Assembly: GCA_001898145.1 (NCBI GenBank) | Contig: MKSR01000017.1 | Span: 62,001-126,000, forward strand | Length of the DNA: 64,000 bases | Source of the DNA: Dyadobacter sp. 50-39 | GTDB taxonomy: Bacteria > Bacteroidota > Bacteroidia > Cytophagales > Spirosomataceae | Reading direction: 5' to 3' | Part shown: piece after piece, positions 1 through 64,000 of the stretch | Position numbering within the stretch: position 1 is the stretch's first letter | Layout of the letters: each line of letters begins with the position of its first letter | Notes under the pieces: generated by a model | What the model was told of the DNA's origin: nothing | What the model saw: the letters and a program-made list of their open reading frames with translations, nothing else | Database searches by the model: none | Translations under genes and position numbers: made by a program

Positions 1-1608
1 TTGTGAGATTCTCAAAATTTCAAGGTAAAAACAATCGAGGACTTCAAAAATGCGCTGATTAAGTGCGCAACGGTCTCCATTGCTGCACTATTTGTCAATT
101 TCCTTTTAAATGTTTTGAGATACTTTCTAAGATTGAAGCAGGTCGCAGCCATTAGCATTACCTTATGTGCCGAGGCTTTACCAAGAACATTGATTTTACT
201 TAATCCGTAATGGTGAACCAAGCTTCCAAAGACCGGCTCTACCGTACTTTGCCGGACTTGTTTCATCCGTTTCCCGCGCCTGCTTACTTGTCTTTCATAG
301 GCTCGGTGATAATAATCTTCAAAAGCTGTCGTAAATATTCTTTTAAATAGTGACTTAGGCGTGCAGGATTCTTTTAGAACACAGGGAATGCAATCCTTTT
401 TTGAAGCCCGGTAATTTTTGATAAGCTTCCCGTCAGATGTTAGATCGAAGCCTTTAAAAGGAATTGTCTTCCCCATGGTACACGTAAAAACATCTTCTTT
501 CCGGTCATAGGTAACCCATTCCCTTTCTGGTTTGTACTTTCCAAAAACAGGGATCCATGGTGTGATATTTCTCAGTTCCAGGAACTCATAGTTAAACCCA
601 TTTGAGTACCCTGCATCCGCTAAGAGCTCTGTCATCCGAAGCTCGTTCGCTTTCAGTCGGCTTTGAACGTGTAGAGTCATTGCTGGTAGATACTGACTGT
701 CTCTTCCATCTGCAAAGTCAGCCTGTATATGGCTGATTACACCCTGAGCAGTATCTACTGCCATACTGCAGTGATAGTTAAGTTTTCTTGCCTTGCCAGG
801 CTTTACCGAAATACGAGCATCCGGATCATGCGGGTTATAATGCGTTTTATTACTGAATAACTGTGCTTTTTCGTGAGAAGCGCCGCTGGCTCCGACCGGA
901 TTTTTGCGCAGTTTATCATGAATATGTTTAACACGCTTCAAATGATGCTGCGGAGCAGTGATCAACCCCACCGTAGATGTTACCGCAGAGCTTGTTTGAT
1001 TTTGGTTTTCGGTGTCTACGGCTTCAAAGTGCCTTTCAACAGACTGGAAAGGTCTTTTCAGTTCAAGGCTTTCCATTGAAGCATTCGCCTTAATGGGAGC
1101 CGAATCCATGGCCTGGGTATGTCCACTGACCATACCCTTATCAACACATAAAGAAAATATTTTATTGAACAGAGACTCAAAAACGGTAGCTGGATATAAT
1201 TGTCTGGTCCGACTGATGGTCGAATGCCAGGGTAATTGCTCATCAATATCATATCCCAAAAAGTAAAGAATGTCCATCCGCATCGAGCAGTGATCTACCA
1301 ATTTGCGGTCAGACGTTATATTTTCCAGGTAACCGACAAGCATAAGCTTGAAGAATACGACCGGGTCTATGGATGGATTTCCAGTGCGACCATACAGGTC
1401 TCGGGTATCGCTGTAAATGGATTGTAGATCCAGAGTTTCTTTGAGCCTCCTATAAAAATTATCCTTCGGAATTCGCTCGGATAACTGGAAGTTCATGAAC
1501 AGTTTTTCGGAGTAATTTTTTCTTCCTTGCATTCCTGAAGTTACAAAAATCCAAGCAGTTATGGAAGTGATTAAGTCTGCTATTCACTGAGTTGTGCAAC
1601 GGCCACCA
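1..1608 (-). mobile_element. IS1182-family insertion sequence, one end outside window
   Basis: The transposase gene fills nearly all of this stretch. The likely upstream end is the sequence GAGTTGTGCAACGGCCACC ending near 1606-1608, just after a short leader before the transposase start. The matching inverted end next to the transposase stop is not in the window, which begins only 11 bases past that stop, so neither the terminal repeat nor a target duplication can be confirmed. The 235 bases between this end and the AraC gene at 1844 contain no convincing gene. Confidence 0.6.
12..1532 (-). CDS. IS1182-family transposase
   Basis: A 506-residue DDE transposase that would cut and join the ends of its own element. 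The N-terminal part (about residues 1-120) has the DUF772-type layout of IS1182/IS5-like enzymes, with a PVVFFKLMLVGYL helix and a CSMRMDILYFLGYD segment. The catalytic core follows (MDSAPIKANAS near 145, DAGYSNG near 305), and a Cys-containing region (CIPCVLKESCTPK, about 385-397) precedes VEPVFGSLVHHYGL, which carries the final acidic residue. Length fits an intact family member and no internal stop is seen, so it may be active. It lies at the edge of a resistance island, consistent with a role in its acquisition. Confidence 0.93.
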   Translation of the reverse strand: MQGRKNYSEKLFMNFQLSERIPKDNFYRRLKETLDLQSIYSDTRDLYGRTGNPSIDPVVFFKLMLVGYLENITSDRKLVDHCSMRMDILYFLGYDIDEQLPWHSTISRTRQLYPATVFESLFNKIFSLCVDKGMVSGHTQAMDSAPIKANASMESLELKRPFQSVERHFEAVDTENQNQTSSAVTSTVGLITAPQHHLKRVKHIHDKLRKNPVGASGASHEKAQLFSNKTHYNPHDPDARISVKPGKARKLNYHCSMAVDTAQGVISHIQADFADGRDSQYLPAMTLHVQSRLKANELRMTELLADAGYSNGFNYEFLELRNITPWIPVFGKYKPEREWVTYDRKEDVFTCTMGKTIPFKGFDLTSDGKLIKNYRASKKDCIPCVLKESCTPKSLFKRIFTTAFEDYYHRAYERQVSRRGKRMKQVRQSTVEPVFGSLVHHYGLSKINVLGKASAHKVMLMAATCFNLRKYLKTFKRKLTNSAAMETVAHLISAFLKSSIVFTLKF

Positions 1609-1843
1609 CCGATTTTATTAATCCAGAAACCGTATTGATAACATCTATATATAGGCAAACTATGTCCGTCTCCCTACCTAGTTATGTGAGTTGACAAGCT
1701 TTTGATCCTTTTTGATACGCACCGACGTTTTTTTCCTGGCAGAATTGATAAGGCATAAGCGTACATTAGCGAAAGTGGATTTCTACAATCATGCCAGTGT
1801 TTATTCACTGAAGCATCAAGGAAGAATTTGTTAGTTTTGCTCA

Positions 1844-2716
1844 ATGACCGGCATAATAAAGACATACGATTTCAAATCAGGTCTGCCTAACGAGATTGAA
1901 GTGGTTCCAATCTCTTCTATTTTCCTTGCTCATCAGGCAGGAATCATTCAGCCCCATCGAGCCGATTTTTATCATATCTTCTGGTTTACAAGAGGAAACC
2001 CAGTACATACCGTCGATTTTGAACCGATCCCTATCCGGCCCGATACACTCCTTTTTATCAATAAAAATCGAGTTCACTTTTTTGATAAATCCGGAGACTA
2101 TGATGGCTGGATGTTACTTTTTACAGATGCCTTTTTTGTACAGTCGCCGCAAGACATGGAGTTTCTGCACAGTACAATTCTATTTCACGACCTGCTTGAT
2201 GTTCCGACTATCGATCTGAATGAAACCAGGGCAAACCTGATTTTGGTTATCGAACAAATACAAGCGGAGCTTGCTAGCCAGCAAGATGCAGTGCATGCCC
2301 CGTTACTTCGGAATATGTTACAGAACCTGCTTATGCTTGCCGATAGGGAGCGGAGATTACAAGGCTTTTCGGAAATAAAAAAGGGACTGGATCTGGATCA
2401 CACGTTGACTTTTACAGAGCTGCTTGAAAAGCAATTCACGCACCAGAAAGCAGTAAATTCTTATGCAGCTCAAATGGGTATCACTGAAAGGCGGTTGCAA
2501 CAAGCTACTGCTGCCGCCGTTGGAAAGACCCCGAAACAGATGGTGGAAGAGCGAATTGTCCTTGAAGCTAAACGGCTATTGGCGCACTCAAATCAATCTG
2601 TAAAAGAGATCGGGTTTAGCCTCGGATTTGATGAACCGACAAATTTTGTCCGTTTTTTCCGGAGAGAGAACGGGCAAACCCCGATGGCTTTCAAACAGCA
2701 CTACACAAAGGAGTAA
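1844..2716 (+). CDS. AraC-family transcriptional regulator
   Basis: A 290-residue DNA-binding regulator. The N-terminal half looks like the cupin-type sensing domain of AraC proteins (HRADFYHIFWFTRG at about 38-51 and PIRPDTLLFINKNRVHFF). The C-terminal 100 residues hold the double helix-turn-helix with KTPKQMVEERIVLEAKRLL and VKEIGFSLGFDEPTNFVRFFRR, ending a few residues after TPMAFK. It lies about 90 bases upstream of three NTF2-like genes on the same strand, so it probably controls them (inference). A TAGTTTTG box (1832-1839) sits very close to the start codon and is only weak promoter evidence. Ligand unknown. Confidence 0.93.
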   Translation: MTGIIKTYDFKSGLPNEIEVVPISSIFLAHQAGIIQPHRADFYHIFWFTRGNPVHTVDFEPIPIRPDTLLFINKNRVHFFDKSGDYDGWMLLFTDAFFVQSPQDMEFLHSTILFHDLLDVPTIDLNETRANLILVIEQIQAELASQQDAVHAPLLRNMLQNLLMLADRERRLQGFSEIKKGLDLDHTLTFTELLEKQFTHQKAVNSYAAQMGITERRLQQATAAAVGKTPKQMVEERIVLEAKRLLAHSNQSVKEIGFSLGFDEPTNFVRFFRRENGQTPMAFKQHYTKE

Positions 2717-2807
2717 TTTCGCATTTTGATCATAATTATACCTGTTTTCATCTTTTCATCCTTGTGGCCTTTTCGGAATTTTGTGTCATCAAAAAACACG
2801 AACAAAG

Positions 2808-3653
2808 ATGAAAATGACAATTGGAATTCTCGCTATAACTGCTGCTACTTCATTGGTAGCATGTATTGCTGATCACACTCCTTCGGTTTCTGATCAGCGT
2901 AAAAAAGAAGTGACGGCCTTGCTTAAAAGCATTGAGACAGGCGATCCTGCACCAATCGGTTATATTAACCCAGACAAGTACATTCAGCACAATCTCGGTG
3001 CCGCTGATGGCTTGGCAGGCTTTGGAGCTTTATTACAACAACTCCCGGCAAATTCTGCAAAAGTGAACACAGTTCGGGTATTCCAGGACGGGGACTACGT
3101 TTTTACGCACACAGATTACAATTTCTTCGGGCCGAAATTTGGCTTTGACGTTTTCCGCTATGAAAACGGTAAGATTGTCGAACACTGGGATAACTTACAA
3201 GAAAAGTCGACAACGCCCAATCCGAGCGGTCAGACAATGATTGACGGCCCCACCCAAGTGTCTGACCTGGCAAAAACAGAAGCAAATAAATCCCTTGTAT
3301 CAGGCTTTGTAACAGATATTTTAGTTAATGGAGATATGACCAAGCTTCAGGGATATTTCAACGGCGACTCCTACATTCAGCATAATCCGCAGATAGGTGA
3401 TGGGCTCTCTGGCCTGGGCGCTGCATTGGAAGCAATGGCCAAGCAAGGCATTACCATGAAGTATGATAAGGTTCACAAAGTGCTTGGTGAAGGCAACTTT
3501 GTTCTGGTGCTGAGTGAAGGGACTTTTGGAGGAAAGCACACATCATTTTATGACCTGTTCCGTGTTGAAAACGAGAAAATTGCCGAGCACTGGGACACAA
3601 TCGAAACCATTCCTGCACAGTCAGAATGGAAGAACAACAACGGTAAATTTTAA
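2808..3653 (+). CDS. Tandem NTF2/SnoaL-like lipoprotein
   Basis: I place the start at ATG 2808; an upstream TTG at 2781 is in frame but would spoil the signal. The N terminus (MKMTIGIL...SLVAC) is a lipoprotein signal with Cys at the end of the lipobox, so the product is probably membrane-anchored outside the cytoplasm. Two SnoaL/NTF2-like folds follow. Each has a YIQHN motif (one YIQHNLGAADG, one YIQHNPQIGDG) and an EHWD motif (IVEHWDNL and IAEHWDTI), so the protein is an internal duplication. These motifs match the predicted-ester-cyclase-like branch of the superfamily. Substrate and activity are unknown. The single-domain gene at 4306 has the same motifs. Confidence 0.85.
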   Translation: MKMTIGILAITAATSLVACIADHTPSVSDQRKKEVTALLKSIETGDPAPIGYINPDKYIQHNLGAADGLAGFGALLQQLPANSAKVNTVRVFQDGDYVFTHTDYNFFGPKFGFDVFRYENGKIVEHWDNLQEKSTTPNPSGQTMIDGPTQVSDLAKTEANKSLVSGFVTDILVNGDMTKLQGYFNGDSYIQHNPQIGDGLSGLGAALEAMAKQGITMKYDKVHKVLGEGNFVLVLSEGTFGGKHTSFYDLFRVENEKIAEHWDTIETIPAQSEWKNNNGKF

Positions 3654-3660
3654 TAAACAC

Positions 3661-3697
3661 GAGGCAGGGTCGTAAAACCCTGCCTCCATATTTTTTT
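3661..3697 (+). terminator. Rho-independent terminator
   Basis: A 10-base stem, GAGGCAGGGT (3661-3670) with ACCCTGCCTC (3677-3686), a six-base loop and then a T-rich run. It begins a few bases after the tandem NTF2 gene stop and just before the next start at 3702. Confidence 0.85.
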
Positions 3698-3701
3698 CAA
3701 T

Positions 3702-4193
3702 ATGAAAAAGGTCATTGTTTCTTTTTTTGTGCTGGCATCACTGTTCATTCACGAGTCTGCCCGTAGCCAGCAGCTCACTCACGAAAAAGCAATCGACAGA
3801 TTACTTGATCATTACACAAAATCGATAAACACAGCAGACACTTCGCTAGCTAGATCACTATTTTCGTCAAAAGAGGCTCTTTCCTTTATTCATCCCAGAG
3901 GCCATGAGAAAGGGTGGTTACAGATCAGGGACCAATTTTATATCGGTACTATGGGTAATTTGCTTAGTGGCCGTCAGTTGGTAATCACGGAAAGTGCCGT
4001 TCACCAATTAGATAAAAAGCATGCATGGGTTGAGTTTTATTGGGACTTTCACGCGACATTTAAAGAAGGCAATCAACCCCTTCACACCAAGGGTAGGGAA
4101 TCCCAACTACTAATCAAAGAAAACGGAGATTGGAAAATTGTTCACATCCATTATTCTGGCCTACCAGTATCAGGTAACGGGCAAGGATTTTAA
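3702..4193 (+). CDS. Exported DUF4440/SnoaL-like protein
   Basis: A 163-residue protein with a clear signal peptide (MKKVIVSFFVLASLFIHESARS, cleavage near SARSQQ). The mature part looks like an NTF2-like DUF4440/SnoaL_3 domain: HEKAIDRLLDHYTKSINTAD, FIHPRGHEKGW, WVEFYWDFHATF and a closing GDWKIVHIHYSGLP strand, the usual end of this fold. Proteins of this kind bind small molecules or act in calcium/calmodulin kinase II association-like folds, but no catalytic assignment is possible. It follows a terminator, so it may be transcribed separately from the gene before it. It lacks the YIQHN and EHWD motifs of its two neighbours. Confidence 0.8.
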   Translation: MKKVIVSFFVLASLFIHESARSQQLTHEKAIDRLLDHYTKSINTADTSLARSLFSSKEALSFIHPRGHEKGWLQIRDQFYIGTMGNLLSGRQLVITESAVHQLDKKHAWVEFYWDFHATFKEGNQPLHTKGRESQLLIKENGDWKIVHIHYSGLPVSGNGQGF

Positions 4194-4305
4194 GATTGTT
4201 TCGAACACTCCGGGATATTGGTGGTCATTTGACAGGATACTTTTCTTTGAGGTTCAAATGAGCAAATTGTAGCCGTACAACCGTTTCTATACCTAGATCA
4301 AAAAC

Positions 4306-4689
4306 ATGAATAATATTGAACAAAACAAGCAAGCCGCTGTTGCATTCTATGAGCTAATGTTCAATGATTGCCGACCGGAGGAAGCAATTGCCCTTTATGT
4401 GGGTGATACCTACATACAGCACAACCCGCATGTGGCCGATGGTAAAGACGGATTTATCTCCTACTTCAATCATATGGCGTCTGATTATCCCGGCAAACAT
4501 GTCACTGTCAAGCGGATTATTGCCGAAGGAGATTTAGTCGTCTTGCATTGTTTTCAGCATTGGCCTGGCGATCATGACTATGCTGGTATTGATATTTTTC
4601 GATTTGATACTGCTGGGAAGATTGTCGAGCACTGGGATGTTTTGCAAATAATCCCAGTGCAATCGAAGAATGAAAACGGGCTGTTTTAG
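4306..4689 (+). CDS. NTF2/SnoaL-like family protein
   Basis: A 127-residue cytoplasmic single-domain protein of the SnoaL-like/nuclear transport factor 2 family. It has [18 protein letters not shown], then [11 protein letters not shown], a central strand pair and IVEHWDVLQ near the end. The same YIQHN and EHWD motifs occur twice in the lipoprotein at 2808, so the two genes are probably paralogues. No signal peptide is visible. It may handle a small hydrophobic substrate like other members of the superfamily, but this is inference. It ends about 250 bases before the converging MFS gene. Confidence 0.85.
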
Positions 4690-4938
4690 GCTAGGTTAGA
4701 ATATGGAAACTGATTTTTCATTTTCTATGCTCACTATGTATAGATACATACGACCCTTTGCATATTGATGGTTGGAGGAAAGATAAATTACTGTATAAGG
4801 TATGCCATCTCACTATTAATGAACCCAAACGTTCTTCCAAACGATAGAAGGCTAGCTTTTAACAAAACCTCCAAATTTCATTTTAACCACCGAATTATCC
4901 AGAAAGAATATATCCTAAACAATATCTATCATAGCGCT
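4690..4938. other. Intergenic stretch without a supported gene
   Basis: AT-rich sequence between converging genes. A 75-codon reading frame at 4765-4992 runs into the end of the MFS gene, has no recognisable domain and is not credited. No clear terminator is seen. Confidence 0.5.
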
Positions 4939-6072
4939 TTACGCAGGGAATACGTTGGACTGTCGATGATATTTCCAGGTGAAGAATATTAGCAATACAA
5001 CAACGGTCGCATACATTAAGTGTAGATGATCATCGGCCAGCAAAAACCCACCTGCCAACGCACCAAAGGCCGAACCCGCATCCCTGAAAGTAGCATTATC
5101 AGAAACCGCGTGTGTAACATCGGCTTTGCCTGTTGATGCTGCGCCGGCCGCAAGAGAGGCATTAACGTTATAAAATGTAAAGACAACGACCAACCCGGTA
5201 ATTGCCCAGCCATTTGTTGCCAACAGTAGTCCCGAGCAGATCAACAAAATAGAGCCTGAATAGATGTTGCGGAGTCCGTACCGATCGGCTGCCCAACCGG
5301 CAAACGGGGAAATCAAAAGGGAACAAATCCGCCGAAAGCTCAGAAATCCCGCAGCTGCGGCAGTAATTTCAACCGCTGACTAATCGGGCCGAGCATCCAT
5401 CAACAGGGCACCAATCAAAACCACAAGCATGCCTTCGACCGCAAAAGCTCCCAGGAAGGCCAGCCGGTTAAAAATTGAGGGAAAAGACACTTTGAAGCTG
5501 AACTGGCGGTCTGGCACGCGGTCCCTTTCTTGAAGTTTGACTGCGAAATAAATTCCGGGCGTTGAAAGGAGCGCGATCACCAAAAATATTAGGCTAGGGC
5601 TAATCGCATCAAAAAGCAGTGGGCCGATTAAAAGCGACAACAGCGGCCCAGATTCAACAATACTTTGGCTCACTCCCAGGGCGAGACCTTTTTGAGGATA
5701 ATCCATCGCATAGGTGATTGCCCCAACGCGAAGAACAGAATACGATATGCCCCAGAGGATCCTGAGCAACAATAAAATTGTAATGCCCAAGCCGGCACCA
5801 TAACCCGCAGTGGCAAATACGGCGGTAATTGCCGCAATGATCATTGGCAGTCGAAAACCCAGGCGGCTGAAAACGCGCAAAATTAACGGGTTAAGCACAA
5901 TCCTGGTGAAGCGGTTAATAGACAAAATAGCCCCGATCCAAATGATTGGCACATGGATACTGGGCGCGTTCACAGGTAAAAATGAATACAAAAACGCATC
6001 ACCCATCAGCGCAAACGTCAAACTGAACGATGCATACATCGGCAATTTTAATTCGTCAATATGCTTTTGCAT
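4939..6072 (-). pseudogene. MFS transporter interrupted by in-frame amber codon
   Basis: A major facilitator superfamily permease of about 377 codons with many hydrophobic helices. The first part (5380-6072) ends LLMDARPD followed by TAG at 5380-5382. Reading continues in the same frame as SAVEITAAAAGFLSFRR, then PFAGWAADRYGLR, and on to a natural stop at 4939. The second motif is the classic loop of MFS proteins (GxxaDRxGxR), so both halves are clearly one gene. It is the last member of the arsenic operon, 69 bases after a metallophosphoesterase gene. An efflux role is plausible but it does not read as ArsJ to me. The stop is either a recent nonsense mutation or a base-calling error. Confidence 0.85.
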
Positions 6073-6141
6073 GCTTAGCTTATGGATTTATCTAACCTTC
6101 ACAAACCTTTAATTAGCGGTAAAGCCTTTATTTCCCTAAGG

Positions 6142-6891
6142 CTAATATGCTTTTCTAAGACTATCGGCAAACGCGTTGGGAAGCAGGCTCAGCTCAACAG
6201 CTTGCGCTGCTTTTTCGACATCGTATTTAACCCTGACAAACTCCACATGAACGGAGTCCTTTGACGTCAAGCCTGCTGACTGGTCGATTGTGAGAAGCAC
6301 ATAGCATGCACGCGCATCGCCATCCTTCGGCTTACCCACAGAACCTGTATTAATCAGGTGGTGGAAATGGTCAATACCGTCTTTACCTGAATTGATGATA
6401 CGATGATAAGGCTTGTGCGAGTGGCCAAAGCAAAGGATATCGGCCTTAAATTCCTTTACCAGTTCCACCATATAATCCTCTGGTAGCTCCTGCAACAAAT
6501 ACTCGTTGATGCTGCGCGGACTACCGTGAACAAGTAGCATGCTCAGCTGTTGATCATTGATCTGGAACTCTAATCTGAGGTGTCTGGGAAGTGTTAAGAG
6601 ATAATCCCTTTCCTTGTTTCCAATCAGCTTATAGGCGTATTCGCTGTTTTCTGCTTTGCTGCAATCGCCTTCGGAAGGAAGTACCTTTGAAACTTTCAGG
6701 TCGTGGTTCCCGGCTATGGTAGCGATTTCATGCTTACGGACTAGGCCGATTACCTGATTGGGCCACACATTATAGCCCACCAGGTCACCCAGGCAGTAGA
6801 CTGCGTCAGGATTTTGTGTATTCAGGTCTTCCAGCACCGCCTCAAAAGCTGGGAGGTTTGCATGGATATCAGATAGTAACGCTATTTTCAT
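6142..6891 (-). CDS. Metallophosphoesterase family protein (arsenic operon, copy 1)
   Basis: A 249-residue calcineurin-like phosphoesterase with the complete metal-binding set: DIH at 8-10, GDLVGY at 35-40, GNHD at 61-64, HGSPRSINEY, and GHSHKPYH near 160. These residues hold two metals and cleave phosphate esters or cyclic nucleotides in the family. Its start overlaps the stop of the upstream paralogue in an ATGA, so the two are translationally coupled. The closing VRVKYDVEKAAQAVE segment matches the paralogue. The substrate is unknown. Its place among arsenic genes suggests either signalling or repair of arsenate-damaged phosphate metabolites, which is inference. Confidence 0.88.
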   Translation of the reverse strand: MKIALLSDIHANLPAFEAVLEDLNTQNPDAVYCLGDLVGYNVWPNQVIGLVRKHEIATIAGNHDLKVSKVLPSEGDCSKAENSEYAYKLIGNKERDYLLTLPRHLRLEFQINDQQLSMLLVHGSPRSINEYLLQELPEDYMVELVKEFKADILCFGHSHKPYHRIINSGKDGIDHFHHLINTGSVGKPKDGDARACYVLLTIDQSAGLTSKDSVHVEFVRVKYDVEKAAQAVELSLLPNAFADSLRKAY

Positions 6892-7664
6892 TTTCCCTGA
6901 CGTAATGATTCCGCATAGGCATCCGGAAGGATGCTCTCTTCTACAGCCTTCGCCGCTTTTTCAACATCGTACTTAAAACGTATAAATTCAACGGTGATAC
7001 TTTCCTTGCTGGAAGTGGTTGCATCTGCATTAATATGAAGGATTACATAACCGCCCCGTGGATCTCCGTCTTTTGGTTTACCTACCGAGCCAATGTTGAT
7101 CGCATGACGGAAATAATCTGTTCCATCTTGCTGGACTGAGTCCAGAATTCTATGATAAGGTTTGTGCGTATGACCAAAAAGCATCACATCGGCACTGGCC
7201 TGCTCCATGATCCGTAGCATACTTTTTTCATCGCGATCTTCAAACAAGTACTCGTTGATCCGGCGGGGGCTGCCGTGTACCAGAAGCACTGACAGCGGCT
7301 TATCGTTAAGTTGAAAGTCCAGGCGGATATGTGCCGGCAGGGTTCTCAGATAAGCCCGCTGCTCGTCTTTGATGATTTCATTTGTATAGGCAATCGATAC
7401 TTTACCATTTTCTTTTTCGTCGTCTGTTTTGTAGGCGCAGCCGCAGTCATCGCTGCTTCTTCCGATTCCGAAGTCGTAATTGCCGGCAATAGTAGGGATT
7501 CCCCGCTTTCTGATCTGGTCTACAACTTCATTAGGCCAGATGTTATAACCGACCAGATCACCCAAACAATAAATAGCGTCGGTATCTCTGGATTCAACAT
7601 CTTTGAAAAACGCCTCCAATGCCGGAAGGTTGGCGTGAATATCTGAAAAAAGGGCAATTCTCAT
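6888..7664 (-). CDS. Metallophosphoesterase family protein (copy 2, GNHD changed to GNYD)
   Basis: A 258-residue paralogue of the next gene, with DIH at 8-10, GDLVGY at 35-40 and GHTHKPYH. The conserved GNHD motif instead reads GNYD (61-64), so the histidine that contacts phosphate in most family members is tyrosine here. Directly after it comes an insertion with DDCGC, absent from copy 1 and a possible thiol metal or metalloid site. Its start overlaps the arsO stop by one base (TAATG). The pair looks like duplication followed by divergence. The protein may have altered chemistry or bind rather than cleave; this is inference. Confidence 0.87.
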   Translation of the reverse strand: MRIALFSDIHANLPALEAFFKDVESRDTDAIYCLGDLVGYNIWPNEVVDQIRKRGIPTIAGNYDFGIGRSSDDCGCAYKTDDEKENGKVSIAYTNEIIKDEQRAYLRTLPAHIRLDFQLNDKPLSVLLVHGSPRRINEYLFEDRDEKSMLRIMEQASADVMLFGHTHKPYHRILDSVQQDGTDYFRHAINIGSVGKPKDGDPRGGYVILHINADATTSSKESITVEFIRFKYDVEKAAKAVEESILPDAYAESLRQGK

Positions 7665-8719
7665 TAATCATTATTTAAGTATTCAATAATTTCATTGACA
7701 GTCTGGCGTGCCGAGCGGCCTACGCCGATTAATGTTGCAGATGCAAAACCGGTGAAACTGCCATAACCCACCAGCCAGAGCCCGCTGAACTTCAAGGCCT
7801 TCGTTCCTTCACAGTCAACTTTGCCGTCTTGATTTAAGATGCCTAAGCCTTTCAGGTGCCTCGTTGCAAAGCCAAAACCGGTACACCAAATCACCACATC
7901 GAATGCTTGGCTTCTACCATCATGCCAGATGACGCCGTCTTCATAAAATTGCTTGAAGGTTCCGCGTGCTTGGAGCACACCGCGGTCGCGGGCCTGCTTT
8001 ACAGGCGGTACCATCACGATATTGCCTATATTGTACTGGGCCGCATTAAACTCCCTCCCTTCTTTCATTGCATGGTATTTGGCCGATGCCACATCAAAAA
8101 GCACCCTGCCATCCACATCATCAGGTAAGAATTGCGGCTCTTTGGCTGTTGTCCAAACCGTGGTTGCCAGCTTGGAAACTTCTGCCAGGATTTGCGCCCC
8201 GGAATTCCCTCCGCCGACTATTAACACGGATTTATCTTTGAATGGGAGCGGGTTTTTATACTGGGATGAATGCAGCTGCTGACCCGTAAACAAGTTCTTT
8301 CCTGGGATATCGGGAACAAACGGATTTCGAAAAGTGCCTGTAGCCGAGATAATCGCCCTGCTCTGATAATTTCCCTGGTCAGACTCTACCGTAAAAATGT
8401 CGCCCAACTTTTTGACACTGATTACCTTTGTATCGTGCTGTATTTGGATTTGGTACCTTCCCTGATAGGCGTTCAGATAATCAAGTACATGTTGTTTTGA
8501 CGGAAACCCGCTTCCAGATTTAGGCATCATCCAACCTGGCAGGGAGCTTTGCTCAGCGGGAGAAAACAGCGTAAGTGAATCCCAGCCGTGTTGCCATGCG
8601 CCGCCACCCTGGTGTTGGTCATCCAGGATGATATATTTCAGGTTTGTCCTGCGCAGAAAGTAGCCGCACGACAAGGCGCTTTGCCCGCCACCGATAATGA
8701 TTAGGTCAAATACCTCCAT
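7664..8719 (-). CDS. arsO: ArsO-type flavin-dependent monooxygenase
   Basis: A 351-residue two-dinucleotide-binding oxidoreductase. The FAD site is at the N terminus (IIIGGGQSALSCGYFLRR, about 6-23), the SATGTFRNP motif is near 125-133, the NADPH site VLIVGGGNSGAQI is near 165-177, and WCTGFGF lies near 280. This layout fits flavin-containing monooxygenases annotated as ArsO in arsenic operons, whose exact oxidation target is not settled. The start overlaps the membrane protein upstream by 14 bases and the stop overlaps the next start by one, so it is firmly inside the operon. Assignment as ArsO rather than another FMO rests on context. Confidence 0.85.
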   Translation of the reverse strand: MEVFDLIIIGGGQSALSCGYFLRRTNLKYIILDDQHQGGGAWQHGWDSLTLFSPAEQSSLPGWMMPKSGSGFPSKQHVLDYLNAYQGRYQIQIQHDTKVISVKKLGDIFTVESDQGNYQSRAIISATGTFRNPFVPDIPGKNLFTGQQLHSSQYKNPLPFKDKSVLIVGGGNSGAQILAEVSKLATTVWTTAKEPQFLPDDVDGRVLFDVASAKYHAMKEGREFNAAQYNIGNIVMVPPVKQARDRGVLQARGTFKQFYEDGVIWHDGRSQAFDVVIWCTGFGFATRHLKGLGILNQDGKVDCEGTKALKFSGLWLVGYGSFTGFASATLIGVGRSARQTVNEIIEYLNND

Positions 8720-9296
8720 AAGTCATCTGGCAGCAGTTCAATTTCTTGCAAGCCCGCTCATAAAGGGAGACCGGCTTCTTAAAGATCAGAGCAGCGTGGA
8801 AAATCCCCATCAATATTCCCCCGGGGATTAACTGCGTGACCAACCCGGTAAAAAAGCCGTATATGGGAAGGTTTGAAAAGGTGTCAATCAACACCAGGCC
8901 CTTAGGCGTTACGCGAAGCTTGATCACCAGGAAAACCGCAATGGAAGCAAAATGAAAGCCATTTACCATTAAATGGATAATGTATTCCCAACGGGGCAGC
9001 CCGCCCATAAATGCTCTACTGTCTTTTTCCATGTAGGCGTCAAAACCCAGTACGATAATGTCGACCGCGACCAAGAAAATGCCCACATAGAAAGCGAGAG
9101 CTGAGCTGCCCAGATAGAGAAAGAATAGGATCAGGGGAAATAGCAATGCTCTAATGGTATGGGTGATGTGCTCGTTTCTGCTCTCTGGGTGCAGGTAAAG
9201 TTTATACCGGACCAGGTGCAAATAAAAGCCGTCAAACATGGCAAGCAATGCAAAACTGATCAAAAGAATAATCGTTATTAAAAATGCAGTTTCCAT
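8706..9296 (-). CDS. His-rich multi-spanning membrane protein of arsenic operon
   Basis: A 196-residue protein of unknown function with about five or six hydrophobic segments. Histidines lie in or near these helices: FYLHLVRYKL (about 24-33), NEHITHTIRA, YIIHLMVNGFHFAS and MGIFHAALIF. A Cys pair (KKLNCCQM) lies close to the C terminus. It sits between acr3 (25 bases upstream) and arsO (14-base overlap), so co-expression is likely. The paired membrane histidines could bind haem or metal, which is only inference. I do not recognise a named family. Confidence 0.78.
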   Translation of the reverse strand: METAFLITIILLISFALLAMFDGFYLHLVRYKLYLHPESRNEHITHTIRALLFPLILFFLYLGSSALAFYVGIFLVAVDIIVLGFDAYMEKDSRAFMGGLPRWEYIIHLMVNGFHFASIAVFLVIKLRVTPKGLVLIDTFSNLPIYGFFTGLVTQLIPGGILMGIFHAALIFKKPVSLYERACKKLNCCQMTYGGI

Positions 9297-9321
9297 GCGT
9301 TAAGGATTGGGGTTGCAATAG

Positions 9322-10356
9322 TTAAACAGAAAACTTCTTTTGCTGTTTGAGCGCGAAATTGACCATCAGGATCAATACCGGCACTTCTATCAGCGGGCCA
9401 ATCACAGCGGCGAAGGCTGCGCCCGAATCAATACCGAATACCGCTATTGCGACCGCAATACCAAGCTCAAAATTGTTCCCTGCCGCAGTGAAGGCCAGCG
9501 ATGTTGATTTGGCATAATCCGCGCCCGCACGTTTTGAAAGGTAAAAGGCAGAGAAAAACATGACTGCGAAATAGATTGTCAGTGGCAGCGCGATGCGCAA
9601 CACGTCAAATGGTATGCTTACAATCAACTGCCCTTTCAAACTAAACATGACCACGATTGTGAACAGCAAAGCAACTAAGGTGATTGGGCTGATGGCCGGA
9701 AGGAATTTTTTCTCGTACCATTCTTTGCTAAACAGCCTGGTCAGTACGACCCTGGAAATAATACCCGCCAGAAATGGGATGCCCAGATAGATGAATACGC
9801 TTTGGGCGACCTGCCCGATGGTAATGTTAACTTCAAAACCTTTCAGTCCGAAGAGAGGCGGCAAAATCGTCACAAACACGTAGGCATATACCGAGTAAAA
9901 TAAGACCTGAAAAATGCTGTTGAAAGCTACCAGCCCTGCTGCGTACAAGCGGTCGCCATTAGCCAGGTCATTCCAGACAATGACCATTGCGATGCATCGA
10001 GCAATGCCGATCATAATTAGCCCGGTCATGTATTCTGGCTTATCTGGCAAAAAGATTACGGCCAGGCCAAACATCAGCAATGGGCCTATAATCCAGTTTT
10101 GAAACAGTGAGAGCCCCAAAATCTTGGTGTTGTTAAACACCTTCGGCAGCTCTGCATAGCGCACCTTTGCCAGGGGTGGGTACATCATCAGCACCAGGCC
10201 AATGGCTAGCGGCACGTTTGTCTGCCCTGAATTAAACTGATTGATGAAATCGGGTGTACCTGGCAAGAAATAGCCGATTGACACACCGGTAAGCATGGCT
10301 AAAAAGATCCATAAAGTCAGATAACGGTCTAAAAAAGAAAGCCGTGGGGTGTTCAT
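9322..10356 (-). CDS. acr3: ACR3-family arsenite efflux transporter
   Basis: A 344-residue inner-membrane permease with about ten hydrophobic helices that exports arsenite in exchange for protons. Family signatures are [17 protein letters not shown] at the N terminus, [12 protein letters not shown] near 57-68 and [11 protein letters not shown] near 125-135. The last contains the Cys that is needed for transport in characterised ACR3 proteins. [19 protein letters not shown] near 295 is the second conserved helix. Length is normal and no defect is visible. Its ATG overlaps the arsN2 stop by four bases (ATGA). Confidence 0.96.
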
Positions 10357-10802
10357 GCGTTTTGGTGCTTTAAATTACGTTTCATGACGACAGATGATGA
10401 AGGACAAAGACCGCTAAATTGCCTGGTTTGTTGAATTGCTTCTGGCACTTGCGCACGGTTTACAGCTATGAAACCATACCGGTCAAAGTAATGGTCAGCT
10501 GTGGTCGTGATCAAATAAACCTCTTGCAACCCCTGTTTGTCTGCACCCGCCAGAAGCCGCTCGACCATCTGGCCAGCAATACCTTTACCCTGGTGGACAG
10601 GCTTGACAGCAACTGAGCGCAGCAGCCCAACGAGCCCGAAGAGTTCAAGGCCTGCGACTCCAACAAGCGTCCCGTCTTGTTTTGCCAAAAGAAAATTGTG
10701 CAGGCTACCGGGTAAATCTTCGGTAAGTAGGTCAGCTTCTTCTAGTAAGCTGACCACCAATTCTTTTTCTTCCGGCCTGGCATTATCGATTTGAATGCTC
10801 AT
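10353..10802 (-). CDS. arsN2: ArsN2-like GNAT acetyltransferase
   Basis: A 149-residue GNAT-fold acetyltransferase. The acetyl-CoA loop is [14 protein letters not shown] (about 76-89), preceded by a beta strand LLRSVAVKP and followed by [16 protein letters not shown], the usual end of the fold. ArsN-type enzymes acetylate organoarsenicals or related amino-group toxins, giving resistance; the position between DUF6428 and acr3 supports that assignment. The 15-base gap upstream and four-base overlap downstream place it in the operon. The sequence alone would only justify GNAT acetyltransferase. Confidence 0.87.
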
Positions 10803-10817
10803 AATTTTTTAATTTGA

Positions 10818-11399
10818 TTAACAACATCCTGAACCAGGCTCACAGCACGCCGCCTCAGAAACGGCTAATTCCAGCTCCTCTTTAGCTGGGGCAGGCCCGC
10901 AGCATGAGGCTTCTGCGGATGTTGAGCCACAGCTTTGGTTGCGGGTGAGCGCCTTGCATTGGGTAAAGTCCGGAACAAGATTAACTGTGAATGTTTCGCT
11001 ATCGCTAACAAACTCACCCGGATACATCTGGCGCGTATCAAACTTTGAATTTCCGAATTCGATCTTAACAGTTGCTCCCGCATCCAAAGGAAGCGTTTTT
11101 TCAACCAGGTTGACAATTTTAAGTGCTTTGCCGACCTTCATGGAACGGTCCGCCTCCTTCACCGAAGGCTCCCAAAGCTGCACGATAATCTCTGTCCAGT
11201 TGTTCATTACCCCGCCGCAGTCCACCGAAACAATAGGTGCTTGCTTGATCTCGGTAATGTGGTAAGAACTGTCCACAAACTTGCCTTCTTCATACTGGAA
11301 TTGCAGATGTAAATCTGGGTTTTGTTCTAGAGTGCTTTTGAATTCACCCCAGGTCATCGGGCCGCGGGCGGCAGGATTTAATTGGCTCATGATTTCCAT
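10818..11399 (-). CDS. DUF6428-family protein with Cys-rich tail
   Basis: A 193-residue protein whose first 150 residues match DUF6428 as I know it: TWGEFKSTLEQNPDLHLQF, SYHITEIKQ, then VDCGGVMNNWTEIIVQLWE. Such proteins are frequent in arsenic operons but have no proven role. The last 45 residues carry Cys motifs (NQSCGS, ASCCGP, EAACCEPGSGCC), ten cysteines or so in all, ideal for trivalent arsenic binding. ATG 11399 or 11390 could be the start. It is the first gene after arsR, separated by 47 bases that hold an ArsR-type repeat. A scavenger or chaperone passing arsenite to Acr3 is a reasonable inference. Confidence 0.87.
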   Translation of the reverse strand: MEIMSQLNPAARGPMTWGEFKSTLEQNPDLHLQFQYEEGKFVDSSYHITEIKQAPIVSVDCGGVMNNWTEIIVQLWEPSVKEADRSMKVGKALKIVNLVEKTLPLDAGATVKIEFGNSKFDTRQMYPGEFVSDSETFTVNLVPDFTQCKALTRNQSCGSTSAEASCCGPAPAKEELELAVSEAACCEPGSGCC

Positions 11400-11410
11400 T
11401 GGTTAAATGT

Positions 11411-11428
11411 AATATTACGATTGATATT
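11411..11428. promoter_or_regulatory. Candidate ArsR operator A
   Basis: AATAT-TACGATTG-ATATT, a hyphenated dyad between arsR and the DUF6428 gene. The core TTACGATTGAT recurs exactly in the region upstream of the phosphatase gene (11858-11868). Function inferred from repetition and position. Confidence 0.5.
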
Positions 11429-11446
11429 TTCAAAAAAATACCCTGC

Positions 11447-11779
11447 TTAATTACAGCAGGATGTAGCAAGGGCAAACGTGTCGAGCAACGAGCCAAACGT
11501 TTTTTGTGCTTCCTCCCATACGACTGGGTTAATGCAATAGCATACCCGTGGTGGGTTAATTTCACCCTGGATAATTCCGATCCGTTTCAGCTCTTTCAAA
11601 TGCTGGGATACTGTTGCTTGGGCAAGTTCGAGCTCATCGACCAGGTCACCACAAACACAGGCTTTCCTTGCAATCAGCAGTTGCAGAATCGCAACCCTGG
11701 CCGGATGCGAGAACGCTTTGGCCAGATCCGCAATCCGGTTCTGCTGCTCGGTGAATATTTCAGTTTTGGTTACTCCCAT
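11447..11779 (-). CDS. arsR: ArsR-family metalloid-responsive repressor
   Basis: A 110-residue winged-helix repressor. The segment KACVCGDLVDELELAQATVSQHL (residues about 40-62) joins the CxCxDL metal-sensing helix of ArsR to its recognition helix. Further cysteines lie in VCYCIN and at the C-terminal TSCCN. In ArsR proteins trivalent arsenic binds such cysteines and releases the operator. It heads the arsenic operon and is divergent from the phosphatase gene at 11895, with operator-like dyads between them. Start ATG 11779 sits just after a TATATTTG -7 box. Confidence 0.95.
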   Translation of the reverse strand: MGVTKTEIFTEQQNRIADLAKAFSHPARVAILQLLIARKACVCGDLVDELELAQATVSQHLKELKRIGIIQGEINPPRVCYCINPVVWEEAQKTFGSLLDTFALATSCCN

Positions 11780-11783
11780 GCTG

Positions 11784-11791
11784 CAAATATA
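11784..11791 (-). promoter_or_regulatory. arsR promoter -7 box
   Basis: On the minus strand this reads TATATTTG, matching the Bacteroidota TAnnTTTG element, immediately upstream of the arsR start codon. Confidence 0.6.
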
Positions 11792-11814
11792 AGTCTCATT
11801 TTTTCAATTGCAAT

Positions 11815-11828
11815 ATTACGATAGTAAT
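11815..11828. promoter_or_regulatory. Candidate ArsR operator B
   Basis: ATTAC-GATA-GTAAT, a perfect five-base dyad in the divergent arsR/phosphatase interval, sharing TTACGAT with sites A and C. It lies upstream of the arsR -7 box in the expected -33 zone. Confidence 0.55.
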
Positions 11829-11848
11829 TTTTTTGTCTGACAAAATCT

Positions 11849-11864
11849 ATCGTATCTTTACGAT
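11849..11864. promoter_or_regulatory. Candidate ArsR operator C over promoter of phosphatase gene
   Basis: ATCGTA-TCTT-TACGAT, a perfect six-base dyad. It covers a TATCTTTA -7-like box (11853-11860), and a TTTG lies 17 bases further upstream, so bound repressor would block this plus-strand promoter. The gene start follows at 11895. Confidence 0.6.
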
Positions 11865-11894
11865 TGATTTAACAACAACCTACTACAATACGAT

Positions 11895-12596
11895 ATGAAT
11901 CTGATCAATTTACTCATTATGACCATTTTGACCACTGCTGTAACTATGCCATCTCACAAACCTGATGATGAGAAAAACGTTAACCCAAAGCTGTCTACCT
12001 ACATTAACACTATTAAAGAGGATTTCTCTAAAATACCCGACGACCGAAGACAAGAACTTGACAAGATTGCGCTATTCATCCAAAAGCAAATAACTGCTCG
12101 CCAGCCGGTGCAGCTGACCTACATCTGCACCCACAATTCTAGACGCAGCCATTTTGGACAGATTTGGGCTGCTGCTGCGGCTGCTTACTATAATATCCCC
12201 AATGTGAAAACATATTCTGGCGGCACTGAGACCAGCGCGTTCAATGAACGGGCGGTTGCTGCCTGTGAACGGGCCGGTTTTGAAATTACGAAAACCTCAG
12301 AAGGTAAAAACCCTGTCTATAATGTAGGCTATACTGCCGATAAAGAGCCTCTTAAAGCTTTCTCAAAGAAATATGATGACAATAGCAATCCCCAAAGCAA
12401 TTTCTGCGCGATAATGACCTGTTCGCAAGCCGACAAAGCTTGCCCAGCTGTAAAGGGTGCTATTGCCAGGGTTGCTGTCCCTTATGATGACCCGAAAGAA
12501 TTTGATGGTACACCGCAGGAAACAGCTAAATACGACGAGCGTTGCAGACAGATCGCAACAGAAACGTTGTATGTTTTTTCAAAAGTTAAAATCTGA
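11895..12596 (+). CDS. Low-molecular-weight phosphatase / ArsC-like protein
   Basis: A 233-residue protein of the low-molecular-weight tyrosine phosphatase fold, to which thioredoxin-linked arsenate reductases belong. The catalytic loop is CTHNSRRSH (about residues 77-85), the C-x5-R-S pattern. A second conserved segment is YSGGTETSAFNERAVAA, and the acid loop region VPYDDPKEFDG occurs near 197. Extra cysteines (FCAIMTCSQADKAC) may act as redox partners, as in ArsC. The hydrophobic N terminus (about 1-17) could be a signal or anchor, unusual for ArsC. Divergence from arsR and the dyad over its promoter support an arsenate-reducing role. Confidence 0.85.
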   Translation: MNLINLLIMTILTTAVTMPSHKPDDEKNVNPKLSTYINTIKEDFSKIPDDRRQELDKIALFIQKQITARQPVQLTYICTHNSRRSHFGQIWAAAAAAYYNIPNVKTYSGGTETSAFNERAVAACERAGFEITKTSEGKNPVYNVGYTADKEPLKAFSKKYDDNSNPQSNFCAIMTCSQADKACPAVKGAIARVAVPYDDPKEFDGTPQETAKYDERCRQIATETLYVFSKVKI

Positions 12597-12688
12597 ATTC
12601 ACGCATGACCATTGTTTAGGCTATTCCGTATCGGGATTGCCGCGCAACAATTCATCGCAATATTGCAATTATCATCAGGTATTTAGCC

Positions 12689-13303
12689 ATGAATAATTTA
12701 AAACAGGTAATTTCAAACTGGCACGAGTATCAACTAGCGATTTTAAGTTATTTAAAAAAACACAGCAAAGACGAAACGCTTTCTGAGGACTTGGTTCATG
12801 ATATATTCCTTAAAATATACCACCTGAGTTTGAAACCCGAATATCAAATTCATAACCTACGCTCCTGGTTGTTCCAACTGGCCCACAATACCTTAGCCGA
12901 CCATTACCGTAGGCCCATTGAAAAATGCCTGTGCACAGAAAATGCAAGTGGCGTTTTGTTTCATCCCGAGCGAAACCCATACCTGGATTTGGCGGACTAT
13001 GTCAGGCCCTTATTAGCTTGTATGCCAGAAACATATGCGAAGCCATTGGCATTGGAATTAGATGGGATACCACAAAGGGATATCGCCGCACATTTACAGT
13101 TGGACCTTTCCACCACAAAGTCCCGGATCCAAAGATCCCGCAAGAAAATGCACGGACTTTTTTATGAATGTTTTCATCTGGAGCTCGATTCCTCGGGCCG
13201 GGTACAAAGCTTTGAAGTGCGGCCTGATTGTCAAACTTTGCAGCAGTTTTTAGCAGAAGTGGGACAAAATTTTTCTTCCAGGATGCATCTTTTTGAAGCT
13301 TAG
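12689..13303 (+). CDS. SigZ-like RNA polymerase sigma factor
   Basis: A 204-residue ECF-size sigma-70 protein. Region 2 is at the N terminus (DETLSEDLVHDIFLKIYHL, then LRSWLFQLAHNTLADHYRR, about 28-92) and region 4 follows (MPETYAKPLALELDGIPQRDIAAHLQLDLSTTKSRIQRSRKKM, about 110-152). After it comes a Cys-containing tail (LFYECFHLELDSSGRV) like those of SigZ proteins. No anti-sigma gene is adjacent. It starts about 90 bases after the ArsC-like gene on the same strand, so it probably belongs to the arsenic regulon. Its target promoters are unknown. A sigma factor inside an ars locus is uncommon. Confidence 0.85.
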   Translation: MNNLKQVISNWHEYQLAILSYLKKHSKDETLSEDLVHDIFLKIYHLSLKPEYQIHNLRSWLFQLAHNTLADHYRRPIEKCLCTENASGVLFHPERNPYLDLADYVRPLLACMPETYAKPLALELDGIPQRDIAAHLQLDLSTTKSRIQRSRKKMHGLFYECFHLELDSSGRVQSFEVRPDCQTLQQFLAEVGQNFSSRMHLFEA

Positions 13304-13340
13304 CCCGTCATGGTGCAGTTAAACAAAAACTGTATCCGAC

Positions 13341-14221
13341 ATGAAAACCTATTTTCTCTTTGTTTTGGCGTTAATGATCTCTCCATGGATCCTCGCGCAA
13401 ACTCCGCACGCACCAGAGCCGGTATCTGATCATTATAAAAGTTAAGCGAAATAAGCACCCATGTAAACCCACAGCGATCCTGGATGGATACGATTCATTA
13501 TCCTCCCAAGGAATATGGTAGCTCGTCGATTTACTTACTGGTAAAGCCGTATTACCTGAGTGCCCAACAAGTTCAGGTACTCACAACCAGCGTTAAGCCG
13601 CCAGCCAACTCATCCGACCAAACCAGAAATGAATTAGATCATTTGCTTGCCTTGCAGATGGACCGAACGCCGCAGCAAGTAAAACGCGTCGAATTTTTGG
13701 GCGCAATCGGCTATTGGCCATCAACCGAGCTTTTGCCTAACCATCCTGAATACGCTCAGAACTTAAAAGATTTATTCTTCGAGGGAAGTGAGATCTTGGG
13801 CAATACCTGCACTGCTGACCAATACCCACGAACGGCAACATTACTTAAAGGAATCATGCGGGACATGAGGATCATGGAATTTACTATCAAGTATCATTAC
13901 AATAGGCCACGCCCCTATCATCTTGAACCAACCCTAAAACCATTAACCCGCATTGGTTCCCCATCATTCGCAAGCGGGCATACACTCTGGGCTTTCCTGC
14001 AAGCCTATACATGGAGTGAGCTGCTACCACAGCGCAGGAATGAGTTCATTAAACTTGCCGAAGAGATAAGACGCTCACGTGAGATCCTGGGGATCCACTA
14101 TCCAAGTGATAATGAAGCTGCACGCCAGATTTCACACAAGATGCTGACCTACTATTTTGCCAATAAAGAGTTTCTGAAAGATTTCGAGGCCGCTAGTGTA
14201 GAATGGAAAACTTACAAATAA
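13341..14221 (+). pseudogene. PAP2/class A acid phosphatase, frameshifted after signal peptide
   Basis: An N-terminal piece (13341-13445) encodes a clear signal peptide, MKTYFLFVLALMISPWILA then QTPHAPEPVSDHYKS and a stop. Another frame, open from 13439 (first ATG 13484) to 14221, encodes the mature enzyme. Adding one A to the AAAA run at 13437-13440 would join SDHYKK to LSEISTHVNPQRSWMDTIHYPPKEYG. The body has the PAP2 triad: KYHYNRPRP, SPSFASGH and SREILGIHYPSDNEA. Such enzymes are periplasmic phosphomonoesterases. Without the signal peptide the downstream frame would not be exported. Either a decaying gene, a slippage-switched gene or a sequence error. Confidence 0.8.
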
Positions 14222-14234
14222 TGTTTAAGTTCTC

Positions 14235-14268
14235 AAATAGAAAAGCCCACGGTAGGGCTTTTCTATTT
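14235..14268 (+). terminator. Rho-independent terminator
   Basis: A perfect 14-base stem, AAATAGAAAAGCCC (14235-14248) with GGGCTTTTCTATTT (14255-14268), with a six-base loop, 13 bases after the PAP2 stop. The A/T flanks allow use in both directions. Confidence 0.9.
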
Positions 14269-14342
14269 TGGCATCCGCGAAGTTTTCTTAAAAGCTTCAG
14301 ACTGTTTGATTTTCTGAATGAGTATTTTATCCTAGAATCAAA

Positions 14343-15080
14343 TCATCCTAACTCCTTCGCCGATTTTGCTCCCTTGCTACGCAACCATTCAACCAGGTCG
14401 TTTGCACATTCTCGCAGTGCAGCGTCCAGCGGTGATAAATTTTCCCAATCTGGTATCCAATTTATATTGGCCCCCCTTCCAAGTAAGAAAGCAGCTGTTA
14501 TTTTTTGTCCACCATGGCAGGAAGCCCAAAAAGCCCGGTCAATCTCCTGCGCCTCCGGTTGTGAATTTTCATTGAAATAACCTTCCAGCCGATCCATTAG
14601 GCCAAGGGTAGCAGCATCCGTTAAATTAGTGCGTGCTCCTAGTTGTACAAGACGGTGTGCCGCATTCCATTGCCCGAAAGCTCTTGCATCAGTAAGTGGA
14701 GTTCCCCCGGCGATGACCGCGCCTTCGGCTTCTATATTTGCTCCGGCATTGATTAGAGCATCAAGCGCTTCAATATCATCGCTACTTGCAGCCCAATGTA
14801 ATGGCGTCTCAATATGCGGCCCAGTAAATTGGGCATTTACATCTGCGCCGGCTTCAACAAGCTTTTTGATTGTTAGTGCGATATTAGGATAGTGACCTGG
14901 CCAGTCTGTGGCTACATGTAGTAAAGTACGCGACATTCCACAAGGGTCATTATCGCCAAGCCTTGCTTTGGATAAGCCGGGATTTTCGGCCAGTAATTTT
15001 GTAAGTTTTGGTATATCTCCTGTCTGAATAGCTTTGACTACTGCAACCGCAATAGGATCACGGGTATCAATGTAGTTCAT
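14343..15080 (-). CDS. Ankyrin-repeat protein
   Basis: I choose ATG 15080 (MNYIDTRDPIAVAVVKAI); a longer frame upstream overlaps the preceding gene. The protein of about 245 residues is built of ankyrin repeats, seen as TLLHVATDWPGHYPN, LVEAGADVNAQF, TPLHWAASSDDIEALDALINAGANIEAE, TPLTDARAFGQWNAAHRLVQLGA and a final SPLDAALRE repeat. Ankyrin proteins bind other proteins; the partner is unknown. It starts ten bases after the GDCCVxC gene, so it seems to be the last gene of the mercury-type operon. It is often seen as a stand-alone gene, so its link to metals is uncertain. Confidence 0.88.
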   Translation of the reverse strand: MNYIDTRDPIAVAVVKAIQTGDIPKLTKLLAENPGLSKARLGDNDPCGMSRTLLHVATDWPGHYPNIALTIKKLVEAGADVNAQFTGPHIETPLHWAASSDDIEALDALINAGANIEAEGAVIAGGTPLTDARAFGQWNAAHRLVQLGARTNLTDAATLGLMDRLEGYFNENSQPEAQEIDRAFWASCHGGQKITAAFLLGRGANINWIPDWENLSPLDAALRECANDLVEWLRSKGAKSAKELG

Positions 15081-15090
15081 TATAATAGGC

Positions 15091-15300
15091 TTAATTGCAA
15101 CAGCTTCTTTGCTCCTGAATCGGCGGGCATTTTGTAGACCCATAAGAACAGAAAACACAGCAATCGCCGGTTAATGGTTTCAATACAAGCTTGCAAGAAG
15201 TACATTCATAAAAATACATACAAGCGTCCGTGGGCATAGTTTCTGCTTCATTATGTCCACAATTCGGGCATGTAATTACAGATTCAAGTATGGCGACCAT
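15091..15300 (-). CDS. GDCCVxC-family small Cys-rich protein
   Basis: A 69-residue protein with a zinc-ribbon-like CPNCGH (11-16), a CTSC pair (33-36) and the family motif GDCCVFCSYGSTKCPPIQ (45-62). The family is annotated as a GDCCVxC (seleno)protein because some members carry selenocysteine in the motif; here the codons are ordinary cysteine. It begins one base after the merTP stop region and is followed ten bases later by the ankyrin gene. A thiol-based role in mercury or other soft-metal handling is likely from context, but no activity is proven. Confidence 0.88.
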   Translation of the reverse strand: MVAILESVITCPNCGHNEAETMPTDACMYFYECTSCKLVLKPLTGDCCVFCSYGSTKCPPIQEQRSCCN

Positions 15301-15301
15301 C

Positions 15302-15892
15302 TTAAAGAGTTTTTGTGCTTGTTACTTTATAACCGGTCGCGTCGACAGCTTTTTTAATATCAGCAATCGAAGTTTTCTTACTATCAAATTTCACGGTGGC
15401 CGCCCCTTTTTGGTAGGAGACATCAACCTGTGAAACTCCCTTCAGTTTGGCAACCTCCTTTTTGATGTGATGCTCACAGCTTTCACAAGACATTCCTTTT
15501 ATGGTCACATAGGCCACTTTTTGCGGCCCATCCTGCGCTGGTTGTAAAACTTCCTGTGCCTTCTCTTGGTATAGTAGGTTTGAATAAGACGGGAAGGTTA
15601 ATAATAGTAATGCCAGTCCAGTTATTATGCCTAAAAACGCCTTTGTTTGCCAGAAGGATGTTTTGTTAGTATCGCACATGCAATCTTTCATTTTGTTACT
15701 TTTTAATTGATTATACCATGCCCAACCCAGTGCCCCAATCGTCAAGGCGATGCTATATGGACGAAATGATTCAAGCCAAACAAGCCCACTGGCTGAACCA
15801 GAAATACCAAATATTACCGCCAACAGCGGAACTGTGCAGCAGAGCGAAGAAGCAAAGGCAGTGAGGAGTCCAATCAATCCTGTCGTTTTCAT
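15302..15892 (-). CDS. merTP: MerTP mercuric transport fusion protein
   Basis: A 196-residue fusion. The N-terminal part is MerT-like with three hydrophobic segments. The first holds the vicinal pair SSLCCTVPLLAV (about 16-27) that accepts Hg(II), and a cytoplasmic loop carries a second site, MKDCMCDTN. The last 70 residues form a MerP-like HMA domain with GMSCESCEHH, the periplasmic metal-binding CxxC. In MerTP the two act together to carry Hg(II) inward for reduction. No MerA is visible in the window, so the fate of the ion is unclear. It lies 12 bases after the ArsR/SmtB regulator. Confidence 0.92.
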   Translation of the reverse strand: MKTTGLIGLLTAFASSLCCTVPLLAVIFGISGSASGLVWLESFRPYSIALTIGALGWAWYNQLKSNKMKDCMCDTNKTSFWQTKAFLGIITGLALLLLTFPSYSNLLYQEKAQEVLQPAQDGPQKVAYVTIKGMSCESCEHHIKKEVAKLKGVSQVDVSYQKGAATVKFDSKKTSIADIKKAVDATGYKVTSTKTL

Positions 15893-15904
15893 AGTTCAAT
15901 TTTT

Positions 15905-16303
15905 CTAATTTAGGCTAACCGATAACTCTGACGACGTCTGTAAAGTTGTGAGATATCCTAAAATCAAATTCAAAATATCAGTGGATTCGTCCCGGAGGGA
16001 ATAAAACACCGTTTGGCCAACTTTTCTCGCCTCAATAAGTTGCGCATCTTTAAGCTTACGTAAGTGCTGGGAAACGGCTGGAATGGTCATTCCCAAAATG
16101 TCGGACAAATCGCAGACGCATAGGTCATTTTCTTCCCGCAGGAGATAGATGATTTTTAAACGGTTTTCGTTTCCTGCTAAGTCTAAAACCTGAGACAATC
16201 GCCCAAAAGACGGCTGAAACTCATTTATCCTTTTCGTGTATTGCTGAATTTTGTCCTGATCTTCGTAAATCCGGACACAACCTTGTTGGTCGCTCATAAT
16301 CAT
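15905..16303 (-). CDS. ArsR/SmtB-family metal-responsive repressor of mer operon
   Basis: A 132-residue winged-helix repressor. The motif NDLCVCDLSDILGMTIPAVSQHLRKL (about 59-84) combines the CxCDL sensor helix with the recognition helix, and there is an extra N-terminal Cys (QQGCVRIYED). It heads the merTP operon, so it is the probable local mercury or soft-metal sensor, in place of the usual MerR. A perfect eight-base inverted repeat lies upstream (16337-16360) and is a good operator candidate. It differs clearly from the arsR at 11447. Confidence 0.92.
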   Translation of the reverse strand: MIMSDQQGCVRIYEDQDKIQQYTKRINEFQPSFGRLSQVLDLAGNENRLKIIYLLREENDLCVCDLSDILGMTIPAVSQHLRKLKDAQLIEARKVGQTVFYSLRDESTDILNLILGYLTTLQTSSELSVSLN

Positions 16304-16336
16304 CTATGTATTAGGGTGTAAATTTAACCAATTTAA

Positions 16337-16360
16337 GTATTTAAGCAAATAATTAAATAC
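16337..16360. promoter_or_regulatory. Candidate operator of ArsR/SmtB regulator
   Basis: GTATTTAA, eight-base spacer, TTAAATAC: a perfect inverted repeat 34 bases upstream of the ArsR/SmtB start at 16303. Arm sequence and size fit SmtB-like operators in general form. Confidence 0.6.
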
Positions 16361-16471
16361 ACGACGTTGGTTTTTCCGCTTGCGGACTTCGAAAATGAGG
16401 CCAGAAGCCTTGCTCATCCAAATCGTAGATACCTCAGATTCTGACAAAAACATTAACAACTAGTGAAACGC

Positions 16472-16891
16472 CTACATTTTTTCAGAAATAAGGTCTGTTG
16501 TGAGCATGGGGCAATTTTCGCGGTCATCATCCGGTGTACAGCAGCTCAGGCAATTTTCGACACCTGACTGCATCAAAGTCCTGAGCTCGATGAGCTGCAT
16601 TATTTTCTGATCAATCAAGGTTACTTTTTCGGAGATCTTCACAGAGACATTTCCACAGGATGCTTGCTTGTTTTCGATCATCGTCAAGAAATCTGCGGTT
16701 TCATTTAACGTGAAACCAAAGCTCTTTATACGCTTGATCTGAAGAAGCCTTTCGCGGGTTCTCTCTGAATATTCTTTGTAGTTGTTAAATCGCCTCTCTT
16801 TGCGGCCAACTGCAATGAGACCCTGTTTTTCGTAGAACCGTATCGTGTCACGGGACAGTCCGGTTTGTTTTGATAATTCGCCGATCAGCAT
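16472..16891 (-). CDS. MerR-family metal-responsive activator
   Basis: A 139-residue MerR protein. The N-terminal DNA-binding domain is typical (MLIGELSKQTGLSRDTIRFYEKQGLI), followed by the dimerisation helix (about 80-112). Metal ligands can be placed: C79, C114, C117, C118 and C127. C79 plus a CC pair nine residues before the last Cys resembles ZntR, and the C118-C127 spacing is also that of MerR itself. The CPML ending after C127 agrees. It is divergent from the membrane protein at 16966, with its operator between them. A second copy of that operator drives the opposing operon at 19580, so this is probably the master regulator of both. Confidence 0.93.
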   Translation of the reverse strand: MLIGELSKQTGLSRDTIRFYEKQGLIAVGRKERRFNNYKEYSERTRERLLQIKRIKSFGFTLNETADFLTMIENKQASCGNVSVKISEKVTLIDQKIMQLIELRTLMQSGVENCLSCCTPDDDRENCPMLTTDLISEKM

Positions 16892-16914
16892 GTGAAAATT
16901 TTTGATTTGATTTC

Positions 16915-16948
16915 TTGACAGTGGACTATACTCCGTGGTTTACATTTA
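16915..16948 (+). promoter_or_regulatory. MerR-type promoter/operator, copy 1
   Basis: TTGACA (16915-16920), then the dyad TGGACTATACTCC, then TACATTTA (16941-16948) as -7 box. The 20-base spacer with a central dyad is the hallmark of MerR-activated promoters. The ATG follows at 16966. The same layout is found in reverse at 19591-19624. Confidence 0.82.
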
Positions 16949-16965
16949 CAATTTAAAAACATATC

Positions 16966-17232
16966 ATGAAAAGTAGAAAAAGCCTTTGGATGGCCATAAT
17001 AGGTATCTTTGCCTGCGCGGCCTGCTGCGCATTTCCTGTCTTTGCTTCATTGGCCAGTATCTCGATGATGGCCCTTGCGGCAGGTTGGGTGAAAATTGCT
17101 GTTGTGTTACTGGCGGTCACAGCCTTGATCTGGATCCTTTTCCTCCGAAAAAAGAAGATAAACCGGGCAGTATGCGGCACAGATTGCAATTGTAAACCTA
17201 AACAATGCGGGGCACATGCTGCCGCCGATTAA
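16966..17232 (+). CDS. Small membrane protein with CC pair, MerR-regulated
   Basis: An 88-residue protein with two hydrophobic helices (about 8-30 and 38-60). The first contains FACAACCAFPVF, a vicinal Cys pair followed by Pro, very like the metal-accepting helix of MerT and MerF. The C-terminal tail is positively charged and then Cys-rich (AVCGTDCNCKPKQCGAHA), a probable metal-binding tail. It is transcribed from the MerR-type promoter just upstream and is followed four bases later by a YnfA gene. It may be a short mercury or other soft-metal permease. I do not recognise an exact named family. Confidence 0.82.
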   Translation: MKSRKSLWMAIIGIFACAACCAFPVFASLASISMMALAAGWVKIAVVLLAVTALIWILFLRKKKINRAVCGTDCNCKPKQCGAHAAAD

Positions 17233-17236
17233 TTTT

Positions 17237-17566
17237 ATGGTCGTAATAAAATCTTTACTGGTCTTCATTTTGGCCGGGCTTTGTGAAATTGGGGGAGGGT
17301 ACCTGATCTGGTTATGGCTCAAAGAAGACAAGCCACTTTGGTTTGGGATCCTTGGTGGTATTATCCTGGCTTTATATGGCGTCGTAGCAACCCTGCAACC
17401 GGCAGGGTTTGGCCGCGTCTATGCCACCTATGGCGGTATTTTCATTGTGATGGCCCTGATCTGGGCCTGGCAGGTGGATGGGTTCAGGCCCGACAAATAC
17501 GACCTGATCGGATCCGTGGTCGCGCTCATTGGTGTCTGTATCATATATTATGCACCGCGCCCGTAG
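17237..17566 (+). CDS. YnfA/UPF0060-family small multidrug-type membrane protein
   Basis: The start is ATG 17237 (MVVIKSLLVFILAGLCEIGGGYLIWLWLK), four bases after the preceding stop. The 109-residue product has four hydrophobic helices and the family hallmarks GLCEIGGGYL, LYGVVATLQPAGFGRVYATYGG and DKYDLIGSVVALIGVCIIYY. YnfA proteins are related to small multidrug resistance exporters and contain the membrane glutamate (E17 here) typical of proton-coupled export. Its pairing with the CC membrane protein suggests a role in metal or toxic-cation export under MerR control. Confidence 0.92.
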   Translation: MVVIKSLLVFILAGLCEIGGGYLIWLWLKEDKPLWFGILGGIILALYGVVATLQPAGFGRVYATYGGIFIVMALIWAWQVDGFRPDKYDLIGSVVALIGVCIIYYAPRP

Positions 17567-17575
17567 CAAAAAGTT

Positions 17576-17601
17576 AAAGCGCCCCAGAATCGGGGCGCTT
17601 T
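17576..17601. terminator. Bidirectional terminator between converging operons
   Basis: A perfect ten-base stem, AAAGCGCCCC (17576-17585) with GGGGCGCTTT (17592-17601), followed on the plus strand by a T-rich run. It lies between the ynfA stop (17566) and the converging thioredoxin-like gene stop (17606). Confidence 0.88.
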
Positions 17602-17605
17602 CGTT

Positions 17606-18223
17606 TTAGGCCTTCTTCCACTTAATGCCACAACCAATCGCTTTTGCAGTCGGAACAGCCACGGGCTGGTCGGTCAACAATGCACTGACAGCATTTCGAA
17701 CATACTTCTGACTTGCCTGCTCTCCATCCTGGGCATTGTTATCGATCGCGCCGATGTATTTGACAATAAAGTCGCTTCCTTGGCGCTGGACTACAAAAAC
17801 CGTCGGTGTGTGCATGGCCCCAAATGCCTTGGCTACTTGTTGGGTTTCATCTGTCAAATACGGAAATGCATATTTCTTTTCAGATGCGCGCTTCTTCATT
17901 TCTTCGTAGCTGTCACCCGGCGAAAGCTGACCGTCATTGGCATTGATAGCAATGACTGGATAACCTTTCTGTTCAAACTGCTTATTGAGGTCGATCACCC
18001 GCTGTTCATACGCCTGGGCAACCGGGCAGGTGTTACAGGTAAAGACGACAATGTAGCCCTTGACGTTTTTGTCGGAAGCCAGTGAAACGCTTTTGCCATC
18101 AATATTTTTCAAGGAAAAGTCTGTGGCTTTGTCCCCAACCTGGTAGCCAGGCATTGAAATCGAAAATGCGCTGATCGCTAAAAATGCAACCCCTGCGGCA
18201 ATTGAAAAAATGGATGTTTTCAT
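17606..18223 (-). CDS. Exported thioredoxin-like/redoxin protein
   Basis: A 205-residue protein with an N-terminal signal peptide (MKTSIFSIAAGVAFLAISAFS). The body is an AhpC/TSA-type thioredoxin fold: VGDKATDFSLKNIDG, then VVFTCNTCPVAQAYEQRV with CNTC as active-site pair (about residues 63-66), and the cis-proline region GAMHTPTVFVV. Such proteins reduce disulfides or peroxides outside the cytoplasm. It is the last gene of a minus-strand operon, 12 bases after a TlpA-like gene, and is presumably induced by the MerR regulator. An extra Cys (IGCGIKWKK) near the end is typical of this subgroup. Confidence 0.9.
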   Translation of the reverse strand: MKTSIFSIAAGVAFLAISAFSISMPGYQVGDKATDFSLKNIDGKSVSLASDKNVKGYIVVFTCNTCPVAQAYEQRVIDLNKQFEQKGYPVIAINANDGQLSPGDSYEEMKKRASEKKYAFPYLTDETQQVAKAFGAMHTPTVFVVQRQGSDFIVKYIGAIDNNAQDGEQASQKYVRNAVSALLTDQPVAVPTAKAIGCGIKWKKA

Positions 18224-18235
18224 GTCTTATTTATT

Positions 18236-18730
18236 TTATTGAATAAATGGTTTTAGCTCAGCGGTCAGCTCAGCTTCGGTGAAGGGTTTTTCAAAACCCC
18301 TTTTCATCTTGTTTTTTGTATTGATAATCAACGTGAACGGCAGTGCGCCAGACCATTCGGGAGACACTTTGTCAATCCATGCATTATAATCCGTCTCGTC
18401 CAGTAAAAGGACTTCGGCCGATTTGATCCCCTTCCTTACAATAAAGGGCTCCACCTTTTTTTTAAGCTGAGAAGCAGCATCCAGGCTTACCAAAATGACC
18501 TTCACTTGGCCGGAACCATACTGAGCGGCAATTTTTTCAAAATGAGGTATCTCTGCTACGCAAGGCGCGCACCATGTTGCCCAGAAATTGACAATCAGAA
18601 CTGAGTCTCCGGCCTGGTCAAGGATCTTTTGTAGCTCGGGATATTTGATGATCCGTATTTGCTGGGAATAGCTGACCTCTCCTATCAAAATGAATAATAG
18701 GATAAACAGCCATTTAGGATATAAAACCAT
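18236..18730 (-). CDS. TlpA-like thiol-disulfide oxidoreductase
   Basis: A 164-residue exported thioredoxin-fold protein. A hydrophobic N terminus (about 5-22) ends near SYSQQ. The active site is VNFWATWCAPCVAEIPHFEKI (WCAPC at about residues 53-57), and GALPFTLIINTKNK holds the cis-proline. It should reduce disulfides or metal-bound thiols in the periplasm. It lies between the small Cys-rich gene and the second thioredoxin-like gene in the MerR-type operon. Two reductases together suggest a need to keep the adjacent Cys proteins reduced. Confidence 0.92.
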   Translation of the reverse strand: MVLYPKWLFILLFILIGEVSYSQQIRIIKYPELQKILDQAGDSVLIVNFWATWCAPCVAEIPHFEKIAAQYGSGQVKVILVSLDAASQLKKKVEPFIVRKGIKSAEVLLLDETDYNAWIDKVSPEWSGALPFTLIINTKNKMKRGFEKPFTEAELTAELKPFIQ

Positions 18731-18766
18731 AAACGGGATTTAGAGTTTGTAGAATTATGTCATACT

Positions 18767-19105
18767 TTAAGCAGGTACAATCATCCGTGGCGGGTGCCAA
18801 AACTCAAAGAGGGGCGAATAGTAAAGTTTATGAACCTTGGCAGAATGCCGCACAAACCCGGCAGGTTGCCGATCAACCTGAAAAGAAAATTCTGAAATCA
18901 ATACAGCAGCGCAAGTGGAACACCCATAGAAAGGGTTAGTTAACTCCTTGTCAGCAGCTTTTTTCGAAGGTGCTAAAGGGGCTGCCTTTTTGCAGCATTG
19001 CATGCAGCCCTTTTTTGCGGACGCAGCGTCATTGCTTGTCCCTACCGCAGGTAAGAGCGATAACAGCAAGACGCAGCAGGCCAACATCAGGGCTAATAAC
19101 TTCAT
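18767..19105 (-). CDS. Small exported Cys-rich protein
   Basis: Start ATG 19105 gives a 112-residue protein with a signal-like helix (MKLLALMLACCVLLLSLLPAVG). The mature part has KKGCMQCCKKA (about 33-43), then FYGCSTCAAVLIS, and ends SPLFEFWHPPRMIVPA. The cysteine clusters suggest metal or disulfide chemistry outside the cytoplasm. It resembles small Bacteroidota proteins that lie next to metal or copper genes, but I cannot name the family with certainty. It lies 52 bases after the CCPW gene and 36 bases before the TlpA-like gene, in one apparent transcript. Confidence 0.72.
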   Translation of the reverse strand: MKLLALMLACCVLLLSLLPAVGTSNDAASAKKGCMQCCKKAAPLAPSKKAADKELTNPFYGCSTCAAVLISEFSFQVDRQPAGFVRHSAKVHKLYYSPLFEFWHPPRMIVPA

Positions 19106-19157
19106 ATTATTAATTTTCAACACTAAAGGTATGCATTTATACCCTTTTTGAAAACCC

Positions 19158-19580
19158 TCATCGTGATTTTGGAAGCTTGTCAAGCTCCATGACCAAATAG
19201 ACCATTTGCTTTGTTTCCTGGGAATCTCCCATTCTCAGGGAAATGGGTCCTTCTTCCGGTTGAAAGGTTAGATGAAAAATAAGCCAGGGGCAGCATAGCC
19301 GTTCAAACTTGATGAACTCTGACAAGTCACTAATCATCACATTGTCTGCCTGGTCAAATACCAGTTCATAGCTGTCGGTATGCTCGACATGCCGGGACAC
19401 TTTTTTAAATAAGGTCTGATGTAGCTCGTTCATTCGCTTGATCTGGTTTTTATCCGTCAACTTGCAAGCCAATGTGATCTTCTTTTTTAATTCCGTTTCC
19501 ATGGTTTTTGACATTGGCGCTTGCGCGCTGCCTGAAAGCCAGGCAAGGCAAGCAAATACCGTTATAACCAGTGCTTTCAT
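19158..19580 (-). CDS. Exported CCPW-motif protein, MerR-regulated
   Basis: Start ATG 19580, directly behind the MerR-type promoter; the in-frame extension upstream would run into the promoter. The 140-residue product has a signal peptide (MKALVITVFACLAWLSGSAQA). Its hallmark is FIKFERLCCPWLIFHLTFQPEEGPISLRM (about 87-115). The FERxCCPF-like motif belongs to a family of unknown function seen near merR-type genes. The vicinal Cys pair before Pro is a likely soft-metal site. It is the first gene of the minus-strand operon leading to two thioredoxin-like proteins. Confidence 0.8.
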   Translation of the reverse strand: MKALVITVFACLAWLSGSAQAPMSKTMETELKKKITLACKLTDKNQIKRMNELHQTLFKKVSRHVEHTDSYELVFDQADNVMISDLSEFIKFERLCCPWLIFHLTFQPEEGPISLRMGDSQETKQMVYLVMELDKLPKSR

Positions 19581-19590
19581 GTTTTTATGA

Positions 19591-19624
19591 CAAAGATAAA
19601 CCGTGGAGTATAGTCCATTGTCAA
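19591..19624 (-). promoter_or_regulatory. MerR-type promoter/operator, copy 2
   Basis: On the minus strand: TTGACA, one base, TGGACTATACTCC, two bases, GGTTTA, with TATCTTTG as a perfect -7 box. The spacer is 20 bases, as in copy 1 at 16915. Nearly every base of the shared 34-base block agrees, and the ATG of the CCPW gene follows at 19580. Confidence 0.85.
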
Positions 19625-19910
19625 GCGTTTTTTTTGGCGGTATGCAAACCACTGTTATGCCTAACCACGGAATTACAATTTAACCAGTCACATTTTAAAT
19701 TTAATGTCCCGGAAACATCACCGGATAAGTCATCGGCGGATAAAAACCGCTTTGCATCAAAATTTTCAAATTGCACTTAAACGACCTTTTTAGCATGCTC
19801 TAATCTCTTTTTATCTCATTTCAAATGCCTCATTTTCAATTAGTTAATCGTGATATCAATTTCAAATCATCAAGGAACTGGTTCGACATTTGTTCCGTTG
19901 CGGGTACGGA

Positions 19911-19944
19911 AGCCCTTCAACGAAAGTTGAGGGGCTATTTTTTT
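19911..19944. terminator. Hairpin terminator beside globin gene
   Basis: AGCCCTTCAAC (19911-19921) pairs with GTTGAGGGGCT (19926-19936) around a GAAA loop, with one G-T pair, then seven T on the plus strand. It lies just past the globin stop. The T run favours plus-strand use, though no plus-strand gene is seen upstream. Confidence 0.7.
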
Positions 19945-19950
19945 GGCCTA

Positions 19951-20436
19951 TCACATATACGGCCCGCCCGGTACGCCCCAGCCCCATTTCGGCATCGGCT
20001 CATCGGGGTTCATTGGCAGTTCGTCGGTGTTGGAGTTGATGACCGCGATGCGTGTGCCCCATTCGATATAGGCCATGAAGGCTGACCGGAATTCCGGATC
20101 GTCGGGGAGGCCGATTTCGTCGGCTGTTTCCAGCAATAGTGAAACCCAGCACTTGCGGTGTTCTTCGGTGAGATGTTTACTCAAATGTTTTTGGATCATT
20201 TTAAAATGGCTTCCCTCCGTCGTGCTATACCACTCCGGGCCACCCATTACTTCGGCCACAAAGTGTGCCACATGCAATTGATGCTCCGGGGACATATGTT
20301 TAAAAACCGGCTCCAAAAGTGCGTCTTTCAATACCTTTTGGTAAAACAGCTCGGTCAGCTTTTCGAAAACGGGCATTCCTCCTGCCCATTGATAAAGTGT
20401 AGGAATTTCGGTGTTTTGTAGCATGTCAGTGGACAT
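19951..20436 (-). CDS. Group II truncated haemoglobin
   Basis: ATG 20436 starts a 161-residue globin. Family features are TLYQWAGGMPVFEKLTELFYQKVLKD at the N terminus, FKHMSPEHQLHVAHFVAEVMGG, and HFKMIQKHLSKHLTEEHRKCWVSLL, where the proximal haem histidine is expected. These fit a group II 2-on-2 haemoglobin, which binds oxygen or nitric oxide. A Pro/Trp-rich tail (MPKWGWGVPGGPYM) is typical of this subgroup. Its start shares one base with the stop of the upstream glycosyltransferase-like gene (TGATG), so they are probably co-translated. Confidence 0.93.
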   Translation of the reverse strand: MSTDMLQNTEIPTLYQWAGGMPVFEKLTELFYQKVLKDALLEPVFKHMSPEHQLHVAHFVAEVMGGPEWYSTTEGSHFKMIQKHLSKHLTEEHRKCWVSLLLETADEIGLPDDPEFRSAFMAYIEWGTRIAVINSNTDELPMNPDEPMPKWGWGVPGGPYM

Positions 20437-21491
20437 CAAAGCATCCCGGCTTCGTGGATGACCAGTTCAACGGCGTCGCTTTTGCGTTCGGTTACGGTAA
20501 TATCGGGGACAGAAGTCCATAGCCTGGACAAATAACGTTTGTAAACCAGGTATCTGATTACATTTGCTTTTAGAAATGTATCGATTAACCGCTTTCTTAT
20601 CAGGCGTTTATACATTGCTTTGTAGCGCACATCAAAACGCTCTTTGAGGGTAGAATCGCAGAAAAAATCAGATAAATTTACGTCGCTTGTTTTACTATAA
20701 ACACCGTTTGGCGTAATCATAAAATCGCCCGTTACTCTGTTCAGAATATCGATATCCCGCTTTTGAAGATGGATATACATAAATTCATCGCGGTGAATAT
20801 GTCCATTGCTCAAAAAATAACGGTAAAGCACCCCATTTTCCCAAGCGAATATCTGTGAAGTATAATTATTGCTGCCCAATTTGTCCATGCGGTATTGGAA
20901 AGTATGGGGTGCGACATCAGCGATCCAGGTTTGATTAAAATAGCACTTTAACCCCGATTTCTGTCCGATATAAGGCATAATGCGTTCATCCGTACCTTGG
21001 TTCATATCCCAATTGAGCACGTTCTCAACCGACGAATATTCAAAACATTTTTCGTAGAGCCTGTTACAGACCTGGTTATTGCGGACGATCGTGAGGTGCC
21101 CCCAGCGCTGAATGATATCATATTCACGCAGAATGTCGGGGGTCAGGAAATTGGAAAGGTTTCCGAAAAAAACGTCCATATCGCAGAATCCCCAAAAATC
21201 GTATCCATCCAGGTAATCTTCAAAAATAGCGCCATACAATGGCCGGAAGTCGCAAAATTTGTAGGCACTATTAATTTTTACTTCAAGATTCAGCCTGGCA
21301 AATATGAACTTGCTTAATGTAGCTATATCCTCAAAATAAAAACAGCTCACATTGTCTGCGAGGTTGACAGGAAGGTCCTGATCGCTTATAATCAACCAAT
21401 TAAATTCGGGATTGGCCTGACAAGTTTTCAGCCAAAGATCGAAGTTAGATGGCAGCTTACCGAAGTAAGGTACTATAAATACGACTTTCAC
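20436..21491 (-). CDS. DUF6625-like putative glycosyltransferase
   Basis: I place the start at GTG 21491 (VKVVFIVPYFGKLPSNFDLW); a TTG further upstream adds only a short hydrophobic stretch. The product of about 351 residues has a nucleotide-sugar-transferase-like core: CDFRPLYGAIFEDYLDGYDFWGFCDMDVFFGNL, where CDMD looks like a DxD sugar-nucleotide metal site. This matches the DUF6625 family as I recall it. It is AT-rich like the island and unlike the GC-rich cluster that follows. The target glycan is unknown. Confidence 0.78.
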   Translation of the reverse strand: MKVVFIVPYFGKLPSNFDLWLKTCQANPEFNWLIISDQDLPVNLADNVSCFYFEDIATLSKFIFARLNLEVKINSAYKFCDFRPLYGAIFEDYLDGYDFWGFCDMDVFFGNLSNFLTPDILREYDIIQRWGHLTIVRNNQVCNRLYEKCFEYSSVENVLNWDMNQGTDERIMPYIGQKSGLKCYFNQTWIADVAPHTFQYRMDKLGSNNYTSQIFAWENGVLYRYFLSNGHIHRDEFMYIHLQKRDIDILNRVTGDFMITPNGVYSKTSDVNLSDFFCDSTLKERFDVRYKAMYKRLIRKRLIDTFLKANVIRYLVYKRYLSRLWTSVPDITVTERKSDAVELVIHEAGML

Positions 21492-21915
21492 AATGATAGA
21501 GGTTATAATGGGAATCAAGAACAACAAATTACCTGTAAGATGTCATTTGTTGAACTGGCTGCTATTCCAACATAACCTCAGTGCAAAAATCAATAACTAT
21601 GGTTATAACTATATGGAAAATAGCCCGTTGAAAGTAGGCATTTTTTCCTAGAACAAAGTATATCTATTCAAGAAATATTTTTACAATTTCATGCTTGAAT
21701 GATACAAATGCCTAAAAGCTTTACAAAGGCTATATAATTTCTGTTTTGGAATTGATTCTTAATTCATTAGCCGTTTTTTCAGTTGCATTTCATAACTCCC
21801 GTTAACATTATCCGAACGACAATCCGTATGAATTCAAAATAGATTTCAGGAATAACTCAATGCAAAGCAACATCCTAATAGTTCTCACGGACGGAAATTT
21901 ATTTGGGTTAACCCG
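21492..21915. other. AT-rich gene-free boundary
   Basis: About 420 bases of strongly AT-rich sequence with no supported gene, RNA or terminator. It marks the change from the AT-rich island to the GC-rich glycosyltransferase cluster. Confidence 0.6.
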
Positions 21916-23007
21916 TCAAAATCCCGGATGATATCCTGCATCCGATGAAAGGGCAAGGAGCTGCCGCACTGCGCCAGAGACCTCGACCGGTTGCGGAAAA
22001 GGTACTTCCTCCATATAAAGCCGCTCTGCAACGTGGCGGATAACCGGGCTTTTGCTACGAAGATCGCTCGGCACCGAATAAGGAAGCAATGTAAAAGGCG
22101 ATTTCCAGGGCGTGTGCTGGGGGTTCGTCCGGGCATATAATACCACGGCAGGCGTCTGCATGGCAGCCGCAATGTGGATTGTACCCGTATTGACCGACAC
22201 CGCACAAACCGTTCTGCCCACCAGCTGAATGAATTCGCCGAGGTTCAGCGTGCCTGCCAGGGACACGGCACATGTGCCGATGCCGGAAACAATTCTGTCG
22301 GCGAGTGCTTTTTCAGTGCTGGAACCGGTAACGAGCAACGGCATTCCGAATTCCTCGCCCAGCAATTTTCCCGCTTCCATCCAGTATTGCTCCGGATATT
22401 CGCGTTTGGTTTCCGACACACCCGGATGCAAGATGATAAATGGCTCGCCGATACCGAGCTTTTCCAGTTTCCCGGACAATGTCAGCGCTGCCCGGGCATC
22501 ACTTTCCAGCAGCAGCCGGTCGTCTTCGATATCGGCTCCCAGTGATTTTACTAATCCTAAATCACGCTCCACCTGGTGCGCTATACGTTCGTATGGCTCC
22601 GTGTCGGGCACCCAGTGCGTGAGCAGGTCGTACGCATTCTCCCGCGCGTACGCCGCACGTACGGGAATGCCGGCCATATAGGATAGCATGGCGGCGGGCA
22701 ATGCGCTCTGGCTGTAAACGGTAAAAATCACCACCGCATCGAATGAGCGCCCCCGCAGTGTTTCGGCTAATGCGAGCAATGCACCCCCATCCATACCATC
22801 GCTTTTTACCCATGGCAGCGATGCCACGATCACGTCATCGATACAGCTCAGGTACGGAGTTACAATGCTCCCCGCAGGTGAGGTAAGCAATGTAATACGG
22901 CTCCCGAACGACTGTTTCAACGCGCGCATCGCCGGCGAAGACATCATAACGTCGCCCATATTATCAGCCCGGATGCAAAGCACATTACGGTAGCTGGGTG
23001 GTGTCAT
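21916..23007 (-). CDS. Glycosyltransferase family 9 (heptosyltransferase-like)
   Basis: Start ATG 23007 (MTPPSYRNVLCIRADNMGDVMMSSPAMRAL), overlapping the HAD gene end. The 363-residue product is a GT-B enzyme of family 9. It has the ADNMGDVMMSSPA donor-side motif at the N terminus and IILHPGVSETKREYPEQYW and VSVNTGTIHIAAAMQTPAVVLYARTNP in the C-terminal half, the usual heptosyltransferase signatures. It should transfer a heptose or similar sugar onto lipid or glycan in the cytoplasm. A second GT9 lies on the plus strand at 28846. Confidence 0.92.
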   Translation of the reverse strand: MTPPSYRNVLCIRADNMGDVMMSSPAMRALKQSFGSRITLLTSPAGSIVTPYLSCIDDVIVASLPWVKSDGMDGGALLALAETLRGRSFDAVVIFTVYSQSALPAAMLSYMAGIPVRAAYARENAYDLLTHWVPDTEPYERIAHQVERDLGLVKSLGADIEDDRLLLESDARAALTLSGKLEKLGIGEPFIILHPGVSETKREYPEQYWMEAGKLLGEEFGMPLLVTGSSTEKALADRIVSGIGTCAVSLAGTLNLGEFIQLVGRTVCAVSVNTGTIHIAAAMQTPAVVLYARTNPQHTPWKSPFTLLPYSVPSDLRSKSPVIRHVAERLYMEEVPFPQPVEVSGAVRQLLALSSDAGYHPGF

Positions 23008-23572
23008 CCGAGGAAATGGTTTGTGCAGTAATGTAGTCGGTGGCGTCGAGGAAATAGCGGGTGGTATAATCCGGCTCGCGGTAGGGACCGGTCTCCCACT
23101 CGGTTTCGTTGCCGTTATCAATCAGTACCGTGCGGCACCCCGCCCGGTTTCCCGCTTCGACATCGTTCAGAATATCCCCCACCATCCACGAACGGCTCAG
23201 GTCGATGTGCAGCTCTGCGGCCGCCCGCAATAATAGCCCCGGTTCCGGTTTGCGGCAATCGCATGCCGCGCCGGGTGTAGCCGGGAGGTGCGGGCAGTAA
23301 TAAAAACCAGCCAGCATTACCCCGTTTTCCGCGAAGCGGTCCTCGAAATAGCGGACGAGCGCATCGAGTTCGGTCTGGGAGAATAATCCCATGGCAAGGC
23401 CCGGCTGGTTTGATACAATCACCAGCCGGTAGCCATCGCCCTGCAATGTTCGCAACCCTTCGAAGACATGGTCTTCAAACACCACCTTCTCCGGGTCGAC
23501 ATTATAGGGTTCGTCGCGGACGAGCGTTCCATCCTTGTCCAGAAATACCGCTTTAACTAACTCATGAAGCAT
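22985..23572 (-). CDS. HAD-IIIA phosphatase, GmhB-like
   Basis: About 195 residues from ATG 23572 (an ATG at 23584 is also possible). Motif I is FLDKDGTLVRD, motif II is IVSNQPG, and the zinc loop CPHLPATPGAACDCRKPEPG matches D-glycero-D-manno-heptose 1,7-bisphosphate phosphatase. MVGDILNDVEAGNRAGC is the last acidic motif. GmhB removes phosphate in making ADP-heptose, but the other heptose-making enzymes are not in the window, so related sugar bisphosphates are possible. The gene overlaps both neighbours, so it belongs to one operon with the GT9 and GT4 genes. Confidence 0.9.
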   Translation of the reverse strand: MLHELVKAVFLDKDGTLVRDEPYNVDPEKVVFEDHVFEGLRTLQGDGYRLVIVSNQPGLAMGLFSQTELDALVRYFEDRFAENGVMLAGFYYCPHLPATPGAACDCRKPEPGLLLRAAAELHIDLSRSWMVGDILNDVEAGNRAGCRTVLIDNGNETEWETGPYREPDYTTRYFLDATDYITAQTISSDDTTQLP

Positions 23573-24884
23573 AAGTGATCGCATTTACCTGGTAGCCACC
23601 CAGCGGTTTTGTCTGGGCTCTCTTCAGATCCAGCAGGAAGGCTGTTCTCGCCTTGCGCTCTGCCACAACCCGCGTATACAGCCGGTGGGCTTTCTGCGCC
23701 ACAAACGACCACGTGAAGTTCTTGTTGACGCGTTTCAATGCATTCCGGCAAAGCTCGCCGTACTTTTCGGGGCATGATATGCCCATCTTCACCGCCTCTG
23801 CCAGCGCAGCCGGGTTATGCGGTGGCACAAGGAAACCCGTTTCGCCATGCCGTACGGTGTACTTAATCCCGCCTACGTCGGAACCTATGACCGGCGTGCC
23901 GCACGCCATCGCTTCGAGCGGTGTAATGCCGAACGGCTCGTACCAGGGCGTTGAAATAAAGAAATCTGCCGCCTGATAATAGTATTTCAATTGCTTGCGG
24001 TTCCGGCGGCCAGTGAAGATCACTTGTTTTTCAACACCTTCCTCTCTCGCCAGCGCTCTTAGCCGCTTGAATTCGGGATCCCTGTCGAAATCGGGCTTTT
24101 CCTCCGAACCACCTACGACGAGCAGTTTGATATGGGGTATTTCTTTGAGATAATGCATGGCACGGATCACGTTGTCGACGCCCTTCCGGGGCACGATCCT
24201 GCCAAGTTGCAGCAGTACCACGTCATTTTTATTCAAACCCAGCCGCCGCCGAGCGCCTGCTTTGGATGCTGGACCGAATTCTTCCGAACTAAACCCGCAA
24301 GGGATAATGGTAATGCGCGTCGGATCGGCATGGTAATGTTCGATCAGGTCCTGCCTGTCCTGCGGGCATTCGGCAATAATGTAATCGGCATCCTCCACGA
24401 TCATCTGCTCGATATCGAGCCTCGAAGCCGGGAAGGCATCGTTTTCCTTTTGGTGGATCATCCGGATTTTGCCCAGAGCATGGAAGGTAATCACATAGGG
24501 AATGCCGAGCAGCTGCTTGATTTTGGACGCTACCAACCCCGACATAAAGAAATTGGCATGCACCAGCTCGTATTCCAGGTGCAGCCGGCGGATCAGTTTC
24601 GCCATGCTGAGCGTAAACTCGTCCATGAAGCCCAGCAACTGCTCTTTGGCCACCTCACGCGCAGGTCCCGCTTGCACGTGCACAACCCGGATACCCGGCA
24701 GCCATTCGACAATCTCGGGCAAGTCCTGATCATCTTTTCTCGTAAAAATGTCGATGTCGTACCCCAGCCTGGCGAGCGATTTGCAGATTTCGGCCACATA
24801 CACATTCTGGCCGCCGCTGTCGACGCCGCCCAGCACGGCTAGCGGCGACGCGTGCTCACTGATAAATGCTATTTTCCGTTTCAT
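23562..24884 (-). CDS. Glycosyltransferase family 4 (sucrose-phosphate-synthase-like)
   Basis: Start ATG 24884 (MKRKIAFISEHASPLAVLGGVDSGGQNVYVAE). The GGVDSGGQNVYV motif is that of sucrose synthase/SPS-like and MshA-like GT4 enzymes. The 440-residue protein also has HANFFMSG, VITFHALGKIR, LLQLGRIVPRKGVDNVIRA, and the donor-binding stretch STPWYEPFGITPLEAMACGTPVIGSDVGG with the EX7E glutamates. It transfers a sugar from a nucleotide donor in the cytoplasm. Its start overlaps the end of the next upstream GT4 gene by 29 bases. Confidence 0.93.
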   Translation of the reverse strand: MKRKIAFISEHASPLAVLGGVDSGGQNVYVAEICKSLARLGYDIDIFTRKDDQDLPEIVEWLPGIRVVHVQAGPAREVAKEQLLGFMDEFTLSMAKLIRRLHLEYELVHANFFMSGLVASKIKQLLGIPYVITFHALGKIRMIHQKENDAFPASRLDIEQMIVEDADYIIAECPQDRQDLIEHYHADPTRITIIPCGFSSEEFGPASKAGARRRLGLNKNDVVLLQLGRIVPRKGVDNVIRAMHYLKEIPHIKLLVVGGSEEKPDFDRDPEFKRLRALAREEGVEKQVIFTGRRNRKQLKYYYQAADFFISTPWYEPFGITPLEAMACGTPVIGSDVGGIKYTVRHGETGFLVPPHNPAALAEAVKMGISCPEKYGELCRNALKRVNKNFTWSFVAQKAHRLYTRVVAERKARTAFLLDLKRAQTKPLGGYQVNAITYAS

Positions 24885-25857
24885 GTCGATGAAGTTGAAT
24901 GGTTTCTGAAAAAGTTTGCTCCCAGTCGGAGGTAAATCTGCCAATGGCGAAACGGTCAAGCGCAATGCGGCGGGCATTTTCGCCCATGCGGCGGGCGAGT
25001 TGCGGGTCGTCGATCAGCCGGCGCATGCCTGCGATAAGCTTATCGGTGTTGGTATCGATCCAGCCCGATTCGCCGTCTTTGATCACCGTCACATACTCGG
25101 TCGTCGCCAGGGCCACGATCGGCATACCGGTCATCATGGCTTCGCAAACAGCCAGTCCGAAGCTGGTCGAGCGGATCGGGTTGAAAAAGAAGCGGTAGTG
25201 GCTGATGAATTCCGGCAATTGCGGGTTAAGCACCTCCCCCAGCCCGCCGGATTGTCCGGTACCCATGCCGATGAGGTCTATGGGGACGTGTTTCCGGATC
25301 TCGTCGAAAACGTCCCAGCCTGTAATGCGGCCCCGCTGCTGGATGTGGTTGATCACCACAATGCCCTTTGGAATGTCCCCTTTCCATTGCACGTCGGGGA
25401 TGCACACGCCATGCTCGATCACGCGGACATTCGGCAGGCCTCCATTATCCCACATCAGCTTGTTGAAATGCGTCACATGCACGAGCGTCACGGTCGGGTC
25501 GGTCATCACGTGCCGGGTATTGGTCGGGTGGCGTTCGGGGGTATTGTGCTCCACATACACCCTCGGCGAACGTTTCTGGTCGTCCGACAGGATATCATGC
25601 TGGTCGATCAGGAAGTTGCGATCGGACTGGAACAGGATGCAGTCGAACGCCATGTTGCGCACGTCGGCGGCAGGGACCTCGATCACATTCGGCCCGAAAG
25701 GAAAGGTTTTGCCGCGTCCGTAGTATCCCTCCGACCGCGCTTCATTTACAGGAATGTAGATGTCATAATCGCCTTTTGAAAGGTAGTACAGGTAGCTTCC
25801 ATGAATGTGCCATGTAAAGATTTTAAGCCGCGTTTTGGTATCGCTCGTGCCGCTCAT
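24856..25857 (-). CDS. Glycosyltransferase family 4
   Basis: Start ATG 25857 (MSGTSDTKTRLKIFTWHIHGSYLYYLSKGDYDIYIP). The protein of 333 residues has a GT-B layout: YVEHNTPERHPTNTRH, HVTHFNKLMWD, HGVCIPD, and the C-terminal RSTSFGLAVCEAMMTGMPIVALATTE donor site with its EX7E-like pattern. Family assignment is secure, acceptor unknown. It is first in the four-gene minus-strand operon and is divergent from the carbamoyltransferase gene at 26157, suggesting a shared control region. Confidence 0.92.
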   Translation of the reverse strand: MSGTSDTKTRLKIFTWHIHGSYLYYLSKGDYDIYIPVNEARSEGYYGRGKTFPFGPNVIEVPAADVRNMAFDCILFQSDRNFLIDQHDILSDDQKRSPRVYVEHNTPERHPTNTRHVMTDPTVTLVHVTHFNKLMWDNGGLPNVRVIEHGVCIPDVQWKGDIPKGIVVINHIQQRGRITGWDVFDEIRKHVPIDLIGMGTGQSGGLGEVLNPQLPEFISHYRFFFNPIRSTSFGLAVCEAMMTGMPIVALATTEYVTVIKDGESGWIDTNTDKLIAGMRRLIDDPQLARRMGENARRIALDRFAIGRFTSDWEQTFSETIQLHRHETENSIYQ

Positions 25858-26156
25858 GTTGGTTGAGTTTGAATGAAAACAGACGGCGCGCTGTAAAAAA
25901 CAGTGCCATTCCCCAGGAAGCGCTCTCCTGATCGCGAGGCATTTGGGAGGCCGGGGACGAAAGTATGAGAGAAGCGCTTCTAAACGCAACGTATAGCGCA
26001 TTGGGCGACCGGGTGCGGCTCAGGGAAGAACTTCCACAGGCATACACACCCCAATCCGGCCGATTCCGGCGTGAACTTGCGCATGCGGGCGGGAGGCATT
26101 ATCACTGGCATGGTACTTGTGTACCGCACGCCGCATTTCAAACTATACCATCGATT
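25858..26156. other. Divergent control region of glycan cluster
   Basis: About 300 bases between the two divergent operons of the sugar cluster. Reading frames here are open only by chance extension of the neighbouring genes. Promoters for both directions must lie here, but I see no clear TAnnTTTG box. Confidence 0.5.
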
Positions 26157-27866
26157 ATGTACATACTGGGAATCAATGCAGCGTTCCACGACAGCGCTGC
26201 GGCACTCGTCCAAGACGGCCGGCTGATCGCTGCGGCCGAAGAAGAGCGGTTTACACATATCAAGCACGGCAAACGCCCGATTCCCTTCACAACCTGGGAA
26301 ATGCCCTTCCATGCCATCGACTTTTGCCTGAAAACGGCCGGGATCACATTGAAAGATGTCGACCGCATTGCCTACTCATTCGATCCCGAGGGTGTTAGCG
26401 ACGCGTCGGTATATGAAGAAGAAGCCTATGACGATCTTCTGGCACCTTCGAAAGTGTACAACGGCTGGGATACCATTTTCCTCAATTACATCCGGAAAGC
26501 GCCCGAACAGCTGCGCGACGGGTATCCGCACCACCTGCAGAAACGCCTGGCCGGCGCAGGCGACCTTGCTCAGAAATGGGCCTTCGTCAACCACCATGTT
26601 TCCCACGCCGCCAGCGCATTCTTTCCTTCGCCCTTTACAGAGGCGGCCGTACTCACCATTGACGGACGCGGCGAAAAAGCAACTACCGGCTACTTCATGG
26701 GGAAAGGAAACACGTTGCGGCAGCTCGCGACGGTGGATATGCCGCATTCGCTGGGCATATTATATGAGAAAATCACCACCTATCTGGGCTTCCTGCATTC
26801 ATCGGATGAATACAAAGTAATGGCCCTGGCTTCCTACGGCAGGCCTGTTTATCTCGAAGATTTCCGCTCCGTGATCCATATTGGTGAAGATGGACAATAC
26901 ACCATCGACGACTTCGATCCTGAACAATGGTGGGGACCGGGCCGCAAGAAAGACGATCGTTTCGAGCAGCTGCACCACGATATCGCGCATTCGCTGCAAA
27001 AAGCATTGGAAGAAACGGTCCTGAAACTGGTTCAATGGCTGTACGACCAAACCGGCGCCGAAAACCTCTGTATGGCGGGAGGTGTGGCATTAAACTGCGT
27101 GATGAATGCGGTGATCCGCGACCAGGGACCTTTCAAAAATGTGTGGGTACAGCCTGCTGCGGGCGACGCGGGAACCGCATTGGGTGCCGCGCAATGGCTG
27201 GATGCAAAGCTTCACGCGGATGAAAACGGCCCCCGTTATACCGAACCGATGGAGCACGTGTACTGGGGTCCCGAGTACAGCGATGAGGAGATCGAGCAGT
27301 TCATGATCTGGGCCAAAACCCCTTACAAAAGGCTTTACAATGTGGCAAAAGAAACAGCCGCGATCCTGGCACAGGACAAAATCATCGCCTGGTACCAGGG
27401 CCGGATGGAGTTCGGGCCACGTTCGCTGGGGGCACGCTCCATTCTCGCCTCTCCGATCAACCCTGCAATGCAGGCACGGCTCAATGACATCAAAGATCGC
27501 GAGGATTTCCGCCCGGTTGCGCCGGTCGTACTGGAAGAAGATGCCCCCGGATGGTTTGAAAATGCCCGTGTTTCGCCTTTCATGCTATTTGTATATCCTG
27601 TCCAGAACGACAAAGCCGACCGCATCCCCGCCGTGCGGCACACCGACGGCACCGCGCGCGTGCAGACGGTCAATGCGCAGCAGCATCCGCTTTACCATGA
27701 GCTGATCAGCGAATTCAAGGCACTTACCGGCGTGCCGGTCCTGGTTAATACCTCGTTCAACACCCGTGGCGAACCGATCGTGTGCTCGCCGCGCGACGCG
27801 ATCGAATGCTTCTGGACGTCGCCTTTTGATGCACTAATTATCAACTCATTCATTTTAGAAAAATGA
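26157..27866 (+). CDS. Carbamoyltransferase (NodU/CmcH family)
   Basis: Start ATG 26157 (MYILGINAAFHDSAAALVQDGRLIAAAEEERF). The 569-residue enzyme has the N-terminal HSP70-actin-like carbamoyl-adenylate domain, with the NHHVSHAASAFFPSPF metal site, TIDGRGE and the LCMAGGVALNCVMNA nucleotide loop. The C-terminal transfer domain has MEFGPRSLGARSILASP and VLVNTSFNTRGEPIVCSP. The family moves carbamoyl from carbamoyl phosphate onto a hydroxyl of a sugar or natural product. Its stop overlaps the next start (ATGA), so it is coupled to the GT2 gene and probably decorates the same glycan. Confidence 0.95.
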   Translation: MYILGINAAFHDSAAALVQDGRLIAAAEEERFTHIKHGKRPIPFTTWEMPFHAIDFCLKTAGITLKDVDRIAYSFDPEGVSDASVYEEEAYDDLLAPSKVYNGWDTIFLNYIRKAPEQLRDGYPHHLQKRLAGAGDLAQKWAFVNHHVSHAASAFFPSPFTEAAVLTIDGRGEKATTGYFMGKGNTLRQLATVDMPHSLGILYEKITTYLGFLHSSDEYKVMALASYGRPVYLEDFRSVIHIGEDGQYTIDDFDPEQWWGPGRKKDDRFEQLHHDIAHSLQKALEETVLKLVQWLYDQTGAENLCMAGGVALNCVMNAVIRDQGPFKNVWVQPAAGDAGTALGAAQWLDAKLHADENGPRYTEPMEHVYWGPEYSDEEIEQFMIWAKTPYKRLYNVAKETAAILAQDKIIAWYQGRMEFGPRSLGARSILASPINPAMQARLNDIKDREDFRPVAPVVLEEDAPGWFENARVSPFMLFVYPVQNDKADRIPAVRHTDGTARVQTVNAQQHPLYHELISEFKALTGVPVLVNTSFNTRGEPIVCSPRDAIECFWTSPFDALIINSFILEK

Positions 27867-28849
27867 TAATACCAGTCAATATCAGCGTTGTTGTTCCCAC
27901 TTATAAGCGTCCGGCATTGCTCAAAAAGTGCCTGGACGCCCTTCGGGAGCAAACTTACTGGCGTACATTCTACGAGGTTATCGTGGTGGCCGACGGTCCC
28001 GATCCTGAAACCGAGGCCGTCGTCAACCGCTTCCTGCACGAGAAGCCCGACTGCGCCGTTTCCTTCCACCATTTACCTGCTAAAAAAGGCCCGGCGGCGG
28101 CGCGTAATTACGGTTGGGAACAAAGCAGTGGCGAGTTGATCGTCTTTACCGACGACGACTGCATTCCCGACCCTTGCTGGCTCGAAGCGTTTGCTGCGCG
28201 CTATCAGGCATTGGCCCGGGGCCTGGTTGCCTTCACGGGGAAAGTGGTGGTACCCATTTCAGAGAGACCGACCGACTATGAAAAGAACGTTGCCCACCTT
28301 GCCACCGCGGCTTTTATTACCGCCAACTGTGCATGTTCACGCGCTGCGCTGAAAATGACCGGCGGCTTCGACGAAGAATTTCCCATCGCCTGGCGGGAAG
28401 ATTCTGACCTGGAATTCAAATTACTGGAAGGGAACATTCCGATCATCCACGTGCCGGAAGCTGCCATATGTCACCCCGTTCGCGAGGCCGGCTGGGGAGT
28501 AAGCCTGGCCGAGCAGCGCAAGAGCATGTTCAATGCATTGTTATTTAAAAAACACCCGCTGTTCTACCGGTCGAAAATTGCTGCCGGTCCCGTCTGGACG
28601 TACTATATCATCATTTTGGCGTCCATAGCAGTCGTTTTTGGATTAATAGCAAATATGCCCCTTATCACTGCCTCAGCATTGGCTGTGTGGGCCATTGCGA
28701 TCGCGTCCTTTATCGTCAAGCGGCTGAAAGGAACGTCGGACTCCCTGTCGCACCGCATGGAAATGATTTTCACGTCTCTGATTATCCCGTACATTTCTGT
28801 TTACTGGACGCTTCGCGGAGCGCTCCGCTATAAAGTATTTTTCTTATGA
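27863..28849 (+). CDS. Glycosyltransferase family 2 with C-terminal membrane helices
   Basis: A 328-residue GT-A enzyme: ISVVVPTYKRPALLKKCLDAL at the N terminus, KKGPAAARNYGW, VFTDDDCIPDPCWL with the metal-binding DDD, and GGFDEEFPIAWREDSDLEFKLLEG with the catalytic ED. The last 90 residues contain two or three hydrophobic helices (about 248-290 and 305-325), so it is held at the inner membrane. Both ends overlap their neighbours by four bases (ATGA), so three genes are translationally coupled. Confidence 0.94.
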   Translation: MIIPVNISVVVPTYKRPALLKKCLDALREQTYWRTFYEVIVVADGPDPETEAVVNRFLHEKPDCAVSFHHLPAKKGPAAARNYGWEQSSGELIVFTDDDCIPDPCWLEAFAARYQALARGLVAFTGKVVVPISERPTDYEKNVAHLATAAFITANCACSRAALKMTGGFDEEFPIAWREDSDLEFKLLEGNIPIIHVPEAAICHPVREAGWGVSLAEQRKSMFNALLFKKHPLFYRSKIAAGPVWTYYIIILASIAVVFGLIANMPLITASALAVWAIAIASFIVKRLKGTSDSLSHRMEMIFTSLIIPYISVYWTLRGALRYKVFFL

Positions 28850-29850
28850 AATTTCCAGCCGAAACTACCCGCAAAATAGCCGTATTCCGGGCATTGCAGC
28901 TAGGCGATATGCTTTGCGCCGTCCCTGCCTTCCGTGCGTTGCGGAATGCCTATCCGAACGCCGAAATCGTATTATGGGGCCTGCCCTGGGCCAAATCCTT
29001 TACCGAACGGTTCGGCGATTATTTCAATGGCTTCATTCATTTTCCAGGTTACCCCGCCTTGCCGGAGCAGCCTTTCGACCAGCTGGCGTGGCAAAAGTTT
29101 GTGAACCAGGTGCGGCAAGAAGAATTCGACCTGATCCTCCAAATGCAGGGAAACGGAAGTGTGGTAAACGAAATGCTGCGCGATCTGGACGCAGGCGACG
29201 TGGCTGGATTTCATACCAAAGGAAATGAAGGCAACCCACAACACTTCCTCGAATACCCGGAAGGCATTTCGGAGATTCACCGACACCTCCGGCTCATGGA
29301 GCATCTGAGCATCCCCGCCTACAACGACAAGCTCGAACTCCCCGTACATGACGAAGAAAGAAGGCATTTTCAAGAAAAATTCCCGCTGCTCACGCACGAT
29401 CGCTACGTATGCATACACCCCGGCTCGCGCGGGGCATGGCGACAATGGCCGCCTTCGCATTTTGCATGCCTCGCCGATCATTGTGCGGGACTGGGTTACC
29501 AGGTAGTGGTGACAGGTACCGCAGCGGAGGCTCCGATCGCCCGCGAGGTGATCGACCGGATGGACTATCCGGCATTAGACCTCACCGGCCAAACGGGCCT
29601 GGGAGAAATAACCCAGCTTATCAGGGAGGCTGACCTGCTCATCAGCAATTGTACAGGGGTTTCGCACATTGCTGCGGCCACAGAAACACCCAGCGTCGTC
29701 ATCAGCATGGATGGCGAGCCGGAACGCTGGGGGCCGTTGAATACACAACTTCATAAAACGATCGACTGGACCCGCAGTAACAACTATGACGATGTCGTGG
29801 CCGGGATGGAAGCCCTTCTATCAGAACGACACCAATTCGCCGGGCCGTAA
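28846..29850 (+). CDS. Glycosyltransferase family 9
   Basis: A 334-residue GT-B enzyme of the heptosyltransferase family. The N terminus has IAVFRALQLGDMLCAVPAFRALRNAYP. The C-terminal half has VCIHPGSRGAWRQWPPSHFACLADH and LLISNCTGVSHIAAATETPSVVISMDGEPERW. It resembles the GT9 at 21916 in motifs but is clearly a different protein. It ends the plus-strand operon of the sugar cluster, nine bases before the converging gene stop. Confidence 0.93.
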   Translation: MKFPAETTRKIAVFRALQLGDMLCAVPAFRALRNAYPNAEIVLWGLPWAKSFTERFGDYFNGFIHFPGYPALPEQPFDQLAWQKFVNQVRQEEFDLILQMQGNGSVVNEMLRDLDAGDVAGFHTKGNEGNPQHFLEYPEGISEIHRHLRLMEHLSIPAYNDKLELPVHDEERRHFQEKFPLLTHDRYVCIHPGSRGAWRQWPPSHFACLADHCAGLGYQVVVTGTAAEAPIAREVIDRMDYPALDLTGQTGLGEITQLIREADLLISNCTGVSHIAAATETPSVVISMDGEPERWGPLNTQLHKTIDWTRSNNYDDVVAGMEALLSERHQFAGP

Positions 29851-29858
29851 TCTCTGAA

Positions 29859-30467
29859 TCACTTCAGGAGGCCGTCGACCAGGGCCTGCCATTGTATTTT
29901 GGAAAAAACTTTTTCACCTACCAGCCCTGTAATGGCATTTCTGATTTTATCGATCAGCGAGTCCGCCTCGGTGTTGGGATTGATATTGCGGTCGTAAATG
30001 GCCGCCGTAACACGATCATGCTCTCTTGTCACGGTAAACGTGCTGGTCGATCCCTCATCGTAAAAATGGGTGGGCTCCTCTTTGCCCGACCCGGGTGCAG
30101 CCACCGGGCGGACCCTCAAAGCGGTGCTTTGCATTTCATTGGAATCAACCCTTTTTATCTCCTCAATCGTTACCCAGTCGTATCCTCTGCCCGATTCCGA
30201 GCCAGGCCCGGGAATGTCGATCTTGATGAGTAACCCCTGTGACGCCGTACCTTCAACAGGATTTCCGGCCTGGTCGGTCAAAATAAAACGAGCCAACGCC
30301 TCACCTGCCAGGCCATGCCACTGGCTGACATCCAGCAGTCGGCTCTCTGCCTGATGAAAGAAGGCCTTGGCAGCGATTACATTTTCTAATGTACGGCTTG
30401 CTTCTGCCGTAACTGAGTCGCCGCGCTCCTGTCCGGGCACGGCGCCCGTGTAATTTTTATCTTTCAT
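29859..30467 (-). CDS. Hypothetical protein
   Basis: A 202-residue protein with no signal peptide, membrane helix or family I recognise. It is polar and mixed alpha/beta, with SQWHGLAGEALARFILTDQAGNPVEG, a WVTIEEIKRVDSNEMQSTALRVRP strand region and a THFYDEGSTSTFTVTREHDRVTAAIYDRN beta segment, then a C-terminal helix. Codon use matches the GC-rich core. It precedes the oxidoreductase end by 14 bases on the same strand, so the two may be co-transcribed. Confidence 0.72.
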   Translation of the reverse strand: MKDKNYTGAVPGQERGDSVTAEASRTLENVIAAKAFFHQAESRLLDVSQWHGLAGEALARFILTDQAGNPVEGTASQGLLIKIDIPGPGSESGRGYDWVTIEEIKRVDSNEMQSTALRVRPVAAPGSGKEEPTHFYDEGSTSTFTVTREHDRVTAAIYDRNINPNTEADSLIDKIRNAITGLVGEKVFSKIQWQALVDGLLK

Positions 30468-30481
30468 AATGCTACGATAAT

Positions 30482-31516
30482 TTAAAATTCGGGAAGACCG
30501 CCAAACTCTTCCAAATGTAATGCCACACGCTCGCCCGACTTCGCCGCGGCATAAATCGCCTCGGCGATCTTCATATCGCGGATACCCATTTCGATCGGTA
30601 CGCGCGTTTCACCATCGGTCATAATACAATGCGCAAAATCATCCATCTGCAACGCCTGTTGATTGACGGGTTTTAGATCCATACTCCCGCTGGACGTGCG
30701 GCCAGTCAGCCCTCCGTATTCGTAGCCGGGGTTTAGTTCAAACCATCCCTCGGTACCCTCGGCACGCATCAGGTTCTGGTTTTTGGAATAACTCGTTTCG
30801 CACTGAGCCGTAGCGCCGTCCTCAAAAAACATGGTCCAGATCAGCCCCTCCTCCACTTCCTTGAAAAGCCCGGGGTTGGTAACCGGAGCAAAGCGCGCCT
30901 CCACCGCTACCGGCAGCTTGCCTTTGATATAAAGCGCCGCCTGAATGCAGTAAATGCCGTTGTTGAGCAAGGGTCCGCCGCCAGCCCTTTCCCGGTCGAT
31001 GCGCCAGGGGCTTTCGGTACCGATATCCATGCTGTCGAGCAGTTCCATTTTCCTCACCGGACCAAAGACTTCGTCTTGTCCGAGCCGCATCATCTCCCGG
31101 TTGAACGGGTCGAAATGCAGCCTGTACCCCATCGAGAACCGCACCTGCGCTTCTGAAACGGCTTCCCGGATGCGATAGCATTCCTCCACATTCATCGCCA
31201 GCGGCTTTTCGCAGATAATGTGCTTCCCGGCCCGCGCAGCGCGGATGCAGTATTCGGCATGCATGGCATTGGGAAGAACGATGTACACAATGTCGATGTC
31301 GGGATTGTCGGCTATCCGGTCGAAATCGTCATATCCGTAGAGACTGTCTTCTTTCAACCCGCATTCCTGCTTCCATTTTTGTTTCTTTTCGTCATCACTG
31401 CTCACCAGTCCTGCCAGCTGGCAGTGCTTCGTGAGCCGCAAGGCCGGGATCAGCTGCTCTGTAGCATACTTGCCGAGTCCTGCCAGGGCTATGCCCAACT
31501 TTGTTTTAGTCTCCAT
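30482..31516 (-). CDS. Gfo/Idh/MocA-family oxidoreductase
   Basis: Start ATG 31516 (METKTKLGIALAGLGKYATEQLIPALRLTKHC). The 344-residue enzyme has the NAD(P)-binding GLGKYATEQLIPA turn, VYIVLPNAMHAEYCIRAARAGKHIICEKPLAMN with the catalytic EKP lysine, and a C-terminal substrate domain (FNREMMRL, DIGTESPWRIDRERAGGGPLLNNGIYC). Members oxidise or reduce sugars and sugar acids. The substrate cannot be read from sequence. It may act on glycan-derived sugar because of nearby sugar genes, but that is weak. Confidence 0.93.
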   Translation of the reverse strand: METKTKLGIALAGLGKYATEQLIPALRLTKHCQLAGLVSSDDEKKQKWKQECGLKEDSLYGYDDFDRIADNPDIDIVYIVLPNAMHAEYCIRAARAGKHIICEKPLAMNVEECYRIREAVSEAQVRFSMGYRLHFDPFNREMMRLGQDEVFGPVRKMELLDSMDIGTESPWRIDRERAGGGPLLNNGIYCIQAALYIKGKLPVAVEARFAPVTNPGLFKEVEEGLIWTMFFEDGATAQCETSYSKNQNLMRAEGTEGWFELNPGYEYGGLTGRTSSGSMDLKPVNQQALQMDDFAHCIMTDGETRVPIEMGIRDMKIAEAIYAAAKSGERVALHLEEFGGLPEF

Positions 31517-31717
31517 TTCGGGTCCTGTTTGATGATGATACGAATGTTGAGTATTTCCAAAAAACGCCGATCCGGAAAAAGAAACATGCCACAGGGCACC
31601 GTACCCCATACCGGCCGTTTCTTGTAGAAAAATCTCAACTAGGGCCTGTAAATGCCGCTGGTGCGGTTTTTTCGTGCGCACAGCTCAATCAATCTTCATC
31701 CAAACCACCAATAATCT

Positions 31718-32155
31718 ATGAAACCGGAAATCAGAAACATACTGGGCGGAATAACCGGGGCAGTTGTGCTCAACCTGGTCCACGAAGTTGCCAAACGTGT
31801 GTCGCACAAAGCACCGCGGGTGGACTTGCTCGGCGAAGAGGCTGTTACCAAAACGGTCGAAGCACTGGGCGTTGAAGCTCCAACCGGCGATGCCCTCACC
31901 GCCTCAACATTCGTAGCCGACCTGGCCAGCAATGCGGGTTACTATGCCATGATCGGGAAAGGCGACAACGACACCATCCTGCTGCGCGGTGCAGGCTACG
32001 GGCTGATGGCCGGCCTCGGCGCCATCGGGCTGGCAAAGCCGCTCGGCCTCAATGAAAGCACCGTAGCCCGGACCGGCGAAACCAAGCTGCTTACCGTCAC
32101 CTGGTATTTGCTAGGCGGACTGGCAGCGGCCATGGCGATCAGGAGTCTCCGGTAG
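31718..32155 (+). CDS. Hypothetical membrane-associated protein
   Basis: A 145-residue protein with a hydrophobic N-terminal helix (ILGGITGAVVLNLVHEVA), a glycine-rich middle (AGYGLMAGLGAIGLAKPLGL) and a C-terminal helix (TWYLLGGLAAAMAIRSL). No family recognised. It starts the plus-strand pair with an SDR gene 60 bases downstream. Similar small proteins accompany stress genes in this phylum. Confidence 0.75.
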   Translation: MKPEIRNILGGITGAVVLNLVHEVAKRVSHKAPRVDLLGEEAVTKTVEALGVEAPTGDALTASTFVADLASNAGYYAMIGKGDNDTILLRGAGYGLMAGLGAIGLAKPLGLNESTVARTGETKLLTVTWYLLGGLAAAMAIRSLR

Positions 32156-32215
32156 AGTGCCCAGGCACAGTTTTTACCGGGGTTGACGCCTTTCAAAAAA
32201 CTAAAAACCATTCAC

Positions 32216-33016
32216 ATGGAAAATAGCGGAAAATATGCCCTCATTACCGGGGCTACAAGCGGCATTGGCCTCGAACTGGCCAAACTGTTCGCCAAAGACG
32301 GCTTCAACCTGATCATCACCGCACGGGATGTGGCCGAACTGGACGCAACCAGCACGCTATTGCGTGCGGAAGGTGTGGAAGTGTGGCCCATTGCCAAGGA
32401 CTTGTTCGACCGCGAGCAGGCTTTCGGCCTTTATGCGGATATCAAGCAAAAAGGAATTGAAGTAGAGATACTGGTAAACAATGCAGGCCAGGGTGTGTAC
32501 GGGCAATTCGATCAGACGGACATCGACCGAGAGCTGAGGATTATCGACCTCAATATTGCGTCGCTGGTCGTCCTTACTAAATGCTTCCTGACCGATATGG
32601 TGAGCCGAGGCTCGGGGCGCATTCTCAACCTGGCATCGATTGCCAGCAAGTTGCCCGGTCCGTGGCAGGCGGTTTATCATGGTACGAAGGCATTCGTGCT
32701 TTCGTTCAGCGAAGCCGTACGGGAGGAAACCAAAGACACCGGCGTCACCATCACCGCATTGATGCCGGGCGTCACCGATACGGATTTCTTCAACAAAGCT
32801 GATATGCAGGATAGCAAAGCGGTACAGGACGAGGACGACATGGCCGATCCGGCGGAAGTTGCACGCGACGGATACGATGCCCTGATGTCGGGAAAAGACA
32901 AGGTAGTCTCCGGCCTGAAAAACAAAGTACAGGTGGCCATGAGTGCCATCATCCCTGATAGCGCAGTAGCCCATCAGATGAACGAGCAGCAAAAGCCGGT
33001 TCACGATAATTCTTAA
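32216..33016 (+). CDS. SDR-family oxidoreductase
   Basis: Start ATG 32216 (MENSGKYALITGATSGIGLELAKLF). The 266-residue classical short-chain dehydrogenase has the GATSGIG cofactor loop (9-15 region), NNAGQG, an IASKL stretch with catalytic Ser, and YHGTK with Tyr/Lys. The tail contains an acidic segment (QDEDDMADPAEVARDGYDALMSGKDKVVSG) typical of the YqjQ/DltE-like subgroup. NAD(P)-dependent reduction of an unknown carbonyl. It is followed by a strong terminator. Confidence 0.92.
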   Translation: MENSGKYALITGATSGIGLELAKLFAKDGFNLIITARDVAELDATSTLLRAEGVEVWPIAKDLFDREQAFGLYADIKQKGIEVEILVNNAGQGVYGQFDQTDIDRELRIIDLNIASLVVLTKCFLTDMVSRGSGRILNLASIASKLPGPWQAVYHGTKAFVLSFSEAVREETKDTGVTITALMPGVTDTDFFNKADMQDSKAVQDEDDMADPAEVARDGYDALMSGKDKVVSGLKNKVQVAMSAIIPDSAVAHQMNEQQKPVHDNS

Positions 33017-33042
33017 CCAAGACTAAGTCCGATAATGTTGCC

Positions 33043-33068
33043 AAAACCGGGGCGCTGGCCCCGGTTTT
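33043..33068. terminator. Terminator between converging SDR genes
   Basis: A ten-base perfect stem, AAAACCGGGG (33043-33052) with CCCCGGTTTT (33059-33068), between an SDR stop at 33016 and a converging SDR stop at 33070. The A/T ends allow termination in both directions. Confidence 0.88.
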
Positions 33069-33069
33069 C

Positions 33070-34113
33070 TTATGATAGCTCATTGTTCCGAGCGGCAGCC
33101 GCGTCGGTGCGGGAACCGATAATGCCTGTGGTGGCTTCGGATTCGCTTTCGTGGCCTTTCTTCACCGCGCGATTGTCGCTTCGCGGAAGGAAATGGTCGG
33201 TCCATTGCATGAGCGTTGTCAATGCGCCCGGCGCGACGGCGTTCAGTACGGATGCTGCCCGGGCGATGGGCGTGAGCGTCACCTCGGCGGCACCGGCGGC
33301 GATGCCTTCCACAATGTCCGCCGCAGCCTTCCGCGCTTCCTGGGACAGCACAGGCAGCGAATCGGCGATTTTGAACCAGGCATATTCTCCTTCGTGGGAC
33401 CCTTTCACAGAGACATTGCGCGGACTGCCCGTGCGCATCAGGCCCGGAATGACGGTCGTTACGTGGACATTATCCTTCTTCAACTCGGCCGCGAGGCCTT
33501 CCGAGAAACCCGTCAACGCAAACTTACTGACACTGTAAGGAAGCATATGCGGCACAGCTATTTTTCCGCCGATGGATGAGATGTTGGCAATATGTCCGCC
33601 GCCCTGTGCCCGGAAATGCGGCAGTGCCGCTTTAACCAAATACAATGCAGACCAGAAATTGGCGTCCATGACTTGCTGATAATCTTCGATATCCATCACA
33701 TTTTCAGGGCCGAGCATCATAATACCGGCATTGTTGATGAGCACATCCAACCGGCCATACCGGTCGATGACTTTCCCGACTACCTGCGGTGCGGCCTTCG
33801 GGTCCGAAAGGTCTGCTTCAACCGTGATCACCTCCGCGCCATTACCCCTCAGTTCTCTTGCGGCATTGTCGAGCTGCTCGCCGGACCGCGCACAAAGCGC
33901 AATCTTCGCGCCTTTGTGCACTAGTATCCGGGCTATTTCGAGGCCGAGCCCTCGCGAGCCTCCGGTGATCAGCACGACCTTATCCTTAAAATCCATGCTC
34001 GTGACGTGCCGGTACACCGCCCGGGCTACCGCCAGTACACCCAGCCCCGCCAGGGCTATTCCCCAGGCCTGCCATTTGCCATCCTGCCAGATACTTTTTG
34101 AAGTTTTCATCAT
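33070..34113 (-). CDS. Membrane-anchored SDR-family oxidoreductase
   Basis: Start ATG 34113 (MMKTSKSIWQDGKWQAWGIALAGLGVLAVARAVY); a TTG three codons earlier is less likely. An N-terminal hydrophobic helix precedes the SDR domain: VVLITGGSRGLGLEIARI, INNAGIMMLGP, ANISSIGG and YSVSKFALTGF with the catalytic Tyr/Lys. The 347-residue product has an extra C-terminal tail of about 60 residues rich in charged residues. It shares the anti-parallel arrangement with the SDR at 32216 but is not a close copy. Confidence 0.9.
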   Translation of the reverse strand: MMKTSKSIWQDGKWQAWGIALAGLGVLAVARAVYRHVTSMDFKDKVVLITGGSRGLGLEIARILVHKGAKIALCARSGEQLDNAARELRGNGAEVITVEADLSDPKAAPQVVGKVIDRYGRLDVLINNAGIMMLGPENVMDIEDYQQVMDANFWSALYLVKAALPHFRAQGGGHIANISSIGGKIAVPHMLPYSVSKFALTGFSEGLAAELKKDNVHVTTVIPGLMRTGSPRNVSVKGSHEGEYAWFKIADSLPVLSQEARKAAADIVEGIAAGAAEVTLTPIARAASVLNAVAPGALTTLMQWTDHFLPRSDNRAVKKGHESESEATTGIIGSRTDAAAARNNELS

Positions 34114-34233
34114 ATTTAACAAATAAATAGCCGGTGACCTTAGCGGGTAGCTCGTTCATCGGCTGGTTAATGAATGTAATACGGATTTAGTGGTTGCAAA
34201 ATGTATCCATAGCATGCCACACGCGTTAAAGTA

Positions 34234-34704
34234 TCAGGCCACGTATGAAAAATCTTCCTCTCGCCCGTCGGGCAGGCTGTTCACCTCTTTCATAAGTGAA
34301 CTTTCCAGAAACGAGAGCTTGTCGATATGCTCGCTGCAAGCGCGCGCGGCGTCGCTGTCGTGATCCAGGTGGGGTAACAGCGCCTGGTACTCGCGGAGGA
34401 TCACCTGCTGGTGAGAGGCGATTTCCGACAAGAGTTCGTACCGGTCCGCCAGCTGATCTTCAAAATCATCGACGCTCCTGGTAATGCTTGCAAGCTCCCC
34501 GTCATCGAGCACGCTCTTCACGGATTCGTACATACTGCCCACGTCTTTTTTGAACAGCAATGACATCATATATCCGTTGCTGCAAATACGCCTTAACCTG
34601 CTTGGTACATCGAGCCCCATCGCCGACCGGAAGAGCGATTCCTGCCTCTTGTACATCCGCCAGATTCTGGCCATACACTTCACCATATTCCTAACATCAC
34701 TCAT
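34234..34704 (-). CDS. Hypothetical helical protein
   Basis: A 156-residue, mostly alpha-helical protein. It contains RIWRMYKRQESLFRSAMG, a stretch VDDFEDQLADRYELLSEIASHQQVILREYQALLPHLDH and a C-terminal ACSEHIDKLSFLESSLMKEV helix, consistent with a four-helix bundle. Single His and Glu residues could bind metal, but no ferritin motif is plain. No named family recognised. It lies in the stress-gene region near an SDR. Confidence 0.7.
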   Translation of the reverse strand: MSDVRNMVKCMARIWRMYKRQESLFRSAMGLDVPSRLRRICSNGYMMSLLFKKDVGSMYESVKSVLDDGELASITRSVDDFEDQLADRYELLSEIASHQQVILREYQALLPHLDHDSDAARACSEHIDKLSFLESSLMKEVNSLPDGREEDFSYVA

Positions 34705-34907
34705 GATCCTGCATTTTATAACACTGGTTGCACGTGTCGTGCTTTTATACCGTTGAAATGTGCCCGACTGCGTAAAAACTATACCACTAAACAGGCCTTT
34801 TCATCCAAAGAACTACCATAACAAGCAACCTGGCGACTACTTACGAACCGCATGCTAATAACCAGCCACTTAAGCGCTAAAAATCGTGCAAAAAATGGTG
34901 GTTCGGA

Positions 34908-35879
34908 TCAGGAAAAACTGGGGAGTGAAAGTTGCTCTCTGCGTGACCGTTGCAGCGAAAAATACACACATCCCAAGGCGATCACAGCCACACTACTCAA
35001 CAGTGCCCAGGCAGCATCCGGCGAAGAAGGCACATTAGGTAGTGAAACAACGCCATCACGGTTAGTAACGGCAGGGTTGGCTACGTAACGACCGTGGCGC
35101 GGCAAGGCCCTATCGGCAAAGTTCAGCGCAAGGTCCATCAGCTGCTGGCGCATCTCCCGGCCTTCCATGGGCTTGCCGTGACCTGTCGCCACCACCTCGG
35201 GAGAGAGGTCGGCAAGCGCATTCACAGATTTATCGGCCTGGTACCAGTCGCAGGTGAAGTATTTGGGTGGTCCTGAAATCACCTTTCGCTGGGTAAGCAC
35301 GCTGAACACCGATTCCTGGCGGGTGGTGACAAATGCATCTCCTGCGACGAGCACGCGGTCGGTTTCACGCCACAGGCTGATATGCCCCGGCGAGTGGCCG
35401 GGCGTGTGTATATAGGCCCATTCGGGCATAAATGGAATGTGGCCGTCAAGCGGCAGCGATTTGACCGCGTCGATCAGATCGATCGAGTCGTTGGGATACA
35501 GTCCTGAGACCAGCGACAGCAAACCACCCCCGGCGTTCGGGTCAGCAGGCGGATAGTCCGACTTTCCAGTCAGATACGGCGTTTCGAGAAAATGCGCATA
35601 TACGGGCACTCCCCATTCGCGGATAATTGCTTCCAGGGAGCCGACGTGGTCAAAATGTCCATGGGTGAGCACCACTGCAACGGGCGGTACACCTTCCCCG
35701 AAGAGCTCCGCGGCGGCGGTTTTGATCTTTTCGAATGCACTTTTCAGGCCCGTGTCGATCAATACCCAGGATTTATCCGGATTGGCAATTAGGTAAACAT
35801 TGACCATTACGTCCTTTACTCCCCAAACTCCCTCCGCTACACGGAAGAAAGATCCTGATTCATTGTTTTCCGTTTTCAT
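34908..35879 (-). CDS. MBL-fold metallo-hydrolase with C-terminal membrane helix
   Basis: A 323-residue metallo-beta-lactamase-fold hydrolase. The two-metal motif THGHFDHVG is near 70-79, HTPGHSPGHISLW near 160 holds the next histidine, DRVLVAGDAFV the bridging Asp, and VVATGHGKPM the last His. A helix near the C terminus (WALLSSVAVIALGCVYFSL) suggests membrane attachment. The substrate is unknown; glyoxalase II-like or lactonase activity is common in the fold. Confidence 0.92.
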   Translation of the reverse strand: MKTENNESGSFFRVAEGVWGVKDVMVNVYLIANPDKSWVLIDTGLKSAFEKIKTAAAELFGEGVPPVAVVLTHGHFDHVGSLEAIIREWGVPVYAHFLETPYLTGKSDYPPADPNAGGGLLSLVSGLYPNDSIDLIDAVKSLPLDGHIPFMPEWAYIHTPGHSPGHISLWRETDRVLVAGDAFVTTRQESVFSVLTQRKVISGPPKYFTCDWYQADKSVNALADLSPEVVATGHGKPMEGREMRQQLMDLALNFADRALPRHGRYVANPAVTNRDGVVSLPNVPSSPDAAWALLSSVAVIALGCVYFSLQRSRREQLSLPSFS

Positions 35880-36003
35880 CCCTCGTTCGTTTTTAATTTT
35901 TGCCCACCTGGCGGTAAAAACTGTGCCATCGGCGTCGCTGGCATGATTTGTTTGCCTTTGAAAAACAGGAAAGCCTATTAGCCACTAGTTATGATCGCAA
36001 TTC

Positions 36004-36873
36004 ATGAAGACGATTTATCTTGCCGATGATGACGAAGACGACCGCATGCTGATCCGCGTCGCGGTGGAGCAGGTCATCAGCCCCGTCCGGATCATCGAGC
36101 TTGACTCCGGTGACGACCTTATCAGGTACATTACGAACCAGGGCATTTCAGTTGACCCCGCGATGATCATCATGGACATGAATATGCCGCGGCTCAGCGG
36201 CCTGGAAACGTTGGAGATACTGAAAATGAACGACGTATCACAGCACATTCCGGTATTGATGCTCTCAACAACTTCCAATCGTGCCCTCATACGCGACGCC
36301 TATGAGCGGGGCGTTAATGCCTTTCTTGAAAAACCCGTGCATGAGGCGGACTTTGTGAAGCTGGCCAAGGCCGTGGATGCCTGTTTCCTGAACAGCAGCC
36401 ACGTAAGTGATGAAACCACCGTGACCGCGGGCCGGGAACAGGGCAGCGTAATCGTGATCGAAGATAATGAGGACCACCTATTCTTTATCCGGAATGCGCT
36501 GAACGACTGCATGCCCGAAGTCCAGATCACCGAGTTTACCAATGCGGCAGCTGTGAATGAACAGCTGGGACCGGCGTGGGACAGCATTCATCCGGCACCG
36601 CACCTGATCCTGATGGACCTTTACCTACCCGACAGGCAAGACGGCCTGGATCTGCTGGTGAATATCCACCAGCTTCTGATCAACAAAAACTGTCGCGCGG
36701 TGCCCGTCATCGTCTTCTCATACTCCGACAAACCGGAGGATATGCACGCCAGCTATCAGCGTAACGCCAATGCATTTATGACCAAAAGCAAAAACGCTTC
36801 GCTCTGGAAAAATGATTTCAACAACCTGCGTAATTTCTGGTGGAATACCGTTTCTACTCCCGACCGACGATGA
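36004..36873 (+). CDS. Tandem response regulator (REC-REC)
   Basis: A 289-residue protein with two receiver domains and no output domain. The first REC has DDDEDDRML near 8-16, MIIMDMNMPRLSG with the phospho-acceptor Asp, and LEKPV with the conserved Lys. The second REC has VIVIEDNEDHLFFI near 148, LILMDLYLPDRQDG and MTKSKN. Its stop overlaps the kinase-like gene start (ATGA), and another REC gene follows at 37622. A phosphorelay hub with protein-protein output is the likely role. Confidence 0.92.
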   Translation: MKTIYLADDDEDDRMLIRVAVEQVISPVRIIELDSGDDLIRYITNQGISVDPAMIIMDMNMPRLSGLETLEILKMNDVSQHIPVLMLSTTSNRALIRDAYERGVNAFLEKPVHEADFVKLAKAVDACFLNSSHVSDETTVTAGREQGSVIVIEDNEDHLFFIRNALNDCMPEVQITEFTNAAAVNEQLGPAWDSIHPAPHLILMDLYLPDRQDGLDLLVNIHQLLINKNCRAVPVIVFSYSDKPEDMHASYQRNANAFMTKSKNASLWKNDFNNLRNFWWNTVSTPDRR

Positions 36874-37565
36874 ACGACCTGTTCCCGGAAGCCCCGGACA
36901 TGACTGAAAGCCCGCTGGCGGCACCCCCTGCGTATCTGTCACTGATGCAATCGGTGAGCCATGAGCTACGCAGCACGTTCGGTGTGATCTCGGGACTGCA
37001 TTCGCTGCTACCGCTGGCTTCCGGAGAAGCCGAACGGGAAGATATGTTCAACCGCCTGCACAACAACACTGAATACGCGGTGCAGTTGTTTACCGATCTG
37101 GAAGATTACTGCGCCATGGAAACCGGCCCGATGCGCGTAGAACCTACCTCGTTCAGACTGGCTGGCGCGTTCGAAAACGTCCGCAAAAAGATGCGTACCA
37201 TGCTTCAAAGGCGGAACACGACCGTGCTCCTGAGCGGCGACAGCGAACTGCTGGTAACCTGCGACGAAGAAAAAATCCGGCGAGTCCTGAAAAACATCAT
37301 TTTCCACCTTGCCTGCATGGTACGCACACAGGCAATTGAGATAGGCTGGGAGAAGCACGCTACGACATGGACTATCACCATCGCATACAGTGGAGATGCC
37401 TTGCCGGGATGGCTATTTATGCCGGGCGAAGAGCCGGGTGAGCAGAATATGGGGCGAAACATCAGCCTGCTGATGGTGCACCGGCTGATGTCCTTGCTGA
37501 ATGGGGAGATTTACGGGGGTACCGACGATGGACGGCAGTGGATTTCGCTGCAATTTCCACAATGA
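36870..37565 (+). CDS. Degenerate histidine kinase-like protein
   Basis: ATG 36870, overlapping the REC-REC stop. The 231-residue protein has a good HisKA H-box (QSVSHELRSTFGVISGLHSLL, His31). The ATP-binding half is poorly conserved: LKNIIFHLACM keeps only part of the N-box, and YSGDALPGW replaces the DxGxG loop. It could be a phosphotransfer or ATPase-dead partner of the REC proteins on both sides instead of an active kinase (inference). No sensor domain or membrane helix is present. Confidence 0.82.
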   Translation: MNDLFPEAPDMTESPLAAPPAYLSLMQSVSHELRSTFGVISGLHSLLPLASGEAEREDMFNRLHNNTEYAVQLFTDLEDYCAMETGPMRVEPTSFRLAGAFENVRKKMRTMLQRRNTTVLLSGDSELLVTCDEEKIRRVLKNIIFHLACMVRTQAIEIGWEKHATTWTITIAYSGDALPGWLFMPGEEPGEQNMGRNISLLMVHRLMSLLNGEIYGGTDDGRQWISLQFPQ

Positions 37566-37621
37566 GAGCCCCTGGAACGCATTTTAACATGATTCACACC
37601 ACAATTTTTCGATAACTATCC

Positions 37622-38095
37622 ATGAGTAAAAGAGAAATTTACCTCGTTGAGGATTCCAGTGATTTTCGGCAGCTCGTGAGGGGCATCTTCACCAAATTCC
37701 TGCCCGACTACCACGTCCGGTTTTTCCAGGGCGCACAAGAACTTTACCAATATATGGTGCTGCAATCGGCCGAACAATTTAAGGGAAGGCGGCCGGGATT
37801 GATTATCCTTGACTTGCAGCTACCGGCCATCAATGGTTTTGAGCTATTGAAATTGGTACGTCAGACACCCGCCAATACCGAAACCGACTGGAAAACGATC
37901 CCTATCGTAATCCTCAGCGGTGCAGGCCGGCAGGAAGATGTCAACCGCTGCTATCAGGCGGGAGCGAATTCCTTTTTTGTCAAGCCTGTCGAGTTTGAAG
38001 AGCTGCATACCCTCCTGGAAACGATGTGCCGCTACTGGATCGACTACAACCGCCAGGCGACAACAGATACCTTCAACCAAATTCCCGCACAATGA
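37622..38095 (+). CDS. Single-domain response regulator
   Basis: A 157-residue receiver-only protein, with IYLVEDSSDFRQLV at the N terminus (acidic pair), LIILDLQLPAINGFELL with the phospho-Asp, VILSGAG and FFVKPVEFEEL with the conserved Lys. It follows the kinase-like gene by 56 bases and completes a three-gene signalling unit with the REC-REC protein. A C-terminal tail of about 25 residues is polar. Confidence 0.93.
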   Translation: MSKREIYLVEDSSDFRQLVRGIFTKFLPDYHVRFFQGAQELYQYMVLQSAEQFKGRRPGLIILDLQLPAINGFELLKLVRQTPANTETDWKTIPIVILSGAGRQEDVNRCYQAGANSFFVKPVEFEELHTLLETMCRYWIDYNRQATTDTFNQIPAQ

Positions 38096-38159
38096 CCCGC
38101 CGTATTGGCTAGTATGCCGATAGTGAACGGAGCCGCCTTAGCGTGCCAGCACTTGTGAT

Positions 38160-38582
38160 TTATTCCGGCAATTCCTCCGTTGCCGGCGGCTGGTCCGCGA
38201 AATCCGGCAGAATCACTTCGCGGTCGTTAAGGTCCCGCATTGTCTCTTCAACCACAAAACTTATTTTCTTGCCAAACATCGTTTCACCGGTATAAAAGCG
38301 GCTGTCCTGGTAAATGTTCTTGTCGGAAGGCAGGTAGCCGTATTCGCGGTTATACCGATCGATAAACGTGACCAATGCATGGAACATCCGTTGCCACCAG
38401 GCAACGTCTTCATCGGGTGTTCCCATTCCGGGGACATGTGTACCCGTGTATTTCTGCTTGGTAATGTGGACCCGGTAAACATAGAGCTGGCCGGATTCGA
38501 GGTGCAGCATTTTAAAGCGTCCTGAAAATCCCGCAGGGACGCCGTCCAGTACAACTTTCGTTGAAAAGACCAAGGTTTTCAT
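38160..38582 (-). CDS. Hypothetical protein
   Basis: A 140-residue soluble protein with no recognised family. Notable stretches are MKTLVFSTKVVLDGVPAGFSGRFKMLHLESGQLYVYRVHITKQKYTG as beta-rich N terminus, and DEDVAWWQRMFHALVTFIDRYNREYGYLPSDKNIYQDSRFY as helical middle. No signal or membrane helix. It lies alone on the minus strand between signalling genes and the DUF892/catalase pair, so may be part of the stress set. Confidence 0.7.
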   Translation of the reverse strand: MKTLVFSTKVVLDGVPAGFSGRFKMLHLESGQLYVYRVHITKQKYTGTHVPGMGTPDEDVAWWQRMFHALVTFIDRYNREYGYLPSDKNIYQDSRFYTGETMFGKKISFVVEETMRDLNDREVILPDFADQPPATEELPE

Positions 38583-38733
38583 TGCTTATGAAATTGCATC
38601 TATTGTGGTGGTGTAACCGGGGCCGGCATAAACGCCGACCTCCTAAAACCGGTGCGTCAGCAACTTGCATACCAGGCCAAAATGAGCTGGAACATATTTT
38701 GCAGAGGTTCTCCCTTTTTTAAAACACGCGAAT

Positions 38734-39285
38734 ATGAAAAAGGAGACAAACTCAGAACCAAAATTCAAGACCAAATCATCGACCACCGCCGAACCGGCGC
38801 TGTACGAATTTTTTCTCGATTGCCTGCGGGACATTTACTGGGCCGAAAACCACCTGGTAAAGACATTACCCAAAATGAGCCAGGCTTCCAGCTCCAAACA
38901 ACTCGTGACGGCGATCGAACAACACCTTGCCCAAACCGTGGAACAGGTGTCACGGCTCGAACAGATCTTCGGAATGCTGGAGCAAAAAAACATCGCCAAG
39001 AAGTGTGACGCCATGGAAGGCATTACCAAAGAAGGCGAAGGGGTGATCGAGAGTACCGATGCCGGCACCGCTACCCGAGACGTGGGCATTATCCTTTCTT
39101 CCCAGAAGGTCGAACACTATGAAATCGCGTCCTACCTCGGGCTCATCCAGCTCGCCACTACCCTCGGGCTGGAAGAAGTAGCCAACATTCTCAACGAATC
39201 ACTTGCCGAAGAGCAGGCAAGCGATGAACTGCTGGCTTCCATTGCCGAAAATGACATTGTGTACCAGGCTTCGCAGGAGGCTTAA
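38734..39285 (+). CDS. DUF892 ferritin-like stress protein (YciE/YciF)
   Basis: A 183-residue helical protein of the DUF892 family. It has FFLDCLRDIYWAENHLVKTLPKMSQAS, LEQIFGMLEQKNIAKKCDAMEGI and KVEHYEIASYLGL, whose Glu/His residues form the ferritin-like di-iron site in YciF structures. The family is general-stress and catalase-linked. The catalase gene follows 17 bases downstream, so a shared transcript is likely. Confidence 0.92.
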   Translation: MKKETNSEPKFKTKSSTTAEPALYEFFLDCLRDIYWAENHLVKTLPKMSQASSSKQLVTAIEQHLAQTVEQVSRLEQIFGMLEQKNIAKKCDAMEGITKEGEGVIESTDAGTATRDVGIILSSQKVEHYEIASYLGLIQLATTLGLEEVANILNESLAEEQASDELLASIAENDIVYQASQEA

Positions 39286-39302
39286 TTTAAATATCAATCA
39301 CT

Positions 39303-41495
39303 ATGGCGAAAAGAAAAGCGCAACAGAACCCGGAGGTCGACCAACCGGAAAACGACAAGATCAGGAGCCTGGCGCAGCATATGGAAGATTCCACCGGCGA
39401 GCTGATGAATACCAATACGGGCGTCCGTGTCAACGACGACCAGAATTCCCTTAAAGCAGGCGACAGGGGTGCTTCCCTGCTGGAAGATTTTATTCTCCGC
39501 GAAAAAATAACGCATTTCGACCACGAGCGCATACCCGAGCGCGTGGTGCATGCCCGCGGCTCGGGTGCACACGGGGTTTTCAAACTCTACGAGCCGCTTG
39601 CGCAATACACGAGAGCACAATTTCTCAACGATACCTCCATTGAAACGCCGGTATTCGTCCGGTTTTCTACCGTTGCGGGATCGAGGGGCTCAACCGACCT
39701 CGCCCGCGACGTGCGGGGGTTCGCCGTCAAGTTCTATACCCAGGAAGGCAATTTCGACCTCGTCGGGAATAATATGCCGGTATTCTTCATCCAGGATGCC
39801 ATCAAGTTCCCCGACCTGGTACATGCCGTGAAGCCGGAGCCCGACAATGAGATCCCCCAGGCAGCTTCCGCCCACGATACGTTCTGGGACTTCATATCGG
39901 TCATGCCCGAATCGGCACATATGATCATGTGGGTTATGAGCGACCGTGCCATTCCGCGCAGTTACCGGATGATGGAGGGTTTCGGCGTGCACACTTTCCG
40001 ACTGATCAATGCAGAAGGTGTGAGTCATTTTGTAAAATTCCACTGGAAACCGCTGCTGGGCGTTCATTCCGTAGCGTGGGACGAGGCGCAGAATATTTCA
40101 GGCAAAGACCCCGATTTCCATCGTCGCGACCTTTGGGATGCGATCGAAAGCGGTAATTTCCCCGAATATGAGCTGGGCTTGCAGATCGTACCAGAGGAGG
40201 ATGAATTTAAATACGAGTTCGACCTGCTCGACCCGACTAAAATCATCCCGGAGGAGCTGGTACCGGTTATCAAGGTAGGTAAAATGACCCTCAACCGCAA
40301 TCCGGAAAACTTCTTCGCTGAAACGGAGCAGTCGGCATTCCATATAGGCCATGTGGTACCGGGCATCGATTTCACGAACGACCCGCTGCTGCAAGGCAGG
40401 CTGTTTTCCTACACCGATACGCAGCTTATCCGCCTGGGCGGCCCCAATTTCCAGGAAATACCAATCAACAGGCCGATCGTGCCCGTGCACAACAACCAGC
40501 GGGACGGCTATATGCGGCAGACGATCAACCGTGGAAAAGTGAGCTATGGCCCCAATTCGCTGGGCGATAACTACCCGTTGCAGGCCAAAGTGTCGGAGGG
40601 CGGCTTCGCCTCCTATCCCGAGCGCATTGATGCGCGCAAGGTGCGCGCGAGGAGCAAAAGTTTTCTGGATCATTTCAGCCAGGCGAAGCTGTTCTTCAAC
40701 AGCCAGTCCGACCCGGAAAAAAACCACATTATCGAGGCATTCAGCTTTGAATTGGGGAAAGTGCAGTCCAATGACGTGCGGACCCGGATGCTGGGCATTC
40801 TTTCCATGATCGACAAGGGGCTCGCGGCAGAGGTAGCTTTTGCGCTGCGCCTTTCGGTGCCGGAAGATCCGGAGTTGCCCGTGAACCGCAGCATTCCCGC
40901 CGATGCCGATCCCGCAGATTACGATCCCGTCATCAAAGAAGGTTCGCTCACTGCGTCTCCGGCGTTAAGTATGGCTAATAACCCGAAAGACAGCATTAAG
41001 ACAAGGAAAATAGCCTTCCTGGCAGCTGACGGCGTGGATAGCAATTCCCTGAACACGGTCAAAACAGCATTGGAAGCCGAAGGCGCCATCGTGGAGGTGA
41101 TTGCCCCAAGGCTGAACTACATCCTGTCGACCACTGATGAGGAAATCCGCGTACATCACAGCTTTCTCACAGCTGCATCCGTATTGTACGACGCCGTGTA
41201 TGTGCCTGCCGGAACGAATAGTGTAGCCACAGTAGAAGCTGAGGCCGACGCGGTTCATTTCCTCAATGAGGCGTTCAAGCATTGCAAAGCCATTGCAGCC
41301 GATGCCGGGGCGATGCAGGTGATCGAAGCGACCTATTTCGCCAGAAAGATACCTGCGGACTTCTCGGACGAATCTGTGTTGCTGGATGGGATCGTGATCA
41401 GCGACGATCCGGCCAAACTGGCAAAGCAGTTCATCACCGCCATTGCTCAGCACAGGTTCTGGGAGCGGGAAAAGCCAAGAAAAATCCCGGCTTGA
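39303..41495 (+). CDS. katE: Large-subunit catalase with C-terminal DJ-1-like domain
   Basis: A 730-residue clade 2 haem catalase. Catalytic His lies in ERVVHARGSGAHG, Asn in VGNNMPVFFIQD, and the haem-ligand Tyr in RLFSYTDTQLIRLG. The C-terminal part (about 560-730) is the flavodoxin/DJ-1-like domain of large catalases (KIAFLAADGVDSNSLNTVKTALEAEGA, FLNEAFKHCKAIAADAGAM). It converts hydrogen peroxide to water and oxygen in the cytoplasm. Length equals the usual for HPII-type enzymes. It ends just before a long inverted repeat that separates it from the converging ankyrin gene. Confidence 0.97.
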   Translation: MAKRKAQQNPEVDQPENDKIRSLAQHMEDSTGELMNTNTGVRVNDDQNSLKAGDRGASLLEDFILREKITHFDHERIPERVVHARGSGAHGVFKLYEPLAQYTRAQFLNDTSIETPVFVRFSTVAGSRGSTDLARDVRGFAVKFYTQEGNFDLVGNNMPVFFIQDAIKFPDLVHAVKPEPDNEIPQAASAHDTFWDFISVMPESAHMIMWVMSDRAIPRSYRMMEGFGVHTFRLINAEGVSHFVKFHWKPLLGVHSVAWDEAQNISGKDPDFHRRDLWDAIESGNFPEYELGLQIVPEEDEFKYEFDLLDPTKIIPEELVPVIKVGKMTLNRNPENFFAETEQSAFHIGHVVPGIDFTNDPLLQGRLFSYTDTQLIRLGGPNFQEIPINRPIVPVHNNQRDGYMRQTINRGKVSYGPNSLGDNYPLQAKVSEGGFASYPERIDARKVRARSKSFLDHFSQAKLFFNSQSDPEKNHIIEAFSFELGKVQSNDVRTRMLGILSMIDKGLAAEVAFALRLSVPEDPELPVNRSIPADADPADYDPVIKEGSLTASPALSMANNPKDSIKTRKIAFLAADGVDSNSLNTVKTALEAEGAIVEVIAPRLNYILSTTDEEIRVHHSFLTAASVLYDAVYVPAGTNSVATVEAEADAVHFLNEAFKHCKAIAADAGAMQVIEATYFARKIPADFSDESVLLDGIVISDDPAKLAKQFITAIAQHRFWEREKPRKIPA

Positions 41496-41511
41496 TGTAT
41501 GGATTGTTAGC

Positions 41512-41561
41512 ATAATGTTGAGAGCCTGAGCGGACCTGCCTGCTCAGGCTCTCAACATTAT
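41512..41561. terminator. Long perfect inverted repeat, bidirectional terminator
   Basis: Two 20-base arms (41512-41531 and 41542-41561) pair perfectly across a ten-base spacer. The centre reads GAGCCTGAGC and GCTCAGGCTC. It lies between the katE stop (41495) and a converging ankyrin gene stop (41571), so it can end transcripts from both sides. No long T run follows. Confidence 0.8.
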
Positions 41562-41570
41562 ACACTCAAA

Positions 41571-42041
41571 TCAGGCGAGCAGCGATATGGCTTCCTCGTT
41601 TCCCTGCTGAATCGCAAGATCGAATGCGGACTGGCCCCTGACGTCCAGGATAGTCGTGGATGCCCCGCTTTCCAGCAACAACTTCACCATTTCATTCCGG
41701 CCAAACATCGTTGCGAACATCAACGCCGTGCCGCCATTGCCATGCTGGCTGTCGAGGTTGGCGCCGTGTCGGATCAGGAGTGACGCCACCTCCGGAAGTC
41801 CTTTGAATGCGGCGCCCATTAAGGCCGTATTGCCGCCGTTGTCGCCGGCATTCACATCAGCACCCGATTCGAGCAGAAGTTCCGCAGCCTCGGGGCGATT
41901 GTTATAGCAAGCGATGAGCAATGGCGTGTAGCCTTTTTCGTCCCTCACATTTACATCGACACCCCGGCCAAGCAGTTCGCGGATGACGTCCAGGTTCCCT
42001 ACCCGTGCGGCATGTATGAGCACATTCGAATAATCTTCCAT
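41571..42041 (-). CDS. Ankyrin-repeat protein
   Basis: Start ATG 42041 (MEDYSNVLIHAARVGNLDVIRELLGRGVDVNVRD); ATG 42089 is also possible. The 156-residue protein has four or five ankyrin repeats: TPLLIACYNNRPEAAELLLESGADVNAGD, TALMGAAFKGLPEVASLLIRHGANLDSQ, TALMFATMFGRNEMVKLLLESGAS. Small catalase-adjacent ankyrin proteins (such as AnkB in Pseudomonas) help catalase, and the head-to-head position here fits a like role, though the genes converge and are not in one operon. Confidence 0.92.
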   Translation of the reverse strand: MEDYSNVLIHAARVGNLDVIRELLGRGVDVNVRDEKGYTPLLIACYNNRPEAAELLLESGADVNAGDNGGNTALMGAAFKGLPEVASLLIRHGANLDSQHGNGGTALMFATMFGRNEMVKLLLESGASTTILDVRGQSAFDLAIQQGNEEAISLLA

Positions 42042-42100
42042 TTTTTGCTGGGTTGGTTTAATGAAGCTTGTTACAAGCTTAAAATCCATACCAGCCGGCG

Positions 42101-45100
42101 TTAATCCTCCTGGTTTTTTGGGGGAAACAGTTGACTCAAAAGCTCGCTGAGCTCAGTGAGGTCTATCGGCTTCACCAGATGACCGTCGAAGCCCGACTGC
42201 CGGGTCCGCTTTTTATCGTCGGACTGCCCGTACCCGGTAAGTGCTATCACGGCGATCTTGCGGCCATCGGGGCGGTTCCTGATTTGTTTGGCGGTTTCGA
42301 ATCCATCCATTCCGGGCATCGAGATATCCAGCAACACAACCTCGGCAGGCTGGCGTTCAAGCAATGCCAGCGCCTCGGGGCCGTCGTAGCTTACCGTGGC
42401 GTGGTGCCCCTGATGCGTGAGGATCATCGCCAGGGTATCGGCCGCATCGCGGTTATCATCTACCACCAGTATCTCCCGCGGCCTGGCTCTGACTGTTTTT
42501 TCGATGGCCGGGGGCACAAATTCCACAGGCACTTCGAGATAAGGTAAATGAACCAGGAACTCGCTCCCTTGTCCCAGGCCGCTGCTTTTAGCCTCCACCC
42601 TGCCCCCATGCATTTCCACCAGCTGTTTCACCAATGTCAAGCCCAGGCCCAGGCCCCCGTCCGCCCGCTTCGGCGACGAGTTAACTTGTGCGAAGAGCTC
42701 GAAAATGGCCTCGAACTGGTCCGAAGTGAGCCCTATACCGTCGTCTTTTACGCTCAGCAAAAGCTCGTTCCCCGTCTGTTCGAGCGCGACCCACACATGG
42801 CCGTTCTCCTGCGTGAACCGGACTCCGTTGGTAAGGAGGTTGGTTATCACCTGCGTCAGCCTGGTAACATCGCCGTTCAGATACAATGGTGTATTGGGCA
42901 ATGTCAATGTCAAATGCCTGTTTCCGGATTCATACAATGCGGTAGTTGCCTCCACGGCATCTGCCACCAGCTTGCAAAGTTCCACCTGCTCGCGCCTCAG
43001 TTCTATTTTTCCACGGCTGATACGGCTCACATCGAGCAGATCGTCTACCAGCCTCACCAGGTGATCCACCTGCCGGTTCATCATCGCCACCGACGCGCTC
43101 ACGCGCTCGTCATCCCCCGAAGTCATTTTCATGATCTGCAGCGTGTTGCGCACGGGTGCAAGCGGGTTACGGAGCTCGTGGGCGAGCATGGCCAGAAACT
43201 CGTCCTTCCGCCTGTCGGCCTCCCGCAAGGCTTCCTCGGCCGCCTTGGGGCCGGTAATGTCAACAAATGTGAGTACGACGCCGTTAATGCGGTCTTCGGC
43301 AGTGCGGTACGGTAATATCCGCATTATGAACACCCGTCCATCCGTGCTTCTAACTTCCCGCTCGACGGTTTGTAATTTACTCAGCACTAGCTCGGCATCC
43401 TCTTGTAAATGTGCGTAGTCAAGGCGGTTGGTAATGTCCGACAGCGGGCGGCCGAAGTCCGCCGGGATCAGGTTGAATATTTCACGCGTCGATGGGGTGA
43501 ACAAGTTTACGCGAAAGCTGCGATCGAGGAACAGCGTGGCCATGTTCGTGGAATTGATCAGGTTCTGAAGATTGTTGCTGGTCAGCGAAATCTCATCCAC
43601 CTTCACTTTCAACTCCTGGTTAATGGTCGTCAGCTCTTCATTGATCGATTGCAGTTCCTCCTTGCTCGTTTCCAGTTCTTCTGCCGCAGAGCGAAGCTCT
43701 TCGTTAATCGCCTGCAATTCCTCATTCGAAGCTTTCAGTTCCTCGGCCTGCACCTCGTGCTGTTCGTTGGAAGTACGCAGCTGGGCTTTCACACGGATCA
43801 GTTCCTCTTCCAGGTGCCGCGCCATCGGTTCTACGGACGTCAGCACCCCTTCATGATCACTCGCCTCGCCCACTTGCTGAAATAACACCAGAATAAATCC
43901 CCTCGCCGGGTCACGCTCACGCAAGACCGGGCGCACATGGATGGTGATGGTTTCCGTACGGTCCTCCATCCTGATTTTCAGGGTGCGGGCTTCGACATTG
44001 GTCTGCTGCTGGACCGCCTGGTAAAAGGCCGTCCGGAGTTCCAGCCGGAGTTCGGGACGGATCAGTTTCAGGAGATTCTTGCTGGGCTCCCCGCCTGCGA
44101 TCTGCAGGTAGCGGCCTGCCCGCTCCGTGAGATGCAATATTTCGTATTCCTCATTGACAATGATTGAGGGGGGCGCATATTGTTCCAAAAGCTGCTGATG
44201 CAGGTCCCCGAAGCTCATCCGCACGCCCGAACGCGCCTCCATTTCAGCCACCGGCTGCGCGACGCTTCTCTTTTCAGGAATGAATTGCGGGATCGTCTCA
44301 GGCACCGGGTACGAACGGCTCGACACCTGCCTGCTTTGGTACAAATGGTTTTCGCGGCTCACATTGACATACAAATCACTCGATCCGTCGACCGTTTCCG
44401 ACATACCGAGCCACAGGTACGCACCCGGCTTCAATGCAAAATGAAAGGTTTCCATAGCCCTCTCCTGCGCCGTCTGGTTCAGGTAAATGAGCATGTTGCG
44501 GCAGGTAACCAGGTCGAGCTGGGAAAATGGCGGGTCTTTAAGCACATTATGGCGGGCAAAAAGTACCATTTCCCGTATTTCGCGGCGTACGCGGTACTCG
44601 TCCCCATCACGGGTAAAAAACCGCCGCAGCCGTTCGGGCGACACATCGACGGCGTCGTTGAGGTTGTATTTTCCCTCCCGTGCAATCGAAATGGCTGCCT
44701 CGTCGATATCAGTCGCAAAAATCTGGACCTTGGGTGCGTCCAGAATCCCGGAAGTCTTCTCGGCACAAAGCATTGCCAGCGAATAGGCTTCCTCCCCCGT
44801 AGCACACCCGGCGACCCAGATCCGCAGGGTATGTTCCTGGCTTTTCCCTTTCATCAAAAGCGGCAGTATTTCCTGCTCGATGGCCAAAAAGGCGCGGCTG
44901 TCCCGGAAAAAATTGGTTACCGAGATCAGCAGGTTTTTGAGCAGTGCCTGCGTTTCGTCCGGATGCTCACGCATGTAGGCCACGTAGGCGGGGAGGTTGG
45001 GCAGGTTCAGGACATTGATCCGCCGCTCGATCCGCCGCATGAGGGTCGGCCTCTTGTAGTTTGAAAAATCATGTCCGGTGCGCATCCGAAGTTGCGTGAA

Positions 45101-45775
45101 CACCTCCCGGAGCGCCTGCTGCTGGTCGGGCGGGCGTGTTTCCGGCTCCACCGTGATAGCAACTGTCCCCAGTCCGCGACGATAGGATAACAGGTTGGCG
45201 GGAATCTGCGCCACAGGCAGGATATTGTCGACGAGCTCGGTAGCAATGGCATTGCGCGGCATTTCATTAAAAGCCGCTTCTCTCGGATTCTGCACAAATG
45301 TAGCGCCGCCATATTCCTTGATCCTTTTGAGGCCCATGGACCCGTTGGCCCCGGTACCCGACAGGATTACCGCCACGCTTCGTTCCTTGTACGACTCAGC
45401 CAGCATCCGGAAAAATACGTCCACCGGTGCGCGCCGGTCCTCGCTGGCGACGTGCGCAAAGGCCGAAACACGGCCTTTCTCTATCTCTACGTGCCCTGCG
45501 GCCGGAAGGATATAGATATGATCCGGAGCGATGGTTTGCGATCCCGCCACCAGGGTTACCGGTAGTTTTGCAACTTTCCCGAGCACATCGGCAAGGCTGA
45601 TATCCAGGTCGGGGCTCAGATGCAGCATAATAAGATACGCCAGGCCGGTGTGGGCCGGTACATGCTCAAAAAATTCCGTCAGTGCCTCCATGCCTCCCGC
45701 CGAGGCTCCGATTCCGGCGACGAGCATCTGATGCTTGGAAACCTTGTCAGGGGAATCCGGGGTAGGGTCTATCAT
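42101..45775 (-). CDS. CheB-CheR-PAS-histidine kinase-REC hybrid
   Basis: A 1224-residue soluble signalling protein. Order: CheB methylesterase (about 15-195; GIGASAGGMEAL, MLHLSPD, SGTGANGSMG), CheR methyltransferase (about 215-480; TLMRRIERRINVLNL, WVAGCATGEEAYSLAML, FSQLDLVTCRNMLIYL), PAS-like region (about 530-640), a long coiled coil with repeating ASNEELQAINEEL-type heptads, a second PAS (about 745-860), HisKA (LAMLAHELRNPLAPVRN), HATPase (NLLTNGVRFTQ, DDGIGL, GLGLGLTLV) and a C-terminal REC (VVDDNRDAADTL, LLDISMPGMDG). It is not linked to flagellar genes here, so it probably controls stress or community behaviour. Confidence 0.95.
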   Translation of the reverse strand: MIDPTPDSPDKVSKHQMLVAGIGASAGGMEALTEFFEHVPAHTGLAYLIMLHLSPDLDISLADVLGKVAKLPVTLVAGSQTIAPDHIYILPAAGHVEIEKGRVSAFAHVASEDRRAPVDVFFRMLAESYKERSVAVILSGTGANGSMGLKRIKEYGGATFVQNPREAAFNEMPRNAIATELVDNILPVAQIPANLLSYRRGLGTVAITVEPETRPPDQQQALREVFTQLRMRTGHDFSNYKRPTLMRRIERRINVLNLPNLPAYVAYMREHPDETQALLKNLLISVTNFFRDSRAFLAIEQEILPLLMKGKSQEHTLRIWVAGCATGEEAYSLAMLCAEKTSGILDAPKVQIFATDIDEAAISIAREGKYNLNDAVDVSPERLRRFFTRDGDEYRVRREIREMVLFARHNVLKDPPFSQLDLVTCRNMLIYLNQTAQERAMETFHFALKPGAYLWLGMSETVDGSSDLYVNVSRENHLYQSRQVSSRSYPVPETIPQFIPEKRSVAQPVAEMEARSGVRMSFGDLHQQLLEQYAPPSIIVNEEYEILHLTERAGRYLQIAGGEPSKNLLKLIRPELRLELRTAFYQAVQQQTNVEARTLKIRMEDRTETITIHVRPVLRERDPARGFILVLFQQVGEASDHEGVLTSVEPMARHLEEELIRVKAQLRTSNEQHEVQAEELKASNEELQAINEELRSAAEELETSKEELQSINEELTTINQELKVKVDEISLTSNNLQNLINSTNMATLFLDRSFRVNLFTPSTREIFNLIPADFGRPLSDITNRLDYAHLQEDAELVLSKLQTVEREVRSTDGRVFIMRILPYRTAEDRINGVVLTFVDITGPKAAEEALREADRRKDEFLAMLAHELRNPLAPVRNTLQIMKMTSGDDERVSASVAMMNRQVDHLVRLVDDLLDVSRISRGKIELRREQVELCKLVADAVEATTALYESGNRHLTLTLPNTPLYLNGDVTRLTQVITNLLTNGVRFTQENGHVWVALEQTGNELLLSVKDDGIGLTSDQFEAIFELFAQVNSSPKRADGGLGLGLTLVKQLVEMHGGRVEAKSSGLGQGSEFLVHLPYLEVPVEFVPPAIEKTVRARPREILVVDDNRDAADTLAMILTHQGHHATVSYDGPEALALLERQPAEVVLLDISMPGMDGFETAKQIRNRPDGRKIAVIALTGYGQSDDKKRTRQSGFDGHLVKPIDLTELSELLSQLFPPKNQED

Positions 45776-45804
45776 ATCTCAATAACTATATCTCAATCCA
45801 AATG

Positions 45805-46833
45805 TCAAAGCCGCTCTTCCGACGCCCTTACCAGCTCACGGTCCTCACTGGCGCGGATGGCGTCTCTGATCGAGGCCACACGCTGCCTGGCTTCACGGGC
45901 TTTTCTGAAATAGCGGGCTGCTTCCTTCCGGTGGTTGGCTTCTGCAAAATGATCACCCATGTGGTTGAGCAGGATCACCTGTTCATCCACTCCCCTGAGT
46001 GCCGCAAACAGGTAATTTTCGATTTTCTCGGAAATGGCTTCCATGAGCGCTTCCGGCGAAAATGCGTGCCCGGTATGGCAGCGGAAGCGCGAGAGCGCAC
46101 CATCTTTTAGTAACGTAAGAACACCCTGACATTCAGGACAAGAGAGCTTGCTCATTTCCCCGTATTGAGGAATATCGACATCGAACGTCGGCTCATCCGA
46201 CGCTACGCGCACTTCCGCACCCATCTTATCGAGTTCTCCGGCGTCTACCTCCGGGCCGCTGCCAATGCTTTCATTGCAGAGCTTCACCAGCAATGCGGCC
46301 ATTTCCGAAACCGGCACAATATAGTCAATCGCTACTTCACGAATGGCATTTTTCGGCATGGATGGCACGTCGGCGTCTGCGGGGTCCTGTGCGATCGCGA
46401 TCCCCCCGCAGCGCTTGATGCTCCACAGGCCAGCCGTGCCATCGTCCAGCGCCCCGGTGAGCACAACGCCGATCACGCGGTTGCCGAATGCATAGGCCGC
46501 CGACCGGAACAGCGGGTCTATTGCAGGCCGGAACCGGTTCTCGCGCGGCCCGCGCGTAACGTGCACATGCGTGCGATCGACCAGCAAATGGTGGTCGGGC
46601 CGTGCCACGTAAATGCGGTTCGGCAATATCGGCTCGCCATGCTCGGCCTGGGCAACGGGAAGGTGTGCTATATCATCCAATACCTTCGCCAATATGCCTT
46701 CTGCGTGCGGCGACATATGCCATACCAGGAAAATGGAAGCTCCTATGTCTGCCGGCAATTCGGCGACCAGTTTCTTGAATGCCTCGAAGCCCCCGAGCGA
46801 GGCTCCTACTACGATGATGTTTCGAGTAGCCAT
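45805..46833 (-). CDS. CheB-like methylesterase with zinc-ribbon tail
   Basis: Start ATG 46833 (MATRNIIVVGASLGGFEAFKKLVAELP). The 342-residue protein has the CheB triad: Ser in GASLGG, His in VWHMSPHAEG, Asp in GALDDGTAGL. It has no N-terminal receiver domain. The C-terminal third has LSCPECQGVL and SRFRCHTGHAFSP, a zinc-ribbon, then a helical end (RKEAARYFRKAREARQRVASIRDA). It stands 29 bases before the CheB-CheR hybrid on the same strand, so the two form an operon and may act on the same targets. Confidence 0.92.
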   Translation of the reverse strand: MATRNIIVVGASLGGFEAFKKLVAELPADIGASIFLVWHMSPHAEGILAKVLDDIAHLPVAQAEHGEPILPNRIYVARPDHHLLVDRTHVHVTRGPRENRFRPAIDPLFRSAAYAFGNRVIGVVLTGALDDGTAGLWSIKRCGGIAIAQDPADADVPSMPKNAIREVAIDYIVPVSEMAALLVKLCNESIGSGPEVDAGELDKMGAEVRVASDEPTFDVDIPQYGEMSKLSCPECQGVLTLLKDGALSRFRCHTGHAFSPEALMEAISEKIENYLFAALRGVDEQVILLNHMGDHFAEANHRKEAARYFRKAREARQRVASIRDAIRASEDRELVRASEERL

Positions 46834-46888
46834 AAATCTCTGCGGATGGTGAACAGCATTTCCTGAAAATAGCGTGCCCCGCAGTCCG

Positions 46889-47218
46889 TCAATGCTCCGA
46901 AACCATTTTGAGCCCGGCGATGGAGAGAATGAGCGTGGTAATGAAAAATAGCCGCCAAAAACTGACGGGATCTTTAAATACCAATATCCCCACCAGCACC
47001 GTGCCCACTGCACCAATGCCCGTCCAGACCGCGTAGGCCGTTCCTATCGGCAGCGTTTGGGTTGCTTTCAGCAGCAAGGCCATGCTGATGGTCATAGAAA
47101 TGATGAACCCGGTAAACCACAGGTACATTTCCGTTCCGCTTGTCTCACGGACTTTTCCTAAACAGGAAGCGAACCCGACTTCGAACAAGCCGGCGATGAT
47201 CAAAATAATCCAGTTCAT
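46889..47218 (-). CDS. SMR-family transporter, Gdx/SugE-like
   Basis: Start ATG 47218 (MNWIILIIAGLFEVGFASCLGKV). The 109-residue protein has four helices and the key membrane Glu13. The motif LPIGTAYAVWTGIGAVGTVLVGIL is close to the Gdx/SugE branch, whose members export guanidinium, and less to the EmrE branch. The last helix LFFITTLILSIAGLKMVS is typical. It follows a Crp/Fnr gene by 72 bases on the same strand, so the regulator may control it. Confidence 0.88.
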   Translation of the reverse strand: MNWIILIIAGLFEVGFASCLGKVRETSGTEMYLWFTGFIISMTISMALLLKATQTLPIGTAYAVWTGIGAVGTVLVGILVFKDPVSFWRLFFITTLILSIAGLKMVSEH

Positions 47219-47290
47219 AACACGCTGTTTTTCTGACAAAGGTCCAGCGCCGGATCGGGAAAAAATTTTACAAATGATAAAAAGGAAACA

Positions 47291-47854
47291 CTACCTGATT
47301 TCCGCACGAATGCGGCTCAGGCTCACTTGTGTGATCCCGAGGAAAGAAGCGATATGTGACAGCGGCACACGGTGGAGCAGATCCGGCGTTGTGCTCATTA
47401 AATCCAGGTACCTTTGCTGTGCGGTTTTGAACTGCATGGAAATGAGCCGTTCTTCGGTTTTGATCATTTCCTGCCCGATGAGTTTGCGGCCCCAGTTGGC
47501 AATGTGAATGTCGCTGGCGAAAAGTGCTTCCAGATCCTGGGACCTCATCTGATACAAGTCGCAGGCTTCCAGGGTTTCGATATGCTCGTAACCCGGCTGG
47601 CCGGCCACATAGCTTTTCATCGAAAGCACTACGTCGCCTTCTTTTCCAAACCAGAACGTCACATCCCCGCGGTCGACATCGGAGTAGGCGCGAACGATGC
47701 CGCTGCGGACAAAATAGAGCATTTTCTCTACCCTACCGGCGCGGATGAGCGTGTGTCCTTTCGGAAACTTTACCGGGTTTATCCGCGCTTTCAATGCCTC
47801 CCTGGATTGCGCCGGCAGCGGGTAAAAATGTTCCAGGATTTCATCTATTTCCAT
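47291..47854 (-). CDS. Crp/Fnr-family transcriptional regulator
   Basis: A 187-residue regulator with an N-terminal cNMP-binding jelly roll (FPKGHTLIRAGRVEKMLYFVRSGIVRAY, FGKEGDVVLSMKSYVAG) and a C-terminal winged-helix (VPLSHIASFLGITQVSLSRIRAEI). The cAMP-binding residues are not clearly conserved and it lacks the FNR iron-sulfur cysteines, as in many Bacteroidota members. It lies between DUF4180 (six-base gap) and the SMR gene and probably regulates this operon. Confidence 0.92.
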   Translation of the reverse strand: MEIDEILEHFYPLPAQSREALKARINPVKFPKGHTLIRAGRVEKMLYFVRSGIVRAYSDVDRGDVTFWFGKEGDVVLSMKSYVAGQPGYEHIETLEACDLYQMRSQDLEALFASDIHIANWGRKLIGQEMIKTEERLISMQFKTAQQRYLDLMSTTPDLLHRVPLSHIASFLGITQVSLSRIRAEIR

Positions 47855-47860
47855 AACTAG

Positions 47861-48220
47861 CTAGCTCGACAACCTGCCAATAGCCTCTTCCACCGTAGGT
47901 ACGAAGCTGATCTGCCTCCCCTTATTGCTTTCAAAGATAAAATCCCGCAGGCTTTTGCTGTCGTATTGCGCAAAGTCGCCCACGATAGCCAGCCTGACGC
48001 GGTAGGTCGCGAACTTTTGCAGAATTTCCCCGGCGATACCCGTTTTTAAATCAAAAAAAGAGGGCGTAATATTTCGTTCGTGCAGGATCATTTCCCCGTA
48101 ACCCTGGTAGTACAGGTCAACCATCAGTTGCAGCCCGTCGTCGGGTGTGCGGATGAGCATTTCGTCGGATACAATTTCCGCGATTGCGGTGTCGTGCGGT
48201 TGATGTCTTTGAATTTTCAT
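47861..48220 (-). CDS. DUF4180-family protein
   Basis: A 119-residue cytoplasmic protein of DUF4180. It has a beta/alpha start (IAEIVSDEMLIRTPDDGLQLMVDLYYQGYGEMILHERN), a conserved PSFFDLKTGIAGEILQKFATYRVRLAIVGDF middle and a SLRDFIFESNKGRQISFVPTVEEA end. Function unknown; similar proteins sit next to transcription regulators. It is the first gene of the DUF4180-Crp-SMR set. Confidence 0.92.
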   Translation of the reverse strand: MKIQRHQPHDTAIAEIVSDEMLIRTPDDGLQLMVDLYYQGYGEMILHERNITPSFFDLKTGIAGEILQKFATYRVRLAIVGDFAQYDSKSLRDFIFESNKGRQISFVPTVEEAIGRLSS

Positions 48221-48651
48221 GGCAAAAAGCAGCTACCCGGTTTGTTTCCGGCAGTGTGCGAAGTTAGTTAAAAACAGCTCCTGCCGGCATGCACATCGTT
48301 TGAACTTTTTCTACATTTTAAAATATTTATTCTAATCCTTTAACCGGATTGAAAGATAAAAAGTACAAATAAGGAGCGAGTTTACCGACGCGCCGGTTCG
48401 GGTACAGCTACCACCCAATCCTAACATTGGCAGCTAGGGACCTGTAAATTCAGGTCTCAGCCAGCGATCTGCCCTCCCGTTCTGAATTGCCCGTTTACCG
48501 GGTACTTCCTGACTCAAAACTATTTTTACAAGCCGGATAGAATAGTATTTTTACGGCAACGCCCGGGTTAATTTTCTAAACGGAATGGCAGTTGTTTGGT
48601 AGCGGATTTATCCCTAATATTCGCGTTACGCCTCCCGAAAATTAACCTTTC
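48221..48651. other. Intergenic region without a supported gene
   Basis: About 430 bases between divergent genes. It must hold promoters for both the DUF4180 operon and the ethylene-type sensor gene. I see no RNA gene and no clear TAnnTTTG box. Confidence 0.5.
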
Positions 48652-50264
48652 ATGACACCGGAAACCGTTCCTCTCCGCACGATAGATCACGACCATATTC
48701 CGCTGTGCCGCCCGGCCGCGGTGCCTTCCGGGGTAGCCCAGGCAAGCCCCCCGGAACAGGTGACGGATTTTTTCGGAGGGATTTTCAGCACTGCCGACTG
48801 GCCCGCGCGCTGGTACTGCGGGTCGTGGTCCGATTTCCATGGGTGGCTGTACATCATTTCCGACGTACTTATCTGGGCTGCTTACTTTCTGATACCCATT
48901 TTTCTCATACGGTTCATCCTCAGCAGAAAGGATTTCCCCTTCCCTAACACGATCTGGCTTTTCGTTGCATTCATCCTCTTCTGCGGCGCCACGCATTTGA
49001 TCGACGCATTGATCTTCTGGGTGCCGGTGTACCGTTTCAGTGCGCTGGTCAGGTTTTGTACCGCCATCATCTCGCTTACCACGGTTTATTACCTGTTCAG
49101 GATTTTCCCAATGTGCTTTTGCTCCGGTCGGTTTCGGATTTACAGCGTGAAATCGACGATCGGATTTCCGTGGAAGAAAAGCTCGCAGAAAGTGAGTTCC
49201 TCCTCACTGCGGCCGGCAATGTGGGCAAGCTGGGCGGCTGGGAATACGACCCTGCCACGGGACAATTCAGCTGGACAGCTACCTGCCGCAATATCCTGCA
49301 AACGGACGAAGAAAGTGTCCGGAACGAGAGCGATCTGCTGCGCTTTTTCGCCGAGCCCTATCAGCTGATCATCCGCGCCGCCCTGCATGAATCGACCGCG
49401 CTCGGGCATTCGTGGGACCATGAATTACAGCTTACCACGCGCGACGGCATCCGAAAATGGGTCCGTTTTTCCGCTACACCCCTGCTCAATGCCGAAGGAC
49501 AGGTCAGCAAAATCAGGGGCATTATCATGGATATCGACCGCTACAAAACGCTGGAACTGAAACTGGTGAAGTCGATCGACCAGATGGCACAGAAAAACAG
49601 CCAGTTGCAGAGCTTTACGCACATTCTTTCCCATAACCTGCGGAATCATTCAAGCAATATTGCCTTGCTGGCCGACTTCGTGGACGAGTCGACGCTCACC
49701 AAAGACAATGAGGAGCTTTTTCAGAAAATCAAAACGGTATCAAAGCATTTGAACGGCACGCTGGACGACCTTTCGCAGGTGATCAAGATCCGTGACAACC
49801 AGCTCGAAGGAGAGCAGTTGAATATCCGGGAGGTCACCAGGCAGGTGCTCAGCGTGCTGGACGAAAGCCTGCATACGAGCCAGGCGGAAATCGCAATGGA
49901 TTTTCAGGAAGAGGAAATCTTTTTTCCACGCATTTACCTGGAAAGCATCCTGATGAACCTGCTCTCCAATGGTATCAAGTACAAAAAGGACCATGAACAC
50001 CCGCTGATGCGGCTGCGGTTTTATCGCAGCAAAACAGGTCTCAAAGTACTGGAATATAGCGATCAGGGGAAGGGAATCGACCTGTCGCTCCATGCCGACA
50101 AGATATTCGGATTGTATAAAACTTTCCATAAACACGAAGATGCTCATGGAGTTGGGTTATTTTTGATAAAAAATCAGATCGAAGCCCAGGGCGGGAACAT
50201 TCAGGTATTCAGTAAAGTCGACGCGGGTATTACCTTTAAAATTACATTTAACGAAAATGCTTGA
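48652..50264 (+). pseudogene. Ethylene-receptor-type sensor histidine kinase, one-base frameshift
   Basis: The N-terminal frame (48652 to about 49110) has three hydrophobic helices like the plant ETR1 ethylene domain: ISDVLIWAAYFLIPIFLIRF with Asp71, Tyr78, Ile81 and Pro82, and LFCGATHLID with Cys111 and His115, the copper ligands of ETR1. At 49103-49109 (TTTTCCC) the frame shifts by one. The downstream frame resumes FPNVLLLRSVSDLQREIDDRISVEEK, then a PAS (VGKLGGWEYDPATGQFSW), H-box (SFTHILSHNLRNHSSN) and HATPase (NLLSNGIKYKK, YSDQGKGIDL). One added base restores about 537 residues. A response regulator overlaps its end. Confidence 0.85.
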
Positions 50265-50670
50265 AATACTCTGTGTAGTTGACGACGACAAGATCTTCAC
50301 CTACCTGCTGAAACGTCTTATTGAAAAAGCCAAAGTTGCCCGTGAGATTATTTTTTTTGAAAACGGGCGGGAGGCCCTTGATTACCTGACCAGCCATAAG
50401 GAGGATGCGCTCAAACTCCCGCAACTGATCCTGCTCGATATTAATATGCCCATCCTGGACGGCTGGCAGTTTTTGAACGAATACGGTAAGTTAAAACCGG
50501 ATGTCCACCAGTCCATTTCGATTTGTATGATGAGCTCTTCTTCCGAAATGGAAGACTACAACCGGGCGATGGGATCCGGATTTGTGATGGATTACCTGCA
50601 AAAACCTGTTCAGATACCCTCTCTGAAAGAAGTTACCGACCGGGTGCTGTCGTTCCTTGGTCCAAAATAG
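50257..50670 (+). CDS. Response regulator (receiver only)
   Basis: A 137-residue receiver protein: ILCVVDDDKIFTYLLKRLI with the acidic cluster, LILLDINMPILDGWQFL with the phospho-Asp, and YLQKPVQ with the conserved Lys. It overlaps the end of the ethylene-type kinase gene by eight bases, so it is the natural partner of that sensor. Such Rcp1-like regulators have no DNA-binding domain and act by protein contacts. Confidence 0.93.
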   Translation: MLEILCVVDDDKIFTYLLKRLIEKAKVAREIIFFENGREALDYLTSHKEDALKLPQLILLDINMPILDGWQFLNEYGKLKPDVHQSISICMMSSSSEMEDYNRAMGSGFVMDYLQKPVQIPSLKEVTDRVLSFLGPK

Positions 50671-50687
50671 CCTGCGACTCGCTATTT

Positions 50688-51809
50688 TTGCCTTTTAACC
50701 AAAATGAATCTGCCCTGCCATTCCGTATCCTGATAACGCCCTTGGACTGGGGACTGGGACATGCCACGCGCTGTATCCCCGTCATCCGCTACTTTATGGA
50801 GCAGGGGTGCATGGTTACAATTGCCGCCTCGGGTGCGACTGCATTGCTTTTAAAAGAGAACTTTCCCGGCATCCCTCAATTGCAGCTTCCGGGTTACGGC
50901 ATTACATACAGCCGCAGCGGCCGCAGTTTTGCCCCGAAAATCATCGCCCAGATCCCCAAAATCCTCCGCGCGATCCGGCGCGAGCGGCAGTGGCTCCGCG
51001 AAATGCAGGCTGTGCACCGGTTCGACCTCGTCGTTTCCGACAACCGCTACGGATTGAAGATCGACGGGCTACCCTCGGTGATTATGACGCATCAGCTGCA
51101 AATTATGACCGGCTTCGGCCCGACAGCCGACTATCTGATGCGAAAGATGCATTATAGCCTGCTTGAAAAATTCGATGCATGCTGGGTGGTAGATGAGCCG
51201 GAAAACAGCGGACTGGCCGGGGCCTTGTCGCACCCTCGCAAATTACCTGCAAATCCACAATACATGGGACTGCTTTCGCAGCTCGTGCCCGACGGGAAGC
51301 TCCCTCTCCAAACCGGCCCGCTCCTGGTACTGCTATCCGGCCCGGAGCCGATGCGCGGCATTCTGGAAAACAAGATACTCGGACAGATTCGTGGACTTGA
51401 AGACCATCGGTTCCATATCGTGGCAGGAAACCCTTCGGGCGCCGTGCCCGCTCATTTGCCCTCACACGTTACATATGCCACCCATGCGAACGCACGCGAA
51501 CTGGCGACGGCGCTTGCCACTACGCCGCTGGTGATCTGCCGGAGCGGCTACTCTACGCTGATGGACCTGGCGATGCTCGGTAAAAAGGCTTTGCTGATCC
51601 CCACACCCGGCCAGTCGGAACAGGAGTACCTGGCCCGGCATTTAAAAGCGCAGGGCACGGCATTCAGCATTCGGCAGGCGGAAATGGATTTGAAAAAAGA
51701 CATTGCCGAAGCATTGAATTACAAAGGGTTCGAAATGCTGGCGTACTCCGCCAGGCATTCGCTCATGCAGCAGGTCATCGATCGCGCGCTCGGCCAGCTC
51801 CAAAACTAG
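50688..51809 (+). CDS. MurG-like glycosyltransferase
   Basis: A GT-B-fold protein of about 374 residues from TTG 50688; the true start is uncertain. The core begins FRILITPLDWGLGHATRCIPVIRYFMEQGC, matching a MurG-like donor-side loop. Further marks are VVSDNRYGLKIDGLPSVIMTHQL, LVLLSGPEPMRGILE and the donor site VICRSGYSTLMDLAMLGKKALLIPTPGQSEQEYLA. An ATG at 50704 would suit better but lies one base out of frame. One more C in the CCC at 50713-50715 would give MNLPLPFRILITPLDWG. A TATTTTTG box (50683-50690) overlaps the TTG, suggesting promoter, not start. Confidence 0.82.
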   Translation: MPFNQNESALPFRILITPLDWGLGHATRCIPVIRYFMEQGCMVTIAASGATALLLKENFPGIPQLQLPGYGITYSRSGRSFAPKIIAQIPKILRAIRRERQWLREMQAVHRFDLVVSDNRYGLKIDGLPSVIMTHQLQIMTGFGPTADYLMRKMHYSLLEKFDACWVVDEPENSGLAGALSHPRKLPANPQYMGLLSQLVPDGKLPLQTGPLLVLLSGPEPMRGILENKILGQIRGLEDHRFHIVAGNPSGAVPAHLPSHVTYATHANARELATALATTPLVICRSGYSTLMDLAMLGKKALLIPTPGQSEQEYLARHLKAQGTAFSIRQAEMDLKKDIAEALNYKGFEMLAYSARHSLMQQVIDRALGQLQN

Positions 51810-51971
51810 CGGTTGTTTTTTCTATCTTTACGGTTACAAATCACCACCCCTATACGTTGTGTATGCCTAAACCTCTGCTTTACCTGCTGGTAACAGCGTC
51901 TGTTGCACGGTAGGCCACCAGCATGTTTACGTTAAACATTGTACGATATTTTCATTTTTTTGACTTTATTC

Positions 51972-51979
51972 TACCTTTG
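51972..51979 (+). promoter_or_regulatory. Promoter -7 box
   Basis: TACCTTTG, a perfect match to the Bacteroidota TAnnTTTG element, 23 bases before the gene start at 52003. A purine-rich stretch lies between. Confidence 0.65.
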
Positions 51980-52002
51980 TATCAGGAAAACCGGAAAGGA
52001 AT

Positions 52003-52575
52003 TTGGGCCGACTTTTATCACTCCTGCTTTTTGGACTATTACTCTATAACATGATGGGCTACTCTGTGCTCTATCTGTGGGAAGAGCATGACGTTCCTAT
52101 GGCGGTCGGCACAGGGCATATCGAGCGCAACGGGTTTTCACGTGACATTGTCATGAAAGTGCCGGTGTCCCTGCCCTACCAGACCGACTGGTCCACTCCC
52201 GAGCCCTCGGAAGGGGGTATCAGGCATGAGGGCGAGTACTACCAGATCCGGACGAAACAGCTTTTGAACGACACGCTCTACGTTTACTGCGAATACGACC
52301 AGAATGCCCGGGACCGGTTCATGGAGCTTGCCGACCATATCCGGTACGACACCGAGAGTCCTGCACCCAGAAGCCACGCCAAGCTGCTTAAATTCTTTCT
52401 GAAAGAGTATATGTCTTCCCCGCGGGAGCATGTCTTTTTCGTCACGGAATGGATCGAATCAACGCCATCCGCAATCGATCAATATGATCGTACAGTTTCC
52501 GAAACCTGCCGCATTGCCCCAACACCGCCGCCTGACGGACTGCCTACCCGGACAATTGTTTTTTACGCTTCGTAA
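52003..52575 (+). CDS. Hypothetical exported or membrane-anchored protein
   Basis: TTG 52003 gives a 190-residue protein with a hydrophobic N-terminal helix (MGRLLSLLLFGLLLYNMMGYSVLYLW). The rest is polar, with SRDIVMKVPVSLPYQTDWSTPEPSEGGIRHEGEYYQIRTKQLLNDTLYVYCEYDQNARDRF, suggesting a beta-rich periplasmic domain. A good -7 box lies upstream. It is just before the beta-barrel gene at 52641, on the same strand, so they may work together at the envelope. Family not recognised. Confidence 0.78.
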   Translation: MGRLLSLLLFGLLLYNMMGYSVLYLWEEHDVPMAVGTGHIERNGFSRDIVMKVPVSLPYQTDWSTPEPSEGGIRHEGEYYQIRTKQLLNDTLYVYCEYDQNARDRFMELADHIRYDTESPAPRSHAKLLKFFLKEYMSSPREHVFFVTEWIESTPSAIDQYDRTVSETCRIAPTPPPDGLPTRTIVFYAS

Positions 52576-52640
52576 TCCTGCCTTTTTCGCGGGAGTGTGA
52601 AAGCGCTTACTCAACCTCAGGTACATTCACCAAATCCGTA

Positions 52641-53756
52641 ATGAAAACATTATTACAATCGGCCGCCGCATTGCTGTTATCGCTTTGCGCCGCCCAAAAT
52701 ACATTTTCACAAGGCTGCGTTGCGATCCGCGGCACCGGCAATGCATGTATGATCGCACACGCCGACAGCAACAACCACAGCCAGTGGGTGGCCAGCATTA
52801 GCGGCCGCTATTTCAAATCCTTCCGCCACTTCTCCGGCCCGAATGAGAACAAGGAGCGCCTTGTCCAGCACACGGAGGTAATCAACCATACGGCGTCGGT
52901 GGATATCAACATTATGCGCATTCTGAACGATCGCTGGTCGCTGATGGTCGATCTGCCGATCATTTCAAATGCGCGTTCCTCGCTGTACGAGCACGGGCTG
53001 GTGAATGGCGCCAACAAATTCAACGAGCGCCACAGCATGCATTCCTTCGGTATCGGCGACCTGCGCATTGCCGCCTACCACTGGCTTTTCGATCCAAAAA
53101 AGAGCTACCGCGGTAATATCCAGGTGGGTTTGGGCATCAAGCTGCCGACGGGAGATTATGACTACCAGGATTACTGGTACAATGTGGGCCCTAATGGCGC
53201 CAAGGAGCTTCGGACAGTCGACCAGTCCATTCAGCTCGGCGACGGGGGAACCGGTGTTTCCGTGGAGCTGAACACGTATTACAACATTTTCCACAACTTT
53301 GGCATGTACGGCAACTTCTACTACCTCGTAAACCCACGCGAGCAGAACGGTGTACGCACCTATCGCGAGACGCTCTCACCACGCCTTGCCAACGAAGCCA
53401 TTATGAGCGTGCCCGACCAGTATATGGCGCGCGGCGGTTTCAGCTACTCGCTGAACCCATTTGTAAAAGGCTGGGCCGTATCGGCTGGCGCGCGCCTCGA
53501 AGGCATTCCCGTTCACGACCTCGTAGGCGGCAGCGGCGATTTCCGCCGGCCGGGCTACGTGTGGAGCGTGGAGCCGGGCATCACCTATTCGGGGCAGAAA
53601 TTCAGCTTCTTCGCAACGGTACCGGTCGCATTCGTCAGAAACCGCACGCAAAGTGTGACAGACAAGGAATATTCCGACAAGACCGGCGTATTTACGCGCG
53701 GAGATGCCGCATTTGCCGACTATTCAATCAATGCCGGTGTTTCCTTCAAGTTCTGA
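52641..53756 (+). CDS. Predicted outer-membrane beta-barrel protein
   Basis: A 371-residue protein with a signal peptide (MKTLLQSAAALLLSLCAAQNTFS). The mature part has many alternating aromatic strands (WVASISGRYFKSF, GIGDLRIAAYHWLF, GNIQVGLGIKLPTGDY, VSVELNTYYNIFHNFGMYGNFYYL) and ends in YSINAGVSFKF, the C-terminal Phe signature of outer-membrane barrels. A Cys pair near the mature start (GCVAIRGTGNACM) is conserved in related Bacteroidota proteins, as I recall. Substrate unknown. A strong terminator follows. Confidence 0.82.
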   Translation: MKTLLQSAAALLLSLCAAQNTFSQGCVAIRGTGNACMIAHADSNNHSQWVASISGRYFKSFRHFSGPNENKERLVQHTEVINHTASVDINIMRILNDRWSLMVDLPIISNARSSLYEHGLVNGANKFNERHSMHSFGIGDLRIAAYHWLFDPKKSYRGNIQVGLGIKLPTGDYDYQDYWYNVGPNGAKELRTVDQSIQLGDGGTGVSVELNTYYNIFHNFGMYGNFYYLVNPREQNGVRTYRETLSPRLANEAIMSVPDQYMARGGFSYSLNPFVKGWAVSAGARLEGIPVHDLVGGSGDFRRPGYVWSVEPGITYSGQKFSFFATVPVAFVRNRTQSVTDKEYSDKTGVFTRGDAAFADYSINAGVSFKF

Positions 53757-53776
53757 TTCATTGTAATACCCATACA

Positions 53777-53809
53777 AAAGGCCGGACTTGCGACGCAAGT
53801 CCGGCCTTT
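53777..53809. terminator. Bidirectional Rho-independent terminator
   Basis: A perfect 14-base stem, AAAGGCCGGACTTG (53777-53790) with CAAGTCCGGCCTTT (53796-53809), around a five-base loop. It lies between the barrel gene stop (53756) and the converging DJ-1 gene stop (53826). Confidence 0.93.
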
Positions 53810-53825
53810 CTGCTTAAAAACTTCC

Positions 53826-54407
53826 TTAAATACCGCTGATCTGAACGCCCAGCAATTTATAGAACTCTTTCAGAATCGCGGGATGGCCGGGCCATGCGGG
53901 CGACGTTACCAGGTTACCGTCCACCACTGCCTGATCTGCGGGAATATTCTTCCAGGTTCCGCCCGCAAGTTCAATATCCGGGCCCACAGCCACATACGCC
54001 GTCAGCGTACGGCCTTGCAAAACTTTTGCAGCAGTGAGGATCTGAATACCGTGACAAATGGCAGCTACGGGCTTGTTAGTCTCGAAAAAGTGGCGGGTAA
54101 TTTCCAGCACACGCTTGTTGAGCCGTGTGTATTCGGGCGCGCGACCTCCCGCAATGTAAAGTCCGTCGTAGTCGGCAGGATTAATGCTGTCGAAATCGGC
54201 TGTGATCGCGAAACGGTGCCCCTGGGTTTCCTTGTAGGTCTGATCACCTACGAAATCATGAACAGCGGTTGGGACCGTGTCACCTTTGTGACGATCGGGA
54301 GCGAGCGTATCCACTTCAAATCCAACAGACAACAGCGCCTGGTAAGGCACCATAGCCTCGTAATCTTCCACATAATCGCCTGCAAGCAACAGAATTTTCT
54401 TCGACAT
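53826..54407 (-). CDS. DJ-1/PfpI-family protein
   Basis: A 193-residue protein of the DJ-1/PfpI superfamily. It has [29 protein letters not shown] at the N terminus, where Glu is the conserved acid, [14 protein letters not shown], and [11 protein letters not shown] with the nucleophile Cys near residue 118, followed by [15 protein letters not shown]. Members act as glyoxalases, deglycases or chaperones under oxidative or carbonyl stress. It stands alone on the minus strand. Confidence 0.93.
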
Positions 54408-54495
54408 AATGGTTTAAGGTTAGTGATTAAAGAAGTTGTATTACACTTAAAACTACGCTAAAAAAGGCCTTGTTGTTCCTGAAATGCCCGATTCT

Positions 54496-55140
54496 TTACT
54501 TTTCATACTCTTTCAGCAAAGTCCGGATGTCGCGGATGAGCTCGTAGGTGCCCTCGTCGGTAGTTCCGTCATACATCCCCCGTATGTGGCGTTCCTTGTC
54601 GAGCAGCACAAAGTGCCCGCTGTGCAGGAAACCGCCCGGCGATTTGGCGTCTTCGGTGGCAGTAATAAGGTAATGCCGCTGCCCTATTTCGTAAATCTTC
54701 CCGCGGTCGCCCGTGACAAACTGCCAGGTATCGTTGCTGACGCCCAGGTCGTTGGAGTAAGTTTTCAGCACCGAAGGCGAATCATGTTCCGGATCAATGG
54801 TGTGGGAGAGAATCCGAACGGTGGGATTGTCCTTCACCTCGTCGTACACTTTGAGCATATTCTTTTTCATCACCGGACAAATGGTGGGGCAGGTTGTAAA
54901 AAAGAAATCCGCGACATAGATTTTATCTTTGAAATCCTGCTCAGAAACGACCTTATTATCCTGATTGACAAATGAAAAGGCCGGTATGGACGGGTAATGC
55001 GTTTCCTCGGCGGGTTTGCCGTCTACGGTTTTGATAACGGTTTCGGGTTCGCCCAGGTAGGGCAGTTTACGGTCGTCGCAGGCAGCCAGCAAAGCCGCTG
55101 CCAGCAAACCGACGAAGATTGTTCGGGTATGCACGCGCAT
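54496..55140 (-). CDS. SCO1/SenC-family copper chaperone
   Basis: A 214-residue lipoprotein-like SCO protein. The N terminus ends LLAACDD, a lipobox. The thioredoxin-like domain has FFFTTCPTICPVMKKNML with the CxxxC copper ligands and SHTIDPEHDSP with the last His-containing loop. It delivers copper to cytochrome oxidase CuA or acts as thiol reductase in the periplasm. No oxidase gene is in the window, but the small GKCYL protein at 55246 lies next to it and looks copper-linked. Confidence 0.93.
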   Translation of the reverse strand: MRVHTRTIFVGLLAAALLAACDDRKLPYLGEPETVIKTVDGKPAEETHYPSIPAFSFVNQDNKVVSEQDFKDKIYVADFFFTTCPTICPVMKKNMLKVYDEVKDNPTVRILSHTIDPEHDSPSVLKTYSNDLGVSNDTWQFVTGDRGKIYEIGQRHYLITATEDAKSPGGFLHSGHFVLLDKERHIRGMYDGTTDEGTYELIRDIRTLLKEYEK

Positions 55141-55245
55141 GGTAGGTTTTGAAGTATAAGGAATAGAAAATGACCGACGCCGCCTCAGGCCGCGTCCTTG
55201 AATGGCGCTCCCGTGACCGATGCCGGGAAGCCGAAAAGTAACTGT

Positions 55246-55644
55246 TTAAACCAGCGGGGGATGAAAAATATCCGTTACGACCGTACCGGGAAATGATGGG
55301 GAAATGTCAACGAATGTTACTGCCAACCGCTCTTCCCAGCAGTCCGGCGCGTGGAAGGTAAACGGCTTACCAGTATCCATTACCTGAAACAGCAGGTTGG
55401 CCATGTAAGTCTGTTCGGCACGGCGTTCCTCCTGCTTTTTGGCCTCGACGATTTTTTCAGCCAGGTAGCATTTGCCCTCGCATACGACGATCGGGTTATC
55501 ACGGTTCACACATAGGTTGGCCATGATGTACTCCTTTCGCAACTCGTAGTCCAGATAAACCAACGGAACGACCCATGCCTTCACCAGCATCAGCAGCGTA
55601 AAGCCCAGGGTAATCCATTTTTTTCCGTAAGTTTTCAAAAGCAA
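55246..55644 (-). CDS. Small membrane-anchored protein with CEGKCYL motif
   Basis: A 132-residue protein with an N-terminal hydrophobic helix (WITLGFTLLMLVKAWVVPLVYLDYELRKEYI). The motif NRDNPIVVCEGKCYLAEKI holds two cysteines and is common to small Bacteroidota proteins found beside copper/SCO genes, as far as I recall. A later CWEERL region adds one more Cys and the end is IFHPPLV. Probably periplasmic, perhaps copper-binding; this is inference from context. It starts 106 bases upstream of the SCO start on the same strand. Confidence 0.75.
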   Translation of the reverse strand: MLLKTYGKKWITLGFTLLMLVKAWVVPLVYLDYELRKEYIMANLCVNRDNPIVVCEGKCYLAEKIVEAKKQEERRAEQTYMANLLFQVMDTGKPFTFHAPDCWEERLAVTFVDISPSFPGTVVTDIFHPPLV

Positions 55645-55751
55645 ATACTTATATCCGTAAACACCACCGCAAAACTAAGCCCCCACGCCTGAGATACCAA
55701 ATCGCCCCCTCCTGCACTCCTCCAAGCCACAAAAATATTTTCGAATATATT

Positions 55752-55769
55752 TTGTACTAATTGGTAAAG
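55752..55769. promoter_or_regulatory. Candidate TetR operator at its own promoter
   Basis: TTGTACTAATTGGTAAAG overlaps the -33 part of the promoter (TTTG 55751-55754). The -7 box TATCTTTG is at 55775-55782 and the TetR gene begins at 55803. It agrees at 13 of 18 positions with 56405-56422 in front of the OsmC gene. Confidence 0.55.
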
Positions 55770-55802
55770 TATTATATCTTTGTAACATCAAACACGAAAA
55801 CA

Positions 55803-56387
55803 ATGGCAGGCAGACCTAAAATATATGACGAATCAGCGATCCTGGACAAGGCGGTGGAAGTCTTTTGGGAAAAAGGATATGCCAACGCGACTGCCGACGA
55901 CCTGCTCCAAGCCATGGGAATCGGAAAAGGCAGTTTCTATTTTGCATTCAAAGGCGGCAAGGAGGAATTGTTCCGGAAATCCATGGAACGGGTCGTCGAG
56001 CTGAACTTTAATGCCATCCGCGACGCACTTGCCACTTGCGCGGACCCGGTGCAATTCATCAAAGATTTCTTCCTTTCACTTACGGGGAATGAGTCGCCGG
56101 TGGGTAATAAGGGCTGCTATTTTGGAAACGCCCTGATACAAGTTTCCTCCGATGATTCAGGCTTGAAGATCATCGCCGCGAAATACCTGCATTTGCTGGA
56201 AGAAATATTTACCGAGGCCGTCCAAAGAGGCAAGGACCTGGGACTGCTTCAAACCAAAGAACCGGCAGGCGCGCTGGGTGCTTACCTGGTCAACCTCTGG
56301 AATGGCATCAACGTAACCCGCAGAATGGAAACAGACCAACGCAAGCTGGCAGACCTGGTGCGGATGAACCTGAGCATATTGAACTGA
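55803..56387 (+). CDS. TetR-family transcriptional regulator
   Basis: ATG 55803 (MAGRPKIYDESAILDKAVEVFWEKGYANATADDLLQAMGIGKGSFYFAFKGGKEELF) shows the N-terminal helix-turn-helix of TetR repressors. The 194-residue protein has the NKGCYFGNALIQVSSDD segment in its ligand-binding half. Members with this middle resemble NemR/AcrR-type regulators that sense reactive electrophiles through Cys, and Cys102-type residues are present here. The OsmC gene follows 78 bases downstream with an operator-like repeat between them. Confidence 0.92.
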   Translation: MAGRPKIYDESAILDKAVEVFWEKGYANATADDLLQAMGIGKGSFYFAFKGGKEELFRKSMERVVELNFNAIRDALATCADPVQFIKDFFLSLTGNESPVGNKGCYFGNALIQVSSDDSGLKIIAAKYLHLLEEIFTEAVQRGKDLGLLQTKEPAGALGAYLVNLWNGINVTRRMETDQRKLADLVRMNLSILN

Positions 56388-56404
56388 ATTTTTTTTACCC
56401 AATT

Positions 56405-56422
56405 TTGTACCATGTAGTACAG
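56405..56422. promoter_or_regulatory. Candidate TetR operator before OsmC gene
   Basis: TTGTACCATGTAGTACAG, nearly palindromic (TGTAC-CATGTA-GTACA). It overlaps a TTTTG -33 stretch and lies three bases upstream of a TATTTTTA -7-like box (56425-56432). It matches the site at 55752. Confidence 0.6.
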
Positions 56423-56465
56423 TTTATTTTTAAAACCATTTTTCAATTTTAAATCCAAAAAGATC

Positions 56466-56876
56466 ATGAAACGCAAAGCAACAGCCGTATGGAATGGTGA
56501 TATCAAAACAGGCGCCGGACACATCACCACGGGCAGCACCGTCCTCAACAAAACGCAATACTCGTTCAACAGCCGCTTCGCAGATGGCATCGGCACCAAC
56601 CCGGAAGAGCTCCTCGCCGCAGCGCATGCAGGGTGTTTCACTATGAAGCTTGATCTGGACCTAACCCAGGCCGGTTACACAGTCGAGTCTTTGGAGACAC
56701 AATCCGTGGTGACGCTGGATAACGGCAAAATCACGCAATCGGAACTGACGCTTCAAGCAAAAGTGCCGGGTATTTCCGAAGAAGAATTTCAGGCCATCGC
56801 CAAGGGTGCAGAGCAAACCTGTCCGGTAAGTCAGGCTTTCAGTTTCGAAATCGTTTTGAATGCCAAATTGGTATAA
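56466..56876 (+). CDS. OsmC/Ohr-family peroxide reductase
   Basis: A 136-residue OsmC-type protein. The two catalytic cysteines are in AAAHAGCFTMKLDLDL (about Cys58) and AEQTCPVSQAFS (about Cys119), and FNSRFADGIGTNPEELL is the family region before the first. OsmC enzymes reduce organic hydroperoxides by these thiols. The TetR upstream probably represses it. A strong terminator follows at 56892. Confidence 0.94.
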   Translation: MKRKATAVWNGDIKTGAGHITTGSTVLNKTQYSFNSRFADGIGTNPEELLAAAHAGCFTMKLDLDLTQAGYTVESLETQSVVTLDNGKITQSELTLQAKVPGISEEEFQAIAKGAEQTCPVSQAFSFEIVLNAKLV

Positions 56877-56891
56877 TACCCGTATCCTCCT

Positions 56892-56935
56892 GCCGCCGCT
56901 GCATGGATCATTACCCGTGCAGCGGCGGCTTTTTT
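56892..56935 (+). terminator. Rho-independent terminator of OsmC gene
   Basis: A perfect 12-base stem GCCGCCGCTGCA (56892-56903) with TGCAGCGGCGGC (56918-56929), then a run of T to 56935. It begins 15 bases after the OsmC stop. Confidence 0.95.
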
Positions 56936-57035
56936 ACCGATGGATAATTGCTGATAGGATTGCTAACTATAAGTACTACAAAAGGTTACTAAAATTGAGG
57001 TGTGTTGGGATACACAACCTTCTGTTGAGATTACA

Positions 57036-57043
57036 TACCTTTG
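57036..57043 (+). promoter_or_regulatory. Promoter -7 box of small gene
   Basis: TACCTTTG, a perfect Bacteroidota -7 element, 38 bases before ATG 57082. Confidence 0.6.
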
Positions 57044-57081
57044 TGGGAGAGCTAAAAATTTACCTTAAACCACACTACCTT

Positions 57082-57294
57082 ATGCAGTCCTCCATCACCA
57101 CAACCAAAAAACAATGCAGCGGAGATCAATGGAGCTCCGTCATTCCTTCTCTTATTTCCACTTCTATGGGCGGCGCGGTCATTGGCGGCACCATAGCCCA
57201 CATCTCCGGCGCGCTCGCCGGTGGGGCATTCGGGATCGTGATCGCGCTCTGCTCCGAATACAGAACCCGCAAAGCTTCCATCACCAGGAACTGA
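57082..57294 (+). CDS. Small glycine-rich membrane protein
   Basis: A 70-residue protein. After a polar start with one Cys, the stretch GGAVIGGTIAHISGALAGGAFGIVIAL is a single membrane helix full of GxxxG-type spacing, a glycine zipper. Such helices oligomerise in membranes, as in class II bacteriocins or small toxins. There is no clear double-glycine leader. It has its own promoter and is followed eight bases later by a second small membrane protein. No family recognised. Confidence 0.62.
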   Translation: MQSSITTTKKQCSGDQWSSVIPSLISTSMGGAVIGGTIAHISGALAGGAFGIVIALCSEYRTRKASITRN

Positions 57295-57301
57295 TCCTGC
57301 C

Positions 57302-57631
57302 TTGGTTGACGTGCTGAATTCGATTGTCAGGGATGTTCTTGCTCCCAGGATCATCTTTGTACTGGCCGGCCTGGGAAGCATTGCGTATCTGTTCACCTTC
57401 TGGTTTCAGAATCGTTTCATTCAAACCAATCTCCCCGATCTGATCAGCACGGGGTTTCAGATTGTGTCGATCAGCAGCGGCTTCAAGTTGGTGCTGCACG
57501 TATTTATAGAATTGTGCAGGCCAGAAGCTGTTATGGAAATGGATAAATTCTATACCGGCTACGGCGGTGCAGCGGTTTTTTGGATTTCAATCACCACTCT
57601 GAAAAAACGTTTCAAAAATCCGGATTGCTAA
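57302..57631 (+). CDS. Small membrane protein
   Basis: TTG 57302 gives a 109-residue protein with two or three hydrophobic helices (IIFVLAGLGSIAYLFTFWF, LISTGFQIVSISSGFKLVLHVFI and a C-terminal FWISITTL). It starts eight bases after the 70-residue gene, so the two likely share a transcript and may be partner or immunity-like proteins (inference). No family recognised. Confidence 0.58.
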   Translation: MVDVLNSIVRDVLAPRIIFVLAGLGSIAYLFTFWFQNRFIQTNLPDLISTGFQIVSISSGFKLVLHVFIELCRPEAVMEMDKFYTGYGGAAVFWISITTLKKRFKNPDC

Positions 57632-57718
57632 CTGAATCACCGTTTTGCAAAGTCAATTCCCTGTTATCCGAACCAATGAAATACCCGTTGTTGTTGCCAG
57701 AGGATAAACACGACAAAA

Positions 57719-58219
57719 ATGGGTAACCGCTTCAAAACAATCGCTTCTCCGACGGGCACGCTTACGCTCATTGCCAGCGAAAAAGGGTTGAGGGCAGTGC
57801 TTTGGGACTACGATCCTGAAAAATCAGGCATCGAATGCGGTGTTGAAGCCCCAAATGACCCGTTACTGCTGGAAACTGAGAAACAGCTGAACGAATATTT
57901 TACCAAAAAACGAAAAACCTTCGAGCTTGACCTTGACTTCGTAGGGAGCGATTTCCAGATACAGGTCTGGGAGGCCATGCTTACGATCCCATTCGGCGAA
58001 ACCAGGACCTATGGCGACATTGCCCGGCAGATCGGCAACCCCGATTCGGTGCGTGCCGTGGGCGGAGCCGCCAACAAAAACCCTATTCCGATCATCGCGC
58101 CCTGCCACCGTGTGGTGGGAGCAAACGGCAAACTGGTCGGTTTCGGCGGCGGGCTTCCCAATAAAGCGCTGCTCCTTGAACTGGAAGCGCCTTATCGGCA
58201 AACCACTTTATTTGATTAA
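57719..58219 (+). CDS. ogt: Methylated-DNA--protein-cysteine methyltransferase
   Basis: A 166-residue suicide repair protein. The active-site motif PIIAPCHRVVGANG is near 120-133, with GGAANKNP before it and the conserved IPFGETRTYGDIARQIG upstream. The Cys takes the alkyl group from O6-alkylguanine and the protein is spent. Length matches Ogt without an Ada domain. It stands on its own ahead of the ABC-F gene. Confidence 0.96.
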   Translation: MGNRFKTIASPTGTLTLIASEKGLRAVLWDYDPEKSGIECGVEAPNDPLLLETEKQLNEYFTKKRKTFELDLDFVGSDFQIQVWEAMLTIPFGETRTYGDIARQIGNPDSVRAVGGAANKNPIPIIAPCHRVVGANGKLVGFGGGLPNKALLLELEAPYRQTTLFD

Positions 58220-58277
58220 GATATGCTTAGTAAATGGTAACCGATAGTTAATCTATTACGCTTTCGGGATTTATTTT

Positions 58278-58285
58278 TACCTTTG
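58278..58285 (+). promoter_or_regulatory. Promoter -7 box of ABC-F gene
   Basis: TACCTTTG, a perfect Bacteroidota -7 element about 115 bases before the ABC-F start, leaving a long leader. The long leader could hold a regulatory element, as is known for antibiotic-resistance ABC-F genes, but no stem is clear. Confidence 0.55.
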
Positions 58286-58399
58286 CTGCATTATTCACCA
58301 ACCATAAACACCAGGTGTAAGAGACCATTTCTTTCAGGAAAATAAATGCATGCGGCCGTGATGGCGGCTGCTATTATTCATTCTCAAAAGAAGTTTCTT

Positions 58400-60001
58400 A
58401 TGCTTTTTCTTCAAGGTGTTACCTATGCACACCCTAACCGGGATGTGCTGTTTTCTGATATTCATCTTACTGTAAATAAACAGGATAAGATCGCGCTGAT
58501 CGGCAACAACGGCTCGGGTAAGTCGACTTTGCTGGGTATTCTGGCGGGCAGGCTGCAACCCTCTTCCGGAACAGCCGGCGCTGATTCAAAGCCCTATTTC
58601 GTACCCCAGCTGTTCGGACAATACAATGCGCTCACAGTCGCCGAAGCATTAGGCATTCACGAGAAGCTGCTGGCGCTTAAAGAAATCCTGGAAGGGCATT
58701 TGACGGACATCAACCTCGAATTGCTCGACGACGACTGGGGAATCGAAGAACGGTGCCAGGAGGCATTTGCACATTGGCAACTGCCCGAAATTGCGCTTTC
58801 GTCACCCATGTCGGCGTTGAGCGGCGGCCAAAAGACCAAGGTTTTCCTGGCTGGTATCATGATCCACGAGCCGGAGATTGTGTTACTCGACGAGCCCAGT
58901 AACCACCTCGATGCGCCGGGCAGGGCGCTGCTGTACGACTATATCCGTTCCACGGGTCATACGCTCGTGGTGGTAAGTCATGACAGGTCGCTGCTGAACC
59001 TGCTCCCAACGGTGTGCGAGCTTGGCAGACGCGGCATTACGGTCTATGGCGGGAATTACGATTTTTACAAAGCACAAAAATCAGCCGAAAATGGAGCATT
59101 GAGCCTTGAAATGAAAGCCAAGGAAAAGGCGTTTCGGAAGGCCAGGGAGGTGGAACGGGAGTCGATCGAGCGGCAACAAAAGCTCGATGCCCGCGGCAAG
59201 AAGAAGCAGGAAAAGGCCGGGCTACCCACGATCGTCCAGAATGCATTCCGTAATAATGCGGAGCGAAGTACAGCCCGCATGAAGGGTATTCATGCCGAAA
59301 AGGTGGGCGGGATCTCACAGGAACTGAGCCAATTGCGCAGTGAAATGCCGGGTATCGATAAAATGAAGGTCGATTTTGACAATTCCGCACTGCATAAAGG
59401 CAAAATACTCGTCACCGCCGACCATGTCAATTTTGCCTACGGAGAGCGGCCGCTTTGGCAAGAGAACCTGGATTTCCGGATCACCAGTGGCGAGCGAATA
59501 GCCATCAAAGGCGCTAACGGATCCGGGAAAACGACGTTGATACGCATGATTCTCGGTGAATTGTCCCCTGCTACGGGGGCTGTCGAGCGGGCAGATTTTA
59601 AAGCAGTTTACATAGACCAGGATTATTCACTGATCGACAATGCATTGAGCGTCTACGAGCAAGCGCAAAAATTCAATTCGGGCATTTTGCAGGAACACGA
59701 TATCAAGATCCGGCTGAACCGGTTTCTCTTTACGCGGGAATACTGGGATAAACCGTGCGCTGGCCTTAGCGGCGGCGAAAAGATGCGGTTAATGCTTTGC
59801 TCGCTGGCTGTGGCCACACAAGCGCCCGATATGATCATCCTCGACGAGCCGACCAACAATCTCGACATCCAGAACATCGGCATTCTCACGGCGGCGATCA
59901 ACGAATACCGGGGAACGCTGCTGGTCGTTTCCCATGATGTTCATTTTCTGGGAGAAATCGGCATAGAGCGTGAGATGGAGCCAGGCTCATTCTCCACTTA
60001 G
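58400..60001 (+). CDS. ABC-F family ATP-binding protein
   Basis: ATG 58400 (MLFLQGVTYAHPNRDVLFSDIHLTV). The 533-residue protein has two ATPase domains without membrane helices. The first has GNNGSGKSTLLGIL, LSGGQKTKVFLAG and LLDEPSNHLD; the second has GANGSGKTTLIRMIL, LSGGEKMRLMLCS and ILDEPTNNLD. A charged linker with KAKEKAFRKAREVERESIERQQKLDARGKKKQEKAG joins them. Such proteins act on the ribosome, in translation control or antibiotic protection. The linker length resembles the protection type, but this cannot be decided from sequence. Confidence 0.95.
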   Translation: MLFLQGVTYAHPNRDVLFSDIHLTVNKQDKIALIGNNGSGKSTLLGILAGRLQPSSGTAGADSKPYFVPQLFGQYNALTVAEALGIHEKLLALKEILEGHLTDINLELLDDDWGIEERCQEAFAHWQLPEIALSSPMSALSGGQKTKVFLAGIMIHEPEIVLLDEPSNHLDAPGRALLYDYIRSTGHTLVVVSHDRSLLNLLPTVCELGRRGITVYGGNYDFYKAQKSAENGALSLEMKAKEKAFRKAREVERESIERQQKLDARGKKKQEKAGLPTIVQNAFRNNAERSTARMKGIHAEKVGGISQELSQLRSEMPGIDKMKVDFDNSALHKGKILVTADHVNFAYGERPLWQENLDFRITSGERIAIKGANGSGKTTLIRMILGELSPATGAVERADFKAVYIDQDYSLIDNALSVYEQAQKFNSGILQEHDIKIRLNRFLFTREYWDKPCAGLSGGEKMRLMLCSLAVATQAPDMIILDEPTNNLDIQNIGILTAAINEYRGTLLVVSHDVHFLGEIGIEREMEPGSFST

Positions 60002-60038
60002 CCTGCATTCCTTTATATTTAACCCAAAAACCAATACA

Positions 60039-60953
60039 ATGCTGGATATAGTAATCGAAGCGCGGAAAGCGGCTATCAGCGAGTCGGTGATGGTGAAACG
60101 GATACTCCCTTTTCGTCTCCGGCGGATGGTCGGGCCTTTTATTTTTATGGATCATGCAGGGCCGCTGGGCACTGTTCCGGCCGACCCGTCGGCGATGGAT
60201 GTACTGCCGCACCCGCATATCGGGCTTTCGACGGTCAGCTATCTCTTCGACGGGCAGGTCACGCACCGCGATAGCACCGGGGCGCAGCAGATCATCAAGC
60301 CCGGAGAAGTGAACTGGATGACTGCCGGAAGCGGTATCGCGCATTCGGAGCGTTTCGAAGATCCTGCGGCGCTGGCCGGCGGCCTGGAAATGATCCAGAC
60401 ATGGGTGGGATTGCCCGAAAAAGATGAAGAATCGGCGCCCGCATTCCGGAATTATGCTCAAAACGAGCTGCCCGTTTTCACGGATAAGGGCGTGTGGATG
60501 CGGCTCATTGCGGGCGATGCATTTGGGTTACAGAATGGCGTCGAAACGCATTCTCCGCTTTTTTACCTCCACGTAGTGCTGGAAGCCGGGGCGACATTCC
60601 GTATGCCGGATGGCTATGCCGAGCGGGCGATTTATGTGGTGAAAGGATCGGTGGAGACCGGAGGGCATTTTTACCAACCGGGAAAAATGCTGGTCTTTAA
60701 CAAGCATGCAGAGCCGGCCATTAAGGCGCGTGAAAATACGACACTGATGCTCCTCGGCGGCGAACCGCTCGGGGAGCGCTTCATCTGGTGGAACTTCGTT
60801 TCGTCCCGGAAAGAGCGCATCGAACAAGCCAAGGAAGATTGGAAACAAGGCCGCATTCAGCTCCCGCCCGCCGACGACCACGAATTTATACCACTGCCCG
60901 AGGACTATTCACGACCGGCAGGCGCCCCTCCCCGGCCAGAACCGCTTTCCTGA
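60039..60953 (+). CDS. Pirin-family protein
   Basis: ATG 60039 (MLDIVIEARKAAISESVMVKRILPFRLRRMVGPFIFMDHAG). The 304-residue protein has two cupin folds. The N-terminal cupin holds DVLPHPHIGLSTVSYLFDGQVTHRDS and the SGIAHSE motif that supply the metal-binding His/Glu. Pirins of this kind can act as quercetinases or redox-sensing regulators. It begins 37 bases after the ABC-F stop, so the two may be co-expressed. A terminator follows. Confidence 0.94.
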   Translation: MLDIVIEARKAAISESVMVKRILPFRLRRMVGPFIFMDHAGPLGTVPADPSAMDVLPHPHIGLSTVSYLFDGQVTHRDSTGAQQIIKPGEVNWMTAGSGIAHSERFEDPAALAGGLEMIQTWVGLPEKDEESAPAFRNYAQNELPVFTDKGVWMRLIAGDAFGLQNGVETHSPLFYLHVVLEAGATFRMPDGYAERAIYVVKGSVETGGHFYQPGKMLVFNKHAEPAIKARENTTLMLLGGEPLGERFIWWNFVSSRKERIEQAKEDWKQGRIQLPPADDHEFIPLPEDYSRPAGAPPRPEPLS

Positions 60954-61016
60954 TACTGGCTATCGCTTTGCGTGCTTCCGGGTTCTGTGAATGTCAGGAA
61001 ATTGATCTTATTCGGC

Positions 61017-61054
61017 ACGAAGGCCCTGCAATCCACGGATTACAGGGCCTTCGT
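61017..61054. terminator. Terminator between pirin and AraC genes
   Basis: An 18-base stem with a single mismatch (61017-61034 with 61037-61054), around a tiny loop, between the pirin stop at 60953 and the converging AraC stop at 61056. The core is GAAGGCCCTG and CAGGGCCTTC. Confidence 0.85.
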
Positions 61055-61055
61055 A

Positions 61056-61874
61056 TCAGCCGGCGAGCCTGGACGGCGGTACGCCAAATGCCTTTTTGAA
61101 TGCGAATGAGAAATGCGAGAGATCTTCAAAACCGATTTCCAGATAGACGTCGGAAGCGGCGCGGCCTTTTTCCTTGATCAGATAGTGTGCCTCCTGCAAC
61201 CTTCGCTGCTGCAACCACCGGCTGGGTGAAGTGTGGAAAATATGTTCGAAATCACGCTTGAATGTAGCCAGACTGCGCCCCGTCAGGTAAGCGAAACGAT
61301 TCATCTGCACATTGAAATGGAAGTTCTTGTTCATGAACGCTTCCAGGTCGATCTTACCGGGCTCGCTGAAATCAAACAATATATCTCGCATCACCGGCGA
61401 TGTACGAAGCAATATCATAATGGCCTCCCGGACTTTCAGGGCTTGCAGGCCTGCGTCGATCAGCTGGTCGTCCTCGCTATACGGCATCAGCGAATCCATA
61501 AACCCCTTTAAGAGACTGCCGCCATTCAATGCGAAGATCGGCCCCGCATCCTGGCCTCGCTGATGATCGGCCCTGTAACCATGCTCCATCGCGAAACTTC
61601 GCAGCGTTTCCTGGTCGAGGTATACGGAAATGGATTTAAACACACCGTTTTCGGGAGGCTGCTTGATGAACTTCATGAGCTGGTTGCGCCGGATAAACCG
61701 GAAATCACCCTCCTTGAACACATACTCCTTTTCCCCGTTGTTGATCGTGAGCGTCCCGGAAATCTGGTAGCTGAACACGTGCTCGGGTGCAAACTGCTCC
61801 CCCTCGCGGTTCCTGGTAAAATAACAAGAATACGCGATGGGAGATGATTGTTTATTAGACTTCGGATCGGCCAT
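61056..61874 (-). CDS. AraC-family transcriptional regulator
   Basis: ATG 61874 (MADPKSNKQSSPIAYSCYF). The 272-residue protein has an N-terminal cupin-like sensor (FSYQISGTLTINNGEKEYVFKEGDFRFIRRNQLMKF) and a C-terminal double helix-turn-helix: FAYLTGRSLATFKRDFEHIFHTSPSRWLQQRRLQEAHYLI and ASDVYLEIGFEDLSHFSFAFKKAFGVPPS. It lies 15 bases downstream of the SDR gene stop region in the same direction, and may control that SDR. Confidence 0.94.
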   Translation of the reverse strand: MADPKSNKQSSPIAYSCYFTRNREGEQFAPEHVFSYQISGTLTINNGEKEYVFKEGDFRFIRRNQLMKFIKQPPENGVFKSISVYLDQETLRSFAMEHGYRADHQRGQDAGPIFALNGGSLLKGFMDSLMPYSEDDQLIDAGLQALKVREAIMILLRTSPVMRDILFDFSEPGKIDLEAFMNKNFHFNVQMNRFAYLTGRSLATFKRDFEHIFHTSPSRWLQQRRLQEAHYLIKEKGRAASDVYLEIGFEDLSHFSFAFKKAFGVPPSRLAG

Positions 61875-61889
61875 GAACAAAGTTAGAAA

Positions 61890-62783
61890 TTATGCGTCCT
61901 TTTTGCTTCCGGTATACCACTTACCCATCGTCGTTTCGAGAAAGTTCTCCGACTCATGATGGTCGGTCGAAAGGCTCACATGCTCCCATTCTTCCATTTC
62001 CGCCTTCCGGGCTTCGTCGGCGCTTTTCAGTATGCCGATCGCCTCGCTTCCCAGTATGAGGTGCACCGGCGGCGCGGGGTGTGCGGCCAATGCCACCATG
62101 ACCTCCGCTGCCCGGTCGGGATCTCCCACGGGTACGAATCGGCCTGATTTGAAAAAGTCCGTACGCTGGTTCACCATTTCGTAGCCCTCGATTTCACGGG
62201 CATATGTCATGGACGCCCCGGCCCAATCCGTGCGAAAGCCGCCTGGCTCGACACTGGTAACGTGGATACCCAGCGGCCGCACCTCTTTGGCCAGCGCCTC
62301 CGTAAAACCGCTTAACCCGAACTTGGCTGCCTGATACATGGTAAGGCCCGGATTGCCGACACGCCCTCCGATCGAACTGATTTGCAGAATACGGCCACTC
62401 CCCTGCCCGCGCATGTACGGCAGCACGGCCCGGGTGATCTCGATCGGCGCGTAAAGATTGGTTTCCAGCTGGCTGCGCACCTGCTCTTCGGTATATGCCT
62501 CCGCGGCGCCGATAATGCCGAAGCCCGCGTTATTGACCAGCACATCTATGCGCCCGAAATGAGCCACGGCCTCGGCCACCACATGGTAAACCTGCTCATA
62601 ATCGGTTACGTCCAGCGCTACCGGGTAAACCTGGTCGCCGTATTGCGCCGCCAGTTCATCCAGCTGCGCGGTGTTGCGGGCAGTGGCTACCAGTTTATCA
62701 CCGCTTTTCAGAACTGCTTCTGCAAGGCTGCGTCCCAATCCGCGGGAGCTGCCTGTAATGAACCATACTTTTGTCATTGTCAT
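61890..62783 (-). CDS. SDR-family oxidoreductase
   Basis: A 297-residue classical short-chain dehydrogenase. The cofactor loop is WFITGSSRGLGRSLAEAVL, then LVNNAGFGIIGAAE, a catalytic Ser in ILQISSIGG, and YQAAKFGLSGF with Tyr/Lys. The tail of about 60 residues has TDHHESENFLETTMGKWYTG. This layout is that of the common Bacteroidota oxidoreductases paired with AraC regulators. ATG 62783 or 62777 may be used. The AraC gene follows 16 bases after its stop. Confidence 0.93.
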   Translation of the reverse strand: MTMTKVWFITGSSRGLGRSLAEAVLKSGDKLVATARNTAQLDELAAQYGDQVYPVALDVTDYEQVYHVVAEAVAHFGRIDVLVNNAGFGIIGAAEAYTEEQVRSQLETNLYAPIEITRAVLPYMRGQGSGRILQISSIGGRVGNPGLTMYQAAKFGLSGFTEALAKEVRPLGIHVTSVEPGGFRTDWAGASMTYAREIEGYEMVNQRTDFFKSGRFVPVGDPDRAAEVMVALAAHPAPPVHLILGSEAIGILKSADEARKAEMEEWEHVSLSTDHHESENFLETTMGKWYTGSKKDA

Positions 62784-62866
62784 CGTGTTTTAAGTACAAT
62801 GCAAAAGTACCCTACACCGCGGCTGCCAACTTTGCTGAAAAGCTCAGAGTTACTTTGTTCAAAAGC

Positions 62867-63544
62867 TCACTGCTTCAATACATAGAAGAAGATTTCCGTC
62901 CGGATCTGGAAACCGAGCGACTCGTATACGCCTATTGCCCGGGCATTGTCCGTTCGCACGTGCAGAAATGGCTGTTCCCCGGCTTGCTGGATGCGGTTTA
63001 CCTGGCGTAGCAGCAAATGCCGCGCATAACCTTTTCCCAAATGATCGGGGTGGGTGCAAACCGCGCTGAATTCCGCATAACCTTCGGGATGCATCCGCTG
63101 GCCGGCCATGGCTACCAGCCTGGCGTTTTCGAATATGCCTTCATAATGTCCGAAGCGGATCGTCTCTGTCGAGAATGGACCGGGAACGGTAAGGCCTGTC
63201 AACGCGAGCATTTCCGGAACGTGTTCTGTGGTGAGCGGAACCGTCACCGGGCCATCGGATACGGGCATGGGTTTGCCCTGGTAAAGCATCTGATAGCCGG
63301 GCACAGCCGCCACCTTCCGCCACGGACGCGGGATTCCCACATTTTCATTACTGACGAATATGACATTATTGTCAAAAGGAATGGCTTCATGCAGCGCCGG
63401 CAGGCCATCCAATGCCGGCCCTTCTACGGCCACAAACGGAGACACTTCCGGCAAAAAATAGGCAGATCCTTCCTGTATGGAGCCGAGCGCACGATTGTGA
63501 GTGCGCAGCGCATGCCACGCGGGGTTGTCGAGGATTTGTTTCAT
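62867..63544 (-). CDS. GNAT-family N-acetyltransferase
   Basis: A 225-residue protein whose C-terminal half is a GNAT domain. HPDHLGKGYARHLLLRQVNRI is the acetyl-CoA loop, with the FSAVCTHPD strand before it and NARAIGVYESLGFQIRTE after it. The N-terminal 100 residues resemble the FR47/DUF-type partner domain of double GNAT proteins. Substrate unknown. It is separate from the SDR gene by 83 bases on the same strand. Confidence 0.9.
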   Translation of the reverse strand: MKQILDNPAWHALRTHNRALGSIQEGSAYFLPEVSPFVAVEGPALDGLPALHEAIPFDNNVIFVSNENVGIPRPWRKVAAVPGYQMLYQGKPMPVSDGPVTVPLTTEHVPEMLALTGLTVPGPFSTETIRFGHYEGIFENARLVAMAGQRMHPEGYAEFSAVCTHPDHLGKGYARHLLLRQVNRIQQAGEQPFLHVRTDNARAIGVYESLGFQIRTEIFFYVLKQ

Positions 63545-63640
63545 TTCAAACAGTCAAGTGGCAGGCTGGTCAATCACAGTTGCCTGCATGTGTCATCACC
63601 AACAACCGACGCATTTCCTTGGTTGCACGTTTTGGAATAA

Positions 63641-63679
63641 AACAAAAAAAGTGGCCGCCATGAACGGGCAGCCACTTTT
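63641..63679 (-). terminator. Minus-strand terminator downstream of partial AraC gene
   Basis: AAAAGTGGC (63647-63655) pairs with GCCACTTTT (63671-63679). On the minus strand the hairpin is followed by a run of T, so it would end transcripts coming from the AraC gene at the window edge. Confidence 0.7.
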
Positions 63680-63725
63680 GCCAAAACACACGAAAACACT
63701 ATTCGAAACAGAAGGCCGCAAAGCC

Positions 63726-63839
63726 ATGTCATACAAATCAAAACAGGTCATCACCCCTGTATTTGCATATGCAAAAAATCTTATTACAAATTTCAGGAAA
63801 ACAGAACGGAATGGTTCGCACGATCTGTCCGAAGGTTAG
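63726..63839 (+). CDS. Possible 37-residue peptide
   Basis: ATG 63726 opens a basic peptide (MSYKSKQVITPVFAYAKNL...SHDLSEG) with no recognised family. It lies in the 3' region of the partial AraC gene on the opposite strand, between that gene and its terminator. No clear promoter. It may be chance, and the score is low. Confidence 0.2.
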   Translation: MSYKSKQVITPVFAYAKNLITNFRKTERNGSHDLSEG

Positions 63840-63874
63840 GACAATCTGAACATCCTGTAAAAGTACCTTAACTA

Positions 63875-64000
63875 CTACCGGGCGCCGGCGCGGAATTCTT
63901 CGGGCGTCAGGCCGGTCTGCTTTTTGAAGAAACGGGCAAAATACGACTGGTCGCTAAACCCTAAGCCATAGGCGATTTCCTTTACCGAATGCTGGCGGTG
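63875..64000 (-). CDS. AraC-family regulator, C-terminal end only
   Basis: The window edge cuts this gene; only the last 41 residues are present. They read [22 protein letters not shown] and [13 protein letters not shown], the second helix-turn-helix and end of an AraC-type DNA-binding domain, before a TAG at 63875-63877. The rest lies beyond 64000. Confidence 0.88.

Follow-up and report, generated by a model that had tools for sequence, protein, structure and literature searches.

Canonical mer operons are built from MerR, MerT/MerP/MerF and MerA. MerR-family promoters are recognized by a 19–20 bp spacer with an inner palindrome, and the mer operator is given as TCCGTAC-4-GTACGGA (PMC1526738). 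The Hg-binding cysteines of Tn501 MerR are C82, C117 and C126 (PMC5027573), and mer operons of Bacteroidetes have been reported with ArsR-like regulators (PMC3466566). Work on YnfA of Shigella flexneri has treated it as an efflux protein of the SMR type that acts on ethidium bromide and acriflavine; the available portion of that study makes no mention of metal, mercury or arsenic (PMC9295541).

We analyzed 64,000 nucleotides of DNA from Dyadobacter sp. 50-39 (the window). Two convergent operons and a merR gene form what is, judged by comparison among genomes, a well-supported two-operon MerR-type regulon, with mer and ars genes on one side.

7664-10356: ACR3 and ArsO, over cut-off
11447-11779: ArsR of the ars cluster, assigned by eye
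15091..15300, -: GDCCVxC domain protein of the adjacent merTP operon (NF041374, over cut-off)
15302..15892, -: MerTP fusion (mercuric transport) of the same adjacent operon (NF033556, 240.9 bits; cut-off 180)
15905..16303, -: ArsR/SmtB regulator of that operon (NF033788, over cut-off)
16472..16891, -: MerR-family regulator, 139 aa
16915..16948, +: P1 operator-promoter block (TTGACA, 22-bp dyad, TACATTTA), serving the MerF-like/YnfA operon and also within the gap to the divergent merR
16966..17232, +: MerF/MerT-like Cys-rich membrane protein, 88 aa, assigned by profile comparisons
17237..17566, +: YnfA/UPF0060 protein, 109 aa (PF02694, 158.5 bits; NF002586, 151.8 bits; both over cut-off)
17576..17601, no strand: hairpin common to the two operons (folding z -3.76 on one strand and -3.69 on the other)
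17606..18223, -: redoxin/AhpC-TSA-like protein with a CxxC (C63, C66), C198 and, by eye, an N-terminal signal-like stretch
18236..18730, -: TlpA/ResA-like thioredoxin-fold protein (C54/C57)
18767..19105, -: Cys-rich small protein with 7 Cys that matches no family and by eye looks exported
19158..19580, -: CCPW protein, 140 aa; C39, C96 and C97 invariant in 22/22 aligned relatives
19591..19624, -: P2 operator-promoter block (TTGACA, dyad, TATCTTTG), serving the CCPW operon

Gene order in both operons is as the preliminary description gave it. The two operons would also end, as it had proposed, at one terminator: the gap between them is 39 bp, and the hairpin at 17576-17601, listed as terminator-like on the - strand, is common to both. 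Like the canonical mer operon, the locus has a MerR-type regulator, an overlong spacer bearing a palindrome, a MerF/MerT-like membrane protein and merTP next door. It differs in having no merA in the module, in its additional YnfA, CCPW, Cys-rich peptide, TlpA and redoxin proteins and in operator sequence; a MerR-type regulator also sets it apart from the mer operons with ArsR-like regulators cited above. The module had been called one without merA and of undescribed make-up. The first claim holds at the locus and fails for the genome, where MerA is present on another contig (C27). The second has to be narrowed: the CC membrane protein resembles MerF/MerT and merR has arsR-merTP-GDCCVxC next to it, so the make-up is not wholly undescribed; from these same two observations, the module appears mercury-type. 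We favor, and hold to be reasonably probable, the explanation that MerR activates this module in response to a thiophilic metal(loid), with Hg(II) the likeliest, and that the module can do without a merA beside it.

Bacteroidota promoters are of another type than those of E. coli. In each block, 20 bp separate TTGACA from a -7 box of the Bacteroidota kind, and this spacer holds a 22-bp palindrome, an arrangement that MerR-family promoters share. TTGACA starts at 16915 (+) in block 1 and at 19624 (-) in block 2, and the -7 boxes TACATTTA (P1) and TATCTTTG (P2) each lie 20 bp past it, in agreement with the original account of the boxes and spacer. Under the box rule of PMC9723704 (-12 to -5), the leader of P2 would be about 6 nt to the ATG. 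As an inverted pair (16914-16947 and 19592-19625), the 34-nt copies are 85% complementary (29/34), whereas 20 single-base shuffles of positions 15001-20500 yielded a best inverted 34-mer of 22 to 26. The window has exactly two occurrences of the string TGGACTATACTCC; with 2 mismatches allowed, 2 more places appear, one of which is the same site on the other strand. Across the 7.7-Mb genome, the block pattern has 2 sites, both being the window's pair, and the reversed control pattern has 0, so the twin blocks first noticed in the window are the sole two in the genome. The operator strings were absent from the open-licence literature searched. Near identity of the copies could also mean that they are leftovers from duplication or a mobile repeat and no regulatory pair. 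In keeping with this, one other genome (G045) has a solitary block and no module genes with it. We consider it very improbable, since the likeness stops at the promoter edges and the block is conserved in 8 of the family's 36 genera and in a single genome from outside the family, almost always at module genes.

The regulator carries cysteines at 79, 114, 117, 118 and 127, just as initially described. By alignment, C79, C118 and C127 are spaced equivalently to the three cysteines of Hg-type MerR, C114 and C117 being additional. The N-terminal helix-turn-helix domain scores over cut-off (PF13411, 50.3 bits; PF00376, 43.4 bits), and the closest PDB sequence is 4ua1 (E 4.6e-16). MerR proteins that adjoin the block are of two types, 35–39% identical. 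Their helix-turn-helix and wing residues are conserved between the types and are absent from the genome's two other MerR_1-domain proteins. The second type lacks C127 (4 of 9 alignment rows), which counts against the favored explanation. So does the fact that NCBIfam models do not discriminate the metal sensed: ZntR (NF007069, 81.0 bits; cut-off 143), MerR (TIGR02051, 80.6; curated equivalog cut-off 150.85) and CueR (80.1) are nearly tied and all far under cut-off, as is a second ZntR model (TIGR02043, 80.1 against 167.95).

This near-tie is one reason to consider a ZntR/CadR-like system, in which Zn, Cd or Pb would be the metal sensed by MerR and buffered by the operons in the membrane and periplasm. 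The operator, which also counts against the favored explanation, shares with the ZntR regulon a 22-bp palindrome in a 20-bp spacer and is identical to the consensus ACTCTGGAGTCGACTCCAGAGT at about 14-16 of 22 positions (P1 14, P2 15), a level reached by about 0.8% (P1) and 0.1% (P2) of random perfect palindromes. A Cd-family P-type ATPase moreover adjoins merR at one locus (L084), and by eye another (L077) has CCPx/YnfA near a Cd-type P-ATPase; both count against the favored explanation. Unlike the ZntR regulon, however, the module has neither zntA nor cadA, its regulator falls under the ZntR cut-offs, and mercury-transport-like genes stand instead: the transport protein is MerF/MerT-like, and in CCPW genomes 13 of the 25 places have an over-cut-off MerTP no more than 5 kb from CCPW. 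We regard a Zn, Cd or Pb system as unlikely.

Profile comparison places the P1 membrane protein with MerF, whose two-helix architecture with a CC pair it reproduces. A profile of its relatives ranked MerF chains 1–4 in the PDB (best E 4.6e-4), and hhalign against MerTP gave E 6.5e-11. With E up to 1 allowed, all seven relatives matched MerTP (best 1.3e-8) and 4/7 matched the MerF model (best E 0.0021). The window's own protein stays under the curated cut-off of the MerF model NF033565, with no listing at E up to 1. It resembles MerF and MerT transporters in the CC pair of its first membrane helix, its Cys-rich tail and its profile match; it differs in that cut-off and in the additional tail cysteines C70, C74 and C76, invariant in 7/7. 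Its partner belongs to UPF0060, as does the Shigella protein. The CCPW family has no Pfam or NCBIfam model.

In a survey of the family, the block was found in 23 of 222 genomes and the control pattern in 0. A CCPW gene is present in 22 of the 23, and 29 of 30 block sites have a gene homologous to the window's CCPW no more than 2.4 kb away. This link supports the twin MerR-type promoters for two converging operons that had been proposed; absence of the block near homologous genes elsewhere, which was to count against them, was not what we found. Comparison among genomes defines a candidate operator tied to MerR and the module genes. The facing pair is retained in 8 genomes; in 4 others a single block precedes one operon of MerF-like, YnfA, CCPW-type and redoxin genes. 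Three counts weigh against the favored explanation. The block is missing from nine of 31 CCPW genomes, including two (G632, G651) where CCPW is intact and no block was found within 15 kb; in 8/23 block genomes no MerTP reaches the cut-off; and no MerA over the curated cut-off was found in the other 22 block carriers (22/23 without), scored from 17 first-look candidates per genome, so a lower-ranked MerA could be missed. Neighborhood counts include MerTP when over cut-off, and leave out the second half of a split YnfA (G036) and an under-cut-off YnfA match (G085); the Fisher p-values calculated from them take no account of kinship among the genomes.

By the same comparative approach, related gene sets turn up in other bacterial phyla as well, in most cases without the mercury-reducing enzyme. 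On Bacillota plasmids, a CCPW-family gene adjoins MerR, MerF-like and YnfA genes, and one plasmid set of MerR, MerF-like and CCPx lies between merA-merR1 and Tn3 genes. A CCPW-family domain is fused to MerR in Rhodococcus; a MerF-like match there (E 0.0012), in a long frame that overlaps the permease, was taken as chance. CCPx and YnfA also occur in arsenic clusters, which counts against the favored explanation. Adhaeribacter plasmids carry arsenite methyltransferase, ACR3, CCPx and YnfA in a row, and BASS- or ACR3-type permeases adjoin CCPx in Cytobacillus (whose record has no MerF-like frame), Rhodococcus, Halomarina and Peribacillus. With ACR3 and ArsO in the window itself, these rows suggest an arsenic or organoarsenical module in which MerR would sense As(III) or methylarsenite, CCPW trap it and YnfA aid export. 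We find this quite improbable, given that P1 serves a mercury-transport type of membrane protein, merTP lies immediately next door and the window's ars cluster has its own ArsR.

For the favored mercury-type module, we infer DNA binding, inducer, transport direction and the roles of YnfA and the exported proteins as follows. MerR would occupy both blocks, and metal at C79/C118/C127 (perhaps with C114) would untwist the overlong promoters, turning on both operons together. At the inner membrane, the MerF-like protein would move metal thiolate; YnfA would remove metal or a lipophilic derivative. P2 would yield exported thiol proteins, of which CCPW may trap metal with its three cysteines while TlpA and redoxin keep thiols usable, and the module would act alongside arsR-merTP-GDCCVxC. 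A bolder proposal, which we offer tentatively and consider rather doubtful, is that MerF-like, YnfA and CCPx proteins under MerR constitute an undescribed MerA-independent resistance system common to Bacteroidota and Bacillota. CCPx would be a three-thiol metal(loid) receptor, in Rhodococcus a second MerR domain, and YnfA would export captured metal or lipophilic organometal species. No description of the module was among the matches listed in the open-licence literature on YnfA with mercury, arsenic, MerR, metal resistance or efflux, and on MerTP/GDCCVxC.

The analysis defines a putative MerR-type operator for Bacteroidota. It also ties YnfA/UPF0060 and the model-less CCPx, whose roles had been unknown or other, to probable thiophilic-metal resistance, and makes testable the question of why Mer-type transport genes persist in genomes without MerA. 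If the bolder proposal is true, UPF0060 would gain a metal(loid) role, and the presence of those transport genes would be explained.

Two copies of a 34-bp operator-promoter block, P1 and P2, lie inverted where the preliminary description had placed them. They are identical at 29 of 34 bases, compared with 26/34 at most in 20 single-base shuffles of the region. The block pattern recovers exactly these two sites from the organism's own genome (7.7 Mb, 48 contigs; the window is C17:62001-126000), and a reversed control pattern recovers none. The relevant features are:

16472-16891, minus strand: MerR, divergent from the first P1 gene with 74 bp between them
16915-16948, plus strand: P1, preceding genes for an 88-aa membrane protein and YnfA (UPF0060)
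17576-17601, both strands: hairpin
19158-19580, minus strand: CCPW, a 140-aa protein and first in the P2 operon, which also encodes a Cys-rich exported peptide, a TlpA-like and a redoxin-like protein
19591-19624, minus strand: P2

As proposed, the two operons converge on a common end: they are 39 bp apart and meet at the hairpin, which folds on either strand, with z of -3.76 and -3.69. By eye, a transposase-like gene occupies the left window edge (12-1532).

Both blocks consist of TTGACA, 20 bp and either TACATTTA or TATCTTTG; the -7 consensus of Bacteroidota is TAnnTTTG in the available parts of PMC9723704 and PMC7366714. A 22-bp dyad fills positions 4-25; its consensus, from 31 sites of the family and phylum-wide searches, 25 of them distinct, is ACAGTGGACTATACTCCACGGT. 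On average 18.0 of the 22 positions match palindromically, and a one-base shift of the frame lowers this to 6.1 and 5.3. The sites were chosen by pattern, so only the free columns of that pattern are independent evidence for the dyad; among the 25 distinct sites these are A21 (24), C22 (21) and G24 (24), and every one completes it. The accessible portion of PMC1526738 gives the proteobacterial MerR operator as TCCGTAC-4-GTACGGA with a 19-bp spacer, the firmicute one as a 9-4-9 palindrome within a 20-bp spacer, and that of ZntR as a 22-bp palindrome, likewise in a 20-bp spacer. In layout the block follows ZntR, and it agrees with the ZntR consensus, as found in that portion, at 14/22 (P1), 15/22 (P2) and 15-16/22 (relatives); random perfect palindromes do as well in 0.8% (14) and 0.1% (15-16) of cases. 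Under the -12 to -5 box rule in the accessible part of PMC9723704, should it apply here, the leader would be about 6 nt for the P2 message and about 13 nt for P1. In one relative (G645, L087 7941-8020), the block between MerR and CCPW is one dyad-core base short, leaving a 19-bp spacer and a natural spacing test.

The block occurs in 10 of 149 genomes (own and relatives), six of which have the facing pair. A relaxed pattern (≤2 mismatches) finds it in 23 of 222 family genomes and 8 of 36 genera, where the control pattern finds nothing. CCPW homologues are present in 31 of the 222. The preliminary description had suggested looking for the block near homologous genes elsewhere, and it is there: 22 genomes hold both, and CCPW is no more than 2.4 kb away from 29 of 30 sites (Fisher p 3.5e-22, computed without regard to genome relatedness). 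The sole block genome without CCPW, G045, has its block as an orphan, with the module genes absent from the vicinity. This orphan (L018 8960-8992) is a perfect operator copy and would be either a remnant or a new target. The block is missing from nine of the 31 CCPW genomes: G645, with its shortened copy; G608, which opens at the edge of a contig; G007, G051 and G635, which are fragments; G537, a weak match; and G086, G632 and G651, whose genes are intact. In a phylum-wide sample of 395 genomes, CCPW relatives were found in 10 and the block in two, the own genome and G361. In G361, from another family, it again precedes a gene of CCPx (the wider family around CCPW), with MerR adjacent.

Facing promoters are found in the own genome (G000), G006, G009, G022, G036 (where MerR and YnfA are each broken across two frames), G046 and two Larkinella genomes (G598, G600), in both of which the second copy is mismatched at three positions. 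G580, G610, G613 and G624 have a single operon (MerF-like, YnfA, CCPW-type, redoxin) downstream of one block, with a divergent MerR. Spirosoma and its neighbours have a second MerR type, 35-39% identical, divergent from block and CCPW, and four loci (L027, L030, L031, L098) have the same-strand order ArsR, MerTP, GDCCVxC, then YnfA. Given these arrangements, the window pair looks like one operon that was split and inverted, with its promoter duplicated. SRDTIR, YEK and RRxNNYKEY are kept in both block-linked MerR types and absent from the own genome's two other MerR_1 proteins. C79, C114 and C118 of MerR are invariant (9/9 rows); C127 occurs in 5/9.

By profile comparison, the 88-aa membrane protein is MerF/MerT-like. 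It passed no curated cut-off; at E up to 1, all seven relatives matched the MerTP model (best 1.3e-8, the window's own 6e-4), with MerF matched by 4/7 and MerE and MerT by 3/7 each. A PDB profile search with the family placed four MerF entries on top (best E 4.6e-4), and hhalign against MerTP gave E 6.5e-11 with CC aligned on CC. Among 22 CCPW members scanned, there was no convincing Pfam or NCBIfam match; C39, C96 and C97 are invariant (22/22 rows), and the predicted structure (pLDDT 81, 22 sequences) had no clear relative. Weak relatives of the Cys-rich peptide (25% identity, E 2e-3 to 7e-3) lie near MerTP clusters of other genera (L029 3499-3837, L101 2413-2739).

The merR of the window is adjoined by arsR-merTP-GDCCVxC. 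MerTP exceeds its cut-off in 43/222 family genomes and 18/31 CCPW genomes, where 13 of 25 places are within 5 kb of CCPW. YnfA occurs in 24/222 family genomes, 16 of them with CCPW; 17 of 18 places counted in CCPW genomes are within 2.1 kb of it. As the preliminary description had it, the module itself lacks merA. Of 23 block carriers, 22 have no MerA over cut-off (17 candidates per genome scored), but the own genome has one on contig C27, the only case in 80 genomes examined. The C27 operon (L125 6835-14661) encodes ArsR, MerTP, a short HMA protein and MerA (501 bits), with resolvase- and Tn3-transposase-like genes downstream by eye; it is a second mer operon, probably mobile. An arsenic cluster at 6142-12596 of the window includes ACR3 (440.5 bits) and ArsO (514.1 bits), both over cut-off, and, by eye, two metallophosphoesterase-like genes and one gene each of GNAT, ArsR-like and arsenate-reductase-like type. 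Together with the MerR module it makes a metal(loid) island.

CCPx is also found on plasmids of other phyla; seven of ten matching records were compared:

Paenibacillus: YnfA and MerR sharing a strand, divergent from MerF-like and CCPx
Peribacillus: MerR divergent from MerF-like and CCPx
Cytobacillus: MerR, CCPx and a permease annotated bile acid:sodium symporter
Rhodococcus ruber: MerR-CCPx fusion (L130 4506-5297) beside a bile acid:sodium symporter-type permease
Adhaeribacter, two records: arsenite methyltransferase, ACR3, CCPx and YnfA
Halomarina: CCPx and a bile acid:sodium symporter-type permease

Profiles confirmed CCPx on 7/7 records (E 3e-33 to 5e-12) and MerF-like on 2/7 (E 3e-13, 4e-12). 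The Peribacillus set is flanked by merA-merR1 with an 'arsenic resistance protein' on one side and Tn3 genes on the other. The three Bacillota gaps upstream of MerR contain TTGACT, 19 bp with a palindrome, and TATACT, TATGAT or TACACT.

In the available text of PMC1526738 and PMC5027573, a bound MerR-family regulator distorts an overlong promoter into a form usable by RNA polymerase. Such distortion at both blocks would switch the two operons jointly. The MerF-like protein may handle metal thiolates at the inner membrane, exported CCPW and the Cys-rich peptide may bind metal, TlpA and redoxin would keep thiols usable, and YnfA may serve export. Of this picture, what has been demonstrated is the regulon structure and the homologies. 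For the inducer, we give mercury roughly an even chance, with most of the remainder going to Zn/Cd/Pb or arsenicals. The twin-promoter arrangement described at the outset is real and conserved, and is partly explained as a variant form of the MerR-controlled mercury-type module. The part that merits experiment is the YnfA and CCPx set, which recurs across phyla, mostly without MerA.
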